From Adhaeribacter arboris (lineage in GTDB: Bacteria > Bacteroidota > Bacteroidia > Cytophagales > Hymenobacteraceae), in NCBI RefSeq assembly GCF_003023845.1, contig NZ_PYFT01000001.1, forward strand, positions 1,612,001 through 1,676,000: 64,000 nt of DNA, read 5' to 3'. This document shows positions 1 to 64,000 of the stretch, one piece after another; within the stretch, counting starts at the first letter, position 1; each line of letters starts with the position of its first letter. The position numbers and the translations under genes were made by a program. The notes beneath the pieces are model-generated. The model was not told the origin of the DNA. It searched no databases and worked only from the letters and a program-made list of their open reading frames with translations.

Positions 1-2
1 AA

Positions 3-1295
3 GGCCTGCAAATTAGCGGCTCCGACGATGAAATATTTAATCCGGCGTACGACCGCTTACAGGCAGCGGGGATTTTACCCGCCTCAATGGGTTGGTTTCC
101 CGAAAAAATTACGCCGGAGCTGGATGCGGTTATTCTGGGAATGCATGCCCGGTCCGACAACCCGGAATTGCAGCGAGCCCAGGAATTAAATCTTCCTATT
201 TATTCTTTCCCGGAGTTTATTTACCAGCAATCAGTAAATAAACAACGCATTGTTATTGGGGGTAGCCACGGTAAAACGTCTATTACTTCTATTATCCTCC
301 ACGTGTTGCAATACCACAACCGCTTGTTTGATTACGCTGTGGGAGCGCAGTTAGAGGGTTTTGATAATATGGTAAAGCTTACCGAAGAGGCTCCCATTAT
401 TATTATTGAAGGCGATGAATATTTAGCTTCGCCCATTCAAAGAGTACCAAAATTTCATTTGTATCACCATCACATTGGCGTTATTAGCGGTATTAGTTGG
501 GATCATATCAATGTATTTCCGGACCCTAAAGTTTACCGGGAACAGTTTCGGCTATTCGCCGACATGACTCCTAAGGCAGGTACTATTATTTATAACCAGG
601 ACGATGAACAAGTGCTGCACATTTGCGTGCCCCGCAACGATTTAGTTAAATATATTGGCTATACCGCACACGAACACCAGGTGCATAACGGCATTACTTA
701 TTTACGAACCAAAAAAGACGATATTCCGCTCCAGATTTTTGGCGAGCATAATCTGCGTAATATTTCAGCGGCTAAAGAAGTTTGTCGGCAGGTAGGAATT
801 AAACCCCAGGCATTTTACGAAGCCCTTAAAACGTTTAAAGGCGCGGCCCGCCGGCTGGAGTTTTTAGGGGGAAATAATTTTACCCGCATTTACAAGGATT
901 TTGCCCACGCTCCTTCTAAAGTAAAAGCTACCACCGAAGCCTTAAAAAAACAGTTTCCGGACCGAGCCTTAGTGGCTTGCCTGGAACTGCACACTTTCAG
1001 CAGTTTAAACAAAAATTTTCTACCGCAGTACAAAGGGGCTTTGGGTAATGCCGATCTGCCTATTGTTTACTTTAATCCTAAAACCTTGGAACACAAACGC
1101 CTGCCCGCCCTGCAGCCCGAGGACATAAAACAAGCTTTTGCCAACGATACTATCCAGGTGTTTAACGATAGTCAGCAACTAATTCAGTATCTTGAGTCCT
1201 TGAATTGGAAAAATCACAATTTGTTGCTGATGAGTTCGGGCACGTACGATAATATGGATGTACAATCATTGGCTACCAGCATTTGCCAGATATAA
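3..1295 (+). CDS. Mur ligase family protein, Mpl/MurC type (5' end outside window)
   Basis: The reading frame is open from base 3, so the gene starts upstream of the window; the first ATG inside (87) is internal. The visible part includes the GSDD start of the Mur N-terminal domain, the ATP-binding loop GGSHGKTS, an EGDEYLASP stretch resembling the catalytic acidic loop of Mpl, and SWDHINVFP, the usual Mur DH motif. The family joins UDP-MurNAc to L-alanine (MurC) or to the recycled tripeptide (Mpl) in the cytoplasm. The EGDEY arrangement favours Mpl, so a role in peptidoglycan recycling is likely but is an inference. The next gene starts 7 nt after the stop. Confidence 0.85.
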   Translation, partial: GLQISGSDDEIFNPAYDRLQAAGILPASMGWFPEKITPELDAVILGMHARSDNPELQRAQELNLPIYSFPEFIYQQSVNKQRIVIGGSHGKTSITSIILHVLQYHNRLFDYAVGAQLEGFDNMVKLTEEAPIIIIEGDEYLASPIQRVPKFHLYHHHIGVISGISWDHINVFPDPKVYREQFRLFADMTPKAGTIIYNQDDEQVLHICVPRNDLVKYIGYTAHEHQVHNGITYLRTKKDDIPLQIFGEHNLRNISAAKEVCRQVGIKPQAFYEALKTFKGAARRLEFLGGNNFTRIYKDFAHAPSKVKATTEALKKQFPDRALVACLELHTFSSLNKNFLPQYKGALGNADLPIVYFNPKTLEHKRLPALQPEDIKQAFANDTIQVFNDSQQLIQYLESLNWKNHNLLLMSSGTYDNMDVQSLATSICQI

Positions 1296-1302
1296 AGCGC
1301 TC

Positions 1303-2121
1303 ATGAAACTTAACCTGCGTAAACCCATTGTTTTTTTTGATCTGGAAACTACTGGTCTGGATATTTGCCGCGACCGGATAGTGGAAATTTGTATGCTGAA
1401 AGTAATGCCTGCCGGAGAAGAAGTTCTCAAAACCATGCGCATTAATCCCACCATTCCCATTCCGCTGGAAACCAGTTTAATTCATAATATTTACGACGAA
1501 GATGTAAAAGATGCACCCACTTTTGCGAAAGTAGCGCACCAGGTAGATGCTTTTTTAAAAGGCTGCGATTTAGCGGGTTATAATTTAATAAAGTTTGATA
1601 TTCCGTTACTAGCCGAAGAGTTTTTACGCGTAGATATTGATTTTGATATCACCAACCGTTCTATTGTGGATGTTTGCCGCATTTTCCACCAGATGGAACA
1701 GCGCACTTTAACGGCGGCTTATAAGTTTTACTGCGGTAAACCCCTGGAAAATGCCCATACTGCCGAAGCGGATACCATAGCTACTTATGATATTTTAAAG
1801 GCACAATTAGAAAAATACGAAAACGTATCGGTTACCACGCCTGATTGCCAGGAAGAATTTCCGGTAATCAACGACATGACGAAGCTGCATAAATTTACGT
1901 TTCAGAATACCGCCGATTTATCGGGTCGTATTCTCTTTAATGCGGCTGGTCAGGAAGTATTTAATTTCGGGAAACATAAAAACGTACCCGTTGAAGAAAT
2001 TTTTGCCAAAGATCCGCATTACTACGATTGGCTCATGAAAGGCGATTTTCCGCTGCAAACTAAAAAAATATTTACCCGCATTAAACTCCGCAGTTTTAAG
2101 GGCAGCTTTAAAATAGGTTGA
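1303..2121 (+). CDS. 3'-5' exonuclease, DnaQ/DEDDh family
   Basis: A 272-aa protein with the three exonuclease motifs in order: FFDLETTGLD (Exo I, near residue 12), GYNLIKFDIPLL (Exo II, near 110) and HTAEADTIATYDIL (Exo III of the DEDDh type, near 155). A C-terminal segment (FNFGKHKN...YYDWLMKGDFP) resembles the accessory domain common in Bacteroidota DnaQ-like proteins. It probably degrades or proofreads DNA in the cytoplasm; whether it belongs to a polymerase holoenzyme cannot be said. The ATG at 1303 is chosen because an upstream ATG at 1258 would overlap the Mur ligase by 38 nt and add residues outside the fold. The gene is likely co-transcribed with the Mur ligase. Confidence 0.88.
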   Translation: MKLNLRKPIVFFDLETTGLDICRDRIVEICMLKVMPAGEEVLKTMRINPTIPIPLETSLIHNIYDEDVKDAPTFAKVAHQVDAFLKGCDLAGYNLIKFDIPLLAEEFLRVDIDFDITNRSIVDVCRIFHQMEQRTLTAAYKFYCGKPLENAHTAEADTIATYDILKAQLEKYENVSVTTPDCQEEFPVINDMTKLHKFTFQNTADLSGRILFNAAGQEVFNFGKHKNVPVEEIFAKDPHYYDWLMKGDFPLQTKKIFTRIKLRSFKGSFKIG

Positions 2122-2176
2122 AAGATTTAAAAGGTTGAAAAGTTGGAAAGTTGCTAAAAATGTAAAAATTCTGCTG

Positions 2177-2318
2177 GCGCGAGTGTCTTCGCTCGTGGCT
2201 ACCATGTGGGAGGCCTCCGGCCGGGCAGACGGAGAAGCTTCAATTAAATGTATATAAACAACTATTTTCAACCGGCCAGAGGCCGGACGATAATCATCAC
2301 GAGCGTGGACGCTCGCGA
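2177..2318. repeat. REP/BIME-like pair of inverted palindromes
   Basis: Two GC-rich hairpins face each other. One is at 2180-2195 (CGAGTG, loop TCTT, CGCTCG) and one at 2300-2315 (CGAGCG, loop TGGA, CGCTCG). The flanks are also complementary, so the pair can fold on itself. Inside lie GGCC-rich palindromes at 2212-2224 and a perfect CCGGCC-AGA-GGCCGG hairpin at 2272-2286. This layout resembles REP/BIME elements mobilised by RAYT transposases. No transposase is nearby, and copy number cannot be judged from this window. Confidence 0.6.
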
Positions 2319-2412
2319 TAGCAAAAGAGAATTTCAATATTAAAGAACGGGAAGTTTATCAACCTAATACTTTAATCTTTACCCTTTTTCCAAATCAATA
2401 ATCTTTAAATCT

Positions 2413-2440
2413 AACAACAAACAACTAACAACCAGCAACT
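2413..2440. repeat. Heptad short tandem repeat
   Basis: Four in-phase seven-base units read AACAACA, AACAACT, AACAACC, AGCAACT. In reverse complement they match the (A/G)GTTG(C/T)(T/A) type also seen at 13884-13918 and 22222-22242. Confidence 0.5.
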
Positions 2441-2510
2441 ATTTCGCTTTATCTGATTTAAGGACTAATGCTAGAGTTAGAGCGGCAATCCAAAATAATT
2501 TCTTTTTCAT
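2439..2510 (-). CDS. Tiny hydrophobic peptide (23 aa), tentative
   Basis: The frame MKKKLFWIAALTLALVLKSD... ends at a TAG after 23 codons. A Lys-rich start followed by about 14 hydrophobic residues looks like one membrane segment or an uncleaved signal. It lies just downstream of the terminator of the M48 gene on the same strand. No family is recognised. A chance ORF cannot be excluded at this length, but the signal-like composition and separate position make it worth listing. Confidence 0.35.
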   Translation of the reverse strand: MKKKLFWIAALTLALVLKSDKAK

Positions 2511-2520
2511 AATACTTCAG

Positions 2521-2564
2521 ATAAAAAAATAAGAGCCTGATGGCTTATACGCCATCAGGCTCTT
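2521..2564 (-). terminator. Rho-independent terminator of the M48 gene
   Basis: A perfect 14-bp stem (2531-2544 with 2551-2564, loop TTATAC) is followed on the minus strand by ATTTTTTTAT. It lies 18 nt past the M48 stop codon. Confidence 0.85.
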
Positions 2565-2581
2565 GCCATCGACCATATATT

Positions 2582-3376
2582 CTAATTATTTTTATAATAT
2601 TTTAATGCCTCCGGCATGTGCTTTTCTATGTTGGCAATCCGGGTTTCGTCGGAAGGGTGAGTAGAAAGAAATTCGGGCGGCGCCTGGCCATTTTTACCGG
2701 CGGCCATTCTTTCCCAAAAAGTTATGGCTTGCTTTGGATCGTAACCGGCCATGGCCATAAAAGTAAGACCTAACCGGTCCGCTTCTGATTCTTGGGTTCG
2801 GCCGTAGGCCAGTAAACCTAACTGAGAGCCCGCCCCGAAAGCAGTTAAAAACAAATTTTGGGTTAAAGTAGGATTAGAACCAATGGCCGCTTGTAAAGTA
2901 GCTCCCCCTAATTGCTGCAACAAACCCTGGCTCATGCGCTCATCGCCGTGCCGGGCAATTGCGTGCGCAATTTCGTGCCCTAGCACCACGGCTAAGCCGG
3001 TTTCATCGCGGGTAACCGGCAAAATTCCCGTGTACACTACCACTTTGCCACCGGGCATACACCAGGCGTTCATTTGCGGATCTTCAATTAAATTATATTC
3101 CCAGGCATAACCCGCTAGTTGGTCGCTTAAGTTATTCTGCGCCATGTATTGTTCTACGGCCCGTTGAATTCGTTGCCCTACCCGTTTTACCATAGCCGTA
3201 TTTTGGGTGTTGGTTACTACTTTGGCCGTATCTAAAACTTGCTTATACGAGGCATAACTCATCTGCTGCATTTCCGACGACGAAACTAAATCTAATTGCC
3301 GGCGACCGGTAATAGGTACAGTAGCACAACTCATTACCGTTAGTAAGCTACTGTAAACCAAAAATTTCTTCCACAT
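2582..3376 (-). CDS. M48 family zinc metallopeptidase lipoprotein
   Basis: A 264-aa protein from the ATG at 3376. The N-terminus MWKKFLVYSSLLTVMSC is a lipoprotein signal with a lipobox Cys, so it is probably membrane-anchored in the periplasm. The zinc site HEIAHAIARHGDERM (HExxH) and the downstream ligand ESEADRLG are intact, as is the PITGRRQLDLV start typical of this subgroup. Relatives (BepA/LoiP-like) degrade or check misfolded envelope proteins; that role is inferred. An ATG at 3409 would add 11 polar residues before the signal and is less likely. The gene is monocistronic with its own terminator. Confidence 0.9.
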   Translation of the reverse strand: MWKKFLVYSSLLTVMSCATVPITGRRQLDLVSSSEMQQMSYASYKQVLDTAKVVTNTQNTAMVKRVGQRIQRAVEQYMAQNNLSDQLAGYAWEYNLIEDPQMNAWCMPGGKVVVYTGILPVTRDETGLAVVLGHEIAHAIARHGDERMSQGLLQQLGGATLQAAIGSNPTLTQNLFLTAFGAGSQLGLLAYGRTQESEADRLGLTFMAMAGYDPKQAITFWERMAAGKNGQAPPEFLSTHPSDETRIANIEKHMPEALKYYKNN

Positions 3377-3492
3377 AGTTTTTCTTTTAGATGAAACAGT
3401 TTTATTCATTAATTAAAAAATTGCCTTCTATTTACAAGCAATTATCTTTCTATATAAGTACATATTACATGCCAGTTGGCTTTATACGATTA

Positions 3493-3580
3493 GGTAAGCC
3501 CGAAATGTTCCGGTTATCTGGTTGTCTCTAATTTGGGCAATCTTTCGGGCAAAACAATATACTGATAACCAAGGCTTACC
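3493..3580. other. Overlapping inverted repeats between the M48 and FAH genes
   Basis: GGTAAGCC (3493-3500) pairs with GGCTTACC (3573-3580), while GCCCGAAA (3498-3505) pairs with TTTCGGGC (3543-3550). The two stems share bases 3498-3500, so they exclude each other. The stretch sits in the 293-nt gap between divergent genes and could be a leader structure or a small palindromic element. Confidence 0.3.
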
Positions 3581-3669
3581 CTGATTTCATAAAAAACAAT
3601 CCCTAATTTTTGTTTAAGAGACTTTATCAAAAAAATTATTCAGCTATTTTTGAATAAAACTATCGCCGC

Positions 3670-4281
3670 ATGAAAATACTTTGCATTGGCCGGAATTACG
3701 CCGATCATATTGCCGAACTTGATAACGAAGTACCCGATGAACCGGTTATTTTTTTTAAACCCGATACGGCCTTACTCAAAAACAACGAGCCCTTTTATTA
3801 TCCGGATTTTACCCAGGAAATTCACCACGAAGTAGAAATTATTCTCCGCATCAGCAAAGAAGGTAAAAATATTCCGGCCCAATTTGCCGCCAACTATTAC
3901 GATGCTATTGGCCTGGGAATAGATTTTACCGCCCGTGATTTGCAGGCAAAAGCCAAAAGTAAAGGTTTGCCCTGGGCTTTAGCCAAAGGGTTTAATGGCT
4001 CAGCCCCGGTATCTGAATTTTTATCTCTAACGGATTATCCGGATCTGAAAAATATAAATTTTAGTTTGCGCGTTAACAACGAAGTGAAACAGCAAGGTAA
4101 TACTAGTTTTATGCTGCATGATTTTGAAGCGATCATTTCTTATATTTCCCGGTTTGTGTTGTTGAAAAAAGGAGATATTATTTTTACGGGTACCCCCCAG
4201 GGTGTAGGACCAATTAAAATTGGCGACCGGCTGGAAGGATTTTTAGAAGATAAAAAAATATTAAATTTTGAGATTAAGTAA
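3670..4281 (+). CDS. Fumarylacetoacetate hydrolase (FAH) family protein
   Basis: A 203-aa protein, the usual length for the single-domain FAH fold. Visible motifs are HHEVEIILRI (metal-binding Glu pair), GLGIDFTARDLQ, KGFNGSAPVSEF and the C-terminal signature GDIIFTGTPQGVGPI. Family members hydrolyse, isomerise or decarboxylate beta-diketo-type acids such as oxaloacetate or 2-hydroxyhepta-2,4-diene-1,7-dioate in the cytoplasm; the substrate cannot be assigned. The stop overlaps the start of the next gene by 14 nt, so the two are likely co-translated. Confidence 0.88.
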   Translation: MKILCIGRNYADHIAELDNEVPDEPVIFFKPDTALLKNNEPFYYPDFTQEIHHEVEIILRISKEGKNIPAQFAANYYDAIGLGIDFTARDLQAKAKSKGLPWALAKGFNGSAPVSEFLSLTDYPDLKNINFSLRVNNEVKQQGNTSFMLHDFEAIISYISRFVLLKKGDIIFTGTPQGVGPIKIGDRLEGFLEDKKILNFEIK

Positions 4282-6166
4282 GTTTTCCGTTTTAGTTGCA
4301 TTTCTTAGCTTATTGTCCCCGGTGGTTTTGGCTCAAAATCCCGAAGTTCCCACCGGCTATTTTATGTTTCCGATTCATCCGGGCCGCCAGAATTATTTAG
4401 CGGGGAGCATGGGCGAAATCCGGCCGAATCACTTTCACGGGGGTATTGATATTAAAACGGATCAGGTAACGGGTTTACCGGTTTATGCCGCTGCCGACGG
4501 CTATATTTCCCGGATAGAGGTTTCGAGTTATGGCTACGGCTACATGCTCTATCTATCGCACCCAAATGGTTTAACCACCACTTACGCCCACCTCGAAAGT
4601 TTTGCCCCGGCCATTGAACAGTACGTTTTGGAAATGCAATACGCCAAGCAAGCGTTCGACGTAAAATTAACTCCGGGTAAAAATCAATTTGTTTTTAAAC
4701 GGGGCGATATTATTGCTAAATCTGGTAATACCGGGGGTTCAGCCGGTCCGCATTTACACTTTGAGGTACGCGACGCCAAAAATAACTTACAAAACCCCCT
4801 TAAATACGGCTTTACCGAAATTCAGGACGATGTAGCGCCCGAAGTGGTAGCCATTGCTTTTAAAACCCTAAGCATTGATGCGCGCCTTAATAATTTATTT
4901 GGCCGGCAAGAACTTCCGGCGGTGAAAAACGGGCCTAATTCTTTTGTTTTAAGAGATACTATTCGGGCAAATGGTTTATTGGGGCTGGAATTTAATGCCT
5001 ACGACCGTTATACCGGCGCCTGGAATAAAAACGGCGTGCAGGAGGTAAACATTTTCGTGGGCGGAAAACCGCATTACACGCACCTGCTCGATAATATTCC
5101 GTTTGATTACCAGCGCATGGTATCGTGGCACGTAAACTACGAAAACCTAAAAATGACGGGTAAGAGCTTTCAAAAATGTTATATCGACGATGGCAACACC
5201 TTACCCCTCTACAACACGGGGTCGCATAAAGGAAAATTGAAAATTAACCCGGGAGCTACCTACCCGGTAACCATGCAGTTTAAAGATTCTTACAATAATA
5301 CCACTACGCTGCAATTTATTATTCAAGGTACCTTGCCCATAAGCGCCCATACCCTCGCGAAAACCGTAAAAAAACAACAGATCAACTATGAAGTAAGCGA
5401 GGATATTCTTAAAATAATGGCGCTCGATACCGGAAGTGCGCCCAAAAATATTAACTTGTATATCCGGAATAGAAGGTACGATTTGGTTCCTAGTTATACC
5501 GTTCAATCCAACTCCATTTATTTATACGATTTGCGAGGCGGCTTACCGGATTCTCTTGTTTTTAACGGCACTACCAAAAAGTTTTACTTCCGGCAAATAA
5601 TACCCAGCGGCACGGATTATTCTTATGCCGATAACCACTTGGCTTTACAGTTTTACCCAAACACTATTTTTGATACCCTTTATTTACGTTCTGGCTACGA
5701 TGCGGGTATTTGGTCCATTAACGATGTTTTAACACCACTTTTTCAGCCGCTTAAAGTAACTTTTAAACCCCAAGAACCTATTCTGGATAAAACAACGGCC
5801 GGAGCTGTATGGTTGGGTTGGGGCAATAGCCGAGCCTTTATTAACGGTACCTGGAAAGACGATCAATTTACCTTTACTACCCGTAATTTAGGGAAGTACA
5901 AAATTATGAACGATCTTAAGCCGCCAACCGTAAAGTTACTTTCTAAGTCTCCTACCTTGGTTCGCTTTAAAGTAGGCGACGACTTATCGGGGCTGACTTC
6001 TTACCGCGCCGAAATAAACGGGCAATTTCTATTATTAAAATACGAACACAAAGCCGCACTGCTTTACTCCGAAAGATTAAACAAATCCGTTCCTTTAAGA
6101 GGGGAATTAACTTTATGGGTGAAAGACGCGGTGGGCCACGAAACCATATTTAAAACCAGAATTTAA
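4268..6166 (+). CDS. M23/LytM-type metallopeptidase, secreted
   Basis: A 632-aa protein starting at TTG 4268; no ATG exists before the signal peptide MRLSKFSVLVAFLSLLSPVVLA. The peptidase domain is near residues 30-185, with zinc-binding HFHGGIDIKT and the catalytic GPHLHFEVRD. The rest, about 440 aa, is beta-rich and of unknown function, as in other long Bacteroidota M23 proteins. LytM enzymes cut peptidoglycan cross-bridges or activate amidases in the periplasm. It overlaps the FAH gene by 14 nt, though no functional link is obvious. Confidence 0.88.
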   Translation: MRLSKFSVLVAFLSLLSPVVLAQNPEVPTGYFMFPIHPGRQNYLAGSMGEIRPNHFHGGIDIKTDQVTGLPVYAAADGYISRIEVSSYGYGYMLYLSHPNGLTTTYAHLESFAPAIEQYVLEMQYAKQAFDVKLTPGKNQFVFKRGDIIAKSGNTGGSAGPHLHFEVRDAKNNLQNPLKYGFTEIQDDVAPEVVAIAFKTLSIDARLNNLFGRQELPAVKNGPNSFVLRDTIRANGLLGLEFNAYDRYTGAWNKNGVQEVNIFVGGKPHYTHLLDNIPFDYQRMVSWHVNYENLKMTGKSFQKCYIDDGNTLPLYNTGSHKGKLKINPGATYPVTMQFKDSYNNTTTLQFIIQGTLPISAHTLAKTVKKQQINYEVSEDILKIMALDTGSAPKNINLYIRNRRYDLVPSYTVQSNSIYLYDLRGGLPDSLVFNGTTKKFYFRQIIPSGTDYSYADNHLALQFYPNTIFDTLYLRSGYDAGIWSINDVLTPLFQPLKVTFKPQEPILDKTTAGAVWLGWGNSRAFINGTWKDDQFTFTTRNLGKYKIMNDLKPPTVKLLSKSPTLVRFKVGDDLSGLTSYRAEINGQFLLLKYEHKAALLYSERLNKSVPLRGELTLWVKDAVGHETIFKTRI

Positions 6167-6229
6167 ATTTTCTGGTTGTTACGTACCTAATTTTAAATAC
6201 AATAACCATTATTTTTAATTACTTAGCTT

Positions 6230-6682
6230 ATGGCATTACAAATTGGCGATAAAGCTCCCGATTTTGCTATTCCGGATCAGGATGGCATTGTTCATAAATT
6301 ATCGGATTACCAGGGTCGAAAACTGGTGATTTACTTTTACCCGAAAGATGATACTCCTGGCTGCACCGCCCAGGCCTGTAACCTCCGTGATAATTATTAT
6401 GATCTTCGGCTGAAAGGCTATGAAATAATTGGAGTAAGCGTTGATGATGAAAAATCGCACCGGAAGTTTATTCAAAAATTTGAGTTGCCTTTTACCTTAC
6501 TTTCCGATACCGACAAGAAAATGGTGGAAGCCTACGGGGTTTGGCAGGAAAAGAGCATGTATGGCCGTAAATACATGGGCACCATGCGTTATACTTTTAT
6601 CATCGACGAAAAAGGCATTATTCAGGATATTATCACCAACGTTGACACGAAAGAGCATGCGGCGCAGTTAGTTAAGAGTTGA
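6230..6682 (+). CDS. bcp: Thioredoxin-dependent thiol peroxidase (peroxiredoxin, Bcp/PrxQ)
   Basis: A 150-aa protein of typical Bcp length. The peroxidatic site YFYPKDDTPGCTAQACNLRD carries the catalytic Cys and a second Cys five residues later, the PrxQ arrangement. KAPDFAIPDQDG at the start and YGRKYMGTMRYTFIID near the end also fit. It reduces hydrogen peroxide and organic peroxides using thioredoxin in the cytoplasm. It stands 63 nt after the M23 gene on the same strand and may share its transcript. Confidence 0.93.
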   Translation: MALQIGDKAPDFAIPDQDGIVHKLSDYQGRKLVIYFYPKDDTPGCTAQACNLRDNYYDLRLKGYEIIGVSVDDEKSHRKFIQKFELPFTLLSDTDKKMVEAYGVWQEKSMYGRKYMGTMRYTFIIDEKGIIQDIITNVDTKEHAAQLVKS

Positions 6683-6789
6683 ACAGTTTTATTTAAATCT
6701 GACTCAACTTTCCTTTTAATCTTGCTGATTTTTTAAAATTGTTGGTATTTACTTAATCTTAGGCTTTCTATTTTCTCAGAATCTTAAGT

Positions 6790-7162
6790 TTAGTGAACAA
6801 GATTGTCCTAAACGTGGGTTTAAAAGAAGTAGAAAACAGTCTTTTCTATTCTTTCGAGTCATCCGTAAAGGATCTAACTGGTTTAAAGCGACGGCTGAGG
6901 CCATCCTAAAAGGTTATTGGTTGTTTTCAGGAGGGAATAACCGGTACTACTTCTGAGCAGTTCTTCTTTTCTGCTGGTTAGATCCTTACAGGAGAACGGA
7001 AGAGAATAGGGTACGTTTGATGGGCATAGCCAAAGCCTAGGTTTCGGACAAGCCTGTATTGTGAACCGCCCGAGTGGATAAGTTCCTAATCGGGTTTTAT
7101 ACCGAATCATTCCCAAACTCGTTTCTAAAGGTAGAAACATAAAAGAGTTTGGGAATTTTTTT
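6790..7162 (+). ncRNA. Candidate structured RNA ending in a terminator
   Basis: Inside the 546-nt gap between bcp and the VWA gene no convincing ORF is present. An 11-bp perfect stem (6868-6878 with 6977-6987, extendable by G-U pairs) encloses a 7-bp stem (6912-6918 with 6936-6942) and a 5-bp stem (6956-6960 with 6971-6975), giving a three-way-junction shape. A strong terminator follows at 7109-7162. The start is a guess, no known RNA family is recognised, and the strand comes from the terminator T-run. Confidence 0.35.
7109..7162 (+). terminator. Rho-independent terminator (two-part stem with T run)
   Basis: ATTCCCAAACTC (7109-7120) pairs with GAGTTTGGGAAT (7145-7156). An inner GTTTCT/AGAAAC stem sits above it and a T run follows to 7162. 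No coding gene ends just upstream on this strand, so it probably ends a non-coding transcript, or bcp after a long 3' UTR. Confidence 0.75.
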
Positions 7163-7228
7163 AGGCAACAGTGGTTATATACAATATTAAGATATAGTAA
7201 TAAGCTCCTTTTCAATTAAATTTATGGT

Positions 7229-8629
7229 TTGTTGAAAACAACAGGTAAAATAGTGGTATTGCTAGGTTTGCTTCTAGTAATGAATCGGTTTAGTTTTGCT
7301 CAGACTACCGTCAAGAAAACGGAGCCGGTTAAGAAAACCCGCATCTTGTTTTTACTCGATGGTTCCGGTAGTATGCTGGCAAAATGGGAAAGCAGCGACC
7401 GCATGAAAGTGGCTAAAATCCTGCTTTCCCGATTGGTAGATTCCTTGGCGCAATACCAAAATTTAGAATTGGCCTTACGCGTATACGGACATCAATTTGA
7501 TAAAGAAAAAAACAACTGTACCGATTCCCGTTTAGAAGTACCTTTTAAAGAAGGCAACGAAGAACAGATTAAAACCCGGCTCCGGCAAATTGTTCCTCGG
7601 GGCAATACTCCCATCACCTATTCTTTAGAACAAGCCGCCAAAGATTTCCCGGTAGATAAAAATGCCCGAAACGTTTTAATTTTAATTACGGATGGATTGG
7701 AATCATGTGGCGGTGATCCTTGCGCCACAGCTAAAGCGCTCCAGAAAAAACGCATTTTTTTAAAACCGTTTGTAATTGGCATTGGCATCGAAAAGCAATT
7801 TGTGCCGGAGTTAGCCTGTATGGGTCAGTATTTTAATGCGGCTGATATTAGCTCGTTCCGGAAGGTATTGGATAACATCATTAAAATGGCGCTGAGTAAA
7901 ACCACGGTGTCGGTGGAGTTGAAGGATGAACAAGGCAAACCCGTAGAAACCAACGTCAATCTTACTTTTATTAATAATGTAACCGAAGAACCGGAATACA
8001 ATTACGTGCATTATCTTTCCACTGCCGGAAAAACCGATGTTTTGGATATTGATGCCTTGTTAAGTTACGATTTAATTATTAACACGCTACCGCCCGTTGT
8101 TTTAAGAGATCTGGATATTAAAGCGGGCGAGCACAATGTTTTTTCAACTAAAACGCCGCAGGGCACTTTATATCTACGGCAAGATGCTGTTTCACCGTTT
8201 GGAGTTACCGAGGCCATTGTCCGGGAAAATAATTCTAAAAATACCTTGGTAGCCCTGCGCTTCGGGAGCCGTCAGAAATTATTAATTGGTAAGTACGATT
8301 TGGAATTATTAACCCTCCCGCGCATTTACCTGAACGACGTGGAAATTAAACAGGGCCAAGTGAATACCATTACCTTTCCGCCACCTGGTTTATTGAATAT
8401 ACCTACCGAATTACAAGGATACGGCAGCTTATACGTGCTGGAGAAAGACGGCAGCCAACGTTGGACATACAATTTACCGGAAAATAACAGCCGCACCAAC
8501 TTGCCTTTGCAACCGGGTCAATACCGTTTAGTGTTCCGAACTAAAACCGCCAACGCCAGCAAATTTACCGATGTCCAAAATTTCGAAATCCGCTCGGCAG
8601 CCACTACAACCATTAAACTTTTTCGGTAA
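7229..8629 (+). CDS. Secreted VWA-domain protein
   Basis: A 466-aa protein from TTG 7229; no in-frame ATG precedes the signal peptide (LKTTGKIVVLLGLLLVMNRFSFA). The von Willebrand factor A domain spans about residues 35-220, with an intact MIDAS: FLLDGSGSM (DxSxS), the Thr of RGNTPITYSL and ITDGLESC. Residues 230-466 form a beta-rich region without a recognised domain. Likely a periplasmic or surface protein binding a metal-dependent partner. It stands alone, with the structured region upstream and repeats downstream. Confidence 0.85.
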   Translation: MLKTTGKIVVLLGLLLVMNRFSFAQTTVKKTEPVKKTRILFLLDGSGSMLAKWESSDRMKVAKILLSRLVDSLAQYQNLELALRVYGHQFDKEKNNCTDSRLEVPFKEGNEEQIKTRLRQIVPRGNTPITYSLEQAAKDFPVDKNARNVLILITDGLESCGGDPCATAKALQKKRIFLKPFVIGIGIEKQFVPELACMGQYFNAADISSFRKVLDNIIKMALSKTTVSVELKDEQGKPVETNVNLTFINNVTEEPEYNYVHYLSTAGKTDVLDIDALLSYDLIINTLPPVVLRDLDIKAGEHNVFSTKTPQGTLYLRQDAVSPFGVTEAIVRENNSKNTLVALRFGSRQKLLIGKYDLELLTLPRIYLNDVEIKQGQVNTITFPPPGLLNIPTELQGYGSLYVLEKDGSQRWTYNLPENNSRTNLPLQPGQYRLVFRTKTANASKFTDVQNFEIRSAATTTIKLFR

Positions 8630-8900
8630 AATAATTACCACCAAAAGTAATAATCCTGATTAAACCTTTAAAGGAAGATATTGTCTAAGGTTAGGTAAGT
8701 AAAACTAGTGTTTAGTTCATAGTCCGCATACGACAGACCATAGTTGGAAACGATTAAATATTTAGGGTTTTAAAACCCATTCATCCTAAGTTGCCAGGTT
8801 ATTAAAATTATACAAAGTAATAAGCAAAACTTGGCTGCTGTGGACTACCTTCTATGAACTATGGACTAACTACTAGTAACCTATAACGAACAACTACTCT

Positions 8901-9440
8901 TTGGAAGATCAGGAAATTCTTCAAAAATTTCAGAACCCGGCTTCCCGGAATGTAGCTTTTAATCAGCTTATCCGGAAGTACCAGCAAAAGGTGTATTGGC
9001 ACGTCCGGAAAATGGTTATCGACCACGACGATGCCGATGACTTAACCCAGGAAGTATTTATTAAAGTCTGGAAAAACCTTCCCAACTTTCGGCAAGATGC
9101 CCAGTTGTATACCTGGATTTACCGCATTGCCACCAACGAATGTCTTAATTTTTTAAAATCTAAAAAAAAGAAATTCTTTTTGCCCATTACCGATATCTCC
9201 GAAGAACTATCGCAGAAAATAGACGCTCATGTGGGCCCTAACGGGGATGAAATTCAATTAAAGCTGCAAAAAGCTTTGTTGAAATTACCGGATAAGCAAC
9301 GGCTGGTTTTTAACATGCGCTACTACGACGAACTAAAATACGAAGAAATAGCCGAGATTTTGGGCACCTCGGTGGGAGCCTTAAAAGCCTCTTACCATCA
9401 CGCCGTAAAAAAAATAGAAGATTTTCTGACCAGTACTTAA
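8901..9440 (+). CDS. ECF-type RNA polymerase sigma factor
   Basis: A 179-aa protein from TTG 8901. Region 2 is visible as YWHVRKMVIDHDDADDLTQEVFIKVWKNLPNF and region 4 as LPDKQRLVFNMRYYDELKYEEIAEILGTSVGALKAS, which carries the DNA-binding helix-turn-helix. It directs RNA polymerase to a stress regulon. It is followed by a one-TM protein (probable anti-sigma) and a Spy-like periplasmic protein, which suggests an envelope-stress operon of three genes. Confidence 0.92.
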   Translation: MEDQEILQKFQNPASRNVAFNQLIRKYQQKVYWHVRKMVIDHDDADDLTQEVFIKVWKNLPNFRQDAQLYTWIYRIATNECLNFLKSKKKKFFLPITDISEELSQKIDAHVGPNGDEIQLKLQKALLKLPDKQRLVFNMRYYDELKYEEIAEILGTSVGALKASYHHAVKKIEDFLTST

Positions 9441-9470
9441 ACCTTACGCATCTAAAAACATCTAAATAAT

Positions 9471-9905
9471 ATGAAAGAAAATTTTAAGCTGGAGGACTTG
9501 CCAAAATCTAATCTGTACCGGGTACCGGATAATTATTTTGAAAAATTACCTAATGGGATAATGGCACGCGTTACCGCCCAAGTTCCGGCCGCCGCTACTC
9601 CTTGGTGGAGCACTATTTTTAATGAATACCGGCCGGCCTTTGCCAGTATTTTTTTAATAATAAGTTTCGTGGCGGCCTTCCAGTTTTCGCAGAAACAGCC
9701 TGGTGATTTTACTTATAACTTATCCAATATCAGCCAGCAAGAAGCTTTAGAGTATGTTTTAATTCAAGATAATTTGGAAAGCCGGGATATTGCCGAATTA
9801 AACCTGGCGGATACAGATTTAGCCGCCGATTTTTCAAACATTACCCCCACGGATATTCTGGAAAGTGTGGATGAACAACAATTAGAAGAAGTATATTTTA
9901 ACTAA
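9471..9905 (+). CDS. Putative anti-sigma factor, one membrane segment
   Basis: A 144-aa protein with an N-terminal cytoplasmic part (KLEDLPKSNLYRVPDNYFEKLP), one membrane helix near residues 56-72 (FASIFLIISFVAAF) and an acidic C-terminal tail. No zinc-binding anti-sigma motif is seen. Its place directly after an ECF sigma gene, its single-TM topology and its size suggest it holds the sigma factor at the membrane; that is inference. It ends 4 nt before the next start. Confidence 0.65.
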   Translation: MKENFKLEDLPKSNLYRVPDNYFEKLPNGIMARVTAQVPAAATPWWSTIFNEYRPAFASIFLIISFVAAFQFSQKQPGDFTYNLSNISQQEALEYVLIQDNLESRDIAELNLADTDLAADFSNITPTDILESVDEQQLEEVYFN

Positions 9906-9909
9906 CACC

Positions 9910-10398
9910 ATGAAATCAAAAAGTTTTATTATAACCTTATTTATATTTTGTACCTGCCTTTTTGCTCAGGCGCAAACACCCATTACCCGCTCCAATGGAC
10001 CAAATGAACAAAAGCGCCAGGAGCGCTTTGAAAAAATAAAAACCGCCAAAATTGCTTTCTTAACGGATAAACTACAGTTATCGAGTGAGCAGGCCCAAAA
10101 ATTCTGGCCTTTGTATAACGAATACGAAGCCGAACGCCGTTCGGCGCATACCCGCCCCCGGCTTAACCGAGAAGCGAATTTAACGGCTTTATCCGACCAG
10201 CAACTACGCGAAGCCATTAACGAAATGCACGCGGTTCGGCAGAATGAATTGAATGTTGAGAAAAAATACGTAGATAAATTTTTAAAAGTGATTTCGGTTA
10301 GGCAATTAGCTACTCTTTACCAGAGCGAACGGGAATTTACCCACGTCTTATTAAAAAAACTTGATACTCAGCGTCCAAGAGCTTACGGACGACGTTAA
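9910..10398 (+). CDS. Spy/CpxP-like periplasmic protein
   Basis: A 162-aa protein with a signal peptide (MKSKSFIITLFIFCTCLFAQAQ) and a helical body with LTDKLQLSSEQAQKFWPLYNEYE, the LTxxQ-like pattern of Spy/CpxP proteins in Bacteroidota. These act as periplasmic chaperones or stress sensors. Last gene of the sigma operon; a terminator follows at 10431. Confidence 0.75.
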   Translation: MKSKSFIITLFIFCTCLFAQAQTPITRSNGPNEQKRQERFEKIKTAKIAFLTDKLQLSSEQAQKFWPLYNEYEAERRSAHTRPRLNREANLTALSDQQLREAINEMHAVRQNELNVEKKYVDKFLKVISVRQLATLYQSEREFTHVLLKKLDTQRPRAYGRR

Positions 10399-10430
10399 TA
10401 TTTTTTTCCTGTTTCCTGTTTTCTTTCCTG

Positions 10431-10460
10431 GCCCGGCTTTTTTGAAAGCCGGGCTTTTTT
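10431..10460 (+). terminator. Rho-independent terminator of the sigma operon
   Basis: GCCCGGCTTT pairs with AAAGCCGGGC around a 4-nt loop, followed by a T run. It lies 33 nt past the Spy-like stop codon. Confidence 0.88.
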
Positions 10461-10572
10461 ATGAACTTTGCCGTACACTTGCATAACTAGGGTTTCCTAA
10501 TTATTTAAAAGCCCAGGCATGAATAAAATTTAAAAATGTGCCGCGGTCTGTCGACCATGGACTAAGGACAAT

Positions 10573-11766
10573 ATGCTTTCCCAACGGCAATTATTTTTGC
10601 AGCACCAAGCTCAAACCACTGATTTTCCGCTGCTGTTAGAAGTGGAACGCGCCGAAGGCATTTATATGTACGGCCCAAACGGAGAGCGTTACCTCGATTT
10701 AATTTCTGGTATTGGGGTAAGCAACGTGGGCCACCGGCACCCGGAAGTTATTGCCGCTATTCAAAATCAACTGGAAAAATACCTGCACCTAATGGTTTAC
10801 GGCGAAATTGTGCAAGGCCCACAGGTGCAATTGGCAACTCAACTAGCTACTACTTTACCAGCTCAGCTGAACAATGTTTACTTGGTTAATTCCGGCTCCG
10901 AAGCCGTAGAAGGAGCATTAAAACTAGCCAAACGCTTTACCGGCCGTACCGAATTAATTTCTTACAGCAATGCTTACCATGGCTCTACGCACGGTTCTTT
11001 ATCGTTAAATGGCTCCGAAATATTTAAAAATGCCTTCCGCCCTTTATTGCCCGATGTCCGTCAAATTCGGCACAATTATTTGCCGGATTTAGAAAAAATT
11101 ACCCCACGAACAGCAGCTGTTATAATAGAAACGGTACAAGGTGAAGCCGGCGTACGATTACCAGAACCAGGTTATTTGCCGGCTCTACGCGCACGTTGCA
11201 ACCAGACCGGTACTCTGTTAATCCTCGACGAAATACAAGCTGGTTTTGGCCGAACCGGTACTTTCTGGGCTTTTGAGCAATTTGGCATGGAACCGGATAT
11301 TCTGGTTTGCGCCAAAGGCATGGGCGGCGGCATGCCCATTGGGGCGTTTATTGCGTCGCAGGAAATAATGGGCAGCCTTAAAAACAGTCCTTTACTCGGC
11401 CATATTACCACCTTCGGGGGGCACCCGGTATCTTGCGCGGCTTCGCTGGCTACTTTAAATATTCTGCGGCATAGTAACTTCATTCAACAAGTACCAGCCA
11501 AAGCTAAATTATTCCAACAGTTATTAGTTCATCCCCTGATTAAAAATATCCGCCACTGCGGCTTATTAATGGCCGCCGAGTTCGAATCGTTTGCCGTTCT
11601 TAAACCCGTCATCGACCAAGCGATTAAGAATGGCGTGCTCACCGATTGGTTTTTATTTTGTGATAATGCCATGCGCCTGGCTCCTCCCCTCACCATTACC
11701 GAAAATGAAATTAAAGAAGCGTGCGCTATTATTTTAAAATCCATAAACGAAGTTTTTCCTTCGTAG
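10573..11766 (+). CDS. Class III aminotransferase, PLP-dependent
   Basis: A 397-aa protein of normal family length. Visible signatures are NSGSEAVEGALKLAKRFTGR (cofactor phosphate site), SYSNAYHGSTHGSLS, EIQAGFGRTGTFWAFEQFGMEPD (Asp binding the PLP ring) and AKGMGGGMPIGAF with the Schiff-base Lys. Family members include acetylornithine, GABA and ornithine aminotransferases. No arginine genes are nearby, so the substrate is not assigned. The ATG at 10573 follows a short intergenic stretch; monocistronic. Confidence 0.87.
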   Translation: MLSQRQLFLQHQAQTTDFPLLLEVERAEGIYMYGPNGERYLDLISGIGVSNVGHRHPEVIAAIQNQLEKYLHLMVYGEIVQGPQVQLATQLATTLPAQLNNVYLVNSGSEAVEGALKLAKRFTGRTELISYSNAYHGSTHGSLSLNGSEIFKNAFRPLLPDVRQIRHNYLPDLEKITPRTAAVIIETVQGEAGVRLPEPGYLPALRARCNQTGTLLILDEIQAGFGRTGTFWAFEQFGMEPDILVCAKGMGGGMPIGAFIASQEIMGSLKNSPLLGHITTFGGHPVSCAASLATLNILRHSNFIQQVPAKAKLFQQLLVHPLIKNIRHCGLLMAAEFESFAVLKPVIDQAIKNGVLTDWFLFCDNAMRLAPPLTITENEIKEACAIILKSINEVFPS

Positions 11767-12139
11767 CGGAGACCCGCCTAAAACAGAATTAGGCCATCGA
11801 CTACATGGTAGAAAATCTAACAATTTACTTCTTGTAGGTAATATTGTTTTTTGTTAGGTACAGCATGAATTGCGGAGTGTAAAGAAATGGGCTGATTGAA
11901 GAAGGGTTACAAAGTAAAAATAGCCGGTTAGCCGAAGTTCTGATTACCGCTCATTCTGGTATGATCCGGCAGTCAGTAAGATAAATTAATTTTCAACGTC
12001 GTTAGGAGTTCCTTGTTCTGGCAGTAATACGATTGAGTAGGGTACTATTTCCACGGCCGCTTTAATAAACAAAAAACTCCATAGACGCACTTAAAAAGTA
12101 AACTTTCCAGTAAGAGAAAGATTCGTAAGAAATTTAATT
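11767..12139. other. Intergenic stretch without recognised features
   Basis: 373 nt between the aminotransferase (+) and the TerB-like gene (-), which converge. No hairpin terminator or ORF of note was found by reading. Confidence 0.5.
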
Positions 12140-12568
12140 TTAAAGTTGCAGGAAAGCTTGGGATTCTTGTTTGATTTCTTCCCGCGATTGACCATCTTTT
12201 ACTCCCATGGATATTTTACGGACGAGTACCCCCACAATCGTTTTTTTAAAGCCGAGCTTTGCGGCCATTTCCACGCAGAAATCCATTTCATTATCGTCCA
12301 CAATACCATCGGCCAGCATCATTTCTACTAAATCGTAAATTTGATCAAACCTTTCCGAATCATTGGCGGGCAATTCAAATTTGGCAGTGGAGGCATTCGC
12401 CAGTAAACTTCGTACTTCTTCTTGCTTCAGGCCATTTTTCCGGCCAATAGCAATAATGTAATTCATCTCCGCGGAGTCTACGTGACCATCGATTTTCGCC
12501 AAAGCACCCAGGTTAAGGATGTGGCTTTTGATTCGCTTTATTTGCTCACTTTCAAAAAAGCTAAACAT
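12140..12568 (-). CDS. TerB-like (tellurite-resistance fold) protein
   Basis: A 142-aa all-helical protein. Two related segments (AKIDGHVDSAEMNYI and MLADGIVDDNEMDFC) carry the acidic DG-x-x-D-x-x-E pattern of TerB-like domains, which bind divalent metal at the helix junction. It has no signal or membrane segment and is cytoplasmic. The biochemical role of solitary TerB-like proteins is unclear, and the neighbours give no clue. A long intergenic gap lies upstream. Confidence 0.7.
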   Translation of the reverse strand: MFSFFESEQIKRIKSHILNLGALAKIDGHVDSAEMNYIIAIGRKNGLKQEEVRSLLANASTAKFELPANDSERFDQIYDLVEMMLADGIVDDNEMDFCVEMAAKLGFKKTIVGVLVRKISMGVKDGQSREEIKQESQAFLQL

Positions 12569-12910
12569 ATCTTACAATATAGAGTGTGGGAACAGGAAAC
12601 TTCTTCAATCTTACTAATTTAATAAAAAACCGGCAATTACTACTTTCTTCAAAAATTAATTTTATACTATTATCAACTGGAAATTACCCGGTTAGTGTCT
12701 TCTTTGTAACCAGTATACGCAAGTTGTAGTTGTTTGTCGCGACTATTGCTATTATTTTCCGGATTAATTTCACTTCTTTTAATTTTCTTTATAGTTCCTT
12801 GATGGTCAATAGACTATGACGCCAAAGGATAATTTTACTTAAATTGTAGCTATAGTCTGCACGCATTCCCCAACTAAATTAGTTAATTTGCCGCCTTAAC
12901 CATTTTTGCC
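12569..12910. other. Divergent intergenic region between TerB-like gene and pfkA
   Basis: 342 nt that must hold the promoters of both flanking genes. No exact TAnnTTTG box or clear hairpin was found. Confidence 0.4.
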
Positions 12911-13882
12911 ATGAAACGCATTGCAGTATTTACTTCCGGAGGCGATTCACCGGGTATGAATGCCTGTATCCGGGCGGTGGTCCGCACGGCTATTTACTAC
13001 GGAGTAGAAGTGTACGGTATTCGCCGAGGCTACAATGGCCTGATAAAAGGAGAATTAGTTAAAATGGAGTCTTCTTCGGTTAGCAATACGATTCAGAAAG
13101 GAGGAACCATTCTAAAATCGGCCCGCAGCCTGGATTTTATGGCGCCCGAAGGTCGGCGGTTAGCCTTTGAACAACTTCAAAAATTCGAAATTGAAGGATT
13201 GGTAGCCATTGGCGGCAACGGAACTTTTACCGGAGCTACCTTATTCTACGAAGAATACGGCATTCCGATTGTGGGTGCGCCCGGTACTATTGATAATGAT
13301 TTGTACGGCACCGATTACACCATTGGCTACGATACGGCCGTTAACACCGCTTTAGATGCCATTGATAAGATCCGCGATACCGCTGACAGCCACGAACGGG
13401 TATTTTTTGTGGAGGTAATGGGCCGCGACTCGGGTTACATTGCCATGCCTTGCGCCATTGGTGGTGGCGCTGAGATAGTGTTAATACCAGAAACCAAAAC
13501 GAGTATCACCGATGTCATATCCACTTTACAAAATGGCTGGAGCCGTTCTAAAACCTCGTTTATTATTGTGGTAGCGGAAGGCGACGAAGAAGGAAATGCC
13601 ACTGAAATTGCGGCCCGGGTAAAAGAAGCTATTCCGCAGATGGATGCCCGCGTATCTATTTTGGGCCATATCCAACGGGGCGGCTCTCCCACTGCAGCCG
13701 ACCGGTTACTGGCCAGTCAAATTGGTATTGCCTGCGTGGAAGGATTGCTGAACGGTAAGAAAGATGTAATGGCCGGTTTTGTAAACTCCCGTTTGGTTTA
13801 CACTCCTTTTAAAGATACGATCACGAAGAAAAAAATCATCAACCAGCGTTTTGTACGGATGGTGGAGATTTTGAGTGTGTGA
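12911..13882 (+). CDS. pfkA: 6-phosphofructokinase, ATP-dependent
   Basis: A 323-aa protein of standard PfkA length. It has the nucleotide loop FTSGGDSPGMNA near residue 8, GGNGTFTGA near 103, the catalytic PGTIDNDLYGTD (base Asp) near 124 and FVEVMGRDSGYIA near 165. The Gly at 105 of GGNGTF favours ATP over pyrophosphate as phosphoryl donor. It catalyses fructose-6-phosphate to fructose-1,6-bisphosphate in glycolysis, in the cytoplasm. Single gene; heptad repeats begin 2 nt past the stop. Confidence 0.95.
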   Translation: MKRIAVFTSGGDSPGMNACIRAVVRTAIYYGVEVYGIRRGYNGLIKGELVKMESSSVSNTIQKGGTILKSARSLDFMAPEGRRLAFEQLQKFEIEGLVAIGGNGTFTGATLFYEEYGIPIVGAPGTIDNDLYGTDYTIGYDTAVNTALDAIDKIRDTADSHERVFFVEVMGRDSGYIAMPCAIGGGAEIVLIPETKTSITDVISTLQNGWSRSKTSFIIVVAEGDEEGNATEIAARVKEAIPQMDARVSILGHIQRGGSPTAADRLLASQIGIACVEGLLNGKKDVMAGFVNSRLVYTPFKDTITKKKIINQRFVRMVEILSV

Positions 13883-13883
13883 T

Positions 13884-13918
13884 AAGTTGGAAGTTACAAG
13901 TTACAGGTTGCAAGTTGT
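13884..13918. repeat. Heptad short tandem repeat (five units)
   Basis: Units AAGTTGG, AAGTTAC, AAGTTAC, AGGTTGC, AAGTTGT run in perfect phase directly after pfkA. Similar units occur at 22222-22242, and in reverse orientation at 14111-14124 and 2413-2440. Confidence 0.6.
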
Positions 13919-14132
13919 TGGTAATGTGACGATATAAAAGCTTTTCCTCTAAATTTAATGGGGGCAGAGAGTCTAGATTAAAATTAGTTTATTGTGTAGC
14001 ATTTAGTTTGTCTGATTATTCCATTACATAGATAGCAGAACACATTTTAATTGATGTTCTAAGGAGCAGATAAAACTTAAATCTAAATTTAGTTCATAAT
14101 AAATAATTGAACTTACAACTTGTAACCACCTC

Positions 14133-15059
14133 TCAACCCTCCAAATTTAAACCGATAAAAGCGAGAATAGCTTCCCAATCTTGCGGGTGGAACCAGGTGA
14201 AATCGTTGTTTTTGGTAAACCAGGTAAGCTGGCGTTTGGCGTAACGACGGCTGTTGCGTTTTAATAAGCGTACCGCCTCCGCCCAATCGTACTCGCCGGC
14301 CAGATAGGAAAACAGCTCCTGGTAACCGACCGTTTGCAGGGCATTATGATTCCGGTAGGGATATAATTGTTGCACTTCCTCCAGTAATCCGGCTTGCAGC
14401 ATCTGATCTACCCGAGCATCAATGCGGGCGTATAATTCGGCCCGGTCCCGGTTTAAACCAATTTTTATTACTTCAAAAGGCCGTTCTATTGCTTTTTTCG
14501 TCCGGAAAGTGGAATAAGGCTGACCCGTTGCCAAAACAACCTCTAAAGCCCGGATAATGCGTTGCGGGTTGGCGTGGTCTACTTGGTTATAATAAACTGG
14601 GTCGAGTTGTTGTAATTGCTCCAGCAAAGGTGTTAGTCCATGTGCTTGTTTTTGTGTTAGTAATTGTTCCCGGATAGAAATTGGTACTTCTGGCATTTCG
14701 TCCATTCCTTCCAGCACGGCCCGCACGTAGAGGCCGGAACCGCCCGTTAAAATAACGCAAGAATGCTGATTAAATAGTTCCTCTAATAATTGCAGTACAT
14801 CTTGTTCGTAAGCCCCGGCATTGTACTCCTGCGCAATGTGGTGCGAATTGATAAAATAATGCGGAAGCCCCTGCATTTCAGCGAGGGTAGGTTTAGCCGT
14901 ACCAATTGACATTTCTTGGTAAAATTGCCGGGAATCGGCGGAAATAATTACGGTATTATAATGTCTGGCTAACCGGATACTTACGTCTGTTTTACCTACG
15001 GCGGTGGGTCCGACTACTACAATTAGGTATCTTTTATTTAAGCTTTGGTGGTTTCCCAT
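14133..15059 (-). CDS. miaA: tRNA dimethylallyltransferase
   Basis: A 308-aa protein from the ATG at 15059. It has the P-loop GPTAVGKTD, the catalytic ISADSRQFYQEMSIGTAKP segment, HYFIN, GGSGLYVRA and the C-terminal YAKRQLTWF motif, all diagnostic of MiaA. It adds an isopentenyl group to A37 of tRNAs reading U-starting codons. The frame is open further upstream (ATG 15110), but that would place 17 extra basic residues before the P-loop. It overlaps the glycosyltransferase stop by 22 nt, so the two are probably co-translated. Confidence 0.92.
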   Translation of the reverse strand: MGNHQSLNKRYLIVVVGPTAVGKTDVSIRLARHYNTVIISADSRQFYQEMSIGTAKPTLAEMQGLPHYFINSHHIAQEYNAGAYEQDVLQLLEELFNQHSCVILTGGSGLYVRAVLEGMDEMPEVPISIREQLLTQKQAHGLTPLLEQLQQLDPVYYNQVDHANPQRIIRALEVVLATGQPYSTFRTKKAIERPFEVIKIGLNRDRAELYARIDARVDQMLQAGLLEEVQQLYPYRNHNALQTVGYQELFSYLAGEYDWAEAVRLLKRNSRRYAKRQLTWFTKNNDFTWFHPQDWEAILAFIGLNLEG

Positions 15060-16159
15060 AAATTTTGGTAAAAGGCCAATAACTTTTTTTCTTCGTTTTG
15101 CCAATTCCATTTAAGACGCGCTTGTTGGCAATTCTGCACCAACTGATTGTAAAAAGCAGAATTTTGCATGAAATTACGAATGGCCAAAGCAATAGCTTCG
15201 GGTTCTAAGGTTACGATTACTGCTACCTGGCACTCCTCGTTAAATCGGCGGTATTCCGGGAAATCGACGACTAGTTGGGGAATGCCCGCGTGCAGGTAGT
15301 CAAAAAATTTATTACCTAAAGAATAATAATAATTTAATCCCTGGTTTTCGAGTAAATTAATTCCCAGAAAGGCCTGTTTTGTTAATATTTTAAGTTCTTC
15401 TGGTAAAACGTAGCCTTTAAATAGCACTTTATCTGAAAGATTTAAATCCACGCTTAACTTTCTTAATTTCTCATAAACATCTCCTTTACCGCAAATTATT
15501 AATTTTAAATCTATCCATAACATAGCCCGGAGCAGGGTTTCTAATCCGCGGCCTTCGTTTACAGCACCCTGGTAGAGTAAGAATTTGTCAGCAGATTTTA
15601 CCGGTAAAGCCGATTCTGGCTCCAACAAAGTACAATTCTGAATAACTGAAAACTTTACTCTATATCGTTCATAAAACAATTGAGCGAGCGACTCATTAAC
15701 GGTATAAGCAAATTTAGTTCGAGCCAGTATAAATTTTTCCAGGCTGGTCCATATCTTTTTAATAACCGGTCGGTTAATGACTTCAACTACTTCCGGAAAG
15801 TATTCGTGGGCGTCGTAAATAAAAGGTTTTCCCGTAAGTTTAGCTTTCATAAAAACCGGTAAAGCAGTATCTAAATCTATTGCCCCGTACGCATCAGCCG
15901 ATTGAAACAACAAGTACCAGAAAAGCCGGATGGTAAATTCTAAATAAAATAATTTGCCTTTATTAAAATAACAATGTATCCGGTTTTGCTGATAAACTTG
16001 TGTTAATAGGGGTAAAGATTGAGGCCATTTTCGTCCAATTAACAAAAGTTCATAACCTGATTGCACCAAAGAAGTACAGATACGTTGCATGCGTTGATCG
16101 TAATTCAGGTCGGTAGTAACGGCAAATACAATTTTCTTATTAATCTTAGCAGAATACAA
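15038..16159 (-). CDS. Glycosyltransferase, GT4-like (GT-B fold)
   Basis: A 373-aa protein. The N-terminal half contains YDQRMQRICTSLVQSGYEL, typical of GT4 acceptor domains. The C-terminal half contains FLLYQGAVNEGRGLETLLRAM, LSDKVLFKGYV and YSLGNKFFDYLHAGIPQLV, the nucleotide-sugar donor site including the K-x-F-D-Y-L-x-x-G pattern. The donor and acceptor are unknown; a role in surface polysaccharide or glycolipid synthesis is usual. It is first in a two-gene unit with miaA. Confidence 0.83.
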   Translation of the reverse strand: MYSAKINKKIVFAVTTDLNYDQRMQRICTSLVQSGYELLLIGRKWPQSLPLLTQVYQQNRIHCYFNKGKLFYLEFTIRLFWYLLFQSADAYGAIDLDTALPVFMKAKLTGKPFIYDAHEYFPEVVEVINRPVIKKIWTSLEKFILARTKFAYTVNESLAQLFYERYRVKFSVIQNCTLLEPESALPVKSADKFLLYQGAVNEGRGLETLLRAMLWIDLKLIICGKGDVYEKLRKLSVDLNLSDKVLFKGYVLPEELKILTKQAFLGINLLENQGLNYYYSLGNKFFDYLHAGIPQLVVDFPEYRRFNEECQVAVIVTLEPEAIALAIRNFMQNSAFYNQLVQNCQQARLKWNWQNEEKKLLAFYQNLWETTKA

Positions 16160-16309
16160 TGGTTTTCTGATTTAAATGCACGATTAAACGCCTTATCCTA
16201 AATAAGTACTAGAGAGTTAAATTTTTTTTCCTAAATTATCCTTTATTTCGAATCCTTCAACAGCATTCGTTGCGTTAACTACTAATTACAGGCTAATTGT
16301 TATTTGCAC

Positions 16310-19300
16310 ATGCCGATCAAAGATAATCAAATCACTCCATTAACGGATACCAACATCCTGGCTCAACAACTATTAGGACTGGTAACCGCCGTAACTGCTC
16401 CGGAAAATGCTTTTTTCATTTGCCATCCCGATGGAACAATTTTAGCGCACAATGAGCCAGCCGCTTCCTTTTTATATACGAGTACTTACTTTCAGGATTC
16501 CGCTAATATACTGGATCTTCTTCCCACAACTGCCCCGCCTTTGGCAAGTGCCTGGAACGTATTACCGGCCGCGGCTACTACAAAAGGCATTTATGTTGCC
16601 GGAGAAAATAGTACCCTTAAACACAATTTTGTTTACCAACTTTCTGCCTTGTTCCTGGAAGGGCAGGAATTTAAATGCGTGCGACTAGAACCCATTCCCG
16701 GAGAATCAAATTCAACTTTCGATATTAATTTAGTAGCTAAAGCGGAGCTCCAGCTAAAGCTTCAGGAAGCCGAGAATAAATACCAGGCTCTTTTTGAAAC
16801 AGCCAGCGATGCTATTTTGCTCCTCGAAAATAAACTTATTGTAGATTGTAATAAACAAGCTGCTGCATTATTTGGCTATTCTAAAAACGAAATTATCGGC
16901 TCGCCACTCTGGAAACTTTTACCCATTCATAACACGGGTCTTTTTTCAGGGGAGCACGAAGACCGCCAATTAAAAGCGCAAATTCTAACGGAAAAAGATT
17001 TCTCGCCCGGCCAGTCCGAAGTGGTAGAATGGACGATGGTACGGCCCGATGAATCGGAGCTGGACCTTCAAATGACCGTCCGGGTTTTCCATTTAAATAA
17101 TAAATCTTTCCGTCAGATTATAATCCGCAATCTTACTTCAATTAAACCAGGAGAAATCGTACCGCAGCGCGAAAAAGTTTTGCGTGAATCGGTTAAACAC
17201 TTTCGCCAATTCTTGAGCAAAATCGAGTTAGCGTACATCAGTCTGGATCTGGAAGGTAAAATTATTTATGTCAATAATTATTTTCTGGATTACACTAATT
17301 ACAACCGGGAAGAAATTATTGGCCTCGATTTTTTTGACACTTTTGTGCCCGAATCAGAGCGCTGGGAACGGCGGCAGAATTACTTCGATATGATTCGTTC
17401 TAAAATAATAACCAGTTATAACGAACGTGATATTGAAACCAAACTGGGCCTGGTAAAAACGCTACGCTGGCAGCGCATGTTTGATTTAAATGAGGAAGGT
17501 ACTATTATCGGCGTTACGCATTTAGGCCGTGACGTAACCGATAAAAAAACTGCCATGGAAGCGTTGCGGGATAATAAAAGCCGCTTACAGGATATTTTTG
17601 ATAATGCCCACGATTTAATTCAGAATATTTCGATTGATAACAAGTTTATTTTTGTAAACAAAGCCTGGAAAGAAAAGCTCGGCTACGATGATTTTGATAT
17701 TGAGCGGCTGACGTTAAACGATATTGTACACCCTTATTACAAAGCCAAACTTATTTATCAGTTGCGGAATTTGTACAAAGGCGAACACGTAAATAAAATT
17801 GAAACGGTTTTTTTAACCAAATCCGGCAAACCGGTACATTTAATTGGTAGTATTAACTGTACCTGGCAAAACGGCAAACCGGTATTATCGCGGGCCATTC
17901 TGCACGACATTACCGACCGGATTAAAGCCGAACGATTGCAAAAAGTATATTACAGTATTGCCAATTTAGCCATTAGCAGCAAAGATTTACAATCGTTGTA
18001 CGGCGCCATTCACCGGGAACTGAGTAAAATTATTGAAACCAATAACATTTACATTGCCCTGTGTGACGATGAGAAAACCACTCTGCAATTTGTTTACTAC
18101 ATTGATCAGTTTAAAACGGAAGGTCAGCAGATAGGCGAAAGGCCTTTCTCCAATGGTATGTCGGAATACATTATTAACACCGGCAAACCGGCTTATTTAC
18201 TGCGCGAAGATATTCTGGAACTGGAAAAACAAGGCCTGCTTAAGTTGGTGGGTAAAATGCCGGAAGTAATGCTTTGTTCGCCGCTTACCGTAGGCGAGCG
18301 CATTATTGGCATTATTGCCGTGCAGGATTACAAAAAGCCGGATATTTACGTTAACTCCGATATTGAAATCCTGCACTTTATCTCGAACCAGGTGGCTCTG
18401 GCCATTGAAAGAAAACGCAACGAAGTTCAGATTAATAATCAGAATGCTCGCTTAAAAGCTATTTTCGAAAGCGGTTCTCACCAAATTTGGTCCATTGATA
18501 AAGAATCCAAGCTTACTTCTTTTAATCAGAATTATGCTACGGCGTTTTATAAACGTCACGGGTACCTGCCTCAATTTAACTTGACTCTGCGCGATATTCG
18601 AACCGAAAATCCGGAAATAACGCCCGTAGAAGAATGGAATGGGTACTACGAACAAGCGCTGAACGGCTTTCCGCAACATTTTGAAGTTGACTTAACGCAG
18701 TTGGATGGATCTACTATCTGGCGCGAAGTTTATCTGAACCCTATTTACCTGGAAGACGGTTCTTTCGAAGAAGTATCCGGAATTGCCCAGGATATTACCG
18801 AGAAAAAGCTGTCGCGGCTGGCGCTGGCCAAAGAAGAAGAAAAATTCCGGAGTATTTTCGAATCGTTCCAGGATTTATACTACCGTACCGACGCGGAAAA
18901 CAAAGTGGTTTTAATGAGCCCATCCGTTCAGGAAATGCTGGGTTACGAATCGAAGGAGGTTATTAACATGCCGGCCACCGGCTTTTATGCCTATCCGGAA
19001 GAATTAATGGAGCTGACGCGCAAACTAATTAAAGAAGGCTCCATCCGTAACTTCGAAACGAACTTGGTAAGTAAAAGCGGAGCTATTATTCCTTTTCTCA
19101 TTAATGCGCATCTGCTAAAAGATAAAGAAGGCAATTACGCGGGGATTGAAGGAGTAGGACGCGACATGACCGAATTGAAACAAACGCAATTAGAATTAAT
19201 TCGGGCCAAAGAAGTAGCTGAAAGCTCCCTACAAGCCAAAACCTTGTTCCTGGCCAACATGAGTCACGAATTAAGAACGCCGATGAACGGAATTATTGGG

Positions 19301-20785
19301 ATGATTGATTTGCTCCACGGTACCGATACCTCCGAAGAGCAAAGCGAATATATTGATACCTTACGTAAGTCCTCCGATGCCTTACTGGCCATCCTGAACG
19401 ACATCCTGGATTATTCAAAAATTCAGGCGGGTAAATTGCAGCTTAACAAAACCGGGGTAGACTTATATTATTCTTTAGAAAAAATTCACTCTCTCTTTAC
19501 GAACCGGGCTAACCTGAAAGATCTGGAGTTCAGCTATTCGATTACGCCTCATACCCCCCGTTATATAATAACCGACGAAACCCGGCTATTACAAATTTTA
19601 TCGAACCTTACTTCTAACGCCATTAAATTTACCAATGCCGGAAAAGTAACTATTCATGTTAACAGTATTTCTTCCGACGGAGAAATGTACACCATTATGT
19701 TCCGGATAAAAGATAGTGGGATTGGTATTACCGATGACGATAAAAAACTCTTGTTTACCAATTTTACGCAACTCGATAATACTTCCACCAAAACTTTCGG
19801 GGGAACTGGCTTGGGTTTAGCCATTTCCAAACAATTAAGCGAATTATTAGGCGGTGAAATCGGCGTAGAATCCATTTACGGGCAAGGCAGTACTTTCTGG
19901 TTTACCATTCAATGCCTCATGGCGCATGATGTTGTGGTAAGAGAAAAAGATCCGGATAAAGAGCCGGAAAAGTTGTCACGCGAAGCTTACGTGCTATTAG
20001 TGGATGATAACAACATTAACCAGAAAGTGGCGCAAAAATTACTCTCTAAAATAGGATGCCGGGTAGAGTTAGCTTCCAACGGTTTTGAGGCCATTGATAA
20101 AGCGAAAACCAATGCCTATGATTTAATATTTATGGATATTCAGATGCCGGAAATGGATGGAGTAGAAGCTACGGGGCACATAAAAAGCTTGCTGGGCGCT
20201 AAATGCCCACCCATTATAGCCATGACTGCTTATTCTATGAAAGACGACGCCGAGAAGTTTATGGCCCAGGGCTTAGACGATTATGTATCCAAGCCGGTTA
20301 AATCCCACGATTTATTTTCCATCATTCAGAAATGGCGTACGGTAGTACCGATCGTGGAAGTGATAGAAAAAGAGGTAAAAGAAGAAACTAAAGAAAAAGA
20401 AGCTAAAGAATTAAAATTAGAAATTACCGATAACGCATTTATAGTTGAAGACTTTATTGACGATGAAGTAATTGAGCAATTAATTCAGTTGGGGGATAAA
20501 GATTTTGCCTTGCAGCTCTTCGTTGATTTTGAAGAAGAAGCGGGCCCTTTGCTGGAGGAGGCCAAAAAAGACTTACAAACCAAACAATACGATAATATTT
20601 TAAGTACCTTGCACCAAATGAAAGGGACTGGTTTTACCCTAGGATTAAATCCTTTGGCCGAATTAGTGAAGAAAATGGAACACGATATCCGCAAAGGTAT
20701 TTACACCGAGGCCGATCAGGATTTCAAATTATTGGAAAAACATTTCACCTATTACAAAAAAAATTATCGAAACAAATTTATTTAA
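16310..20785 (+). CDS. Hybrid histidine kinase with multiple PAS domains, GAF, receiver and HPt
   Basis: About 1491 aa, cytoplasmic (no signal or membrane helices). Domains by approximate residue: a degenerate PAS at 30-120, PAS at 158-280, 298-415 and 426-540, GAF 543-705, PAS 716-835 and 846-965, HisKA 975-1045 with LANMSHELRTPMNG (His near 985), HATPase 1090-1210 with NLTSNAIKFT, DSGIGI and FGGTGLGL, receiver 1228-1345 with MDIQMPEMDG (Asp near 1275), and HPt 1390-1490 with LHQMKGTGFTLG (His near 1434). All phosphorelay residues are present. The ATG at 16310 is preferred over a TTG six bases upstream. It is followed after 6 nt by a single-domain response regulator, its likely final target. 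Confidence 0.93.
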   Translation: MPIKDNQITPLTDTNILAQQLLGLVTAVTAPENAFFICHPDGTILAHNEPAASFLYTSTYFQDSANILDLLPTTAPPLASAWNVLPAAATTKGIYVAGENSTLKHNFVYQLSALFLEGQEFKCVRLEPIPGESNSTFDINLVAKAELQLKLQEAENKYQALFETASDAILLLENKLIVDCNKQAAALFGYSKNEIIGSPLWKLLPIHNTGLFSGEHEDRQLKAQILTEKDFSPGQSEVVEWTMVRPDESELDLQMTVRVFHLNNKSFRQIIIRNLTSIKPGEIVPQREKVLRESVKHFRQFLSKIELAYISLDLEGKIIYVNNYFLDYTNYNREEIIGLDFFDTFVPESERWERRQNYFDMIRSKIITSYNERDIETKLGLVKTLRWQRMFDLNEEGTIIGVTHLGRDVTDKKTAMEALRDNKSRLQDIFDNAHDLIQNISIDNKFIFVNKAWKEKLGYDDFDIERLTLNDIVHPYYKAKLIYQLRNLYKGEHVNKIETVFLTKSGKPVHLIGSINCTWQNGKPVLSRAILHDITDRIKAERLQKVYYSIANLAISSKDLQSLYGAIHRELSKIIETNNIYIALCDDEKTTLQFVYYIDQFKTEGQQIGERPFSNGMSEYIINTGKPAYLLREDILELEKQGLLKLVGKMPEVMLCSPLTVGERIIGIIAVQDYKKPDIYVNSDIEILHFISNQVALAIERKRNEVQINNQNARLKAIFESGSHQIWSIDKESKLTSFNQNYATAFYKRHGYLPQFNLTLRDIRTENPEITPVEEWNGYYEQALNGFPQHFEVDLTQLDGSTIWREVYLNPIYLEDGSFEEVSGIAQDITEKKLSRLALAKEEEKFRSIFESFQDLYYRTDAENKVVLMSPSVQEMLGYESKEVINMPATGFYAYPEELMELTRKLIKEGSIRNFETNLVSKSGAIIPFLINAHLLKDKEGNYAGIEGVGRDMTELKQTQLELIRAKEVAESSLQAKTLFLANMSHELRTPMNGIIGMIDLLHGTDTSEEQSEYIDTLRKSSDALLAILNDILDYSKIQAGKLQLNKTGVDLYYSLEKIHSLFTNRANLKDLEFSYSITPHTPRYIITDETRLLQILSNLTSNAIKFTNAGKVTIHVNSISSDGEMYTIMFRIKDSGIGITDDDKKLLFTNFTQLDNTSTKTFGGTGLGLAISKQLSELLGGEIGVESIYGQGSTFWFTIQCLMAHDVVVREKDPDKEPEKLSREAYVLLVDDNNINQKVAQKLLSKIGCRVELASNGFEAIDKAKTNAYDLIFMDIQMPEMDGVEATGHIKSLLGAKCPPIIAMTAYSMKDDAEKFMAQGLDDYVSKPVKSHDLFSIIQKWRTVVPIVEVIEKEVKEETKEKEAKELKLEITDNAFIVEDFIDDEVIEQLIQLGDKDFALQLFVDFEEEAGPLLEEAKKDLQTKQYDNILSTLHQMKGTGFTLGLNPLAELVKKMEHDIRKGIYTEADQDFKLLEKHFTYYKKNYRNKFI

Positions 20786-20791
20786 AATCAA

Positions 20792-21169
20792 ATGGCAGAG
20801 AATAAAACCATTTTAATTGCGGAAGATAGTTCTGTAATTTTAAATTTAACAAAGAAAATTCTGGAACTCCAGAATTATAAAATTCTAACGGCTAAAAATG
20901 GCACCGAGGTGTTAAATCAAGTTCAGAATCAGAAAATTGATGCTATCCTGATGGACTTAAATATTCCGAAGAAAAACGGCATGGAGTGTACCAAGGAAAT
21001 CCGGAGCAGCGAGAATAAAGATATTGCCGATATTCCGATTATTGCCGTTACCGGGAACGCTAATAATTATACGATGGAGCAGTTTAAAGAAGCCGGTATT
21101 AATGCTTACTTACCTAAACCACTCGATTTTGATATGCTGGTGCAAACCGTTAAACAATACGTGGTTTAA
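20792..21169 (+). CDS. Single-domain response regulator (CheY-like)
   Basis: A 125-aa receiver domain with no output domain. The acidic pair is in LIAEDSS, the phospho-acceptor Asp in ILMDLNIPKKNG, the Thr in AVTGNAN and the Lys in LPKPLD. It starts 6 nt after the hybrid kinase and most likely takes phosphate from that kinase's HPt domain. Confidence 0.92.
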   Translation: MAENKTILIAEDSSVILNLTKKILELQNYKILTAKNGTEVLNQVQNQKIDAILMDLNIPKKNGMECTKEIRSSENKDIADIPIIAVTGNANNYTMEQFKEAGINAYLPKPLDFDMLVQTVKQYVV

Positions 21170-21184
21170 GCTCTGTACTCTTTC

Positions 21185-21460
21185 ATGGAAATAAAATATA
21201 CGCGTCGTTTTCTGAGCAAACTCGAGGAAGTTTTTACCGAGGCTAACTATGTTTTACGCTACGAAAAAGGCAACTTTAAATCAGGATTTTGCTTAATCAA
21301 AGATTCTAAAGTAGCGATAGTGAATAAATATTTTCCGGTAGAGGGTAAAATTAATTGCTTGTACGAAATTCTGAAAAGTGCGAACTTGGATGATTCTTGT
21401 TTAAGCGATAAAACCCGGCAATTTTACCAGGAAATATGCCAGAAAGAGACAGTCCGTTGA
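21185..21460 (+). CDS. Conserved-looking hypothetical protein, 91 aa
   Basis: No domain is recognised. It has mixed alpha/beta character, one interior FKSGFCLIKDSKVAIVNKYF stretch and a charged C-terminal helix, with no signal or membrane segment. It lies 15 nt after the response regulator, and its TGA overlaps the ATG of the next gene (TGATG), so it is very probably translated as part of this operon. Confidence 0.75.
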   Translation: MEIKYTRRFLSKLEEVFTEANYVLRYEKGNFKSGFCLIKDSKVAIVNKYFPVEGKINCLYEILKSANLDDSCLSDKTRQFYQEICQKETVR

Positions 21461-22221
21461 TGTTAACTTTTTTAGGTACCGGCACGTCGCAGGGCGTACC
21501 AGTTATTGGTTGTGCATGCGAAGTCTGTCAATCCGTAGATTATCGCGACAAACGTTTACGTACTTCGGCCCATCTGCAAATTGGTGATAAAAGTATTATT
21601 ATTGATTCAGGTCCGGATTTTCGTCAGCAGGTGCTACGGGAAAGAATAAAAACGCTGGATGCGCTTGTTTTTACCCACGAACATAAAGATCACACCTCGG
21701 GCCTTGACGATATCCGGGCCTACAATTTTTTACAGCAACGCAACATGCCCCTTTACGGGGAGCCACGCGTACTGGATCAAATAAAAAGGGAATTTGCGTA
21801 TATCTTCTCCGGGGCTAATTACCCGGGAATTCCCCGCGTGGTCCTTCATCCTATTTCCGAAGCCGGCTTTGAAGCCGAAGGAATCTTTTTTCAGCCCATC
21901 CGGATATACCACCACAAATTACCTATTTTAGGTTTTCGCATTGGTAATTTAACGTATATCACCGATGCCAATTTTATCTCAGCTGAATCGAAAAAGATAA
22001 TTCAAGGTTCCGAGGTAATTGTCCTGAATGCCTTACGCCACGAACCGCATATCTCCCATTTCTCCTTAAACGAAGCCATAGAGTTGCTGCAGGAACTTCA
22101 GCCCAAAAAGGCTTACTTAACGCATATCAGTCATTTACTGGGTCTTCACCACGAAGTGGAGGCCGAGTTACCTGATTTTATTCACCTGGCTTACGATGGC
22201 TTAAAAGTAGCGTTTAATTAA
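21460..22221 (+). CDS. Metallo-beta-lactamase-fold hydrolase, PhnP-like
   Basis: A 253-aa protein from the ATG overlapping the previous stop. It has LGTGTSQGVPVIGCACEVC (Cys residues that bind a structural zinc in PhnP), the active-site THEHKDHTSGLDD (HxHxDH), TDANFIS and a C-terminal THISHLLG His. PhnP-like enzymes are phosphodiesterases acting on cyclic sugar phosphates; related proteins in Bacteroidota are generic MBL hydrolases and no phosphonate genes are present here. An ATG 24 nt upstream is possible but overlaps more. Confidence 0.87.
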   Translation: MLTFLGTGTSQGVPVIGCACEVCQSVDYRDKRLRTSAHLQIGDKSIIIDSGPDFRQQVLRERIKTLDALVFTHEHKDHTSGLDDIRAYNFLQQRNMPLYGEPRVLDQIKREFAYIFSGANYPGIPRVVLHPISEAGFEAEGIFFQPIRIYHHKLPILGFRIGNLTYITDANFISAESKKIIQGSEVIVLNALRHEPHISHFSLNEAIELLQELQPKKAYLTHISHLLGLHHEVEAELPDFIHLAYDGLKVAFN

Positions 22222-22242
22222 AAGTTGCAAGTTACAGGTTGC
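22222..22242. repeat. Heptad short tandem repeat (three units)
   Basis: AAGTTGC, AAGTTAC, AGGTTGC begin right after the MBL gene stop, in the same register and nearly the same units as at 13884-13918. Confidence 0.5.
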
Positions 22243-22381
22243 TGGATTAGTTTATTATTCGCTTCGCGGAAAATTAGCGCAAGTGCTCTACGCGTAATTA
22301 AAGACGAAATAGGAGCCAGTAAACCAAGTTTACTGGACTGATTTTATATACGTTTCAGAAAAACATTTTGTAATTTACAAG

Positions 22382-23962
22382 GTGCATAATAACTATTACT
22401 TTCTGCGCCAACTTACGCAGGCTTTACGGCCTCAATTGATTGGTTCGGTTGTTGATTCTTGCTTTAGCCAGGAGAAAGACGAACTCATCATTTCTTTCAG
22501 CCGCCCTGATTTTACGAGTGCCTTTATCCTAAAGGCCATGCTCACGGCTCAGTTTTCGACCCTCTATTTTCCGGAGAGTTTTAACCGGGCCCGGGCGAAC
22601 TCCGTTAATCTTTTTCCGGAAATAATCGGAGAAGAAGTGTTAGAGATTGTTCAGCATGAAAACGAAAGAAGTTTTTACCTGGCATTCAGTAATCAAAAAG
22701 CTTTGCTCTTTAAATTATTCGGCAACCGATCCAACCTAATTTATTTCGAACAAAACAGAGCCAAAACGTTATTTCATAAAAAATTCGCGAAGGATATTGC
22801 ATTAGATTTACAGCATTTGCATCGCCAGATAAAGCCAAGCAAAGAAGATTTTTTGATAAACCAATCTGCCCCGGAAAAACTATACCCTACTTTTGGTGAT
22901 TTACCCGGCATTTATTTAAAAACGCAAGAATACGAAAAGGCTTCGCCGGAGCAAAAATGGGAATTAATACAAGCAGTTAAATATAGCCTGGAAAATCCTT
23001 TAGCTTTTTATATAATCAAGTTAAATAATCAAACGCGATTGTCGCTGTTGCCTCTGGGAGAAATCAAAAAAGAATTTACTTCTCCTATTATAGCGCTCAA
23101 AGAGTTTGTGCAGACGTACCTGGCCGAGTTTGGTTTCGAGAAAAATTACCGGCTGGCTTACCAAAACCTTACCCGTAAACACCAGGTAGCCACCCAATCG
23201 CGGCAGCAAATCACAGCCCGGTTAAAAGCGCTGCAAACCGAAGCTTCGTATGCCCAAACCGCCGATGTAATTATGGCTAATTTAACCAATATTCCCCCAC
23301 GGGCCGAGTCGGTAGCGCTATTCGATTTTTACCAGAATAAAGAACGGGTATTTAAATTAAAAGCAACAGAAAGCCCGCAAAAATTTGCGGAGCGCTTATA
23401 TAAAAAAAGTAAAAATCAGCAAATTGAAGTAAGCCAACTACAAGAACGACTTCAGGATAAAGAAGAAGAATTATTGCAACTCGAAATAGCTTTGCAGGAA
23501 CTAGCCGAAATATCTGATTTCAAATCCTTAAAAACTTTTATAAAAGAACACGTAGAAGCGGTAGCTAGTCCACAGGCCGTAGCAGAAAAACCTTTTCGGG
23601 TATTTCAAACCAATGGTTATCAGATTTTAGTGGGCAAGAGCGCCCAAAATAACGATGTACTCACCCAACAATTTACATTTAAAGAAGACTTATGGCTGCA
23701 CGCCAAAGACGTAAGTGGTTCGCACGTGGTGGTAAAGTACCAGGCGGGTAAAACTTTTCCGGAACCCGTAATTCAAAAAGCCGCGCAATTGGCCGCTTAT
23801 TATTCTAAACGTAAAACCGATTCGTTGTGCCCGGTATTGTACACTCCCAAAAAATACGTTCGTAAACCCAAAGGCGCCGCTCCCGGTCAGGTACTAGTGG
23901 AACGCGAAAAAGTGTTACTCGTTAAACCCGAAAACCCCTTCGAAAAATATCCAGGTTCGTAA
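22382..23962 (+). CDS. rqcH: NFACT-family protein (RqcH-like ribosome quality control factor)
   Basis: A 526-aa protein from GTG 22382. The N-terminal NFACT-N domain starts with NNYYFLRQLTQALRPQLIGSVVD, two coiled-coil stretches lie near residues 265-300 and 335-385, and the NFACT-R domain is at the C-terminus with QFTFKEDLWLHAKDVSGSHVV. Homologues bind stalled 50S subunits and recruit tRNA-Ala to add C-terminal alanine tails. Bacteroidota members are often labelled fibronectin-binding, which is misleading. It ends at a strong terminator that also abuts the left attachment site of the island. Confidence 0.87.
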   Translation: MHNNYYFLRQLTQALRPQLIGSVVDSCFSQEKDELIISFSRPDFTSAFILKAMLTAQFSTLYFPESFNRARANSVNLFPEIIGEEVLEIVQHENERSFYLAFSNQKALLFKLFGNRSNLIYFEQNRAKTLFHKKFAKDIALDLQHLHRQIKPSKEDFLINQSAPEKLYPTFGDLPGIYLKTQEYEKASPEQKWELIQAVKYSLENPLAFYIIKLNNQTRLSLLPLGEIKKEFTSPIIALKEFVQTYLAEFGFEKNYRLAYQNLTRKHQVATQSRQQITARLKALQTEASYAQTADVIMANLTNIPPRAESVALFDFYQNKERVFKLKATESPQKFAERLYKKSKNQQIEVSQLQERLQDKEEELLQLEIALQELAEISDFKSLKTFIKEHVEAVASPQAVAEKPFRVFQTNGYQILVGKSAQNNDVLTQQFTFKEDLWLHAKDVSGSHVVVKYQAGKTFPEPVIQKAAQLAAYYSKRKTDSLCPVLYTPKKYVRKPKGAAPGQVLVEREKVLLVKPENPFEKYPGS

Positions 23963-23964
23963 AT

Positions 23965-23997
23965 AAAAAAGCCGCTGACTTCATCAGCGGCTTTTTT
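23965..23997. terminator. Bidirectional terminator after rqcH
   Basis: AAAAAAGCCGCTGA (23965-23978) pairs with TCAGCGGCTTTTTT (23984-23997). The A/T flanks make it work in both directions. Before the island inserted it would also have ended the convergent tRNA-Leu transcript. Confidence 0.85.
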
Positions 23998-24029
23998 ATT
24001 TGTGCGCGCGGGGAGATTCGAACTCCCAC
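23993..24029. other. Left attachment site (partial tRNA-Leu copy)
   Basis: Identical over 37 bp to 43401-43437. Bases 24003-24029 equal the acceptor and T-arm end of tRNA-Leu and are followed at once by unrelated sequence, so this is an orphan tRNA end, not a tRNA gene. Confidence 0.92.
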
Positions 24030-24216
24030 TTATAACTCACTCTAAAACAGAACCTTAAACTATCATTTATAAAACAAGTCACTGATTAGTTCACTTATTA
24101 AGAAGTAAATAATTCAATAGTCTATTATTTAACATTGGTATATTTTAAACAATCTTGACAAATGACCTTATACTAGTTGTAGATTAAGCCTTGATTATAA
24201 TATAACAAAATTGTTC

Positions 24217-24657
24217 CTAATCTACTTGCTTGGTGTCTAATATAACTTGAATTGGCATGTATTTATTATCCATTAACTTATGCCCCCACAAACTTAGTTT
24301 ATTATTCGTTAATAGTTCATTATAAACTGTTAAGGGGTTATCATGTCCATCCTTCATAATTATACCCCCTTTTTGTTCTCTATCATATCTTACAAAACTT
24401 AAGTATGTAGTTGTTCTTTCTTCACTTTTAGGGTCTGTATAGGATATAGTTAAGCTCTCAAAAGACAGATTATATTTAATAATCACCTCCTTCCCCATCA
24501 ATACTGGTTCTCCTAGTGTTTTTCCTGTAGTGATGTGATGAAATGAAACGAAAATGGCATCTGCTTTATAGGTGGAAATAATTCCCTTTTGAGCAAAGCT
24601 AATAATACTTAAAAGCAATAAAGCCTTTAGAATTAGTACGTATTTAATTATATTCAT
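24217..24657 (-). CDS. Secreted hypothetical protein, 146 aa
   Basis: It has a signal peptide (NIIKYVLILKALLLLSIISFA, cut before QKG) and then a beta-rich domain of about 125 residues with no recognised family. Its codon use is AT-rich like the rest of the island. It is followed upstream on the same strand by a lipoprotein gene 37 nt away, so the two may be co-transcribed. First cargo gene inside the left attachment site. Confidence 0.65.
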   Translation of the reverse strand: MNIIKYVLILKALLLLSIISFAQKGIISTYKADAIFVSFHHITTGKTLGEPVLMGKEVIIKYNLSFESLTISYTDPKSEERTTTYLSFVRYDREQKGGIIMKDGHDNPLTVYNELLTNNKLSLWGHKLMDNKYMPIQVILDTKQVD

Positions 24658-24694
24658 AGAAGGTTTCTAATATAGTTGAAGTATTGTTTTAGTA

Positions 24695-25111
24695 CTATTG
24701 ACCTTGTCTTCCTTGCTTATTGTATTTCCAGGTGTATATTTTCTGTTCTTTATCTATACAGAAGGAATAAGTATGAATTACAGTTATGTAATTACCATTT
24801 GAAAACAAACCTCTTCTTAACTGGTCAAACTTTAGTATCTCTCCACCATTCCCATCTGATGCTGTGACAGTAGGAACCCCCCATTTAAGTAAAAGTTGAT
24901 GCTTGGTCTGCCCTATCCATTCATCCATAGTCTCCCTTAACTCTTGTTCTTGGTTCGCTTGGCTCTTAAGTTGGTCTGTTTCTTGGGGTTGTGCTTGGGC
25001 AGTTGGGGTACTGAAGTTTTCGTTCATATTATATTGGAATCTCTTAATAGCCATGCAACTGGATACTAGAGTGATGATAAAAGTTAAGAGACACAAGTTT
25101 TTGGTTTTCAT
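24695..25111 (-). CDS. Small lipoprotein, hypothetical
   Basis: A 138-aa protein with a lipoprotein signal ending TLVSSC. The C-terminal half contains WIGQTKHQLLLKWGVPT followed by GGEILKFD, a pattern like BamE/OmlA-type small lipoproteins, where a short helix pair packs on a sheet. The function is unknown and the similarity is by eye. It is divergent from the XRE gene across a 122-nt region with dyad repeats. Confidence 0.6.
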   Translation of the reverse strand: MKTKNLCLLTFIITLVSSCMAIKRFQYNMNENFSTPTAQAQPQETDQLKSQANQEQELRETMDEWIGQTKHQLLLKWGVPTVTASDGNGGEILKFDQLRRGLFSNGNYITVIHTYSFCIDKEQKIYTWKYNKQGRQGQ

Positions 25112-25157
25112 GCTTTAGGTTAGTTATTAGATTGAAGAGACTAGAATTGTAGAAGCA

Positions 25158-25186
25158 ATATACTAAATACATACTATAATGTGTAT
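25158..25186. promoter_or_regulatory. Candidate operator upstream of the XRE gene
   Basis: The 12-mer ATATACTAAATA (25158-25169) is identical to one upstream of umuD at 31048-31059. It overlaps an imperfect 20-bp dyad, ATACATACTATAATGTGTAT (25167-25186). It lies between divergent genes, where a repressor operator is expected. Confidence 0.4.
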
Positions 25187-25233
25187 AATTATAATATGTA
25201 ATTATTCCTGTTTAGTATTAACAGATTTCCTTC

Positions 25234-25467
25234 ATGAAAAGTGAACAGGAAAACTTAAAAGCAATAGGAGAAAGAATAAAGCAGCTTAGAATAAGAAAAG
25301 GTTATAGTAGTCACGAGTCGTTTGCAATAGACCACGACTTAGGTAGAATGCACTATTGGAAAATGGAGAGTGGCAAACATAACCCAACAATAAAATCACT
25401 TCTTCAAATACTTGAAATTCATAATATCACTCTAAAAGAATTCTTCTCAGAAGGCTTTGAGTACTAA
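25234..25467 (+). CDS. XRE-family helix-turn-helix regulator
   Basis: A 77-aa protein consisting only of a lambda-repressor-like domain: IGERIKQLRIRKGYSSHESFA, then the recognition region GRMHYWKMESGKHNPTIKSLLQILEI. It has no dimerisation or peptidase domain. As the only clear regulator in the island it may control its own promoter and perhaps umuDC, which carries the same 12-mer upstream. Confidence 0.82.
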   Translation: MKSEQENLKAIGERIKQLRIRKGYSSHESFAIDHDLGRMHYWKMESGKHNPTIKSLLQILEIHNITLKEFFSEGFEY

Positions 25468-25553
25468 TTTTTTGTATTAATAGTTAGTTTATTTGATTCC
25501 CATATCTTTACAATTATGTATTAGTTAAATGGTTAACTATGTGAAAATGCTTT

Positions 25554-26204
25554 ATGGAACAACTAGTTGGAGCAGCAATAGTCACTTTAATTGCTATAAT
25601 ATCAATTGCCCTGATTATTTATGACATGAACCATGTTATGAAAGTAAAGGCATTAATAAAGAATCCAACTTTTGATGGTGCTAAAGATGCATTAGAGCGT
25701 TTATCTGATTGGGCAAAGTGGTTATCAGGTATTCAGACAGCTGCTCTAGGAGGTCTTGGCTTATTAATAAACGATAGACCAGGAATAGAGAAAGAACCAT
25801 TTGTACTAATAACCGCACTTCTACTAGGGGTAGCATTATTGTGTAGTGCTTGGGTACTTTCCTCCTTACCTTCAATCTCTTTAAGAATCTATGCTACATA
25901 TGGATGGCAAAAGAGGAAACAGTCTCGTATAACTGGAACCTCAAAAAAGTATGAAATCTATGAATTACCTCTATATCATGCATTTAAAGGCGTTCCTCTC
26001 TCCTTTGTTGTTACGCTTCAACACTGGTATTGGGGGCTTGGTTTACTAAGTTTTACTTGGGTATTGATTCAACTACCTAACTATAAGCCTGAACCAAAAA
26101 AAGAAGCTTCTTTAATCCACTTACAAATAACTAAAGAATCTAACAAAGCGTTATATAGCATAACTCCCATAAAGAGTAGCTTTCATATACCTGCTGATAC
26201 ATAA
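25554..26204 (+). CDS. Membrane protein, hypothetical
   Basis: A 216-aa protein with four likely membrane segments: residues 5-24, about 58-75 (weaker), 85-108 and 150-172. No domain is recognised. The stop overlaps the likely start of the downstream nuclease lipoprotein gene by one or a few bases, so the two probably form one translational unit. Confidence 0.6.
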   Translation: MEQLVGAAIVTLIAIISIALIIYDMNHVMKVKALIKNPTFDGAKDALERLSDWAKWLSGIQTAALGGLGLLINDRPGIEKEPFVLITALLLGVALLCSAWVLSSLPSISLRIYATYGWQKRKQSRITGTSKKYEIYELPLYHAFKGVPLSFVVTLQHWYWGLGLLSFTWVLIQLPNYKPEPKKEASLIHLQITKESNKALYSITPIKSSFHIPADT

Positions 26205-27050
26205 TTAAACAAATTACTTTACTTTTCTTAGCATGTTGTTTACTAGCTAGCTGTAAAGAAACTGAAGTTGCCCCACAAAGAACTATAGCTAACATAACCA
26301 ATGAGAATCTTACTTTAGGTAATCCCAGTAATGCCACTACAGATTTAAGTAATTACAACAATTACTTGATTGAGAAGCCTCAGTATGTTCTCTCTTATAG
26401 CAGGGATAATAGTATCCCTAATTGGGTAAGCTGGCATGTAAGTAAAAACTGGTTAGACTCTGCTCCTCGTCAGGATGATTTTAGAACTGATGAAAGCCTA
26501 CCTGCTAGTTGGTATAGGGTAAGTCCATCCAGTTTTACAGGCAGTGGTTTTGACAGAGGCCATAATTGCCCTTCGGCCGATAGAACCAGAAGCATAGAAG
26601 ATAACTCTGCTACCTTCCTAATGAATAACATCATTCCTCAAGATTCCTCAAGCTCCTGATAATAATAGGAACACCTGGGCCAACTTGGAAGATTACACAC
26701 GCAGCTTAGTGGATGAAGGTAATGAGGTATTTGTTATTATGGGCAATTATGGCTCTGGTGGAACTGGTTCTAATGATTACGCTCAGACCATAGATAAAGG
26801 TAGAATTAAAGTACCTAAACAGATTTGGAAGGTATTATTCATACTTCCTGAAGGAGACGATGATATTAATCGTATAACAAGTTCTACCAGAGTAATTGCA
26901 GTAGATACTCCTAATATAAATAAAGTTAACTCTAACAGGAGCTTATATCTAACTACAGTGGATGCTATTGAAAAAGCTACTGGATACGATTTATTATCTG
27001 AAGTACCTATGCAAATACAAGAGGTATTGGAGGCTAATGTAGGTAATTGA
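26204..27050 (+). pseudogene. DNA/RNA non-specific endonuclease (NUC1 type) lipoprotein, frameshifted
   Basis: The frame has a lipoprotein signal (KQITLLFLACCLLASC), then the NUC1 active-site motif FDRGHNCPSADRT and NSATFLMNNIIPQ. It then breaks at a 10-bp tandem duplication (ATTCCTCAAG at 26633-26642 and 26643-26652). Deleting one copy joins IIPQ to APDNNRNTWANLEDY, the normal family continuation, and gives 278 codons. The second half starts at 26685 in the other frame. No ATG precedes the signal; the best start is ATT 26204 or ATA 26201 at the upstream stop. As sequenced it cannot make a full nuclease. Confidence 0.85.
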
Positions 27051-27083
27051 CCTACCCAATAGCATTTCATAATAATTATTCGC

Positions 27084-27145
27084 TAGTCCCTAAGATAAAT
27101 AAAGAATTATTTAAGTTAAAAAATTGAAAAATTTATTAGGGACTA
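27084..27145. terminator. Inverted repeat between convergent genes
   Basis: TAGTCCCTAA (27084-27093) pairs perfectly with TTAGGGACTA (27136-27145) around a 42-nt AT-rich loop. It lies between the nuclease (+) and the ATPase (-), so it may end both transcripts. The rest of the 386-nt gap shows nothing clear. Confidence 0.4.
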
Positions 27146-27436
27146 TAAGGGTGTAGTGTATAGTAATAATTATAAAAGCTCATGTTTTTTGAATTGTATT
27201 ACCATAGGTTTTCACCCTTATTTTAGTCCTTTATGTTACATTAATTAGGAAGATCGCGTTTCTAAATGCTAAGCTGAATCAATTAACGCCTTGTTATAAT
27301 CAGCTATTTTGCTTTCAATGTACAAAATCATGAGTTGGTCTATACTCATAAACAACTTTATATATTTTTAATTTATAGTTTGTCACTATACCAAGGTATA
27401 TGGCATTTCTATTAAATATTAAATAGCACAACAAAC

Positions 27437-28978
27437 TTAATTTCGTCTATTTCGCTGACAATAATTACGCAAGGTAAAGTGCTGAGTGATTTTCAGTTCT
27501 TTATTGAACTTAAAAATTTCATCGTCTTTCTCCCAATGTTTAAAGTACGTTTTACCTGTATCATTTGTATTACCTATTATGGATAAGTCAAAAAGAAGCT
27601 CTAATAAGTTATATGTATCTTCAGAAAAATGAAATTTCTTGAGTTCATGAATAAAGAAAATAAAAGAAACAGGTTCATTTGCACAACTTACAAATGCACT
27701 AAATATAGCATTAATATCATCAGGTGCGTAATGGGCAGCAAGTTCGTTTTTAAGCTCCTTAACAAATTCAATAGTATATTTGCCAATTAATATATAAACA
27801 TCTTGTTTCGATAAAGGGATAGAAAACTTTAGTTCTTGCAATGGTTTAAAAAACAAGATTAAATCCCTAGGCCTTATTAAAGTATGTTCGACAATATATT
27901 TAAAACTAGATTTCTTGTAGGATTCATCTTCATGTATTAGGGATTCCCAAGGCTTACTTATATCAAAACTAAATTCATTTTTTTCAAAGTTCAAAGCAAT
28001 TCTTCTATTTATAAATTGTTTTAACTTGACTTTATCCTCATCCCTTTGCATTTGAAAATGCTCATACCATTTTAAAGTAACTTCATAACTTGAAAATAGT
28101 TTAGCTGTGTCAGCATCTTGATTAAGAAGAAATCGAGATATATCATCTCTAAGAAGTAGTATAATTTTAGCGCTAATATCTTCTTTTCCAAAAAAAGTAA
28201 TATTATAATCCTTTACAATTCTAAGGATGTTAAGAATTGTTTTAACATTTCCTGGGTTTTTCGCATTAAATCCAATATCTAAATCATCAAATAGTAAAAT
28301 GTAATGATTATCTTTATTTATGGTGTTAAGAAACAGTTCTTTTATTGTCTCTTTTAAATGTGGTAAAAGCTTAAAGAATGGAGCCTTTTCCCCTTTTATA
28401 TTAAATCTATTACCAAACTTAGCTGTTAAAAAACGTTGGAAATAATTAACATTAACTTCCCATCCCTTATCTTGAATTACTTCTTTGATTTGATTTGATT
28501 TAATATCAATAAAACCAGAATTCTTTTTTAAGAATACTTTTAACTCTTTTATCCCTTTTTGGTCTGCTATAGCTTCGTTGGAAATTAATTGTTTTACAAA
28601 CTTTACAAGTATAATCCATTCAATAAGAAGTTCCTGGCTAATTTCATTATCTGTTCCACTTACTAGCTGAGTAATTTTTTCAATATCGATATCGGCTTTT
28701 TTAACAAAGTCACAGAAATATTCTGGCTCATTTAATGCCAAATAATAAATATGTTCTGCAATAGCTGATTTACCATTACCCTTTCTTCCTGTTATAATAA
28801 ATTTCTCACTCTGTAATTGAGGAATAACTTCAAAAAAGTCTTCAAACACCTCTGTAAGTTTAACTCTTGAATTAGAAGTGCTTTCAGCTTCAGCTTCAGG
28901 AGAACCAAGAAAGAAATTAGATGTATCCCTCTTCAATCTATTAATTTGGTCTTTAGTAAACTTTTCGAATAATCTCAT
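27437..28978 (-). CDS. P-loop ATPase, uncharacterised
   Basis: A 513-aa cytoplasmic protein. Walker A is at about residues 61-70 (TGRKGNGKSAIAEH) and a Walker B-like strand is near 228 (YILLFDDLDIGF). The Arg-containing LLRDDISRFLL and the C-terminal helical region resemble the ORC/STAND-type ATPases used in many defence systems, but no effector domain is seen. It is flanked on both sides by more than 300 nt of gene-free DNA, so it is a stand-alone unit. A defence function is a guess from context. Confidence 0.65.
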   Translation of the reverse strand: MRLFEKFTKDQINRLKRDTSNFFLGSPEAEAESTSNSRVKLTEVFEDFFEVIPQLQSEKFIITGRKGNGKSAIAEHIYYLALNEPEYFCDFVKKADIDIEKITQLVSGTDNEISQELLIEWIILVKFVKQLISNEAIADQKGIKELKVFLKKNSGFIDIKSNQIKEVIQDKGWEVNVNYFQRFLTAKFGNRFNIKGEKAPFFKLLPHLKETIKELFLNTINKDNHYILLFDDLDIGFNAKNPGNVKTILNILRIVKDYNITFFGKEDISAKIILLLRDDISRFLLNQDADTAKLFSSYEVTLKWYEHFQMQRDEDKVKLKQFINRRIALNFEKNEFSFDISKPWESLIHEDESYKKSSFKYIVEHTLIRPRDLILFFKPLQELKFSIPLSKQDVYILIGKYTIEFVKELKNELAAHYAPDDINAIFSAFVSCANEPVSFIFFIHELKKFHFSEDTYNLLELLFDLSIIGNTNDTGKTYFKHWEKDDEIFKFNKELKITQHFTLRNYCQRNRRN

Positions 28979-29290
28979 TTTAGCTTTGGTAAGTTTATCT
29001 GGTATATAACGTTCAGGTCAGAAGCTATGTTTGTAACGTTTTATTAATTAGAAAATGATTTTGGATGAATCTTTTATTAACTCAATTATTCTTTCATGTA
29101 GTTCCAATTTGGAATGATCTGCGCAACATTAGCTGAAGCCACAAAAAGCTAAATCCAAGTATGTATATTCTTATAAGTTAAATCTTAAGACCTTTAATAA
29201 AGTAGAATTATCTAATATATAGATATTAATTTTAACTTAACAATAAATTAACATTAATATCAATAATAATAAAACGGTATAAAAGACTCT
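28979..29290. other. Intergenic stretch without recognised features
   Basis: 312 nt of AT-rich DNA between the P-loop ATPase and umuC, both on the minus strand. It should contain the ATPase promoter; no box or hairpin stands out. Confidence 0.4.
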
Positions 29291-30562
29291 TTAAACATAA
29301 GCAATAATAATATCATTTAAGCTAGTAGTATAACAAGGCGATTTTCGTTCACATCTCAAATGCCAAGACTTATTGTATCCTTGGGTAGCTACCTTTACAA
29401 TATCCCTACTAAACCTACCAGAAAGACTATCTACAACTTCCATCAACTTATGATGCTTAACTCTGTCTACAGTATCTAGTAGGTCAAACTGTATTTGGTT
29501 CTCTGGTAAAATCTCTGTTAATATCACCCCAGATTTCTTATACTGGTAACCTGGCTTGTATATAGATTTAAGAGCTATATCTGCATACTTGATTAATTCC
29601 ATGTCTGAGTTAGTCGCCACTGGCAAGACAATGGTTCTACTGTTATTATATTGCTTATCCTTCTCGCAGAACCTGTTGGTTTCTACAAATACAGTTAAGA
29701 ACCTGGCACAGCTTTTTTGCTTTCTCAGCTTCCTGCCACACTTAGCTGCGTAAGTAGCAGTAGCTTCCTGAATGTACTTAAACTCTGTTTGCTTAACACC
29801 ATATCCTCTGGAGGTACATATGCCCTTCTTAGGAGGCATTACTTCTTCCAGTTCTAAGCAGGATTCACCCCTTAGTTCTTTCAAAAGACGCAATCCAACA
29901 ATGGACATATGTTTTTGCACCCAGCTATCATTGGCTTGAGTAAATTCATACGCTGTATGAATCTGGTGCTTTTTAAGGAACTTGGCATACTGTCCACCAA
30001 TGCCCCAAATATCCTCTATTTTAGTTACTTCTAGGGCTTTCCTGATGTGTTCAGGTTCTTGTAATACGAGTACTCCATTTGCTTTCTTAGACTTCTTAGC
30101 CAGCTTATTTGCTACCTTTGCTAAAGCCTTGGTAGGTGCAACACCTAAGCTAACTGGTATACCTGTCCAACGTAATACAGTATTCTTTATCTCCCAGGCA
30201 TAGGCATTTAAATCCTTATTATAGAAGTTACTTAGGTCCAAGAAGCACTCATCAATGGAATACAGCTCAATACTTGGTGTAAACTGAGAAAGAGTTTGCA
30301 TAACTCTATTCGACATATCTCCATACAAGGTATAATTGGAGGAAAAGGCATGTACTTTCTTAGCTTCCACTAAGTCTCTAATGGCAAAGAAAGGTTCCCC
30401 CATATCAATCCCTAAGAGCTTAGCTTCATTACTCCTGGCTATCACACAGCCATCATTATTACTGAGTACAACAATAGGTTGACCATTTAAGCTTGGATTA
30501 AATACCCTTTCACAGGAAGCGTAGAAGTTATTACAGTCACAGAGTGCGAGTAATGTAGTCAT
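29291..30562 (-). CDS. umuC: Y-family DNA polymerase (UmuC, Pol V catalytic subunit)
   Basis: A 423-aa protein of full UmuC length. The catalytic acids are in [17 protein letters not shown] and SIDECFLDL, with the steric-gate region following; [24 protein letters not shown] and the helix-hairpin-helix [15 protein letters not shown] are present. It performs error-prone synthesis past DNA lesions with processed UmuD. It overlaps umuD by 4 nt (ATGA type), so the two are translationally coupled. Confidence 0.93.
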
Positions 30563-31023
30563 AACTTTACTGGTTTATGTAGTACCCAAGCTACTACCCC
30601 CCACACTCGCATATCCATATCATCAGTAATTTCGATAGGTTTATAAGCAGGGTTGGCAGGTTCTAAGTAAAGCTTGTTATTTATCTTTCTAAAAGTCTTC
30701 ACTGTAAACTCTCCATCTAAGAAACAAACTACAGGTACCCCATCATTGGGCTTTAAGGACTTATCAATAACCAGTATGTCTCCTTCGTGAATGTTAGCAT
30801 CTTGCATAGAATTCCCTTTTACTCGCATCATGTAGGTAGAAGTAGGATTCTGAATGAGGTAGCTGTTCAGGTTAATCCTATCTTCCAGGTAATCATCTGC
30901 TGGCGAGGGAAAACCAGCTGAGATATAACAGGAGAAGAATGGGATTTCAATCTCTTGAAAAGAAGAAATAAAACAAGGCTCGAAGACGTCAGGATGCAGA
31001 GGAATGATTTTAGCTTCATGCAT
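30559..31023 (-). CDS. umuD: UmuD-like S24 auto-protease
   Basis: A 154-aa protein with the Ala-Gly cleavage site in [13 protein letters not shown], the nucleophile Ser in [12 protein letters not shown] and the general-base Lys in FTVKTFRKI, all in the UmuD order. RecA filaments normally trigger self-cleavage, which activates Pol V. It has no DNA-binding domain, so it is UmuD and not LexA. A 20-bp dyad lies 13-32 nt upstream of the start. Confidence 0.92.
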
Positions 31024-31035
31024 ATTAAACTAAGC

Positions 31036-31059
31036 TAGTATGTCTATATATACTAAATA
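31036..31059. promoter_or_regulatory. Candidate operator of umuDC
   Basis: TAGTATGTCTATATATACTA (31036-31055) has perfect 6-bp arms TAGTAT/ATACTA. It overlaps ATATACTAAATA (31048-31059), the 12-mer shared with the XRE upstream region. The position just before umuD fits a repressor site, by LexA or the island's XRE protein. Confidence 0.42.
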
Positions 31060-31345
31060 TGTTAGCAATTACGTATAAAACCCGTATAAAAACTAAAGAT
31101 TAAAGAAATTTTTTCTATATAGAGATTATAAAACCTAATTATATTAGTATAAATAGCTTAGTTTCAAGGAAAAGTGAACCATTTAAAGTGGTACGTGTAT
31201 CTTATTGCTCGTCTTTGAGCTTTATATGATTCCTACTATAGATGATGGTTAGGCATAAAAGGAGAATAATAGACCTTTTAAAGTACAGTATTAAAAACTT
31301 TATAATGGAGGTTGAGTAAAGAAGGCAAAATAGTTAACTTACCAC

Positions 31346-31576
31346 ATGAAACTATACCAGGAACTAACTCCTAGAGGTAAGTTCTTTCGAAAGAACATTG
31401 CCAGACTAATTAAATATGGTAGCTTGTTACTTGGCTACTACTTTGCTTGTACTAGAATAATGGGGGTAACTAAACCATCGTCTCCTCCCTCAATTAAAGA
31501 TAAGCACCTACCTATAGCATATCTAATATCTATGACTAATATTATCACTTGGAATTTAGAACAAAGCCGTCAATAG
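31346..31576 (+). CDS. Possible small protein, 76 aa
   Basis: A basic N-terminus (GKFFRKNIARLIKYG) is followed by a short hydrophobic stretch (SLLLGYYFACTRI) that could cross the membrane once. No family is recognised. It overlaps the SRAP remnant on the other strand by 32 nt and stands alone in an otherwise empty gap, so a chance ORF is about as likely as a gene. Confidence 0.28.
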   Translation: MKLYQELTPRGKFFRKNIARLIKYGSLLLGYYFACTRIMGVTKPSSPPSIKDKHLPIAYLISMTNIITWNLEQSRQ

Positions 31577-31751
31577 CTTTGATAGGAATAGCTTTCATGT
31601 CAGCAGCATTATAAGTTTGTAGTAAACCTAATAAATCCTCTTTAGGTATATTACCTTCCAGCCATAGTCTTTCATTATCTTTAGAAAGGATAACAGGCAT
31701 TCTATAGGTAGTTACAACAGGAGATCTTGTAAAAAATGTTACTAAATTATT
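31545..31751 (-). pseudogene. Remnant of an SRAP/YedK (HMCES) family gene
   Basis: A 69-codon frame contains YRMPVILSKDNERLWLEG and LLGLLQTYNAADMKAIPI. These match the C-terminal part of SRAP proteins, which have N/DRMPVIL, then WL, then the LLxPYxAxxMKAYPVS pattern. The N-terminal half with catalytic Cys2, and the C-terminal end, are missing. SRAP proteins cross-link to abasic sites in single-stranded DNA and often sit with umuDC in SOS cassettes, which fits the neighbours. It ends abruptly near the McrC-like gene. Confidence 0.7.
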
Positions 31752-31790
31752 TTAAGGAAAAATAATCAAAAGAGACTGAAAATATATTGT

Positions 31791-33606
31791 TTAAAAACGA
31801 TTTTGAAAAATATTAATAATATCAGTTATATAAGATTTAGCTTTTTTGCTTACTCCAACTTCAACAGTTCCAATTGATGGGTAAATTGGGTTTAGGCTGA
31901 ATAAATCAAACTCTTCTTGATGGTATGACCAAACAGGTTTTGTATTATCTTTACCAACTTTATCTTTAGGATGTAAAAGAAAAAGGCCTTTAAAATTTAT
32001 TGAATTTATATCTGAACTGATACCATGCAAATATTTAAGGGTTAATTCAGCCAAATCGAATCGCTTAATATTACTAAAAGGTTTATATTTAGCATCAAGG
32101 ATAACCAAATTAATATCTTTTACACCTGGTTTCCTTATCTCTAAAATAAAATCAGGAAGTAGTTGCCCTTTATAAAGAGAAGAAGATGTAAATAAATATT
32201 TAGGAACATATTCATAGTTTAATGTGATACTGCAACCATCCAATTTCTTAAAACTATATCTACCAGCATGAGCAGTAACTCTATCATCCCATTTATTATT
32301 TATTTTAAAGTTAGAGGGAGCAAATTCATTGTATTCATATCCAAGGTCTACAATAGCATTAATAATTTTATATAAGCAGAACAGTTCATACAACTTATCT
32401 AAAGTCCTTACACCAGAAAACAAGAAATGATTGTCAAACTTAAAATTTTTCCTATCAAACCAACTTATGATTTGAACACCTATTTGATAATAGTGATCTT
32501 TTGATTCAAAACCATAAAAAATAGAAGGCCATTCAATTTTAGGACTACTTACAGGAATTATTTTATTACATTTATAAATAAGTTCATCTACTAAATCAGT
32601 TAAATTATACACAATAGTTTTAAGTCTTAAAAAGTACTTATTAATCTGTATCTCCCTAAGTGTTAACCCAAAATCGTTATCTGATACAATATTATTAGTT
32701 ATGTTTGCAAGTATATTAATAAGGTATTCCTTAACATCTTGTAAATATCCATGAATGATTTGATTTTCATAAATGTCAGTTGATGTAATCAAATCTGAAG
32801 ATTGAATCTGGCTAATTCCATAAAATCTATTATTAATTTTAATCCTAGAAGAATTATATGGGTCAGTCCTTGCTATTACATGAAAATTATGCAAAAGCCA
32901 ATTTATAGAGCTTTCATCTACATTTAAACTATCATTCCAAGTTTTAATTTGGAAGTCCTCAACAACTTTCACTCTAGGGTCCATCACTAACTGAGGCAAC
33001 AGGTCCAAAACTTTGGTTAAATTGGTTTGTAATTGGTATAAAAACCAAAAGATATGTCCCTCTTCAGAAATTTTATCTGAGGACTTTACTTTAGATCTTG
33101 ATATTGCTTGCCAATAAGAAACCTTATTACTCAATAAAAAATCAAAAAATATTACCAATATCCAAATCATTTATTTTACTAGAAGAAATCTCTATTGATC
33201 CCACTGGCTTAGGCAGAATATCTAATTCACCAGAATCAAATAAAATCTCACAAGTACCAAAGTAATTTAAAAAAATCTTCCCAAATCTTCTTGAGCCACC
33301 AATTAAATCTTTTATATAAAACTGTTTATAAAAGTTATCATTCCCAGAAAATAATGATTTAAAATCACATTCATAGTATATTCTACCATATATGTCTCTT
33401 TCCAAAAATCTTAATGGAAACCAATCTTCAGTGAGCCAAATACCAGCATCATTATTTAAATAATAATCAGATATTAGATATAGATAAATGTAATCATTTT
33501 CTGAAACATTAATTTCTAAATTATCCTTTATCTCAATTGAATTATGACTTAACTTATCATCATTATAATTGATACTCCTACTTGAAATATAAAGTTTTAT
33601 ATCCAC
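31791..33606 (-). pseudogene. McrC-like nuclease (DUF2357 plus PD-(D/E)XK), frameshifted
   Basis: Two frames meet here: 33142-33606 (154 codons, GTG start) and the frame ending at 31791 (open from 33170). They join seamlessly if one T of the T6 run at 33144-33149 is skipped, giving ...DLDIGNIF-DFLLSNKVSYW... and a protein of about 604 aa. The C-terminal part has LLPDFILE and LVILDAKYK, the D...DxK nuclease motif. The middle resembles DUF2357, which accompanies McrB-like motors. The slip site reads TTT TGA, so a mutation, a sequencing error or a prfB-like +1 programmed shift are all possible. The start overlaps the stop of the McrB-like gene (TAGTG). Confidence 0.75.
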
Positions 33607-35273
33607 TAGTTAAAAAACTTAAAATTATTATAGTTACTAATCCCAGAGCTAATTATTTGATTTAAAGTAAAACTAGTTTTAGGCAGGCTCCTTTCAATGG
33701 TTTTAGATAAAGCTTCAAGCCTTTTTTTGAACTTTTCTCCCCTACCATTAATTAATGGTAATATATGCTGCAAAACAGCATAATCTAAAGCAGTAAATTG
33801 TAATGATTCTTCTTTAAAGATTAACCTACCAGTAGAACAATAATTAATTACAGAATTTTGTTTTCGAGGACTAATAATTATTGGGTTACCAAAATTTAAG
33901 GTATCATCATTTTCTAAATTATTTTTAATTTCTAAGAAAAGAAGTCTTTCATCTTCTTTAAAAATACCATTTGGATTATAAAACAAAGCATTTAGCTGCT
34001 CTGTAGACAAATAATCTTGAACTTTAGGCAGATTATTAATTTCCAAATTGTCAATTAAATCTTTTTTAGGATTAAGCAAAATTATGGGTGCTCTATCTAT
34101 TAGCCTTGGAGATAGAACTTCAGTTGTATGGTCATAATTAATAGTAGCAATAAATCTTAGACCCTTACCAATATGAATATTGCCTTCTTTTCCACCTATA
34201 GAAATTATTTTTTCTGATTCTGGATCAGTTAATCTCATAAAATCTGACCAGTAATGTTCAATTGGACTTAAATTAGCTTCATCAAGTAAAACATAATAGG
34301 GAATATCTAATTCCTGCTTTATTTCAAATTGGTATCTTTCAATAACTTCATGGTAAAAATTAGTCTTAGAGGCTTGAAACTGGTTGGACAAAGGATTGAA
34401 ATAGCCTATTAAATCTTTAGTTGATGTCCATCCTTTAGAAACAGAAATCGGCAAAAATCTATTCTTAAAACCTAATGCTTCAACTAACTTTGTAACTAAT
34501 GAAGTTTTACCAACCCCTGGTAGGCCAGCAAAGACTGATAAAAAGCTTTGATGAATATTAATAATATAATTGGCTAATTCATTGAATTCAATTTCTCTTC
34601 CAATTATATTAAGATTATGTCTCACCTCATTTATATAATCCTCTAATCTATTAGGAGCTTGTTCTTTAATATTAGGTTTAGATAATCCTAATGGCTTATC
34701 AGACTCTCCATTTAAATCTGTAGGAACAATACCATTTAAAAAATCAACATAAGGTTTTAATCCCAATAGATGATTTCTTACGTCATCAGAGTTCCTAAAC
34801 TTATCTCTAAACTTAACCAAATCACTTTCATACTCTTGTTTTTTCTTTTTTAAACTATTAATTTTTTGCTCAAGATTATCTATTAGGCCTTCTCTTTCCA
34901 TCTTTTGGCCTTCAATATACCCAACCTCCTCTGCTAATTTGTATTTTTTTAATAACTCCTTTATAGGTCCATATTTTTCTTCTGATTCTATTAAATCATT
35001 AATTAATTGTTGTGATTCTAATGAAACATTAGTTAAACTTGAACCCTGAGGACTAGTTAAAGATTCAACCTTCTTATTTTGAATTTCTACTTCAAGCTCT
35101 TTTAACTCATTTTCTTTTACCTTTATAATAGTATCATACTTTTCAATGATACTATTTCTATTTTTTTCAAGGAAGTCATTTAAATGTATTTGCCCCTCAT
35201 CAGTTGATAAAAACTCATGAATAAACTTAGGTAGACCTGATACTAACCATGACTCAGTACCCTTTAAAATTTT

Positions 35274-36060
35274 AGTTGTGGACTACAAAGTATGATGTTT
35301 GGCTTTATGTCTATTGCGATAGTCAAACATCAGGTTTAGACTTGCTAAATGGTTTTCCTTCTTTTTGGAGAAGCAGGTTGTTTTTCTGACGAACCGTCTG
35401 TTTCTGGCTCTGATGCAAGTATTCACGCCTTCTATGTTTTTAGTGTAAGCTTTTCCTATCGTGTGCTTTGTCGGGGGGATTACCTGAGCAAACGCTTTCC
35501 AATGATCAGTACAATATTGTTCTATTTCCACTCCTTTTAGCTTTTTGAGTAGCTGGCGTACTGTTTTAGCGCTTCGGCCGCCACAACTATAAGCCAGTAC
35601 TTCATCTGTTTGGGGACAGTAAGCATACAACAACCAGTATTTTCCTTTCTTGCGCTTTCCGACAAAGCTCCAGACTTCATCGATCTGTACGGATCTATAA
35701 TGCTTTTGGGTTGGTTGAATCTTAAGGGCATTCCCCTGTCGGCACAAGTTGCTTAGCACACACTTTCTACTCACTTCCAGCAACTTTTCAATGTCACGAA
35801 CACCATTATTTCTTTCCAGAAGACGCCGTATCAACCGCTTGGTAGTCGGATCCGCTCCTCTATAGCGATATATTGGCTGAAATTGCTTCTGGCAATTACG
35901 ACATAGAAGGTTCTGAGAACCATTCTTTTTCTTGCCATTTTTTACTACCTTGCTGCTCTGGCAGTGGGGACAGTTTATTTTGATCTGAACTTCGAACATT
36001 CCATCATCTTAAACACTTCACTGCCTCTTTTTATCCCATCATACTTTCTTTACCACTACC
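35274..36060 (-). mobile_element. IS1-family insertion sequence
   Basis: 787 bp bounded by 24-bp imperfect inverted repeats (35274-35297 and 36037-36060), 18 of 24 matching, with inner ends AAAGTATGATG identical. An 8-bp target duplication AAAATTTT flanks it (35266-35273 and 36061-36068). Size, repeat length and duplication length all fit IS1. It lies inside the McrB-like gene. The clean duplication and intact transposase suggest recent insertion. Its GC content is higher than the surrounding island. Confidence 0.92.
35283..35999 (-). CDS. IS1-family transposase, single ORF
   Basis: A 238-aa protein with an N-terminal zinc finger (CPHCQSS...CRNCQKQF), a helix-turn-helix (NNGVRDIEKLLEVSRKCV) and a DDE core: QIDEVWSFVG, CTDHWKAF and NIEGVNTCIRARNRRF. 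Classical IS1 makes this protein by a -1 frameshift between insA and insB; here one uninterrupted frame encodes it, as in the single-ORF IS1 subgroup. It fills almost the whole element and is apparently intact. Confidence 0.92.
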   Translation of the reverse strand: MFEVQIKINCPHCQSSKVVKNGKKKNGSQNLLCRNCQKQFQPIYRYRGADPTTKRLIRRLLERNNGVRDIEKLLEVSRKCVLSNLCRQGNALKIQPTQKHYRSVQIDEVWSFVGKRKKGKYWLLYAYCPQTDEVLAYSCGGRSAKTVRQLLKKLKGVEIEQYCTDHWKAFAQVIPPTKHTIGKAYTKNIEGVNTCIRARNRRFVRKTTCFSKKKENHLASLNLMFDYRNRHKAKHHTL

Positions 36061-36887
36061 AAAATTTTTTTAAGTTTATCCAACTTTAAATCATCCCCAG
36101 GGTTAACTACAGGAATTTGGTTTAAATGTTTAAAAAGGTCTTTAACATTTTTTTCTTCAATATTGGCTAGATTTCCAATATTTTTTCTACCCCACTCTAA
36201 AATATCTTCATTACTTCCATAATAAATAACTTCTTTATGAATGGATGTATTTGCAAGTAATACTAAAGCATTAAACACAAAATTATTCCCATTATCTGAT
36301 ATCAAATACTTTGATATTTGATTTATATTAAATTTAAATATACATTTATCATATTCATTGCTTAAATTTAACTCTGAATGTGTAACTGGTCTCAATTGAA
36401 CATTATAATATTCATCATCAGCTTCATCTTCTTCCTTTTGGAGTAAGAATGGGCCATAAACATAATCAGAATTGTTTGACTTTATAAATACATATGTAAT
36501 TGGGAGAAAATTTACTACTAATTTAAAAGATTTATCAGGGTCAAAGTTCTTTTCAAATATAGGACAAAGTTGATATTTTTTTGGATCTTCCGCTTTATCT
36601 CCTATTACACTGTATTTAGCGCTTGAAGGTATTTCTGGTAAAAACTTGGGACTATCTTCATATCCATTAATAAAAAACAATTCTTTATTTGTGTAAACTT
36701 CATCAATTTTATCAAATTTACTGTAAACAAATAGTTGTCCTCTATTTGGGAATTCATTGATTGTTACTTCCTTAAATGCTTCATCACTGTTAGAAATACC
36801 TAAAACTTTTATTATACCTGTATATGAACTTGAGGAATCACCATGTGACTCCTTCCTTACAATTAACCTATCTGATAAATTCTGCAT

Positions 36888-37208
36888 TTATTTTTTTTAT
36901 TTAATTATTAAATATAATAGTTAGTGAATTGTTTTCTAGAATAATTCAAAAAATACACTATATATTTAATAAGGTTTGTATTTGTTACCCATTTTTTAAA
37001 TATTTTATTACAATAACTTTAAAATTTAAGTAAGGGCTTTCACCCTTACCTAATTTACCTAATTGCAATTAGTAAACTTGGCTACGTTCTTTCAGTGGTT
37101 TTTTATTGAAGGAGAAACCGTCTCAAAGAACTATGGCCTAAGAAATACAGCATAACTCCTACTATTCGCCAGTTGTCTTTCGAAAAGAAAGAAAAGATAA
37201 TAAGTAGT
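36888..37208. other. Intergenic region upstream of the McrB-like gene
   Basis: 321 nt holding the likely McrB promoter. GTAAGGG (37030-37036) pairs with CCCTTAC (37043-37049) over a 6-nt loop. GCCTAAG (37136-37142) and CTTAGGC (37213-37219) form a longer-range inverted pair. Confidence 0.4.
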
Positions 37209-37490
37209 CTACCTTAGGCGAGTAATGATATAGTGAAGGGGAGGGTAATGACGAAAGCAGTAGTAAGGATAATAACTGCCAAATACTTTGAAAAGAATAA
37301 TCCTAGAGTCCCAACCAATTACCTGGCTGACTTCAACTTTATCTCCAGCTATAAAGTCTTTTGAATTTACTATGCAAGTAACTTGAAAGGGACAGGATGC
37401 CCTATATAACCTGTATGGTGAAAGAAATAAACAACTATCCTCATCTACAGTACTATCGTAATCCTCTTCCTCATTCGATACATATATCAT
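37209..37490 (-). CDS. Hypothetical protein, 93 aa
   Basis: An acidic start (SNEEEDYDSTVDEDS) is followed by an aromatic-rich beta-type body with FIAGDKVEVSQVIGWDS, which resembles a small barrel. No family is recognised. It lies 66 nt from the next minus-strand small gene, so a transcript of two short genes typical of mobile elements is possible. Confidence 0.5.
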   Translation of the reverse strand: MIYVSNEEEDYDSTVDEDSCLFLSPYRLYRASCPFQVTCIVNSKDFIAGDKVEVSQVIGWDSRIILFKVFGSYYPYYCFRHYPPLHYIITRLR

Positions 37491-37556
37491 ATAGCTTGTT
37501 CGTTGTTGATGAGTTACATAATAAAAAGAGTAGCTTGAGCTACTCCTTTAACTAAT

Positions 37557-37907
37557 CTAAGCAGCAGCTCTGAGTACTGGCTTAGTAAATACTTCCTGCT
37601 CCATTGTTCTAGGATTGGGATTATAGTAGTATGTATGGCGCAAGGTAATTATTTCGCCTGTCGATGGAAGAGCGTATTCATAGGGGTCGCAATCCATTTT
37701 CTCAATACTACCTGGCATTGTTTTTCCTTTGAGTCCTTCACAGATAACATCATTAAAAGTACAGGAGATGGTACAAGTCTTCGCTGTCGCATAGAACCTA
37801 CCTGTCTCTTTAGATTGTACCATTTCAATATCACTTTGCAATACTAAAACGTTAAATGTTTTGCCATCCTGGGCAGTTCTTTTCTTGAAGTCGATAATAG
37901 ATACCAT
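37557..37907 (-). CDS. Hypothetical protein, 116 aa
   Basis: Contains KRTAQDGKTFNVLVLQSDIEMVQSKETGRFYATAKT and a central Cys pair. Its composition and length resemble small accessory proteins common in Bacteroidota plasmids and islands, but no function can be assigned. The start ATG 37907 begins MVSIIDFKKRT, and a long gene-free region lies upstream. Confidence 0.6.
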   Translation of the reverse strand: MVSIIDFKKRTAQDGKTFNVLVLQSDIEMVQSKETGRFYATAKTCTISCTFNDVICEGLKGKTMPGSIEKMDCDPYEYALPSTGEIITLRHTYYYNPNPRTMEQEVFTKPVLRAAA

Positions 37908-38501
37908 TGTGTTAGAGAATTAAAAGAGTTATAAATAGCGAAGGACCCTGTGCCCAACGCAGAAGTAAGCTAGGGGGCAGTCTACTATGTTATCTCACGA
38001 AAGGACGGGCTTAAAAAAATATAAAATATAAAAATTATATTATATAGACAGTAGCAGTAAATAGAGTTATGACAATAAAGATGTTGAAACCTTCTACCAA
38101 TTGTGTTTTTAATAATATTATAAACAATGAAGGTATATTACTACATAACTTATCTTTGGCATAGACTACTAAGTGTATGGTAGGAAAGTGGATAAGTAGG
38201 GGTTTGTAATTCTTGTCAAAGATAAAATGACGATATACCTTATACTTCTTTTGGAAGGACCACGAAGCGAGTAATCTAATGTACTCGTATAGACTCTATA
38301 GTTTACATTAAAGCTATATTATGTAATGTGTAGACTTTTATAAAGGGTAATATTATGCTAAAATCCCATCGTATGCATAGGCTTGCGAAAGCACAGACCC
38401 TAAAAAACTATTAAACCAAGTTTAATAGACCAGAGTATTACATGATATTTATATTACTTTTATTCTCCTATATAAGAGTGGAGTGTCACAAATATTAAAA
38501 C
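37908..38501. other. Long gene-free stretch in the island
   Basis: 594 nt, very AT-rich, between divergent small genes. It holds one perfect hairpin at 38408-38428 (CTATTAAAC, loop CAA, GTTTAATAG). There is no T run beside it, so it may be an operator or single-strand structure. No supported gene is seen; its size and composition would suit an origin, but no iterons are visible. Confidence 0.4.
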
Positions 38502-38945
38502 ATGGAAATTCAATATTCCTCTTTAGCTAAACCAACAGGGTTGGATAGGTTTTATTATTTGCTGAATGGTGAAGAACAAATAGGTTATGTGGAAGGACAT
38601 TTGAATAACTATGGTGAGTTAGTTCCAGTTGTCCAAATTTATTCTGGATACCAAAGATTAGGTTTAGGATTTGAAGCTTTTAAAAAGGTATTTGATGAGC
38701 TTAATGAACTATCCCCAATTACTAAGATACTTGGTAGCTGGCACAAAGGAAGAGAGTTTGCCCATTGTAAAGATGGTATGTCAAGTAACCTGCGAATATT
38801 CTTAAATTGTAGAAGTCAGCACAACAGTGATTCAGAATGCGCATTGCAAACACCTACAGGTAAATGGGCTGCTAAGTTAGGGTTTAACAAATGTAAGGTT
38901 CTGAGTATTTCATCAGATGAAGTAAATGTGGAATTTTTTAAATGA
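38502..38945 (+). CDS. GNAT-like protein, tentative
   Basis: A 147-aa protein. GYVEGHL...PVVQIYSGYQRLGLGFEAFKKVFDEL resembles the beta4 strand and acetyl-CoA loop (Q/RxxGxG/A) of GNAT acetyltransferases. TGKWAAKLGFNKC resembles the C-terminal A-x-x-x-x-GF motif. The match is by eye and incomplete, and no substrate can be named. Convergent with the VapE-like gene. Confidence 0.5.
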   Translation: MEIQYSSLAKPTGLDRFYYLLNGEEQIGYVEGHLNNYGELVPVVQIYSGYQRLGLGFEAFKKVFDELNELSPITKILGSWHKGREFAHCKDGMSSNLRIFLNCRSQHNSDSECALQTPTGKWAAKLGFNKCKVLSISSDEVNVEFFK

Positions 38946-38992
38946 AAAGCTTTAATTTGAATAAAATCTTTAATGCAATTTCTAGGGTAGAT

Positions 38993-39075
38993 AGGCAGGT
39001 TAGGTAACCTATTTTTCAAACTTATTATATAAGTGCAAATACTTTTAAAAACTAAGCTACCTTACCTACCTGCCT
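38993..39075. terminator. Inverted repeat between convergent genes
   Basis: AGGCAGGT-T-AGGTAA (38993-39007) pairs with TTACCTACCTGCCT (39062-39075), with one bulge and a 54-nt loop. The position, after the GNAT-like gene (+) and before the end of the VapE-like gene (-), fits a shared transcription end. Confidence 0.45.
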
Positions 39076-39085
39076 TTTCTAGAAA

Positions 39086-40255
39086 CTATTCCATCTTCTC
39101 AATACTATCAACTACGGGTATTTCCTTTAGATAATAGACCTTTACCCCTTCTCCTTTCTTACCAGTCTCGAACTTATGCCTTTGCAAGGCTTTCGCTAAT
39201 CTGGTCTTATTCGCCTGGTTTACTTCAATACTTTCCTTCTGACTTAGATAGGTAAGTATATCTGTATTGGACTTATAAAGATTACTCGCTTTTGTTGCAG
39301 GTTCGAAATACTTAAGTAATAGCTCTTCCTCAATCGTAGTAACCTGAAATTCTTCGTTGTTCTTATTAATAACATCAGCATCACTAGAATCAAACCAGAA
39401 CTGAAAACCACTTTTCCACAAGGAATAAGCTTGGGCGTATACCAAGTCCAGATTAATCTTGTGAAGGTGATCAATCTTTAAGGTTTCGAAGGTTAAGAAC
39501 CTTCTACTTCCAGTAGGGTCATTAAGAAACTCACGATTATTGACTGTTCCTGCAAAAGAAGCTCTCCTGATTAGGTTTTCACTATGAGTATTGTAAGGTC
39601 TTCTTATCTTTATATGGAGTTTCGTCATTAACTCCTTTAGGGAACCCAAACTAGTTCTGTTTAAAGTTTCTAGTTCATCCATGAAGATAAAAAGGCACTC
39701 AGCTAAATAGACTTCAGAATCCTTATTCTTTGGATTTATTGTACCTGAAAAAGCGTATTCCTTTAATGGCTTTGGTACCAGCTTATTCATCCAGGTAGTC
39801 TTACCAACAGCTTGTTTACCTGTGAATACAATAGCTGTTTGGTTAACTGCCTCATTATCTAAGGCGCAAGCGATAACCCCTACGATCCATTTTTTTAAAC
39901 AGTACTTCCAGAACTTATCGTTATGGGTTTTTACAGTACTAGCTAAAGTCTCGATATGGTCTTCTTGCTGGTCCCATGTGGGCAATCCTTCAAAGTAGGA
40001 GGTAAACGGGTCATATTGCTGACTAAAATCTGAGTGAAGAAGCCTTCTTAAACTATCAGCAGAACAATCATTATCATCATTCTTAATTTCCCTTATTATA
40101 CTGTTAAAAGCTGTTTCATCTAATACCTGAAAGGCTTTTGCTGGCTTTTTAGCATAATAGATTCTATCATTAACTTTATTAACTTTAAAGGTGTACCATT
40201 TTTTTAGGTAGTACTCTATCCCTTGATGGTACGTTAAACTTCTTCTACTTGTCAT
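39086..40255 (-). CDS. VapE-domain protein (SF3-type helicase/primase family)
   Basis: A 389-aa protein. Walker A is IVFTGKQAVGKTTWMNKL, Walker B CLFIFMDELETLNR, followed by KELMTKLHIKIRRPYNTHSENLIRRASFAGTVNN and DPTGSRRFLTFE, the VapE signature with sensor and Arg-finger residues. VapE proteins occur in prophages and phage satellites and act in replication of the excised element. It overlaps the upstream HTH-like gene by 11 nt. No separate primase domain is present. Confidence 0.85.
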   Translation of the reverse strand: MTSRRSLTYHQGIEYYLKKWYTFKVNKVNDRIYYAKKPAKAFQVLDETAFNSIIREIKNDDNDCSADSLRRLLHSDFSQQYDPFTSYFEGLPTWDQQEDHIETLASTVKTHNDKFWKYCLKKWIVGVIACALDNEAVNQTAIVFTGKQAVGKTTWMNKLVPKPLKEYAFSGTINPKNKDSEVYLAECLFIFMDELETLNRTSLGSLKELMTKLHIKIRRPYNTHSENLIRRASFAGTVNNREFLNDPTGSRRFLTFETLKIDHLHKINLDLVYAQAYSLWKSGFQFWFDSSDADVINKNNEEFQVTTIEEELLLKYFEPATKASNLYKSNTDILTYLSQKESIEVNQANKTRLAKALQRHKFETGKKGEGVKVYYLKEIPVVDSIEKME

Positions 40256-40667
40256 CGCTTCTCACTGGTTTAAAGGGCTCAGGAACCAACTCTACTCCAT
40301 AAATTAGATTGTTATTTATCAGAAGGCTAAATATTTCTTTGAATCCAGTTGAAGTAATATAAACATCGCCTTCGTTGAGTTTACCCTTATGAGGCTTCAT
40401 TTCCTCATTTAGAAACCAACTATCTTCTAAACTTTCCTGACACTGAGAATAACCTAAGTTTATTACTCCTAGTCGCATCATATAATTTAAAAATTGCTCC
40501 TCAGTCATATAAAAGAGCACAGCTGCTTCCCTTATGCTAAGGATATTAATTTCACCTTTTCCAAGACAACGCTCTCTAACTTGTTGTCTCAAAATTGATT
40601 CTTCTCTTGAAGTTTTCATTTTGTCAATCATATATGTGTTTAAAAATGCCAAACCTATGGCATTCAT
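40245..40667 (-). CDS. Probable DNA-binding accessory protein, 140 aa
   Basis: It contains LSIREAAVLFYMTEEQFLNYMMRLGVIN, which reads as a helix-turn-helix of the excisionase or MerR-like sort. The rest is unknown. It is translationally coupled to the VapE gene (11-nt overlap), so it probably acts in replication or excision of the island. Internal ATGs at 40631 and 40619 are alternative starts. Confidence 0.6.
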   Translation of the reverse strand: MNAIGLAFLNTYMIDKMKTSREESILRQQVRERCLGKGEINILSIREAAVLFYMTEEQFLNYMMRLGVINLGYSQCQESLEDSWFLNEEMKPHKGKLNEGDVYITSTGFKEIFSLLINNNLIYGVELVPEPFKPVRSDDK

Positions 40668-40960
40668 TTATCTCGAGAGGGTAACCAACTTATATGCATT
40701 GATAATGCACTGGCAAGCGTAGCTCATCCCCTCTAAACAGACAAGTATACTAGACTACTATTAATCGATTTGGTTGGTACCTTAAGTAGTGCTTAGCGAC
40801 TTGCATGTCACAAACATACGAGTTAAATAGGGCTACAATATGTAACTAAAATCAAGTGTAGAGAAAGGTGTAGAGTGTAGAGCTATTGGACTACTAGCTC
40901 CACAAGTATAATTTGGCAGATAAGAAAGAAAATTAATTGTTATGATTGGGAGGAAAAAAA
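40668..40960. other. Intergenic region upstream of the VapE unit
   Basis: 293 nt with a small TGCATT-GA-AATGCA-type hairpin near 40693-40709. It should contain the promoter of the 40245/39086 gene pair. No other structure is clear. Confidence 0.35.
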
Positions 40961-41905
40961 TTAAGGTGTAGAGGAGCAAAGGTGCTGAACTATCCTTAAT
41001 ATGTTCTCCTGATTTGCGGGGTATTTCGCAAGACGTAATTCGTTGTTAGTAAACGTCTCTCCGTTAGATTTCTTAAACCAAGATCTAGTTATTTCCCAAT
41101 GACCTTGGTCTGGAATTTCTTCGATTAAATGTTGATTTTGCAACTGGTGAATCAGTAAACGCAATTGGCCATTACTGCCTTTCCAGATAACAGGAGTAGG
41201 TTTAAGGAGGGCATTATTTCCAAAAATTGTAGTTAAAGCAAGTTTAACCAAATTCTTATTTGTTTTATTCACCCTTACTGAGAATTCTGATACTAATCCA
41301 GTATTTATCAATTCAGTTGAAAATACATTCAACTTTTTCTCAGCTTCCGATATTGCACTAAATCTTTCTCTAAAAAATTTAGGATTAATATCATGAGCCT
41401 GCTTAAGAGCTGTATAAGTAAAAGTGGTAGGTAAATCTGTTTTAGAAATATGAGAGGATTTTATATCAAGTGAAATGTTTTGAGAAGGTGTCTTTAAAAG
41501 TCGATTATATACAATTTTAATCTCTTGTTCTAAATATAAAAGTGATTCTGCAATAGAAGGGTATTTTTGATATATGTCATTTTGGGATACATCATTTATT
41601 AATGTATTTATTTGCTCTAGAATATCGAATAAGTATTCTTTTTTTTCTATCCTAGTAGAGTATTCCTTAAGTTCCCAACTAATTAGGTGAAGTGCTTTTT
41701 TCTGTTCTTTTTCTACTAATAATTTTAGAGAAATCAATATAGTAAAAGGCTGGCCATACTCATCATAATGTATGTAGGATGCTGTTCCATTTTCTATATT
41801 AAACTCATAATAAGGATCCTCAAGTTTATCAGTTAGATGTAATGCTTCCCACTCTTGTAATCCCCCTATTCTTATTAAATCTATAAAGTACTCTAATGCA
41901 ACCAT
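40961..41905 (-). CDS. Hypothetical protein, 314 aa
   Basis: A helical N-terminal two-thirds with no recognised motif is followed by a C-terminal segment (KPTPVIWKGSNGQLRLLIHQLQNQHLIEEI then HWEITRSWF) that looks like a winged-helix fold. Its place directly before the integrase gene, on the same strand, suggests a regulatory role in the element, like the accessory genes beside integrases in Bacteroidota elements. No firm family. Confidence 0.6.
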   Translation of the reverse strand: MVALEYFIDLIRIGGLQEWEALHLTDKLEDPYYEFNIENGTASYIHYDEYGQPFTILISLKLLVEKEQKKALHLISWELKEYSTRIEKKEYLFDILEQINTLINDVSQNDIYQKYPSIAESLLYLEQEIKIVYNRLLKTPSQNISLDIKSSHISKTDLPTTFTYTALKQAHDINPKFFRERFSAISEAEKKLNVFSTELINTGLVSEFSVRVNKTNKNLVKLALTTIFGNNALLKPTPVIWKGSNGQLRLLIHQLQNQHLIEEIPDQGHWEITRSWFKKSNGETFTNNELRLAKYPANQENILRIVQHLCSSTP

Positions 41906-41974
41906 GGATATTCTATTATTAGCTTATGGTCTATCAATTGAAAACTACCTTATACAATTAAACGAATTTAGGTT

Positions 41975-43195
41975 CTATTTAGCAAGCTTCTTTCTTAAAG
42001 CTTGGGTAGAAGCTGCTATAAGGGTATTAGTTACTTTGGCGTAGATTTGGGTTGTATTTATATTATCATGACCTAAAATTTGCTTTAGGACTTCCATAGG
42101 AACACCATTCTGAAGGGCTATAGTAGTAGCAAATGTATGTCTTCCAATATGGACAGTTAGTTTCTTCCTAATACCACATATATCAGCTATTTCTTTAAGG
42201 TAAGCATTAAACTTTTGATTAGAAGGGATTGGAAGTAGAAAACCTGAAGTTATTACTCTTTCATGCTCCTTATACTTTTCCAGAATGGCCTTTGCAGGTG
42301 AAAGAAGAGGTATAGTACATGGATTACCTGTCTTCTTACGCTCAGTATATATCCACTCCTCCCCATCAATACCAATACTTAGGTTTGACATCCTAAGGTG
42401 CTTTGCATCAATAAAAGCTAAACCAGTATAACAGGTAAATAGGAACATATCTTTTATAATCTCCAACCTCTGAAAATTAAACCTGGTATTTTTTAATAGC
42501 TCTAATTCTCCTTCATTCAATGGGAGTCTTACAACCTTATCCTTAGACATAGAATGTAAGAGAAAAGGGTCTTTTTCCAAGTAATTATACTTCAATGCTA
42601 TTTTAATCGCCTTTTTAAGGCGTTGGACATGTTTAATAGCTCCATTTTGCCTACACTTCCCTTTTGTCTTCAGGTATAACTCAAAGTCAGCTATAAACTT
42701 ATAAGAGAGTTCTTTTAACTTAAAGTCTTTTACCTTGTACTCCAAATAAATAAAATTTCTAATATGGTTCTCAGAAGCTTTATAAGCATTATAACAGCTA
42801 AAGCTAAACTCCACTCCTATTTTAGCTTTAACATCTTTTACTAACTTAGTGAAAACATCCAACAGGGTAAGCTGCTTTTCTTCTATCCCCAAAATACCAT
42901 TCTTTATAGCATCCAGGTCAATATCTTTTCCTTCTTCTATTAGTTTATTATAATGTTGCTTGGCTCTAAGTTTAAATAGCTCGATGGTATCGTTTATTGT
43001 CTTAGAATAAATAGATTTCCCTTTAACTTTCCCTTGATTGGAATCCCACAGCTCAGGCTTAATGTAATGTTTAGTGGCTATTTCACTTATTTTACCATCA
43101 ATGGTAAGTCTCATAATAACAGGTACTTCTCTTAGCTTATTGGTCTTAGTTCTTCTGACCATTGCTAAGATGGAAAATGTGCGTGTAGTTTTCAT
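41975..43195 (-). CDS. int: Tyrosine recombinase/integrase of the island
   Basis: A 406-aa protein with an N-terminal arm-binding domain, a SAM-like core-binding domain (about 105-210) and a catalytic domain. Catalytic residues visible are HIGRHTFAT (HxxR), LGHDNINTTQIYAKV (His and Tyr) and KKTGNP; the first catalytic Arg position reads TGLAFIDAKHL, as in many CTnDOT-like Bacteroidota integrases. It integrates the element at the tRNA-Leu 3' end. It sits 216 nt from the tRNA, with probable arm sites between. Confidence 0.93.
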   Translation of the reverse strand: MKTTRTFSILAMVRRTKTNKLREVPVIMRLTIDGKISEIATKHYIKPELWDSNQGKVKGKSIYSKTINDTIELFKLRAKQHYNKLIEEGKDIDLDAIKNGILGIEEKQLTLLDVFTKLVKDVKAKIGVEFSFSCYNAYKASENHIRNFIYLEYKVKDFKLKELSYKFIADFELYLKTKGKCRQNGAIKHVQRLKKAIKIALKYNYLEKDPFLLHSMSKDKVVRLPLNEGELELLKNTRFNFQRLEIIKDMFLFTCYTGLAFIDAKHLRMSNLSIGIDGEEWIYTERKKTGNPCTIPLLSPAKAILEKYKEHERVITSGFLLPIPSNQKFNAYLKEIADICGIRKKLTVHIGRHTFATTIALQNGVPMEVLKQILGHDNINTTQIYAKVTNTLIAASTQALRKKLAK

Positions 43196-43277
43196 GGTTC
43201 TTGCTTATTATACAGACCATTTGAACACTACTTACTCAATCATAAATTGAACTATATCAGCAACTTACAAAACATTC

Positions 43278-43327
43278 AGTGACCTAAAACATTCTAATAC
43301 TTAAGGTCACTAAATGGGTCACTAAAT
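43278..43327. promoter_or_regulatory. Candidate integrase arm-type sites
   Basis: GGTCACTAAAT occurs twice in direct orientation, at 43305-43315 and 43317-43327. AGTGACCT at 43278-43285 is the same core inverted. A GTCACT core also appears near the left end at 24078-24083. The position between int and the attachment core is where arm sites are expected. Confidence 0.4.
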
Positions 43328-43410
43328 TCTAAGTGTTTTAGATAAGTTGATAGGCTATAAAGTAAAAAACCCTGCAACTAGAAGAAGTTACAAGGTTTTA
43401 TTTTTATTTG

Positions 43411-43493
43411 TGCGCGCGGGGAGATTCGAACTCCCACACCCGTAAGGCACCACCCCCTCAAGATGGCGTGTCTACCAGTTTCACCACGTGCGC
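43411..43493 (-). tRNA. tRNA-Leu (anticodon GAG)
   Basis: The 83-nt cloverleaf starts GCGCACG and ends CGCGCGC plus the A discriminator, with one A-C mismatch in the acceptor stem. The anticodon stem CCATC/GGTGG carries loop TTGAGGG, hence anticodon GAG. The D-loop has CTGGTAGA and the T-arm GGGAGTTCGAATCTCCC. CCA is not encoded. Its 3' 27 nt form part of the island's right attachment site, so the gene stays whole after integration. Confidence 0.93.
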
Positions 43494-43624
43494 AATACGG
43501 TAACAGAGCACAAATGTACGTATCTTTTATAAGTCGCACAATACCACTTTTTATAAAATTATGGATAGCCTTATTTTGGCCCTAGTATATAAAAATACTT
43601 TCTCCGGCCCGAATACTTAACTAA

Positions 43625-43663
43625 AAACCCATGCCGTTACCGAATAGGTGCCAGCATGGGTTT
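43625..43663 (-). terminator. Terminator of the small lipoprotein gene
   Basis: AAACCCATGC (43625-43634) pairs with GCATGGGTTT (43654-43663) around a 19-nt loop, followed on the minus strand by a T-rich run. Confidence 0.65.
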
Positions 43664-43733
43664 AAAAAGTATAGTGTAAAATAGCGCTTAAAATCTAACT
43701 TTAAAAAAGTTAAAAGCAAAATTTAACTTTAAA

Positions 43734-43946
43734 TTACTGAGCCGCAGCAGTATCAGGAGTAGTAGTGGTGGCAGCTGAATCAACGCCCATAGCATCAGTA
43801 GAGGCGCTGTCAGTAGTAGTTGCATCAGAACCTTCAGTAGTTTCAGTAGAAGCACCTTCTTGTTTCGTTCCAGAGTTACCGCAAGAAGTAAAAGCAAAAG
43901 TTAAAGCAGTTAAAGCTACGAAGGCGAATTTTGATAAGTTTTTCAT
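43734..43946 (-). CDS. Small Thr/Ser/Ala-rich lipoprotein
   Basis: A 70-aa protein from the ATG at 43946. It has a lipoprotein signal MKNLSKFAFVALTALTFAFTSC, then a low-complexity tail rich in Thr, Ser, Ala, Asp and Glu. Such short acidic lipoproteins are common in Cytophagales and have no known function. An upstream ATG (43991) would put 15 residues before the signal and is rejected. Confidence 0.75.
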   Translation of the reverse strand: MKNLSKFAFVALTALTFAFTSCGNSGTKQEGASTETTEGSDATTTDSASTDAMGVDSAATTTTPDTAAAQ

Positions 43947-44078
43947 TGTTGTGGATAATTTAAAAGAGTTTCGAGTTAATTTCACCTTCATACTGCAAAT
44001 GAGAAAAGGTAACCCAACTAAAAAATAATTTTTCCCGGGTTACATTTGTAGCCCGAGAAGTATTAAAGAAAGAATTTA

Positions 44079-44651
44079 ATGCATAAAGCACTTTATTTTT
44101 CGGATGAAGCTATCATTCACGGAATAGTAAATGACGATGAGGAAGCATTAGCCTACCTGTACCGGATTCACTTTCCCATGATTTTAAACTTTATTCAGAA
44201 CAACAGCGGCACCGACGACGAAGCAAAAGATATTTACCAAGAAAGCATTATTGTTTTCTACGAAAAGATTAAAGCGGGCACTCTGGAACTTAACTGCCAG
44301 ATTAAAACGTACTTATACTCAGTATGCCGGCGGCTTTGGCTCAAACGGCTTACCGAGAAAAGCAAATACTCCGGCTCCGTGAATGATTCGGATGTTTATT
44401 TAAATTTATTAAGCGATGCGCCTGCTATAGAGGAAAACGACCAAAAGTTTAGCACTATGGAGCAGGCTTTGCATCAATTAGGAGAGCCTTGCCGGACGTT
44501 ATTAGAAGATTATTACTTTCAGGATTTATCGATGCAGCTGATAACCGAAAAATTTGGTTACACGAACGCCGATAACGCCAAGAATCAAAAATATAAGTGC
44601 CTGATGCGCCTGAAAAAACTATTTTTTAGTTTGTATAAAATGCAGGTGTAA
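44079..44651 (+). CDS. ECF-type RNA polymerase sigma factor
   Basis: A 190-aa protein. Region 2 includes LYRIHFPMILNFIQNNSGTDDEAKDIYQESIIVFYEKI; region 4 includes LGEPCRTLLEDYYFQDLSMQLITEKFGYTNADNAKNQKYKCL. It directs RNA polymerase to a specific regulon. The gene 70 nt downstream combines an anti-sigma-like N-terminus with a protease, so this is a second, unrelated sigma/anti-sigma unit in the window. Confidence 0.9.
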   Translation: MHKALYFSDEAIIHGIVNDDEEALAYLYRIHFPMILNFIQNNSGTDDEAKDIYQESIIVFYEKIKAGTLELNCQIKTYLYSVCRRLWLKRLTEKSKYSGSVNDSDVYLNLLSDAPAIEENDQKFSTMEQALHQLGEPCRTLLEDYYFQDLSMQLITEKFGYTNADNAKNQKYKCLMRLKKLFFSLYKMQV

Positions 44652-44721
44652 GCAAGAGCCCAAAGTTTAAATTAATTATTTAAATATTGGCGACGCCCTT
44701 GTTGATTCGCCAATTAAAACC

Positions 44722-45843
44722 ATGACAGAGAGAGAAACTTTCGTTTTAATTGAACGCTACTTGTCCGGTGAGCTTTCCGGAGAGGAGCAGTTCGATTTTG
44801 ACCAACACCGGCGAAACGATCCGGTTTTTGCCGATCGTTACCGCGACTACCAGGAGTTTCATGGAGCCATGCAGGTTTATAAAACCCGTACCGCCCTGAA
44901 ACAAAAATTAGAAGTTATTCATGCCGCCGAAATAACCCCATCTTTAGCGCCTAAACCAGCCGAACTACCTATTATTCCATCTTCTTGGCGGGTATTCTGG
45001 AACCAGCATTTTGCGACGATGGCGGTGGCGGCCTCCGTAGCCGTTATCACCGTATTCGGCAGTTTACTCAGTATAGATGCCTGGCGTTCGGTTAAAAAAC
45101 AACAAAATGCCCGTTATTCGGAATTGCGGCGCGAAGTAGATCAAATTAAACGCAGCCAGCGGGAGCTCATTCAGGATATTTCCGGAATTCCGCCGGTCCG
45201 GAATTCTCAAAAAGATGTGCGGCCCGCCTCTTTTAGCGGCACTGGCTTTCTGTTAAACGCCGACGGTTATTTTGTTACCAGTTACCACGTCATTAAAGAT
45301 GCCGATTCCGTTTACATTGAAAACCACAAAGGGCTGCGTTATAAGGTGAAAGAAGTTTATAAAGACAAACTGCACGATTTGGCTATTTTAAAAATTGTAG
45401 ATTCTAATTTTACTTCATTAGGTTATTTGCCTTACGCCTTTAAATCCAGTCCGGCCGATTTAGGCGATAAAGTTTATACTTTAGGTTTCCCCCGCGAAGA
45501 TATGGTATACGGCGAAGGTTCTTTAAGCTCCCGCAGTGGTTTTGAAGGCGATACTACTGCTTATCAAATTTCTATTCCGGTAAACCCAGGTAACAGCGGC
45601 GGGCCATTAATTGATAGTCAAGGTAATTTAATTGGCGTAATTAGCGGCAAGCAAATCGGTCAGGAAGGCACTGCTTTCGCGGTTAAATCGGCTTACCTGA
45701 AAGACTTAATTCAGGGAATGGGGAAAGATACTTTAACGGAGCCCATCTATTTGTCGCGGCGCAATAACTTAGCTGGTTTAGCCCGCACGCAGCAGATAAA
45801 GAAATTACAGGATTATGTATTTATGGTTAAAATCTACAATTGA
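44722..45843 (+). CDS. Anti-sigma-like N-terminus fused to a periplasmic trypsin-like protease
   Basis: A 373-aa protein. Residues 1-70 (LIERYLSGELSGEEQFDFDQH) look like the cytoplasmic part of Bacteroidota anti-sigma proteins. A membrane helix lies near 98-115 (MAVAASVAVITVFGSLL), then a short coiled coil, then a DegP/S1C-type protease with His (FVTSYHVIK), Asp (LHDLAILK) and Ser (NPGNSGGPL). No PDZ domain is present. It would sit in the inner membrane with the protease outside and the sigma-binding part inside. Direct linkage of a stress protease to sigma control is suggested by the architecture only. Confidence 0.85.
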   Translation: MTERETFVLIERYLSGELSGEEQFDFDQHRRNDPVFADRYRDYQEFHGAMQVYKTRTALKQKLEVIHAAEITPSLAPKPAELPIIPSSWRVFWNQHFATMAVAASVAVITVFGSLLSIDAWRSVKKQQNARYSELRREVDQIKRSQRELIQDISGIPPVRNSQKDVRPASFSGTGFLLNADGYFVTSYHVIKDADSVYIENHKGLRYKVKEVYKDKLHDLAILKIVDSNFTSLGYLPYAFKSSPADLGDKVYTLGFPREDMVYGEGSLSSRSGFEGDTTAYQISIPVNPGNSGGPLIDSQGNLIGVISGKQIGQEGTAFAVKSAYLKDLIQGMGKDTLTEPIYLSRRNNLAGLARTQQIKKLQDYVFMVKIYN

Positions 45844-45864
45844 TTTTTAACCAACATTTTCCAG

Positions 45865-45898
45865 AAAAGGCTTCTCTTGCACTGTAAAAGCCTTTTTT
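45865..45898 (+). terminator. Terminator of the sigma/protease operon
   Basis: AAAAGGCTT (45865-45873) pairs with AAGCCTTTT (45888-45896), followed by a T run, 22 nt after the protease stop. Confidence 0.75.
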
Positions 45899-45926
45899 AT
45901 TCAAAATCTTACTTAGCTCTACTCCC

Positions 45927-47264
45927 CTATTTATTTGTTTTTTGTAAAATTAACTTTATTAATTCCGTTAAATAAGTACCTGTGCTCGGTCCAAAAAAAT
46001 TCATGTCGTGAGTTTCGTACTTTTTATGGTTAAAGTATTTCTCTGGGGTTACGTAACCAATATAACTGCCATTGAAACTGGTAACTACTACTTTCTGGTT
46101 ACGAGCCGAAGCAGTAGTAGAGATCTCCGGCAATAACTCTCCGGAGAAATCGCAGGGAGTACCAATAAATACCGTAGATCCTACTTGCAGCAACGATAAA
46201 CCGGCCGGGTATTTACCAAAGACAGTGTAAAACAGCCAAGGACGAAAACGCCGCTTTTCCCCATACCGCCACTGCGGTTTGTTCAAGTCTATCGCAAAAT
46301 AAGCGTTGCTTAAATCTGTCTGGAAAGTAAGAGATAAATTTTGGGAGTAGTTTTGAATTTTATTCGCCAAACCTTCGGCTAAGTTAGCTACCTTGGTGTA
46401 GTTCTCGCCGGGAGCTTGTGGTCCGTGACTGCCAACGGCTCCCGCCCCAAAAGCGGCCATATTTAATTGCATTTTTTGTTCCAATAAACTTACCAAAGCT
46501 CCCGGATATTCCGCCGATAAACGAAGATCATTAGAAGCTACGGAAGTTGGATGCGCCGCAAAAGTACAAATCAAAGCTTTTTCTCCGGAAATTTTCTGAA
46601 AGTGCATCACCCGGATTAAAGTATCTAAATTGCCTTTATTCCCCACTAAACGGTTGTATACAAACTCGGGAGCGGGAATTTCCTGGTAGCCAATAGAAGC
46701 TGTAGTTGCATTATTCTCGGCCTGTTCAATGGTTTGGGCTATGGCTTCCGTTGTTTTGTTTACCAGTTCTTGGTTGTATTTACCAGCTATTATTCTACCG
46801 GCTAACTTTTTGCCCCAACCGCCAAAACTGTAATGCGTGTGGGTAGCCGTCAGGTAAATATTGTTTAAAGTATAGCCCTTATTTACAAGTAGTTGCTGCA
46901 AACGTTCGGTGATACGCATGGGCATAATAAGCAAATCAGCTGTTACCCAAGCGGCTTTGTAGTTGCCTTTTCTAAAAACAAAAGCCCGTACCCAAACAGA
47001 ATCATGCACTTGTTCGTATTTCTTGCCTTTTCGTTTACCATAACCTGCCATGGGTACCGGTTTAGGCGGCGTCATATTTATTTTAAACCAACCTACTTGA
47101 ATGGTATCATTAGAGCTAGAGGAAATCAGCGGCAACTCCGCTATTCTTTTTTTCGATTGCTGATAATATTGGGTGGTTGGGTAAGGAGTAGTATCCAGCT
47201 TTTGGGTGATACAACTTTGGCAGCTCAAAAGCAAGCCAATAATAAACAGCGGAAAGCCCTTCAA
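45927..47264 (-). CDS. Neutral ceramidase-like lipoprotein
   Basis: A 445-aa protein with a short lipoprotein signal (MKGFPLFIIGLLLSC). Features of the neutral/alkaline ceramidase N-terminal domain are GWFKINMTPPKPVPMAGYGKRKG, ATHTHYSFGGWG (zinc His pair), AAHPTS and GAVGSHGPQ. The C-terminal domain of full ceramidases is absent, as in many bacterial relatives. It would hydrolyse an amide-linked lipid or related substrate on the cell surface; Bacteroidota make sphingolipids, but the substrate is not shown. Convergent with the protease gene. Confidence 0.82.
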   Translation of the reverse strand: MKGFPLFIIGLLLSCQSCITQKLDTTPYPTTQYYQQSKKRIAELPLISSSSNDTIQVGWFKINMTPPKPVPMAGYGKRKGKKYEQVHDSVWVRAFVFRKGNYKAAWVTADLLIMPMRITERLQQLLVNKGYTLNNIYLTATHTHYSFGGWGKKLAGRIIAGKYNQELVNKTTEAIAQTIEQAENNATTASIGYQEIPAPEFVYNRLVGNKGNLDTLIRVMHFQKISGEKALICTFAAHPTSVASNDLRLSAEYPGALVSLLEQKMQLNMAAFGAGAVGSHGPQAPGENYTKVANLAEGLANKIQNYSQNLSLTFQTDLSNAYFAIDLNKPQWRYGEKRRFRPWLFYTVFGKYPAGLSLLQVGSTVFIGTPCDFSGELLPEISTTASARNQKVVVTSFNGSYIGYVTPEKYFNHKKYETHDMNFFGPSTGTYLTELIKLILQKTNK

Positions 47265-47341
47265 AATTAATTAATAACAGTAATTAAAAAACAGTTGAAA
47301 TGCAAATGTAAAATTATCTTTTAGAAATCTGGTTCAAATAA

Positions 47342-48319
47342 TTATTGAATAAAATTAAAATCTTCTTTATTCAGTATATGATTTCCCGATTTATGAGCCA
47401 CCCATTTAACTTGTTGTTTTATCAGGTAGGTGTAAAGCATGGTACTCCGCTTATTCTCGTGGCCTAATAATCTTTGAACGGTAGTAATATCTTTTCCGCT
47501 CTCCAGCAAATGTGCCGCATAACTATGCCGCAACGACTAACAACAGGCATTTTTATTAAGTTGAGCCGTTTTTAAGGCTTGTTTCAGGGCTTTTTGCAAT
47601 ACGCTTTCGTGCAAATGAAACCGAATTTCCTGATCCGTAGCAACATGCTTAGACCGCCTAACGGCCGGAAAAAGATACTGCCAGGCCAGTGTTTTCGCTT
47701 CAGCGGAATTTTTGTTGCGCACTGTTGCAGGTATATCTACTTCGCCAAAACCAAGGTTTAAATCTTCCTGATGGATAGTGGCTACTTTGCGCATCTGAAG
47801 CTGCAATTCAGATTTCAGAGAAGCTGGGAAAAATAAGACCCGGTTCTTTAATCGTAATTGTTTATTTTCGAAATCTACATCCCGGATTCGCAGGGTAAGG
47901 CCTTCCGTAATTTTTAAGCCACAGCTGTATAGTAAAGCCGCCATTAACCGGGGTGCTCCTCTTAAATGAGTAAAAAGTACGTCTATTTCCTTTTTAGTTA
48001 AAATAGCCGGCGTGGAGCGGTAATGTTTCAGCCGCGAGAAATAAATTTTAGTCAGAGGTTGGTGCACCACTTCGTTATACAAAAATAAAAGGGCGCAATG
48101 TGCCTGGTTTTGGGTAGAAGCAGATTTTTTGCCTTTCAGCGAAAGATAATTCAGGAATGCTGCTACTTCTTTCTCTCCCATTTCCCGCGGATTCTGTTTT
48201 CCGTGAAAAAGAAAAAATCGAAAAATCCAGTCGCAGTAAGCTGCTTCCGTGCGGGGACTGAGATGCTGCGCCTGCATAGTTTTTCGGACCTGATCAATAA
48301 GCTGAGAAGCTGTTTCCAT
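47342..48319 (-). pseudogene. Integron-integrase-like tyrosine recombinase, decayed
   Basis: The frame is continuous except for one amber codon (TAG, 47537-47539). Upstream are IDQVRKTMQAQHLSPRTEAAY, FLFHGKQNPREMGEKEV, STQNQAHCALLFLYNEV, AWQYLFPA and FHLHESVLQKALKQA, features typical of IntI. Downstream are SLRHSYAAHLLESG, LGHEN and a Tyr. The amber replaces the His of the catalytic HxLRHS motif, and the first catalytic Arg (GLRxxE) reads GLKITE. Two active-site losses make it non-functional. No gene cassettes or attC-like repeats are seen beside it. Confidence 0.85.
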
Positions 48320-48581
48320 GTAGCAGACCAATTTGCATTAATTCACCTTAAAAATTATTAATTTTAGTAAGGAAATATCAATCAACAAGTAGCGTGTTTT
48401 TCTTCTCTTGCCGATTTTACAATTTAAAATCACATATCTACCCTAATTGCGAAATAAATGAATCAATTCAAACTTGTGCTGGCACTTTTATGCCCACTTT
48501 AGAGCGTTTATCAATGCGGGAAGTACTATTTTAATTTTAAAGTTTTTTCCTCTATATCTAGCATTCACTTCTACCCGCAAC

Positions 48582-48607
48582 AAAAAAGCCTTGGTTACCA
48601 AGGCTTT
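48582..48607 (-). terminator. Terminator of the 2614-aa repeat protein
   Basis: AAAGCCTTGG (48585-48594) pairs with CCAAGGCTTT (48598-48607), with a T run on the minus strand, just downstream of the stop at 48631. Confidence 0.8.
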
Positions 48608-48630
48608 CTTTTGATGTTGATGGGTAGTGT

Positions 48631-51600
48631 TTAATTTTTAATTAATGGAACAGTCGCTTGTACACTGCTGCCATTTAAATAAAGAACGTACACGCCCGTA
48701 GCTAAATCCTGGATGTTTAGGACAATGGTGTTTTTACCGCTAGTTACGGAAACAGGCCGCGTTTTAATTTTTCGGCCTTGTGCGTCCATTATGTCAATAG
48801 CAGCTGTACCACTAGCAACGGCGGAAAACGCCAGATTTACTTTGTCTTGGGCGGGATTAGGATAAAGCCTGGTTACCGTTACTCGGCGTAATTTAATATC
48901 TACAGCAATTATTTTACTATACTTACTGATAGCATTGAAATCTACCTGCTTTAAACGGTAATAGGCCGTTCCGGACAAAGAAGCCAGGTCAATAAAGGAG
49001 TATTCCTTCATCTGGTTACTGGTTCCTGCTGCTTTCACCTGGCCAATGCTGGTAAAAGTTTTACCATCGGAACTACGCTCTATCACAAAATAATCGCTGT
49101 TTTTTTCTGAAGCCGTTGCCCAAGTAAGGATAACCTGACTATTTATATTTTTGACTTCGAACTTTAATAACTCTACGGGTAAAGGCACTATATTTTCTAC
49201 ACTCCGAAAATCGGCTACGTTATTTGATACCGAAGGACTTACCACCATCCCAAAGTTATTCGCGTCAAATAAATCTACTAATCCATCCTTATCTGTATCG
49301 CGGTAGTAGGTAGCATTACTCGCACTTAAAAAGTTAGGATTAGCTCCTTGTTTTTCGAGCCAGTCGGGCACATTATCTCCATCCTGAAAAGTATTACTAT
49401 CGGTAGTCAGGTAATATCCCCGATTAGAAGATGCTTCAAAAGCCTGAGCTCTTTGCAGTAAATTATCCAATGCCTTCTTATCGTGATTACTATCGAAGGC
49501 TTCGTAGTAATCGCTACTAGTATCATTATCCGAATCCAAATCTAAATAATCGGGCAGGTTGTCGCTGATTACATAAGCGCCATCGGTATTAATAGGAATA
49601 AGTGGCTGACCATTTTCCGTGCCATCGTAAACGCTCACAATTCCATCACTATCGTCATCTATTTGGTTCGGGGCAATGTAACCAGCGGTTGTTTGGGCTT
49701 CTACGTTATCCGGAATGCCGTCATTATCTGCATCTAAATCCAGAAAATCCAAGAAAGAATCGCCATCTGAATCGGGCATGGGCAAGCTGGTAATACCATT
49801 ATCCGCACTGGTTTCAGCAAAATCCGGCATACCATTGGTACCCACAACACCACCATATCGGCCAAGCGTTGCATTATAATTGCTAGGGGCTATGCCACGA
49901 TTAGCCTCCCGGGTATTGGCAATACCATCCCCGTCCATATCTAAATCTAAGCTGTTAATTATTCCGTCCAGGTCAATATCAAACCAGTCGTTAATCTGGT
50001 CGTTATTTATATCGCGGAAGGCCCCGTATTTGGGATGTACAAAAGTAGGGTCGTAATAATTAAAATTACCATCGTTGTTTGCGTCGCCGTAGGGATCAAT
50101 ATTGCTATTGGAAATAAGATCGGTAATACCATCGTTATTATCATCTATATCCGAAAAGTCGCTTATGCCATCCCCATCCCGGTCCTGGGTTAAAATTAAG
50201 GTAATCGCTTTATCAGTGGTACCACCCGTGGCATCTAAGGTACGCACGGTAATAGGGTAAGATCCCGGACGTACTAGGAAGCGGTTGCTCACAATAATAT
50301 GTCCGTCGGGCATGGTAACCCCGTTCGGAAGTGGACCAGCAATTAAAGTAGTGCTAGTAACAGCGCCGTCATCGTCGGTGAAGGTAGCCAGTATGTCGTT
50401 GTTTCTATAATCATAAAAGTTTTTGGCGGTGAATACAATAACAGCAGCTTCGGCATCCGGTAGAAAAGTTAAGGTTACCGAAGGGGTAGATTGACCACCT
50501 AAAGGATCGGTAGTTTTTACTTGAAAGGAATACGAACCGGGAACCAACAAACTTTTATCGGCAACGGTAAATTCACCGGTGGTAGTATTAAAAGCTACTC
50601 CCGCCGGCAAAGTTCCGGAAGTAATTTGGGCGGTAGAAATAGCCCCGTCCGGGTCAGCAACGGTGGCTAGGCTTTGCCCGTTAGTATACGAATCTACGTT
50701 GCGGGCCGCCACTGCAGTATAAACGGCTGGCTGATGAATAAGAACATTATTGAAAACTGTATTCACGGAATTGTTGCTGGCAACAGCATCGTATTCGGTA
50801 GCAGCTGATTTACTGGATTGAACTGTATATTGGCCGGCAGCAGTTGGTATCACCGTAAAAGTAATTGTTGTAGAAGTAGATTTGGCCAGGTTTCCAATTT
50901 GCCAGATACCGGTAGAAGGATTATAAGAACCTACAGCAGGATTAGCGCTAACCAAGGTTAAACCAGCCGGTAAAACGTGCGTAACGGCCAAAGCAGTAGC
51001 ATCATTCGCGCCGTTATTGGTAGCGGTAATGGTAAATGTTGCTTGCTGACTAGTGAAATAAGGAGGACTGCTTTGCGCACTGGTTAAAGCAATATCGGCG
51101 GCTTCCTGTACATTAATCGTGATAGTAGCATCATTATTAGCCGGAACAGGGTCTGTCTGACTCTGACCAGTCTTAGAAATTATAATATTGGTAGTACCTG
51201 TGGCAGAAGGTAGGGTTTCAACTTTAAAAGTAGCGCTTGCTCCGGGTGCTAAGGTGCCCACATTCCAGTAACCAGTTAGCGGATCGTACGTACCTTGGCT
51301 GGTAGTAATTCCCTGGACATTTACATTACTGCCGGAAGGGCGGTTATCATAGTAAATAATACCTGTTGCCGCATCTGGACCATTGTTAGTAATAGTGCCG
51401 GTAAAAGTAGTTGGCGTTACCCCGTTATAATAAGGACCCGGAGTAACGCTAAAACTAGCCGATACATCCGCGCTGGCTCCTACCGAAATAGTATTCTCCG
51501 AACTGTTATTGGCACTAACTTTATCGTTCTCGTTTTGAGCGGTTTTAGTAGCGGTAGTAGTAAAAGTACCCGCCTGCGTAGGTTTGGCCACTAAAGTAAG

Positions 51601-54600
51601 AGTTTGAGTAGCATTAAGCGCAATGTTTCCTATGTCCCAAATGCCGCTAGTAACATCGTAGGTACCGGAAGTAGCCGTAGCGCGCACGAATTGCAATCCA
51701 TTAGGTAACTTATCGGTAATTTTAATGCCCGAGCCAGGGCTTGGCCCTAAATTTTTAGCGCTTACGGTATACGTTACTTCCGTGCCGTTGCTATAAGGAG
51801 CTGCCGAAACGGTGTTAGTTACTTCAATATCAGAAGCGGGATTGACATATATGGAGGCAAAATCTTCGTTATTGCCCGGATTACTATCGTACTGCGTTTC
51901 GCCGGATTTACTCACTAAAAAGGATATGGCACCCGAACGAATAAGTTTACCGGTGAGCGTGATAGTTGCCTCTTCACCAGGTGCCAGCGACGGGATATCC
52001 CAATAACCCGTTGCACGGTTATACGTTCCGGTAGTAGTGGTCGTGTTTATGGTAGGAATATCAAATGCTCCGGGCCGATTATCGTAAAATTGAACATTAG
52101 TAGCTGTATTGGGACCATTGTTGCGCACTTTAGCGGTAAATACCGGGAAATCGCCGACATAAAAAGGACCGTTTCCTACCGTTATGTTTATTCCAATATC
52201 TGCATTTGGATTTACCGAAATAGTTCGGCCTTCCGAATTATTTCCCGGAACATTATCATTCTCGGTGGTAGCTTGAGCGGTTTTAGAAGCAAGGGTAACT
52301 TGGTCGCCAATTGTATTTGGTTCTACCGTTAGCACTAAAGTTTGGGTAACCCCGCTGCCAATACTCCCTATGTTCCAAACGCCGGATGTACTGTTGTAAG
52401 TACCTACGCTGGGAACGGCACTAATTAAGGTTAAACCAGCTGGTAACACATCTGTAACCTGCACCCCAGAAGTAGCATCCGGACCGTTATTCTTTGCGGT
52501 AACGGTAAATGTAGTTTGCACTTTGTTGTAATAAGGCCCAGGTGCTGCTGTATTGGTTACCACAATATCTGCCACTGGTTTAGCATTCACGTTTATGGAA
52601 TTGGAGGCGGCATTATTACTGGTTTGACTATCGTGAATACTTGAATTACTTACCGAAGCCGTAGTAGTAATTGTACTGGTAGTATTGGGAGCCGCCACTA
52701 AGGTTAAAGTTTGAGAAGCACCATTCGCCAGGGCACCTACCGTCCATATCCCGGTGGTTGAATTATAGGTACCCGTGGAAGCAGTATAACTTTTAAAAGT
52801 AAGCCCGGCCGGTAATTGATCGGTTATAGAAACGGCGCTGGTGGCATCCGGACCATTGTTCGTTACTGTTACCGTATAGGTAACATCGGTACCTACTACG
52901 TAAGGACTTGCCGATACGGTATTAGTTACCGCTAAATCAGCATTAGCCGTTACGTTGATACTGGCAGTGGCTTGGTCATTGCTAAGTACATTATCAAATT
53001 CAGTAGCCCCGTTCTTACTGGCAGTAGTTGAAATAGGCCCGGTAGTAGTAGGTTTCACCACTAAAGTTAAAGTTGCCTGGGTATTAACCACCAAATTACC
53101 CACGTCCCAGATGCCTGTGGCTGAATTGTAGGTACCATCAGAGGGAGTAGCACTAACTAGTTGCAAACCAGCTGGCAGTTGATCCAGTACGCTTACGTTC
53201 GTGGCATTACTAATTCCATTGTTTCTAGCCGTAACCGTAAAAGTGGTATTTACTCCATTGTAGTGAGGTCCGGCTGCTGCGGTATGGGTGATGGCAATAT
53301 CGGCGGAAGGATTTGGATAAATAGTATTGGAAGATGAATTATTTGCTGGTACTGCATCGTATTCCGTTTGCGCCGCAACTGCCGCCGTAGTAGTTATGGA
53401 ATTAGTAGTGTTAGGAGTAGCTCTAATAGTAAGGGTAACAGTAGCATCTTTCGCTAGTGATCCGATAGACCAATTACCAGTGGTATTATCGTAAGTACCC
53501 ACCGAAGGAGTGGCACTATTAAAAGTTAAACCTGCCGGTAACAAATCTTTAATTATTACTCCGGAAGCTGCATCCGGACCTGCATTATTTACCGTAACGG
53601 TGTAAGTTGTTTGCACGCCTCGGTAATAAGGTCCGGCAGCTACAGAATTGGTAACTATTAAATCGGCATTAGCGCTTACGTTAATACTGGCGCTTGCCGC
53701 ATCGTTTGCAGTATTGTTATCAAACTCGTTTTCGGCAGTTTTAGTAGCGGTGGTTCCAATATTACCGATGGTTTTAGGTTTCACCAATAAAGTTAAGGTA
53801 GCGGTAGCGGTGTTCGCTAAACTGGCTATGGTCCAGTTACCGCTAGTGCTATTATACGTTCCGGTACTAGGAGTAGCACTTACTAGTTCTAAACTAGCCG
53901 GTAGTTGATCCAGAATAGTAATCCCGGTAGCTGTATTTGGGCCGTTGTTTTTAGCTGTTACGGTAAAAGTAGTATTAACCCCGTTGTAGTAAGGACCAGC
54001 AGCTACTGCATTGGTTACGGCTACGTCCGCGGGAGTACCGACACTTATGGTATTAGAAGCCGAATTATTAGTTGTTACCTCATCGGGTTCCGTTTGGTTA
54101 GTTATAGTGGCAGAAGTAGTAATATTACCTGCGGCATTAGGTATTGCTTTTATAGTTAAAGTAGTGCTGGCACCATTCGCTAGACTACCAATTGTCCAGG
54201 CTCCATTGGTAGAATTATAGGAACCAATAACCGGAGTAGCACTCACAAATGTTAAGCCGGCTGGTAATAAATCGGTAATTACTAAGCCGGTGGAGCTGGC
54301 TGAGCTGTTATTGGTGGCAGTTACGGTGTACGTAACTTCCTTGCCTACGTAATAAGCGCCGGCGCTTACGGTATTGGTTACCGCTACATCCACCGGCAAT
54401 TTAACGGTTACATCTTCGGAAGTAGCCGAAGTACCGGTATAATTGCTGCCGGGTACATCGGCACCCGCACTCGCACCTGTTTCATAGGTTTTATTATCCG
54501 CAGAAACAATATCCATTGTTACTAACCTGGAAAAACTAGTTCGGGTAGGGTCTAAATAACTGGCTGAGGCTGAATTCTGGATGGCGGTATTTAAAGCAGC

Positions 54601-56475
54601 GCTATTGCTGATATTTACCGTAAATATAATTTGCACCGAACCTCCTGAGGGAATATAGAACGTTCCCCAAGTAGGGGTAGCGGTTCCGGCCGCCGGAGAA
54701 ATTGTAGCAGTAGTAGTAGTTAAAACAGCTGCTTTGGAAGCCGTTAGTCCGGCATCGTCGTAACTACCGGTGCCCAAAGTAATGGAAGTAGTAGCATTAT
54801 AGGTAACATTGGCGGGCAGAGCATCTGTAACCCTTACTCCTTGGGCACTGCCCCCCGTGTTATTTACCGTAATGGTATAAGTTGCTTGGGTACCACCCGA
54901 CAATCGGTATACTGTTGGCGTAGAAGTTGATTTAACAACTGTTAAAATAGGTAAACAACCCGCCCCGGAAGCGCTATTGGTTAATTGACCAGAAGTAACA
55001 GCATTATTTAAAATTCCGGTGGTTCCAGAAGTCGCGCCATAAGCAACCGGAGTAGCAGTGGCAGTTAAAGTTAATCCGTTAGTTCCTCCGGCTACGCTAC
55101 TTGCCGCCGCTAAGGCAGAAGAGGAAAAAATTACCCCACCCCCGCCTCCGCCGCCAGGTCCGTGCGAAGAGCCCCCCCCAGTGTTTGATCCTCCCGTGCC
55201 ACCTGTTGCTGTTACCGTAATCGTGTTGATGGCACCACTGGCAGCGGTAATCAACACGCTTCCCCCTGCTCCTCCTCCACCACTGCCATCGTTGGTAACA
55301 GAAGTGTTGCCGCTAGCTCCGTTAGCATTAATGGTACCTGTTCCCGTAATAGTCCCCGCTCGCACCATTACAATACCACCACCGGCGGCGCCACTGCTGG
55401 CTAAACCGTTAAGCAAGTTACCCGAGCCATTATTGGTGGAACCCGCACCGCCACCACCTCCCATCACTAACCTACCAGGTGCTACAACATTAAAACCCGT
55501 TCCTCCAAAACCACCTACTGTTGCACCACTACTCCAGGCATTGCCACCTTTTCCACCAGTTCCTCCATTAGCACCACCGCCACCACCAGAATTCTGGTCA
55601 TTAGCCGTTGGGTTACCATCATTACCACCCCCACCCGCATTACCCGGCGCTCCGCGACCCATGCTGCCATTTACGTAACCTTCCACGGCAGTATTTAGTA
55701 AAGCTCCGTTAGCAAATACGTTGGCGGGCGTACCCGCCGTACCTTCCCCTTTTTGAGCATTAGCTGCCTGCGTAGATAAAGAACGGTAATCGCCATTTAA
55801 TAAACCAGTTGTACCTGCTAACACCCGTCCGGCACCTCCCCGAAAACCCGCTCCCGCAGCATTAATGGTTTGACCGTTAAAATTTAATCGTCCGGCTACA
55901 TCCATTGCCACTACTCCGCCCGTACTTCCATTCCAAGGGGTAGCAGTTATCCCGGCTGTTAAAGTGATGGCACTAAATTGCGGTACTCGAATTACCTGGT
56001 AACGAAATTGGCCGGTAGTTCCTGCAGCTCCATAATCAGAAGTGCTATAAGCATTAACTGTACCGCTGGTTAGGTTAAGTGTACCGCCAGAAGTAGCAAC
56101 GTTATTGGCTGCCAAAGCATACTCATATTTACCGGCAATAAAGTTAGCATTAGATATATTTCCCGAAGCAGTAGTAGTACCTGCCCCGTAGGCCGAGGTA
56201 TTACTAGTACTTATATCTGCCCCCTGCATTTGAATAATTAAAATTAAATCGCCTTTATTAATAGGAGTAGTACTACCCGTGGATGTACCTAGAGATAAAG
56301 AAGTAGAGCCTGCAGCCACGATTCCGGAACCGGGATAATACGTATTAACTGTTGCAGTATTAGTAGTGGGTGAACCATCCTTTCCGGGAGAGATACAGAC
56401 CTGTGCCTTTGTGTATAAGCCAGCTACCAGAAATAATGCACAAACAAATATAAATCGAGACAAATAGTAATACAT
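48631..56475 (-). CDS. Giant secreted DUF11-repeat protein with T9SS sorting domain
   Basis: A 2614-aa protein. After a signal peptide (FIFVCALFLVAGLYTKAQ) comes a glycine-rich beta-helix-like region (to about 510), one divergent DUF11 unit, then ten recognisable DUF11 units of about 120-125 aa, each starting like DVAVTNTVSAGPYY and containing NNGPDATxV and LPAGLTFVSATP. Two Ig/cadherin-like units follow, then a calcium-binding thrombospondin-3-like stretch (DRDGDGISD, DLDSDNDTSSDYYEA), a fibronectin-like segment and a C-terminal type A sorting domain (YPNPAQDKVNLAF ... GVYVLYL). It is probably an adhesin exported by the type IX system. Confidence 0.92.
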   Translation of the reverse strand: MYYYLSRFIFVCALFLVAGLYTKAQVCISPGKDGSPTTNTATVNTYYPGSGIVAAGSTSLSLGTSTGSTTPINKGDLILIIQMQGADISTSNTSAYGAGTTTASGNISNANFIAGKYEYALAANNVATSGGTLNLTSGTVNAYSTSDYGAAGTTGQFRYQVIRVPQFSAITLTAGITATPWNGSTGGVVAMDVAGRLNFNGQTINAAGAGFRGGAGRVLAGTTGLLNGDYRSLSTQAANAQKGEGTAGTPANVFANGALLNTAVEGYVNGSMGRGAPGNAGGGGNDGNPTANDQNSGGGGGANGGTGGKGGNAWSSGATVGGFGGTGFNVVAPGRLVMGGGGGAGSTNNGSGNLLNGLASSGAAGGGIVMVRAGTITGTGTINANGASGNTSVTNDGSGGGGAGGSVLITAASGAINTITVTATGGTGGSNTGGGSSHGPGGGGGGGVIFSSSALAAASSVAGGTNGLTLTATATPVAYGATSGTTGILNNAVTSGQLTNSASGAGCLPILTVVKSTSTPTVYRLSGGTQATYTITVNNTGGSAQGVRVTDALPANVTYNATTSITLGTGSYDDAGLTASKAAVLTTTTATISPAAGTATPTWGTFYIPSGGSVQIIFTVNISNSAALNTAIQNSASASYLDPTRTSFSRLVTMDIVSADNKTYETGASAGADVPGSNYTGTSATSEDVTVKLPVDVAVTNTVSAGAYYVGKEVTYTVTATNNSSASSTGLVITDLLPAGLTFVSATPVIGSYNSTNGAWTIGSLANGASTTLTIKAIPNAAGNITTSATITNQTEPDEVTTNNSASNTISVGTPADVAVTNAVAAGPYYNGVNTTFTVTAKNNGPNTATGITILDQLPASLELVSATPSTGTYNSTSGNWTIASLANTATATLTLLVKPKTIGNIGTTATKTAENEFDNNTANDAASASINVSANADLIVTNSVAAGPYYRGVQTTYTVTVNNAGPDAASGVIIKDLLPAGLTFNSATPSVGTYDNTTGNWSIGSLAKDATVTLTIRATPNTTNSITTTAAVAAQTEYDAVPANNSSSNTIYPNPSADIAITHTAAAGPHYNGVNTTFTVTARNNGISNATNVSVLDQLPAGLQLVSATPSDGTYNSATGIWDVGNLVVNTQATLTLVVKPTTTGPISTTASKNGATEFDNVLSNDQATASINVTANADLAVTNTVSASPYVVGTDVTYTVTVTNNGPDATSAVSITDQLPAGLTFKSYTASTGTYNSTTGIWTVGALANGASQTLTLVAAPNTTSTITTTASVSNSSIHDSQTSNNAASNSINVNAKPVADIVVTNTAAPGPYYNKVQTTFTVTAKNNGPDATSGVQVTDVLPAGLTLISAVPSVGTYNSTSGVWNIGSIGSGVTQTLVLTVEPNTIGDQVTLASKTAQATTENDNVPGNNSEGRTISVNPNADIGINITVGNGPFYVGDFPVFTAKVRNNGPNTATNVQFYDNRPGAFDIPTINTTTTTGTYNRATGYWDIPSLAPGEEATITLTGKLIRSGAISFLVSKSGETQYDSNPGNNEDFASIYVNPASDIEVTNTVSAAPYSNGTEVTYTVSAKNLGPSPGSGIKITDKLPNGLQFVRATATSGTYDVTSGIWDIGNIALNATQTLTLVAKPTQAGTFTTTATKTAQNENDKVSANNSSENTISVGASADVSASFSVTPGPYYNGVTPTTFTGTITNNGPDAATGIIYYDNRPSGSNVNVQGITTSQGTYDPLTGYWNVGTLAPGASATFKVETLPSATGTTNIIISKTGQSQTDPVPANNDATITINVQEAADIALTSAQSSPPYFTSQQATFTITATNNGANDATALAVTHVLPAGLTLVSANPAVGSYNPSTGIWQIGNLAKSTSTTITFTVIPTAAGQYTVQSSKSAATEYDAVASNNSVNTVFNNVLIHQPAVYTAVAARNVDSYTNGQSLATVADPDGAISTAQITSGTLPAGVAFNTTTGEFTVADKSLLVPGSYSFQVKTTDPLGGQSTPSVTLTFLPDAEAAVIVFTAKNFYDYRNNDILATFTDDDGAVTSTTLIAGPLPNGVTMPDGHIIVSNRFLVRPGSYPITVRTLDATGGTTDKAITLILTQDRDGDGISDFSDIDDNNDGITDLISNSNIDPYGDANNDGNFNYYDPTFVHPKYGAFRDINNDQINDWFDIDLDGIINSLDLDMDGDGIANTREANRGIAPSNYNATLGRYGGVVGTNGMPDFAETSADNGITSLPMPDSDGDSFLDFLDLDADNDGIPDNVEAQTTAGYIAPNQIDDDSDGIVSVYDGTENGQPLIPINTDGAYVISDNLPDYLDLDSDNDTSSDYYEAFDSNHDKKALDNLLQRAQAFEASSNRGYYLTTDSNTFQDGDNVPDWLEKQGANPNFLSASNATYYRDTDKDGLVDLFDANNFGMVVSPSVSNNVADFRSVENIVPLPVELLKFEVKNINSQVILTWATASEKNSDYFVIERSSDGKTFTSIGQVKAAGTSNQMKEYSFIDLASLSGTAYYRLKQVDFNAISKYSKIIAVDIKLRRVTVTRLYPNPAQDKVNLAFSAVASGTAAIDIMDAQGRKIKTRPVSVTSGKNTIVLNIQDLATGVYVLYLNGSSVQATVPLIKN

Positions 56476-56750
56476 ATGAAACCAAGCCCTTTGAAAAACC
56501 TTTTTAATATTATCTTTTCAAGAATTTCAAGTACAAAATCAATCCTGCGGAACTAGAAAGATTTATTGTTTAAATACAACATACAACTTAAATAAATACC
56601 GTAAATAAATGCTTATACAAATGAATTAATGAATTAAACTTTATAACAGGTTCTAGTAATATAATTTCATTATACCCTTTAATACCGGGTTAAGTGCAAT
56701 CATATTTATAACATAATCCAAAATACATCTTTAGTAATACGGACATATAC

Positions 56751-56776
56751 TACCATTTGCCTCATATCAAATGGTA
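56751..56776. promoter_or_regulatory. Palindromic candidate operator
   Basis: TACCATTTG (56751-56759) pairs exactly with CAAATGGTA (56768-56776), separated by 8 nt. It is near the middle of the divergent region with no T run, so a regulator site is more likely than a terminator. Confidence 0.45.
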
Positions 56777-57050
56777 AGTTAAGGTTTACTTTAAAACTTT
56801 CTACTTCTTCCATTATTTACCCAAGATATTATAGCACCTGCTCCGTATAAGGCATAGCTATTTATTGATATTGCTGTTAAGTTAAACTTTTATAATCGGG
56901 CACAAAGAAGGCAGAGTTAAAGTAAAAATATTATATTTTATATATAAAATTTTTGATTGTATTACCGAAAATTTATAACCTAACTTTATACTAAATTACC
57001 AATAAATTATACTTTATTTATAATCTGCTTTTTCATATTCTGTTTACATA

Positions 57051-57079
57051 TTGATAATAAAGTATTTAAAATACTTTTG
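57051..57079 (+). promoter_or_regulatory. Bacteroidota-type promoter of the 2149-aa gene
   Basis: TTG (57051-57053), 18 nt, then TACTTTTG (57072-57079) match the -33 TTG and -7 TAnnTTTG boxes of the Bacteroidota primary sigma factor. A start site near 57087 would give a leader of about 77 nt before ATG 57164. Confidence 0.55.
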
Positions 57080-57163
57080 AGAACACTTTTAATCTAAAAA
57101 CAAAAAGGAACAATCAAACCTAAAAATTGGTTATTTCCAAGTTACAACCATCTATAGCAACTT

Positions 57164-60100
57164 ATGAGATTTTCATTACCCCGCTTATTCTTATTGTGCG
57201 TTTTGTTGATTACCACTATTCACGGCACTTTTGGTGAAGGCTCCAGGCAACTTACTCCTGGTCAGTCGACAAGTGCTTTAACGGACCCCAATAACGATAA
57301 AGCAGGCTACTTAGCGCACGATGCGAATTTAGCTTCTGCCACGGGGATAGCCGTTTCATCCCTTAGTTTTTTAAAACCCGCCGGCTTTAGTCGAAACGGC
57401 GCTACTTACTCCAAAGACCATCGGTTATACATTCGCGTGAAAGCCGGCGAAACTTTATACTATGGTGTACACCGGACTACGCACGACCAGGGAACAGGAA
57501 ATCAGGCAGCTTTAACTATTACCGTACGCCGGATGAATCCGGCTAATGGCACCGACGATGTAAATCCTGTTGCTGCTACTACCCTTACCAACAACACTGC
57601 TTCTACCCGGGATATGTTACTCACCACTCCCCAAAGAGGAGTAATCGCTAATGCAACCGAAGCAGCTAATGGTCCCGATCGGGGAAGTATAACAGCTGGT
57701 TACACACCTTTATCGGTAACAAACTCTACTACTATCGATTATGATTATTATGTAGAGTTTACGCAGGTTGGGGAAGCAAATATGTCGGATGAACAACGCT
57801 TTTCGGTGTATGATTTGTGGGATTTTACAGTAGTAGATGCTAATGGTGTGGAGAAACCCGGACGTATGCGGAGTAAGCTTTGGGCTTTTTCGGCGGGCGG
57901 AACCACCAATTTATTTTCTAAAACTTTTAACATGTTTCCCTTAGTGCCGGCCGAGGATCAAGGGGGAAAGTACTTTGTTAAAAAGGTAGAACTAGCGGGT
58001 ATTGCTCCTCAAAATTATTTTAGATTTGTTACTAATAGTGCCGGTACTACGGTGGGTACTACCGTTGAAGAAAAGAGAAAAAGTCAGACTACTCAATCAG
58101 ACTATCCGGAGTTTTACAGCTTTGTAAACGATCCGGATCCAACCATTTGGCCCAGCGCCACTGCCCCTACTTTTAGTGTAAATATTACTTCATCGTGTAA
58201 TACCGCTACCGGCGGAGGTAAATCTATTTTTACCATTAACAGCAGTGATCGTAGTACTTTTATTGCTCTCATAAATTTAAATGGTACGGCAGGTTACCAA
58301 TCGGGTACCACTGATGTACTGCTGGAACAAAGTGGGCCGAAAGGTAGCCGCGTCCTGGAGTGGAATGGTTTAAATGGTCTGGGCCAGGTTGTTCCTAATA
58401 ATACGTCCATCAGTTATTCTTTCCGGAATGGCTGCGCTCCCGTTAACTTTCCGATGTGGGATGCCGAGGTAAACAATGGCTTTAGGGTGGAGGATGTGCG
58501 ACCACTAGCTGGTACAAGTTACAATAGTTTGTTATTTTGGGACGACCGGAATTTATCTACTACCACCTTTCCGGCTCCGCAATCTGAGCTATTTGGGGTA
58601 GCCCCGGCGAGTACCAATACTACCGGAGTGCATAACTGGGGCAGTTTTACTACTACGGCTACTAATTATAATGCGGGAGATTTAAAAACCATTAATACCT
58701 GGACGTATGGCTACACCAATACGCAAGATCAAATCAGTACGTATTCTTACGATTGCAGCGCAGATGTAGGCGTAACCAATACTGTAACGGCAGCTCCCTA
58801 TACCATTGGCAAAGCTTTAACTTATACCGTAACGGTTACTAATAACGGTCCTATCCCTGCCTCCAATATCATCGTAACCGACAAACTAGATCCAACTAAA
58901 TTTGGAGAGATAACTTCTTCGGACAATACCAATTATAATGCCTCTACCGGCGTATGGTCGGTTGGTTCTTTACCGGTGAACGCTTCCCGAACGCTTACTA
59001 TTACGGCAAAGCCCCTGGTAACGGGTACTAGTACTACTACCGCCAGCCAAACCCACACCGAAGCAGATAACAATGCTTCCAACAACAGTGCGCCGGTAAA
59101 TATTACCGTAGTACCTTCGGCGGATATTGAAGTAAAAAATACGGTACCCCAAACTACCTATTACAACGGCAATGTAATTCCGTATACCTTAACGGTTCGT
59201 AATTTGGGCCCCAATGCCGCTACCGGAGTAGTCGTTACGGATAAATTACCGGCCGGGCTTACCTTACAAGGAACTACCCCAACGGGTTATGATGCCACCT
59301 CGGGTAACTGGACGGTGGGCGCCCTAGCGGTAAATGAAACAAAAACGATCACGCTGCAAGCCAAAGCTTCAACAGTGGGAACTTTCACTACTACTGCCAC
59401 TTTGGGTAGCCGTACCGGTTATGAGCTCGACGAAAATACCAATAATAATACCTCATCGAATACCATAACTGTAAATTCTGCCGCTGATGTGGAAGTTACC
59501 AACGTGGTTTCAAACGCAACTCCTAATCAGAATGGGACTATAACGTACACCCTTAAAGCAACTAACTACGGGCCGAACAGTGCTACCAACGTAGTGGTAA
59601 GTGGTGCTATTCCGGCCGGGTTGAATTTCACGAATTATAGTACAACTGTGGGAACTGCTTCTGCGGTTAACTCAAATCTTATATGGAATGCAGGCACTAT
59701 TTTGACTAATACTACCCAAACCTTAACCATCACGGCCACTCCTACCGCTACGGGCTCTTTTACGTTTACTGCCGCACAAACTCATACGGAGAGCGATAAC
59801 AATAATATGAATAACAGTGCAGCGCAAACAATAACGGTACAACCTACCGCTGATATCCAGGTAACGAATGTTATTACGTCGCCCACTCCGGCGGGAGGCA
59901 CCTACGCCAACGGCGATGTAGTGACGTATTTAGTAACGGTTACCAATAATGGTCCCAGCACCGCTACCGGCGTTCTCGTTGATGATAAACTGCCGACGGC
60001 TCTCTTTAATAATATTTCCAATAATTCTTCAGCCGGCACAAGCTATAATCCAACCACCGGACGCTGGACAGTAGGAACCTTGGCCAATGGCGCTTCAGCT

Positions 60101-63100
60101 ACACTTTCGTTAACGGGCACCATTACCCAGAGTGCCGTTATAACTACCACGGCATCTCAATTTCATAACGAATATGATAATGTAAACGGTAATAACAGTG
60201 CCTCTAATAGTATTCAATCCGGTTCCGGAACTATCACCGCGGATATTAATATAGCTACTACGGCTGATGCGGCTACGTATTATACCGGCAATCCGGTAAC
60301 TTTTACCGTTAGCGCCACAAACCAAGGTCCGGATGCGGCTACTAACGTAAAAATATATGCTCCTTTGCCGGCTGGCATGACGGCTGTATCCTTTAATCCC
60401 AAAGTGGGCACCTATGATGCCGCCACCAAAATCTGGACTATTCCGACATTAGCTAACGGAGCTTTTACCGAGCTAACCGTGATGGGCACACCTAACCGGG
60501 ATGATAATGCAGTTGGCGATAAAACCTACCAATTTAAAGCAGAGAGAACCGCCGACGCACCCGCCCAGTTCGATAATGATGTTTCTGATAATTCCAGCAC
60601 TACCGATATTACGGTGAAAAAACGGGCCGATGTGGCTACTAGTATTACCGTATCTGGCGCTAATCCGGATGGTACCTTTTATCGCGGTATTACCGAAGCT
60701 ACTTTTGAGATTACCGTTACTAATAATGGGCCGGATGTAATAACCGATCTGGAAGGTAGAGACACCCAAACGGGTACGATCACGTTTACGGCAACACCCG
60801 CCGCAGAAGCTGGTACTACTTACAACACCTCTACCGGTATTTGGAGTGTAGGCACTTTATTACCCGGCCAATCTAAAAAACTTACGGTAAAAGGAATCCC
60901 TAATACAACGGGCCGATTATATTTAGGCGGCTCTGTTACTTCTAAACCTACTTACCCATACGACAACATTCCGGAAAATAATACGGCCCGGGCCTTTTTA
61001 AATGTGGTACCAGTAGTAGATGTGGCGGTTACCAACACTGTATCTAGCCCTACTTTCCAGAATGGCGATAATGTTACTTTTACGGTTACCGTTCAGAATA
61101 ATGAAACGAATGCGGCCACTAACGTAGTTGTAGAAGACATCTTACCATCGGGTCTTAATTTTGTGAGCGCTACTTCTTCTGCGGGTACTTACGACCTTGC
61201 TACTGGCAAATGGACTCTAGGAACAAGCCTTTTACCTGGAGCTGCTAATGCTCAAACCCTAACTTTAACGGTTAAACCCCAAGCGGCTAGTAATTATACC
61301 ACTACTGCTTCCGTTAAATCGACTGAATACGATAAGAACACAGCCAATAACAGCCAGACAGCACAAACGCAAGGAAGTGCCTCCGCCGATATAGCCTTGA
61401 GCAGCAGCATTGCTCCGGGCCCTTACTATATTGGAAGTCAGTACCTGGTAACTATCACAGCTACCAATAACGGGCCGGATGCCGCCACCGAAGTAGTTAT
61501 TGGTTCCTTAGTATCCACGGGTTTGAAGTTAGTGCCGGGAAGCGGCACACCCGCCCCGGGAACCACTATTGATCCGGCTACTGGCCGGTGGCTGATCGGA
61601 AACCTACCTATCAATGAATCAAGAAATTTAACGCTTCTGGTAGAACCCACCGCGAGCGGCACCCTGAATAATGCTGGTTATAAGTTGGCTGAAAAAGAAT
61701 ACGACCCGAATGGTGGTACCACTACCAACGGAAATAATAGTACCATTATCGTCCTTAATGTTACGGACCGGCCCGCCGCTTATCAAGTATTATTAACGGG
61801 TAAACACTATTTCTATTTCACCACTGGCCAGCACATTGCCACCGTTAGCGATCCGGATGGAGCCATTCAAACATCGAGTTTTGTTAGCGGAACCCGAAAC
61901 AATACTACTATTTCGTCGTTACCGGCTGGTATCCGTTTAGAGTCCAACGGCGAACTGGAAGTAACTAACCAATACGAACTTGTACCCGGTGTATACAAAC
62001 TACTCATTGAATCGGTAGACGCCGGCGGTGGCGTTACCCGTAATGAGGTAACATACGTTATTTCCGGTGACTGGGACAACGACGGGGTAGCCGATGATAT
62101 TGATTTAGATGATAATAACGATGGCGTTATTACCGAACCTGGTGCCACCAACCCAACCGGAGACGCCGATAACGATGGCATTTACAATTATTTAGACCGG
62201 GACTTTGTGCATCCGATTTACGGCGCTTTTATCGACAGAAACGGCGATGGCATTCATGATGGCTTTGATCTAGACTTGGATGGATTAATTAGAGGCTTTG
62301 ACATAGACATTGACGGCGATGGAATTACCAATGTAATAGAAGCTTATGGCGGTATCGTACCAGCGGGTATAAACTATGATCCAGCTACCGGAACCATTAC
62401 CGGCAATGTAAATGAATTTGGAATTCCGCTAGCCATTTTAAAACCGGGCACGAATAACCAATCCATCTTACCCGCTTTAGACACAGATGGTGATGGTCGC
62501 CGCGATTACGAAGATATAGATTCGGACAACGATGGTATTATAGATGGAATAGAAGCTCAGCTAACCAATAATTATATTAACCGCTCTTCAACGGATGCGG
62601 ATCGAGATGGATTAGATGACCGTTATGACCCAACTTGTGGTTGCGGTACCAACGGAGTTACTATTACACCGGTAAATACCGATAATCAGGATAAACCGGA
62701 TTACCTGGATCTGGATAGCGATAATGACATATCGGCCGATTACATAGAAGCTTATGACGATAACCAGGATAACTCTGTTATTGCCGATTTAAAACTCCGG
62801 GCAGAGAACTTTGAAGCCACTCGCCAGGCAGGTTATTACACTACCGTAGACTCGAACAATAACAACGTACCGGATTGGTTGGAAATGAACAATACCAGTC
62901 ATTATCCTCAATTTTTAACACCCGGAACAACCTTTTACCACGATACTAACCAAAATGGCTTAGTAGATTTGTTTGACGCTACTTCAGGTGGCCGCCGTAA
63001 TAATTTCCAAACCAAAACCGGAACCAACGAGTACGATTTCCGTTCTGCGAGTTTAGTTGTGGTGTTACCGGTAACTTTAGTGGAGTTTACGGCCAGTAAC

Positions 63101-63613
63101 TTACCCGAGGGTATCCGGTTAAATTGGAGTACAGCCTCCGAGAAAAACAATGCTTATTTTGTAGTGGAAAGAAGTCAGGATGGTAAAGCGTTCGAAGCTA
63201 TTGGGGAAGTTAAAGGTAATGGTACGAGTAACCAGTTAATGCAATATAGTTTTCTGGATAAACAAGCCCCAGGCAAGGTGGTTTACTACCGCTTAAAACA
63301 AGTAGATGTAGACGGTAAATTTGTTTACAGCCACATCATTGCCATAAACCGTAATAACCAGAATCAAATAGTACCTAGGGCCAAAGTTTATCCTAATCCG
63401 GCAACGGAAATTACCCACTTGGATTTAACCGCTATACCCGAACAAGAATTTAGTATTACTATTATCAACATCACCGGTAAATTGGTAAAACAAACTTCTG
63501 GTAAAGGCGGTAATTTATTACCGTTAGAAATTAGTAACCTGGCCTCCGGCAAGTACATTATTCAAATAAAAGGCGCAAATTTCTTTCAAAACCTAAATCT
63601 ATTGAAGCAGTAA
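57164..63613 (+). CDS. Giant secreted DUF11-repeat protein with T9SS sorting domain
   Basis: A 2149-aa protein. A signal peptide (RFSLPRLFLLCVLLITTIHG) is followed by a unique N-terminal region of about 500 residues, then eight DUF11 units (starts such as DVGVTNTVTAAPY, DIEVKNTVPQTTYY and DIALSSSIAPGPYY). An Ig/cadherin-like unit, a calcium-binding DxDxDG-rich stretch (DLDSDNDISADYIEAYDDN), a fibronectin-like segment and a type A sorting domain (YPNPATEITHLDL ... ASGKYIIQIKG) follow. The C-terminal 500 residues parallel the divergent neighbour, so the two arose by duplication with different N-termini. Confidence 0.92.
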   Translation: MRFSLPRLFLLCVLLITTIHGTFGEGSRQLTPGQSTSALTDPNNDKAGYLAHDANLASATGIAVSSLSFLKPAGFSRNGATYSKDHRLYIRVKAGETLYYGVHRTTHDQGTGNQAALTITVRRMNPANGTDDVNPVAATTLTNNTASTRDMLLTTPQRGVIANATEAANGPDRGSITAGYTPLSVTNSTTIDYDYYVEFTQVGEANMSDEQRFSVYDLWDFTVVDANGVEKPGRMRSKLWAFSAGGTTNLFSKTFNMFPLVPAEDQGGKYFVKKVELAGIAPQNYFRFVTNSAGTTVGTTVEEKRKSQTTQSDYPEFYSFVNDPDPTIWPSATAPTFSVNITSSCNTATGGGKSIFTINSSDRSTFIALINLNGTAGYQSGTTDVLLEQSGPKGSRVLEWNGLNGLGQVVPNNTSISYSFRNGCAPVNFPMWDAEVNNGFRVEDVRPLAGTSYNSLLFWDDRNLSTTTFPAPQSELFGVAPASTNTTGVHNWGSFTTTATNYNAGDLKTINTWTYGYTNTQDQISTYSYDCSADVGVTNTVTAAPYTIGKALTYTVTVTNNGPIPASNIIVTDKLDPTKFGEITSSDNTNYNASTGVWSVGSLPVNASRTLTITAKPLVTGTSTTTASQTHTEADNNASNNSAPVNITVVPSADIEVKNTVPQTTYYNGNVIPYTLTVRNLGPNAATGVVVTDKLPAGLTLQGTTPTGYDATSGNWTVGALAVNETKTITLQAKASTVGTFTTTATLGSRTGYELDENTNNNTSSNTITVNSAADVEVTNVVSNATPNQNGTITYTLKATNYGPNSATNVVVSGAIPAGLNFTNYSTTVGTASAVNSNLIWNAGTILTNTTQTLTITATPTATGSFTFTAAQTHTESDNNNMNNSAAQTITVQPTADIQVTNVITSPTPAGGTYANGDVVTYLVTVTNNGPSTATGVLVDDKLPTALFNNISNNSSAGTSYNPTTGRWTVGTLANGASATLSLTGTITQSAVITTTASQFHNEYDNVNGNNSASNSIQSGSGTITADINIATTADAATYYTGNPVTFTVSATNQGPDAATNVKIYAPLPAGMTAVSFNPKVGTYDAATKIWTIPTLANGAFTELTVMGTPNRDDNAVGDKTYQFKAERTADAPAQFDNDVSDNSSTTDITVKKRADVATSITVSGANPDGTFYRGITEATFEITVTNNGPDVITDLEGRDTQTGTITFTATPAAEAGTTYNTSTGIWSVGTLLPGQSKKLTVKGIPNTTGRLYLGGSVTSKPTYPYDNIPENNTARAFLNVVPVVDVAVTNTVSSPTFQNGDNVTFTVTVQNNETNAATNVVVEDILPSGLNFVSATSSAGTYDLATGKWTLGTSLLPGAANAQTLTLTVKPQAASNYTTTASVKSTEYDKNTANNSQTAQTQGSASADIALSSSIAPGPYYIGSQYLVTITATNNGPDAATEVVIGSLVSTGLKLVPGSGTPAPGTTIDPATGRWLIGNLPINESRNLTLLVEPTASGTLNNAGYKLAEKEYDPNGGTTTNGNNSTIIVLNVTDRPAAYQVLLTGKHYFYFTTGQHIATVSDPDGAIQTSSFVSGTRNNTTISSLPAGIRLESNGELEVTNQYELVPGVYKLLIESVDAGGGVTRNEVTYVISGDWDNDGVADDIDLDDNNDGVITEPGATNPTGDADNDGIYNYLDRDFVHPIYGAFIDRNGDGIHDGFDLDLDGLIRGFDIDIDGDGITNVIEAYGGIVPAGINYDPATGTITGNVNEFGIPLAILKPGTNNQSILPALDTDGDGRRDYEDIDSDNDGIIDGIEAQLTNNYINRSSTDADRDGLDDRYDPTCGCGTNGVTITPVNTDNQDKPDYLDLDSDNDISADYIEAYDDNQDNSVIADLKLRAENFEATRQAGYYTTVDSNNNNVPDWLEMNNTSHYPQFLTPGTTFYHDTNQNGLVDLFDATSGGRRNNFQTKTGTNEYDFRSASLVVVLPVTLVEFTASNLPEGIRLNWSTASEKNNAYFVVERSQDGKAFEAIGEVKGNGTSNQLMQYSFLDKQAPGKVVYYRLKQVDVDGKFVYSHIIAINRNNQNQIVPRAKVYPNPATEITHLDLTAIPEQEFSITIINITGKLVKQTSGKGGNLLPLEISNLASGKYIIQIKGANFFQNLNLLKQ

Positions 63614-63705
63614 AAAAATTGGGAAAGGAATGAATACCTAAAACGTGCTGCCTAACTGAAGTTGCTGGTTTGATAAATTAAAGAACCAAGGCCGATTAAG
63701 TAATA

Positions 63706-63749
63706 AACCTACCCCTACTACTGTTTATCAGTAATACGGGTAGGTTTTT
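63706..63749 (+). terminator. Terminator of the 2149-aa gene
   Basis: AACCTACCC (63706-63714) pairs with GGGTAGGTT (63738-63746), with an inner TACTG/CAGTA stem and a T run after it. Confidence 0.8.
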
Positions 63750-63969
63750 CTTTTAACAGATTTGAACGTTCTAGTTACGTAAAAACAAACCAAATCAGTT
63801 AAAGCAGTAAAGTCATAATATCTAATATCTAAAAAATATTTTATTCTCGGAGCTAACTAACAACTTTATAGTATAACTTGTTAAACATTTGATTATTAGT
63901 ACTTACCTATTTTGATAATACCAGTACTAGCTCCTTAGATTAATTCTGAATAAAATTTTAATAATCTCC

Positions 63970-64000
63970 ATGAAACAGATCATAGAAAAGCACCCACTGG
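63970..64000 (+). CDS. Possible gene start at the right edge
   Basis: An ATG at 63970 opens MKQIIEKHPL and runs off the window. The 220-nt AT-rich stretch after the terminator would hold its promoter. Ten codons are too few to judge a function. Confidence 0.3.
   Translation, partial: MKQIIEKHPL

Follow-up and report, generated by a model that had tools for sequence, protein, structure and literature searches.

NxD-branch McrBC systems, including the CoCoNuTs, have been described by Bell et al. (2024, PMC11090510). We analyzed a 64,000-nucleotide stretch of the Adhaeribacter arboris genome (the window) and found in it a predicted two-gene, McrBC-like, restriction-type module with an NxD motif, located on a tRNA-Leu island; both of its genes are broken, and this copy is very probably inactive. 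The module shares with the systems in PMC11090510 an NxD rather than an NxxD motif, a predicted helical linker preceding the GTPase domain, and tandem McrB and McrC homologues with a DUF2357 plus PD-(D/E)xK partner. In contrast, the helical insert that separates Walker B from NxD in CoCoNuT Type I-A, as described there, was not seen, and no HEPN or other nuclease gene was recognized beside the module. Word searches of the main text of PMC11090510 for Bacteroidota and Bacteroidetes returned neither word. With McrBC of E. coli K-12 the module has in common an AAA+ motor and an McrC-type nuclease partner, whereas the motor N-terminal domain found here did not match DUF3578, the methylcytosine binder, and the sensor is NxD instead of NxxD. 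The partner is also longer at its N-terminus than E. coli K-12 McrC.

The motor was also compared with the PADLOC candidate PDC-M26A (PDLC04547), which matched the 3' part of the window motor (6.3e-29) and all six motors tested. The best-scoring stretch ran across the linker into the first part of the AAA+ domain. Because this stretch starts no earlier than position 138 of the 724-position model, the N-terminal domain lies outside the model. No literature was found under the name PDC-M26, and none of the PADLOC models matched the partner pieces in the window or the partners of the five relatives scanned.

The motor gene lies on the minus strand in two parts. The McrB-like 5' part (36061-36887), recognized from the ORF list, the joined frame, and matches to the N-terminal half, encodes the N-terminal domain, and the 3' part (33606-35265), recognized from AAA_5, PDC-M26A, and its motifs, encodes a predicted coiled-coil linker and the AAA+ domain. 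In the mechanical ORF list, the ORF of the 5' part extends into the insertion sequence (IS) as far as 36039, and the largest ATG-initiated ORF of the 3' part (33606-34901) encodes 431 aa. The original prediction held that these two apparent genes are one gene split by an IS. When the flanks were joined without the IS, an open frame of 828 aa was obtained from the ATG at 36887; over the 364 nt from the junction to the ATG at 34901, the frame used contained no stops, whereas the two alternative frames contained 20 and 15.

Fourteen relative loci were fetched (L012-L015, L041, L042, and L101-L108), and a one-ORF motor of 793-855 aa was present in 11 of them, two of which were near-duplicates of others. 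When IS-free orthologues were looked for, intact relatives with both motor halves in one ORF were found in Larkinella terrae, a Mucilaginibacter MAG, and a Peptococcaceae MAG. The L103 motor is broken (169 + 672 aa), L106 is short (488 + 357 aa, with a 488-aa motor), and L015 matched only residues 504-827 of the query. The N-terminal half was matched by L012 (6e-27), L013, and L107, that is, by three of the nine relatives compared. The mechanical ORF list and the many genomes matched by the AAA+ part on its own could be taken to mean that the halves have always been separate genes that happen to lie on either side of the IS. This explanation is already refuted by L012, L013, and L014, in which single ORFs span both halves (query residues 45-827, 35-827, and 45-828, respectively), and the 8-bp duplication around the IS is exact. 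Since uninterrupted relatives span both halves, the alternative in which no fused homologue exists and the halves occur independently fails, and the one-gene claim stands.

The interruption is a 787-bp IS1-family element (35274-36060, minus strand), identified from its anatomy and from Pfam and NCBIfam matches. Its transposase, a single 238-aa ORF (35283-35999, minus strand), matched NCBIfam transpos_IS1 (NF033558; E 1.1e-58, above the model cut-off) and Pfam DDE_Tnp_IS1 (4e-26). The IS1-type DDE transposase with its zinc ribbon, the terminal inverted repeats, and the short target duplication that characterize the IS1 family are all present. Terminal repeats of 24 bp had been predicted; they exist but are imperfect, with matches at 18 of 24 positions. 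The 8-bp target duplication, AAAATTTT, is exact in its two copies (35266-35273 and 36061-36068). Classical IS1 is associated with 9-bp duplications and frameshifting, whereas the element found here has a single-ORF transposase and 8-bp duplications. Eleven full copies are present in the same genome, ten of them identical across 787 bp and the eleventh 786 bp long; an exact 8-bp duplication flanks ten copies, and seven of eight bases match at the remaining one. These near-identical copies and their duplications place the insertion beyond chance, and the element has been recently active. The transposase shares the reading frame of the motor, which is ended by four in-frame stops within the IS.

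The motor carries Walker A (GLPGVGKT), Walker B (LLDEANLS), and an NYD sensor, as expected of the McrB-type AAA+ domain that had been proposed. A motif search detected Walker A, Walker B, and an N-x(x)-D sensor in all six motors examined; the sensor was NxD, not NxxD, in each of them and in all ten rows of alignment A10 that hold the region. Alignments A9 (partners) and A10 (motors) exclude L102 (the same plasmid stretch as L041), L105 (a close copy of L104), L106, and L015; the L103 motor was left out of A10 while its partner was kept in A9, so A10 was chosen for intact motors. The 3' part of the window motor matched Pfam AAA_5 at 2.2e-4 (21.7 bits, below the cut-off of 22). Searched against the PDB, motor profile A6 matched E. 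coli McrB (6hz4) weakly (E 0.0024), placing a Lon protease and a membrane protein with coiled coils above it, and McrB 6hz4 was absent among the 35 PDB hits at E 0.01 obtained with the larger profile A10. Coiled-coil proteins were among the PDB matches of both profiles, in keeping with the predicted helical linker and with the coiled coils proposed originally; AlphaFold modeling of the L012 motor (alignment A4, 5 rows) gave long helices at 301-405, with a mean pLDDT of only 44.8. The N-terminal domain is novel-looking, as had been suggested: searches of the PDB and Pfam returned no credible family, the match to SPACA9 (0.0092) occurring in one of six members.

A CoCoNuT-like identity, as originally suggested, is plausible, judging from the NxD motif, the helical linker, and the two-gene McrB/McrC layout. 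Walker B and NxD are separated by 37-45 residues in all six motors and no insert shows between them, and therefore Type I-A is unlikely; no extra length is evident either where the profile aligns with E. coli McrB (172 model positions against 182 residues). For the N-terminal cold-shock (OB) domain of CoCoNuT Type I, a profile comparison (hhalign) gave a score of 12.9, and 3 of 40 column shuffles scored higher; 8 of 12 fetched loci gave a sequence with the search pattern used for this comparison. CoCoPALM was considered because of an S24 peptidase gene nearby (30559-31023); CoCoPALM pairs with UmuC, and this assignment was not adopted.

The McrC-like partner follows the motor on the minus strand, also in two pieces, which were assigned from the ORF list and the alignment of relatives for the front and from PDDEXK_7 and the same alignment for the remainder. 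The front (33142-33606, 154 aa) has a GTG start that overlaps the motor stop and ends in a TGA directly after a six-T run, and the remainder (31791-33170, 459 aa) lies in another frame and carries a PD...DAK nuclease motif. The 459-aa piece matched Pfam PDDEXK_7 (7.2e-7), and DUF2357 was not matched by the partner pieces in the window; in the 12 rows of A9, PDDEXK_7 was found in eight and DUF2357 in four. McrC-type profiles gave no match to solved structures. CoCoNuT McrC homologues bear an immunoglobulin-like N-terminal domain; AlphaFold modeling of the L012 partner (A5) predicted strands within residues 6-75 with a mean pLDDT of only 48.4. The two ORFs jointly match one protein of approximately 600 aa that is a single ORF in all ten relatives aligned in A9; the small ORF between motor and nuclease is the front end of the nuclease, and the partner gene is frame-broken in the assembly at the six-T run. 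The McrBC-like pairing of an McrB-branch AAA+ motor with a PD-(D/E)xK partner, which carries DUF2357 in some relatives, was borne out, but the nuclease gene of the original prediction is not intact.

Sequencing errors can produce apparent frame breaks in genome assemblies. Here, a T run precedes the TGA at the break, and at such sites the P-site tRNA could shift its pairing forward by one base, as for release factor 2. The partner gene might be whole, the frame change reflecting either an error in the reads or the assembly or programmed +1 frameshifting at UUU-UGA, and the IS alone would then disable the module. We consider this rather unlikely. Across 37 comparable ORFs of this assembly, totaling 17,084 aa, no frame changes occurred, which by arithmetic sets an upper bound of ~10% on a frame error in a gene of this size and makes sequencing error an improbable source of the break. 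Moreover, the ten A9 relatives are intact at the break position, so the site shows no conserved recoding, and the T run is short.

Alternatively, the downstream motor piece (431 aa) and the nuclease piece (459 aa) might be produced separately, perhaps from a promoter within the IS, and still function, since both are open with start codons and the former retains the AAA+ core motifs. This is improbable: none of the relatives in A9 or A10 shows such a split, although A10 was chosen for intact motors, and L103, whose motor is split, looks like another broken copy. Even less probable is a reversible switch in which precise exit of the IS in some cells turns the module on. The IS plus one repeat copy measures 795 bp, a multiple of three, so exact loss keeps the frame, and the IS is recent; however, exact loss of an IS with its duplication mends any target, whatever its function, and precise excision is rare for IS1-type elements. 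Because the partner is also frame-broken, loss of the IS alone would not restore a normal module. A module with both genes broken remains our preferred explanation.

The module is the cargo of a mobile island of 19.4 kb bounded by 37-bp direct repeats of the tRNA-Leu 3' end, with an attL-like copy at 23993-24029 and an attR-like copy in and beside the tRNA gene at 43401-43437. The integration site is tRNA-Leu(gag) (43410-43493), and the island also encodes a tyrosine integrase (41975-43195) and a VapE-like primase/helicase (39086-40255), all on the minus strand. The empty integration site is present in two congeners.

A search with the joined 828-aa protein matched 2 of 59 genomes, namely its own and one with a partial AAA+ match. 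Profile A1 matched 71 of 395 genomes in the phylum search, including its own; outside the latter no match began before model position 249, so that the N-terminal domain was not found in this search and the AAA+ part occurs in many genomes without a detectable one. Profile A2 matched 3 of the 395, again including its own. Among viral contigs, A1 gave no matches and A6 gave at least eight. A plasmid search with the L012 partner returned two records, and E. coli genomes searched with Klebsiella motor DNA gave no match. Tentatively, these modules may form a coherent, unclassified two-gene NxD McrBC-like family, mobile across phyla, with a conserved N-terminal recognition domain that might sense a target other than methylcytosine, possibly RNA. 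The N-terminal domain of the proposed family has FV... and GPF motifs and no Pfam family, and the vehicles of this family across phyla would include prophages, plasmids, and tRNA islands.

An intact motor would assemble into an AAA+ ring in which the N-terminal domain and coiled coil detect or bind foreign nucleic acid; the partner, comprising an N-terminal part, a DUF2357-type region, and a PD-(D/E)xK nuclease, would promote NTP hydrolysis and carry out the cleavage. As stops within the IS1-family element, which has recently been active, end the motor and the partner is frame-broken at the six-T run, the module found here is most likely inactive. It is best read as a defunct or decaying representative of a mobile family of NxD McrBC-like modules; PADLOC lists the motor of this family as candidate PDC-M26A. 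This is an ordinary event in an under-described family. The annotation is corrected from four apparent genes (the N-half, C-half, 154-aa, and 459-aa ORFs) to two broken ones. A predicted defense module, in this copy probably dead, is seen decaying on a mobile island, and the intact relatives in Larkinella, Mucilaginibacter, and others provide an entry to an uncharacterized family of NxD McrBC-like systems whose sensor domain is unassigned.

When the flanks of the IS1-family element were joined without it, the McrB-like motor gene (36887-33606, minus strand) regained an 828-aa frame, as claimed in the original prediction. In the stretch up to the ATG at 34901, the joined frame contained 0 stops, again as predicted, versus 20 and 15 in the other two frames; within the element, the motor frame is ended by four in-frame stops. 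Four loci were recovered when the joined protein was searched against one genome per species. Uninterrupted motor ORFs were found in Larkinella terrae (L012, 803 aa), a Mucilaginibacter MAG (L013, 793 aa), and a Peptococcaceae MAG (L014, 855 aa), and the fourth locus was a partial match. The open joined frame and the uninterrupted relatives indicate that the two apparent hypothetical genes are one motor gene. The N-terminal half alone matched three of nine relatives in a phmmer comparison that used a database size of 1, namely L012 (6e-27), L013, and the viral-contig locus L107; the remaining six aligned to it solely within the multiple alignment, where G-P-F and a few other N-domain columns were at least 90% conserved. 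Apart from that of the window itself, none of the matches in 395 genomes of the phylum or 59 close relatives extended into the N-domain.

The element occupied the predicted coordinates (35274-36060, 787 bp) between two AAAATTTT copies, and its transposase ORF belonged to the IS1 family (NF033558, E 1.1e-58). Terminal inverted repeats of 24 bp had been described; they were present but not exact, matching at 18 of 24 positions. The genome of the window gave 13 matches, comprising 11 full copies (10 identical across 787 bp, the remaining one 786 bp) and two partial, diverged ones. The proposed 8-bp duplication was exact at 10 of the 11 full copies, and 7 of 8 bases agreed at the other. AAAATTTT was the target of three of the 11 insertions, yet it occurs only 65 times in 336 kb; the targets were mostly A+T-rich. 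Matches were detected in five of eight genus genomes, this one counted, and those elsewhere were 71-75% relatives (G003, G004) or pieces shorter than 80 bases (G001, G006). The copies here are nearly identical and those of congeners only diverged or short, so the element spread recently in this lineage. The insertion event itself is ordinary.

The partner gene, which follows the motor, appears to be damaged as well. The gene at this position is a single ORF in L012, L013, and L014 (602, 599, and 581 aa, respectively), whereas the window has this protein divided between a 154-aa ORF (33142-33606) and a 459-aa ORF in a different frame (31791-33170), with a six-T run, then TGA, at the break. All 10 relatives included in the partner alignment were unbroken at this site. 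As a control for assembly error, 37 ORFs of G003, another genome of the genus, were paired within 336 kb of the window's assembly (17,084 aa) and showed 0 frame changes, in a small sample given that most of the 201 reference ORFs offered had no pairing.

The motor contains the motifs GLPGVGKT, LLDEANLS, and NYD, and Pfam AAA_5 scored 21.7 bits, slightly below the 22-bit cut-off. The PADLOC candidate model PDC-M26A matched all six motors tested (6.3e-29 for the window; 1.1e-29 to 6.7e-21 for L012, L013, L014, and the plasmid loci L041 and L042); the term PDC-M26 did not occur in the literature searched. A five-relative motor profile matched E. coli McrB (6hz4) at E 0.0024, with a Lon protease and a membrane protein containing a coiled coil ranking above it; an eleven-row profile strengthened the Lon matches, and its 35 hits at E 0.01 did not include McrB. 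The assignment to McrB is therefore based on the motifs, on the relative listed by PADLOC, and on the partner. In the partner family, PDDEXK_7 was matched in 8 of 12 rows and DUF2357 in 4 of 12; Bell et al. (PMC11090510) name both domains as McrC parts. The PD and DxK residues were conserved in the window's partner piece, and no solved structure matching the partner profiles was found.

Matches to the L012 motor were present in 288 plasmid records, none of which covered 80% of the query (tblastn), and two plasmid records matched the L012 partner, one annotated DUF2357. Full two-gene pairs occurred on Acinetobacter (853 + 569 aa) and Klebsiella (839 + 603 aa) plasmids, with N-domains that aligned solely in the multiple alignment. 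Broken motor copies seem to recur among plasmid relatives, because a Klebsiella quasipneumoniae match (H27) runs across an IS5-type transposase and matches H35-H41 run across two adjoining hypothetical genes. Viral contigs yielded at least eight loci, with full pairs in L101, L102, L104, L105, L107, and L108, and a short motor in L106. In L103 (999-7385), the motor is split into 169-aa and 672-aa ORFs beside a 641-aa partner ORF. A UmuC-like gene, judged by eye, adjoins the L103 module, and a UmuC gene also lies near the module on the window's island. Phage records gave a single weak, partial match. The family is thinly distributed and, on these finds, mobile.

The island (24030-43437, 19.4 kb) encodes an integrase, a VapE-like primase/helicase, UmuDC-like genes, and an Sll1717-type ATPase, and its build is satellite-like. 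It is bounded by a perfect 37-bp repeat (23993-24029 and 43401-43437) at a tRNA-Leu gene (43410-43493). G+C per 1-kb bin was 26-39% within it, versus 37-43% in eight outside bins examined. All seven other genomes of the genus were compared: the flanks were contiguous, an empty site, in G003 and G006, and on one contig within about 2.3 kb in G002, G005, and G007; G001 and G004 were uninformative. Relatives of the integrase (E 1e-60) and the VapE-like protein (1e-40) were found in 11 and 9 of 60 family genomes, respectively, this genome counted. The Sll1717-family P-loop ATPase (27437-28978, 513 aa, E 2.3e-77) also gave a weak nSTAND3 match under the cut-off and a match to a phage family of unknown function, and no PADLOC match. 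It may be another defence gene carried by the island.

As described by Bell et al. (PMC11090510), the NxD branch includes coiled-coil fusions, and Types I-A and I-C comprise nothing beyond homologues of McrB and McrC. The window's module is consistent with this frame, and it may be a CoCoNuT; in contrast to CoCoNuT Type I-A as described there, the motor has no Type I-A insert. A profile comparison with the cold-shock domain scored 12.9, a value that 3 of 40 column shuffles exceeded, and structure models of the L012 motor and partner had low mean pLDDT values of 44.8 and 48.4. The module is a newly found, broken copy of an already-known type of system, and intact copies of the partner gene are present in other genomes.
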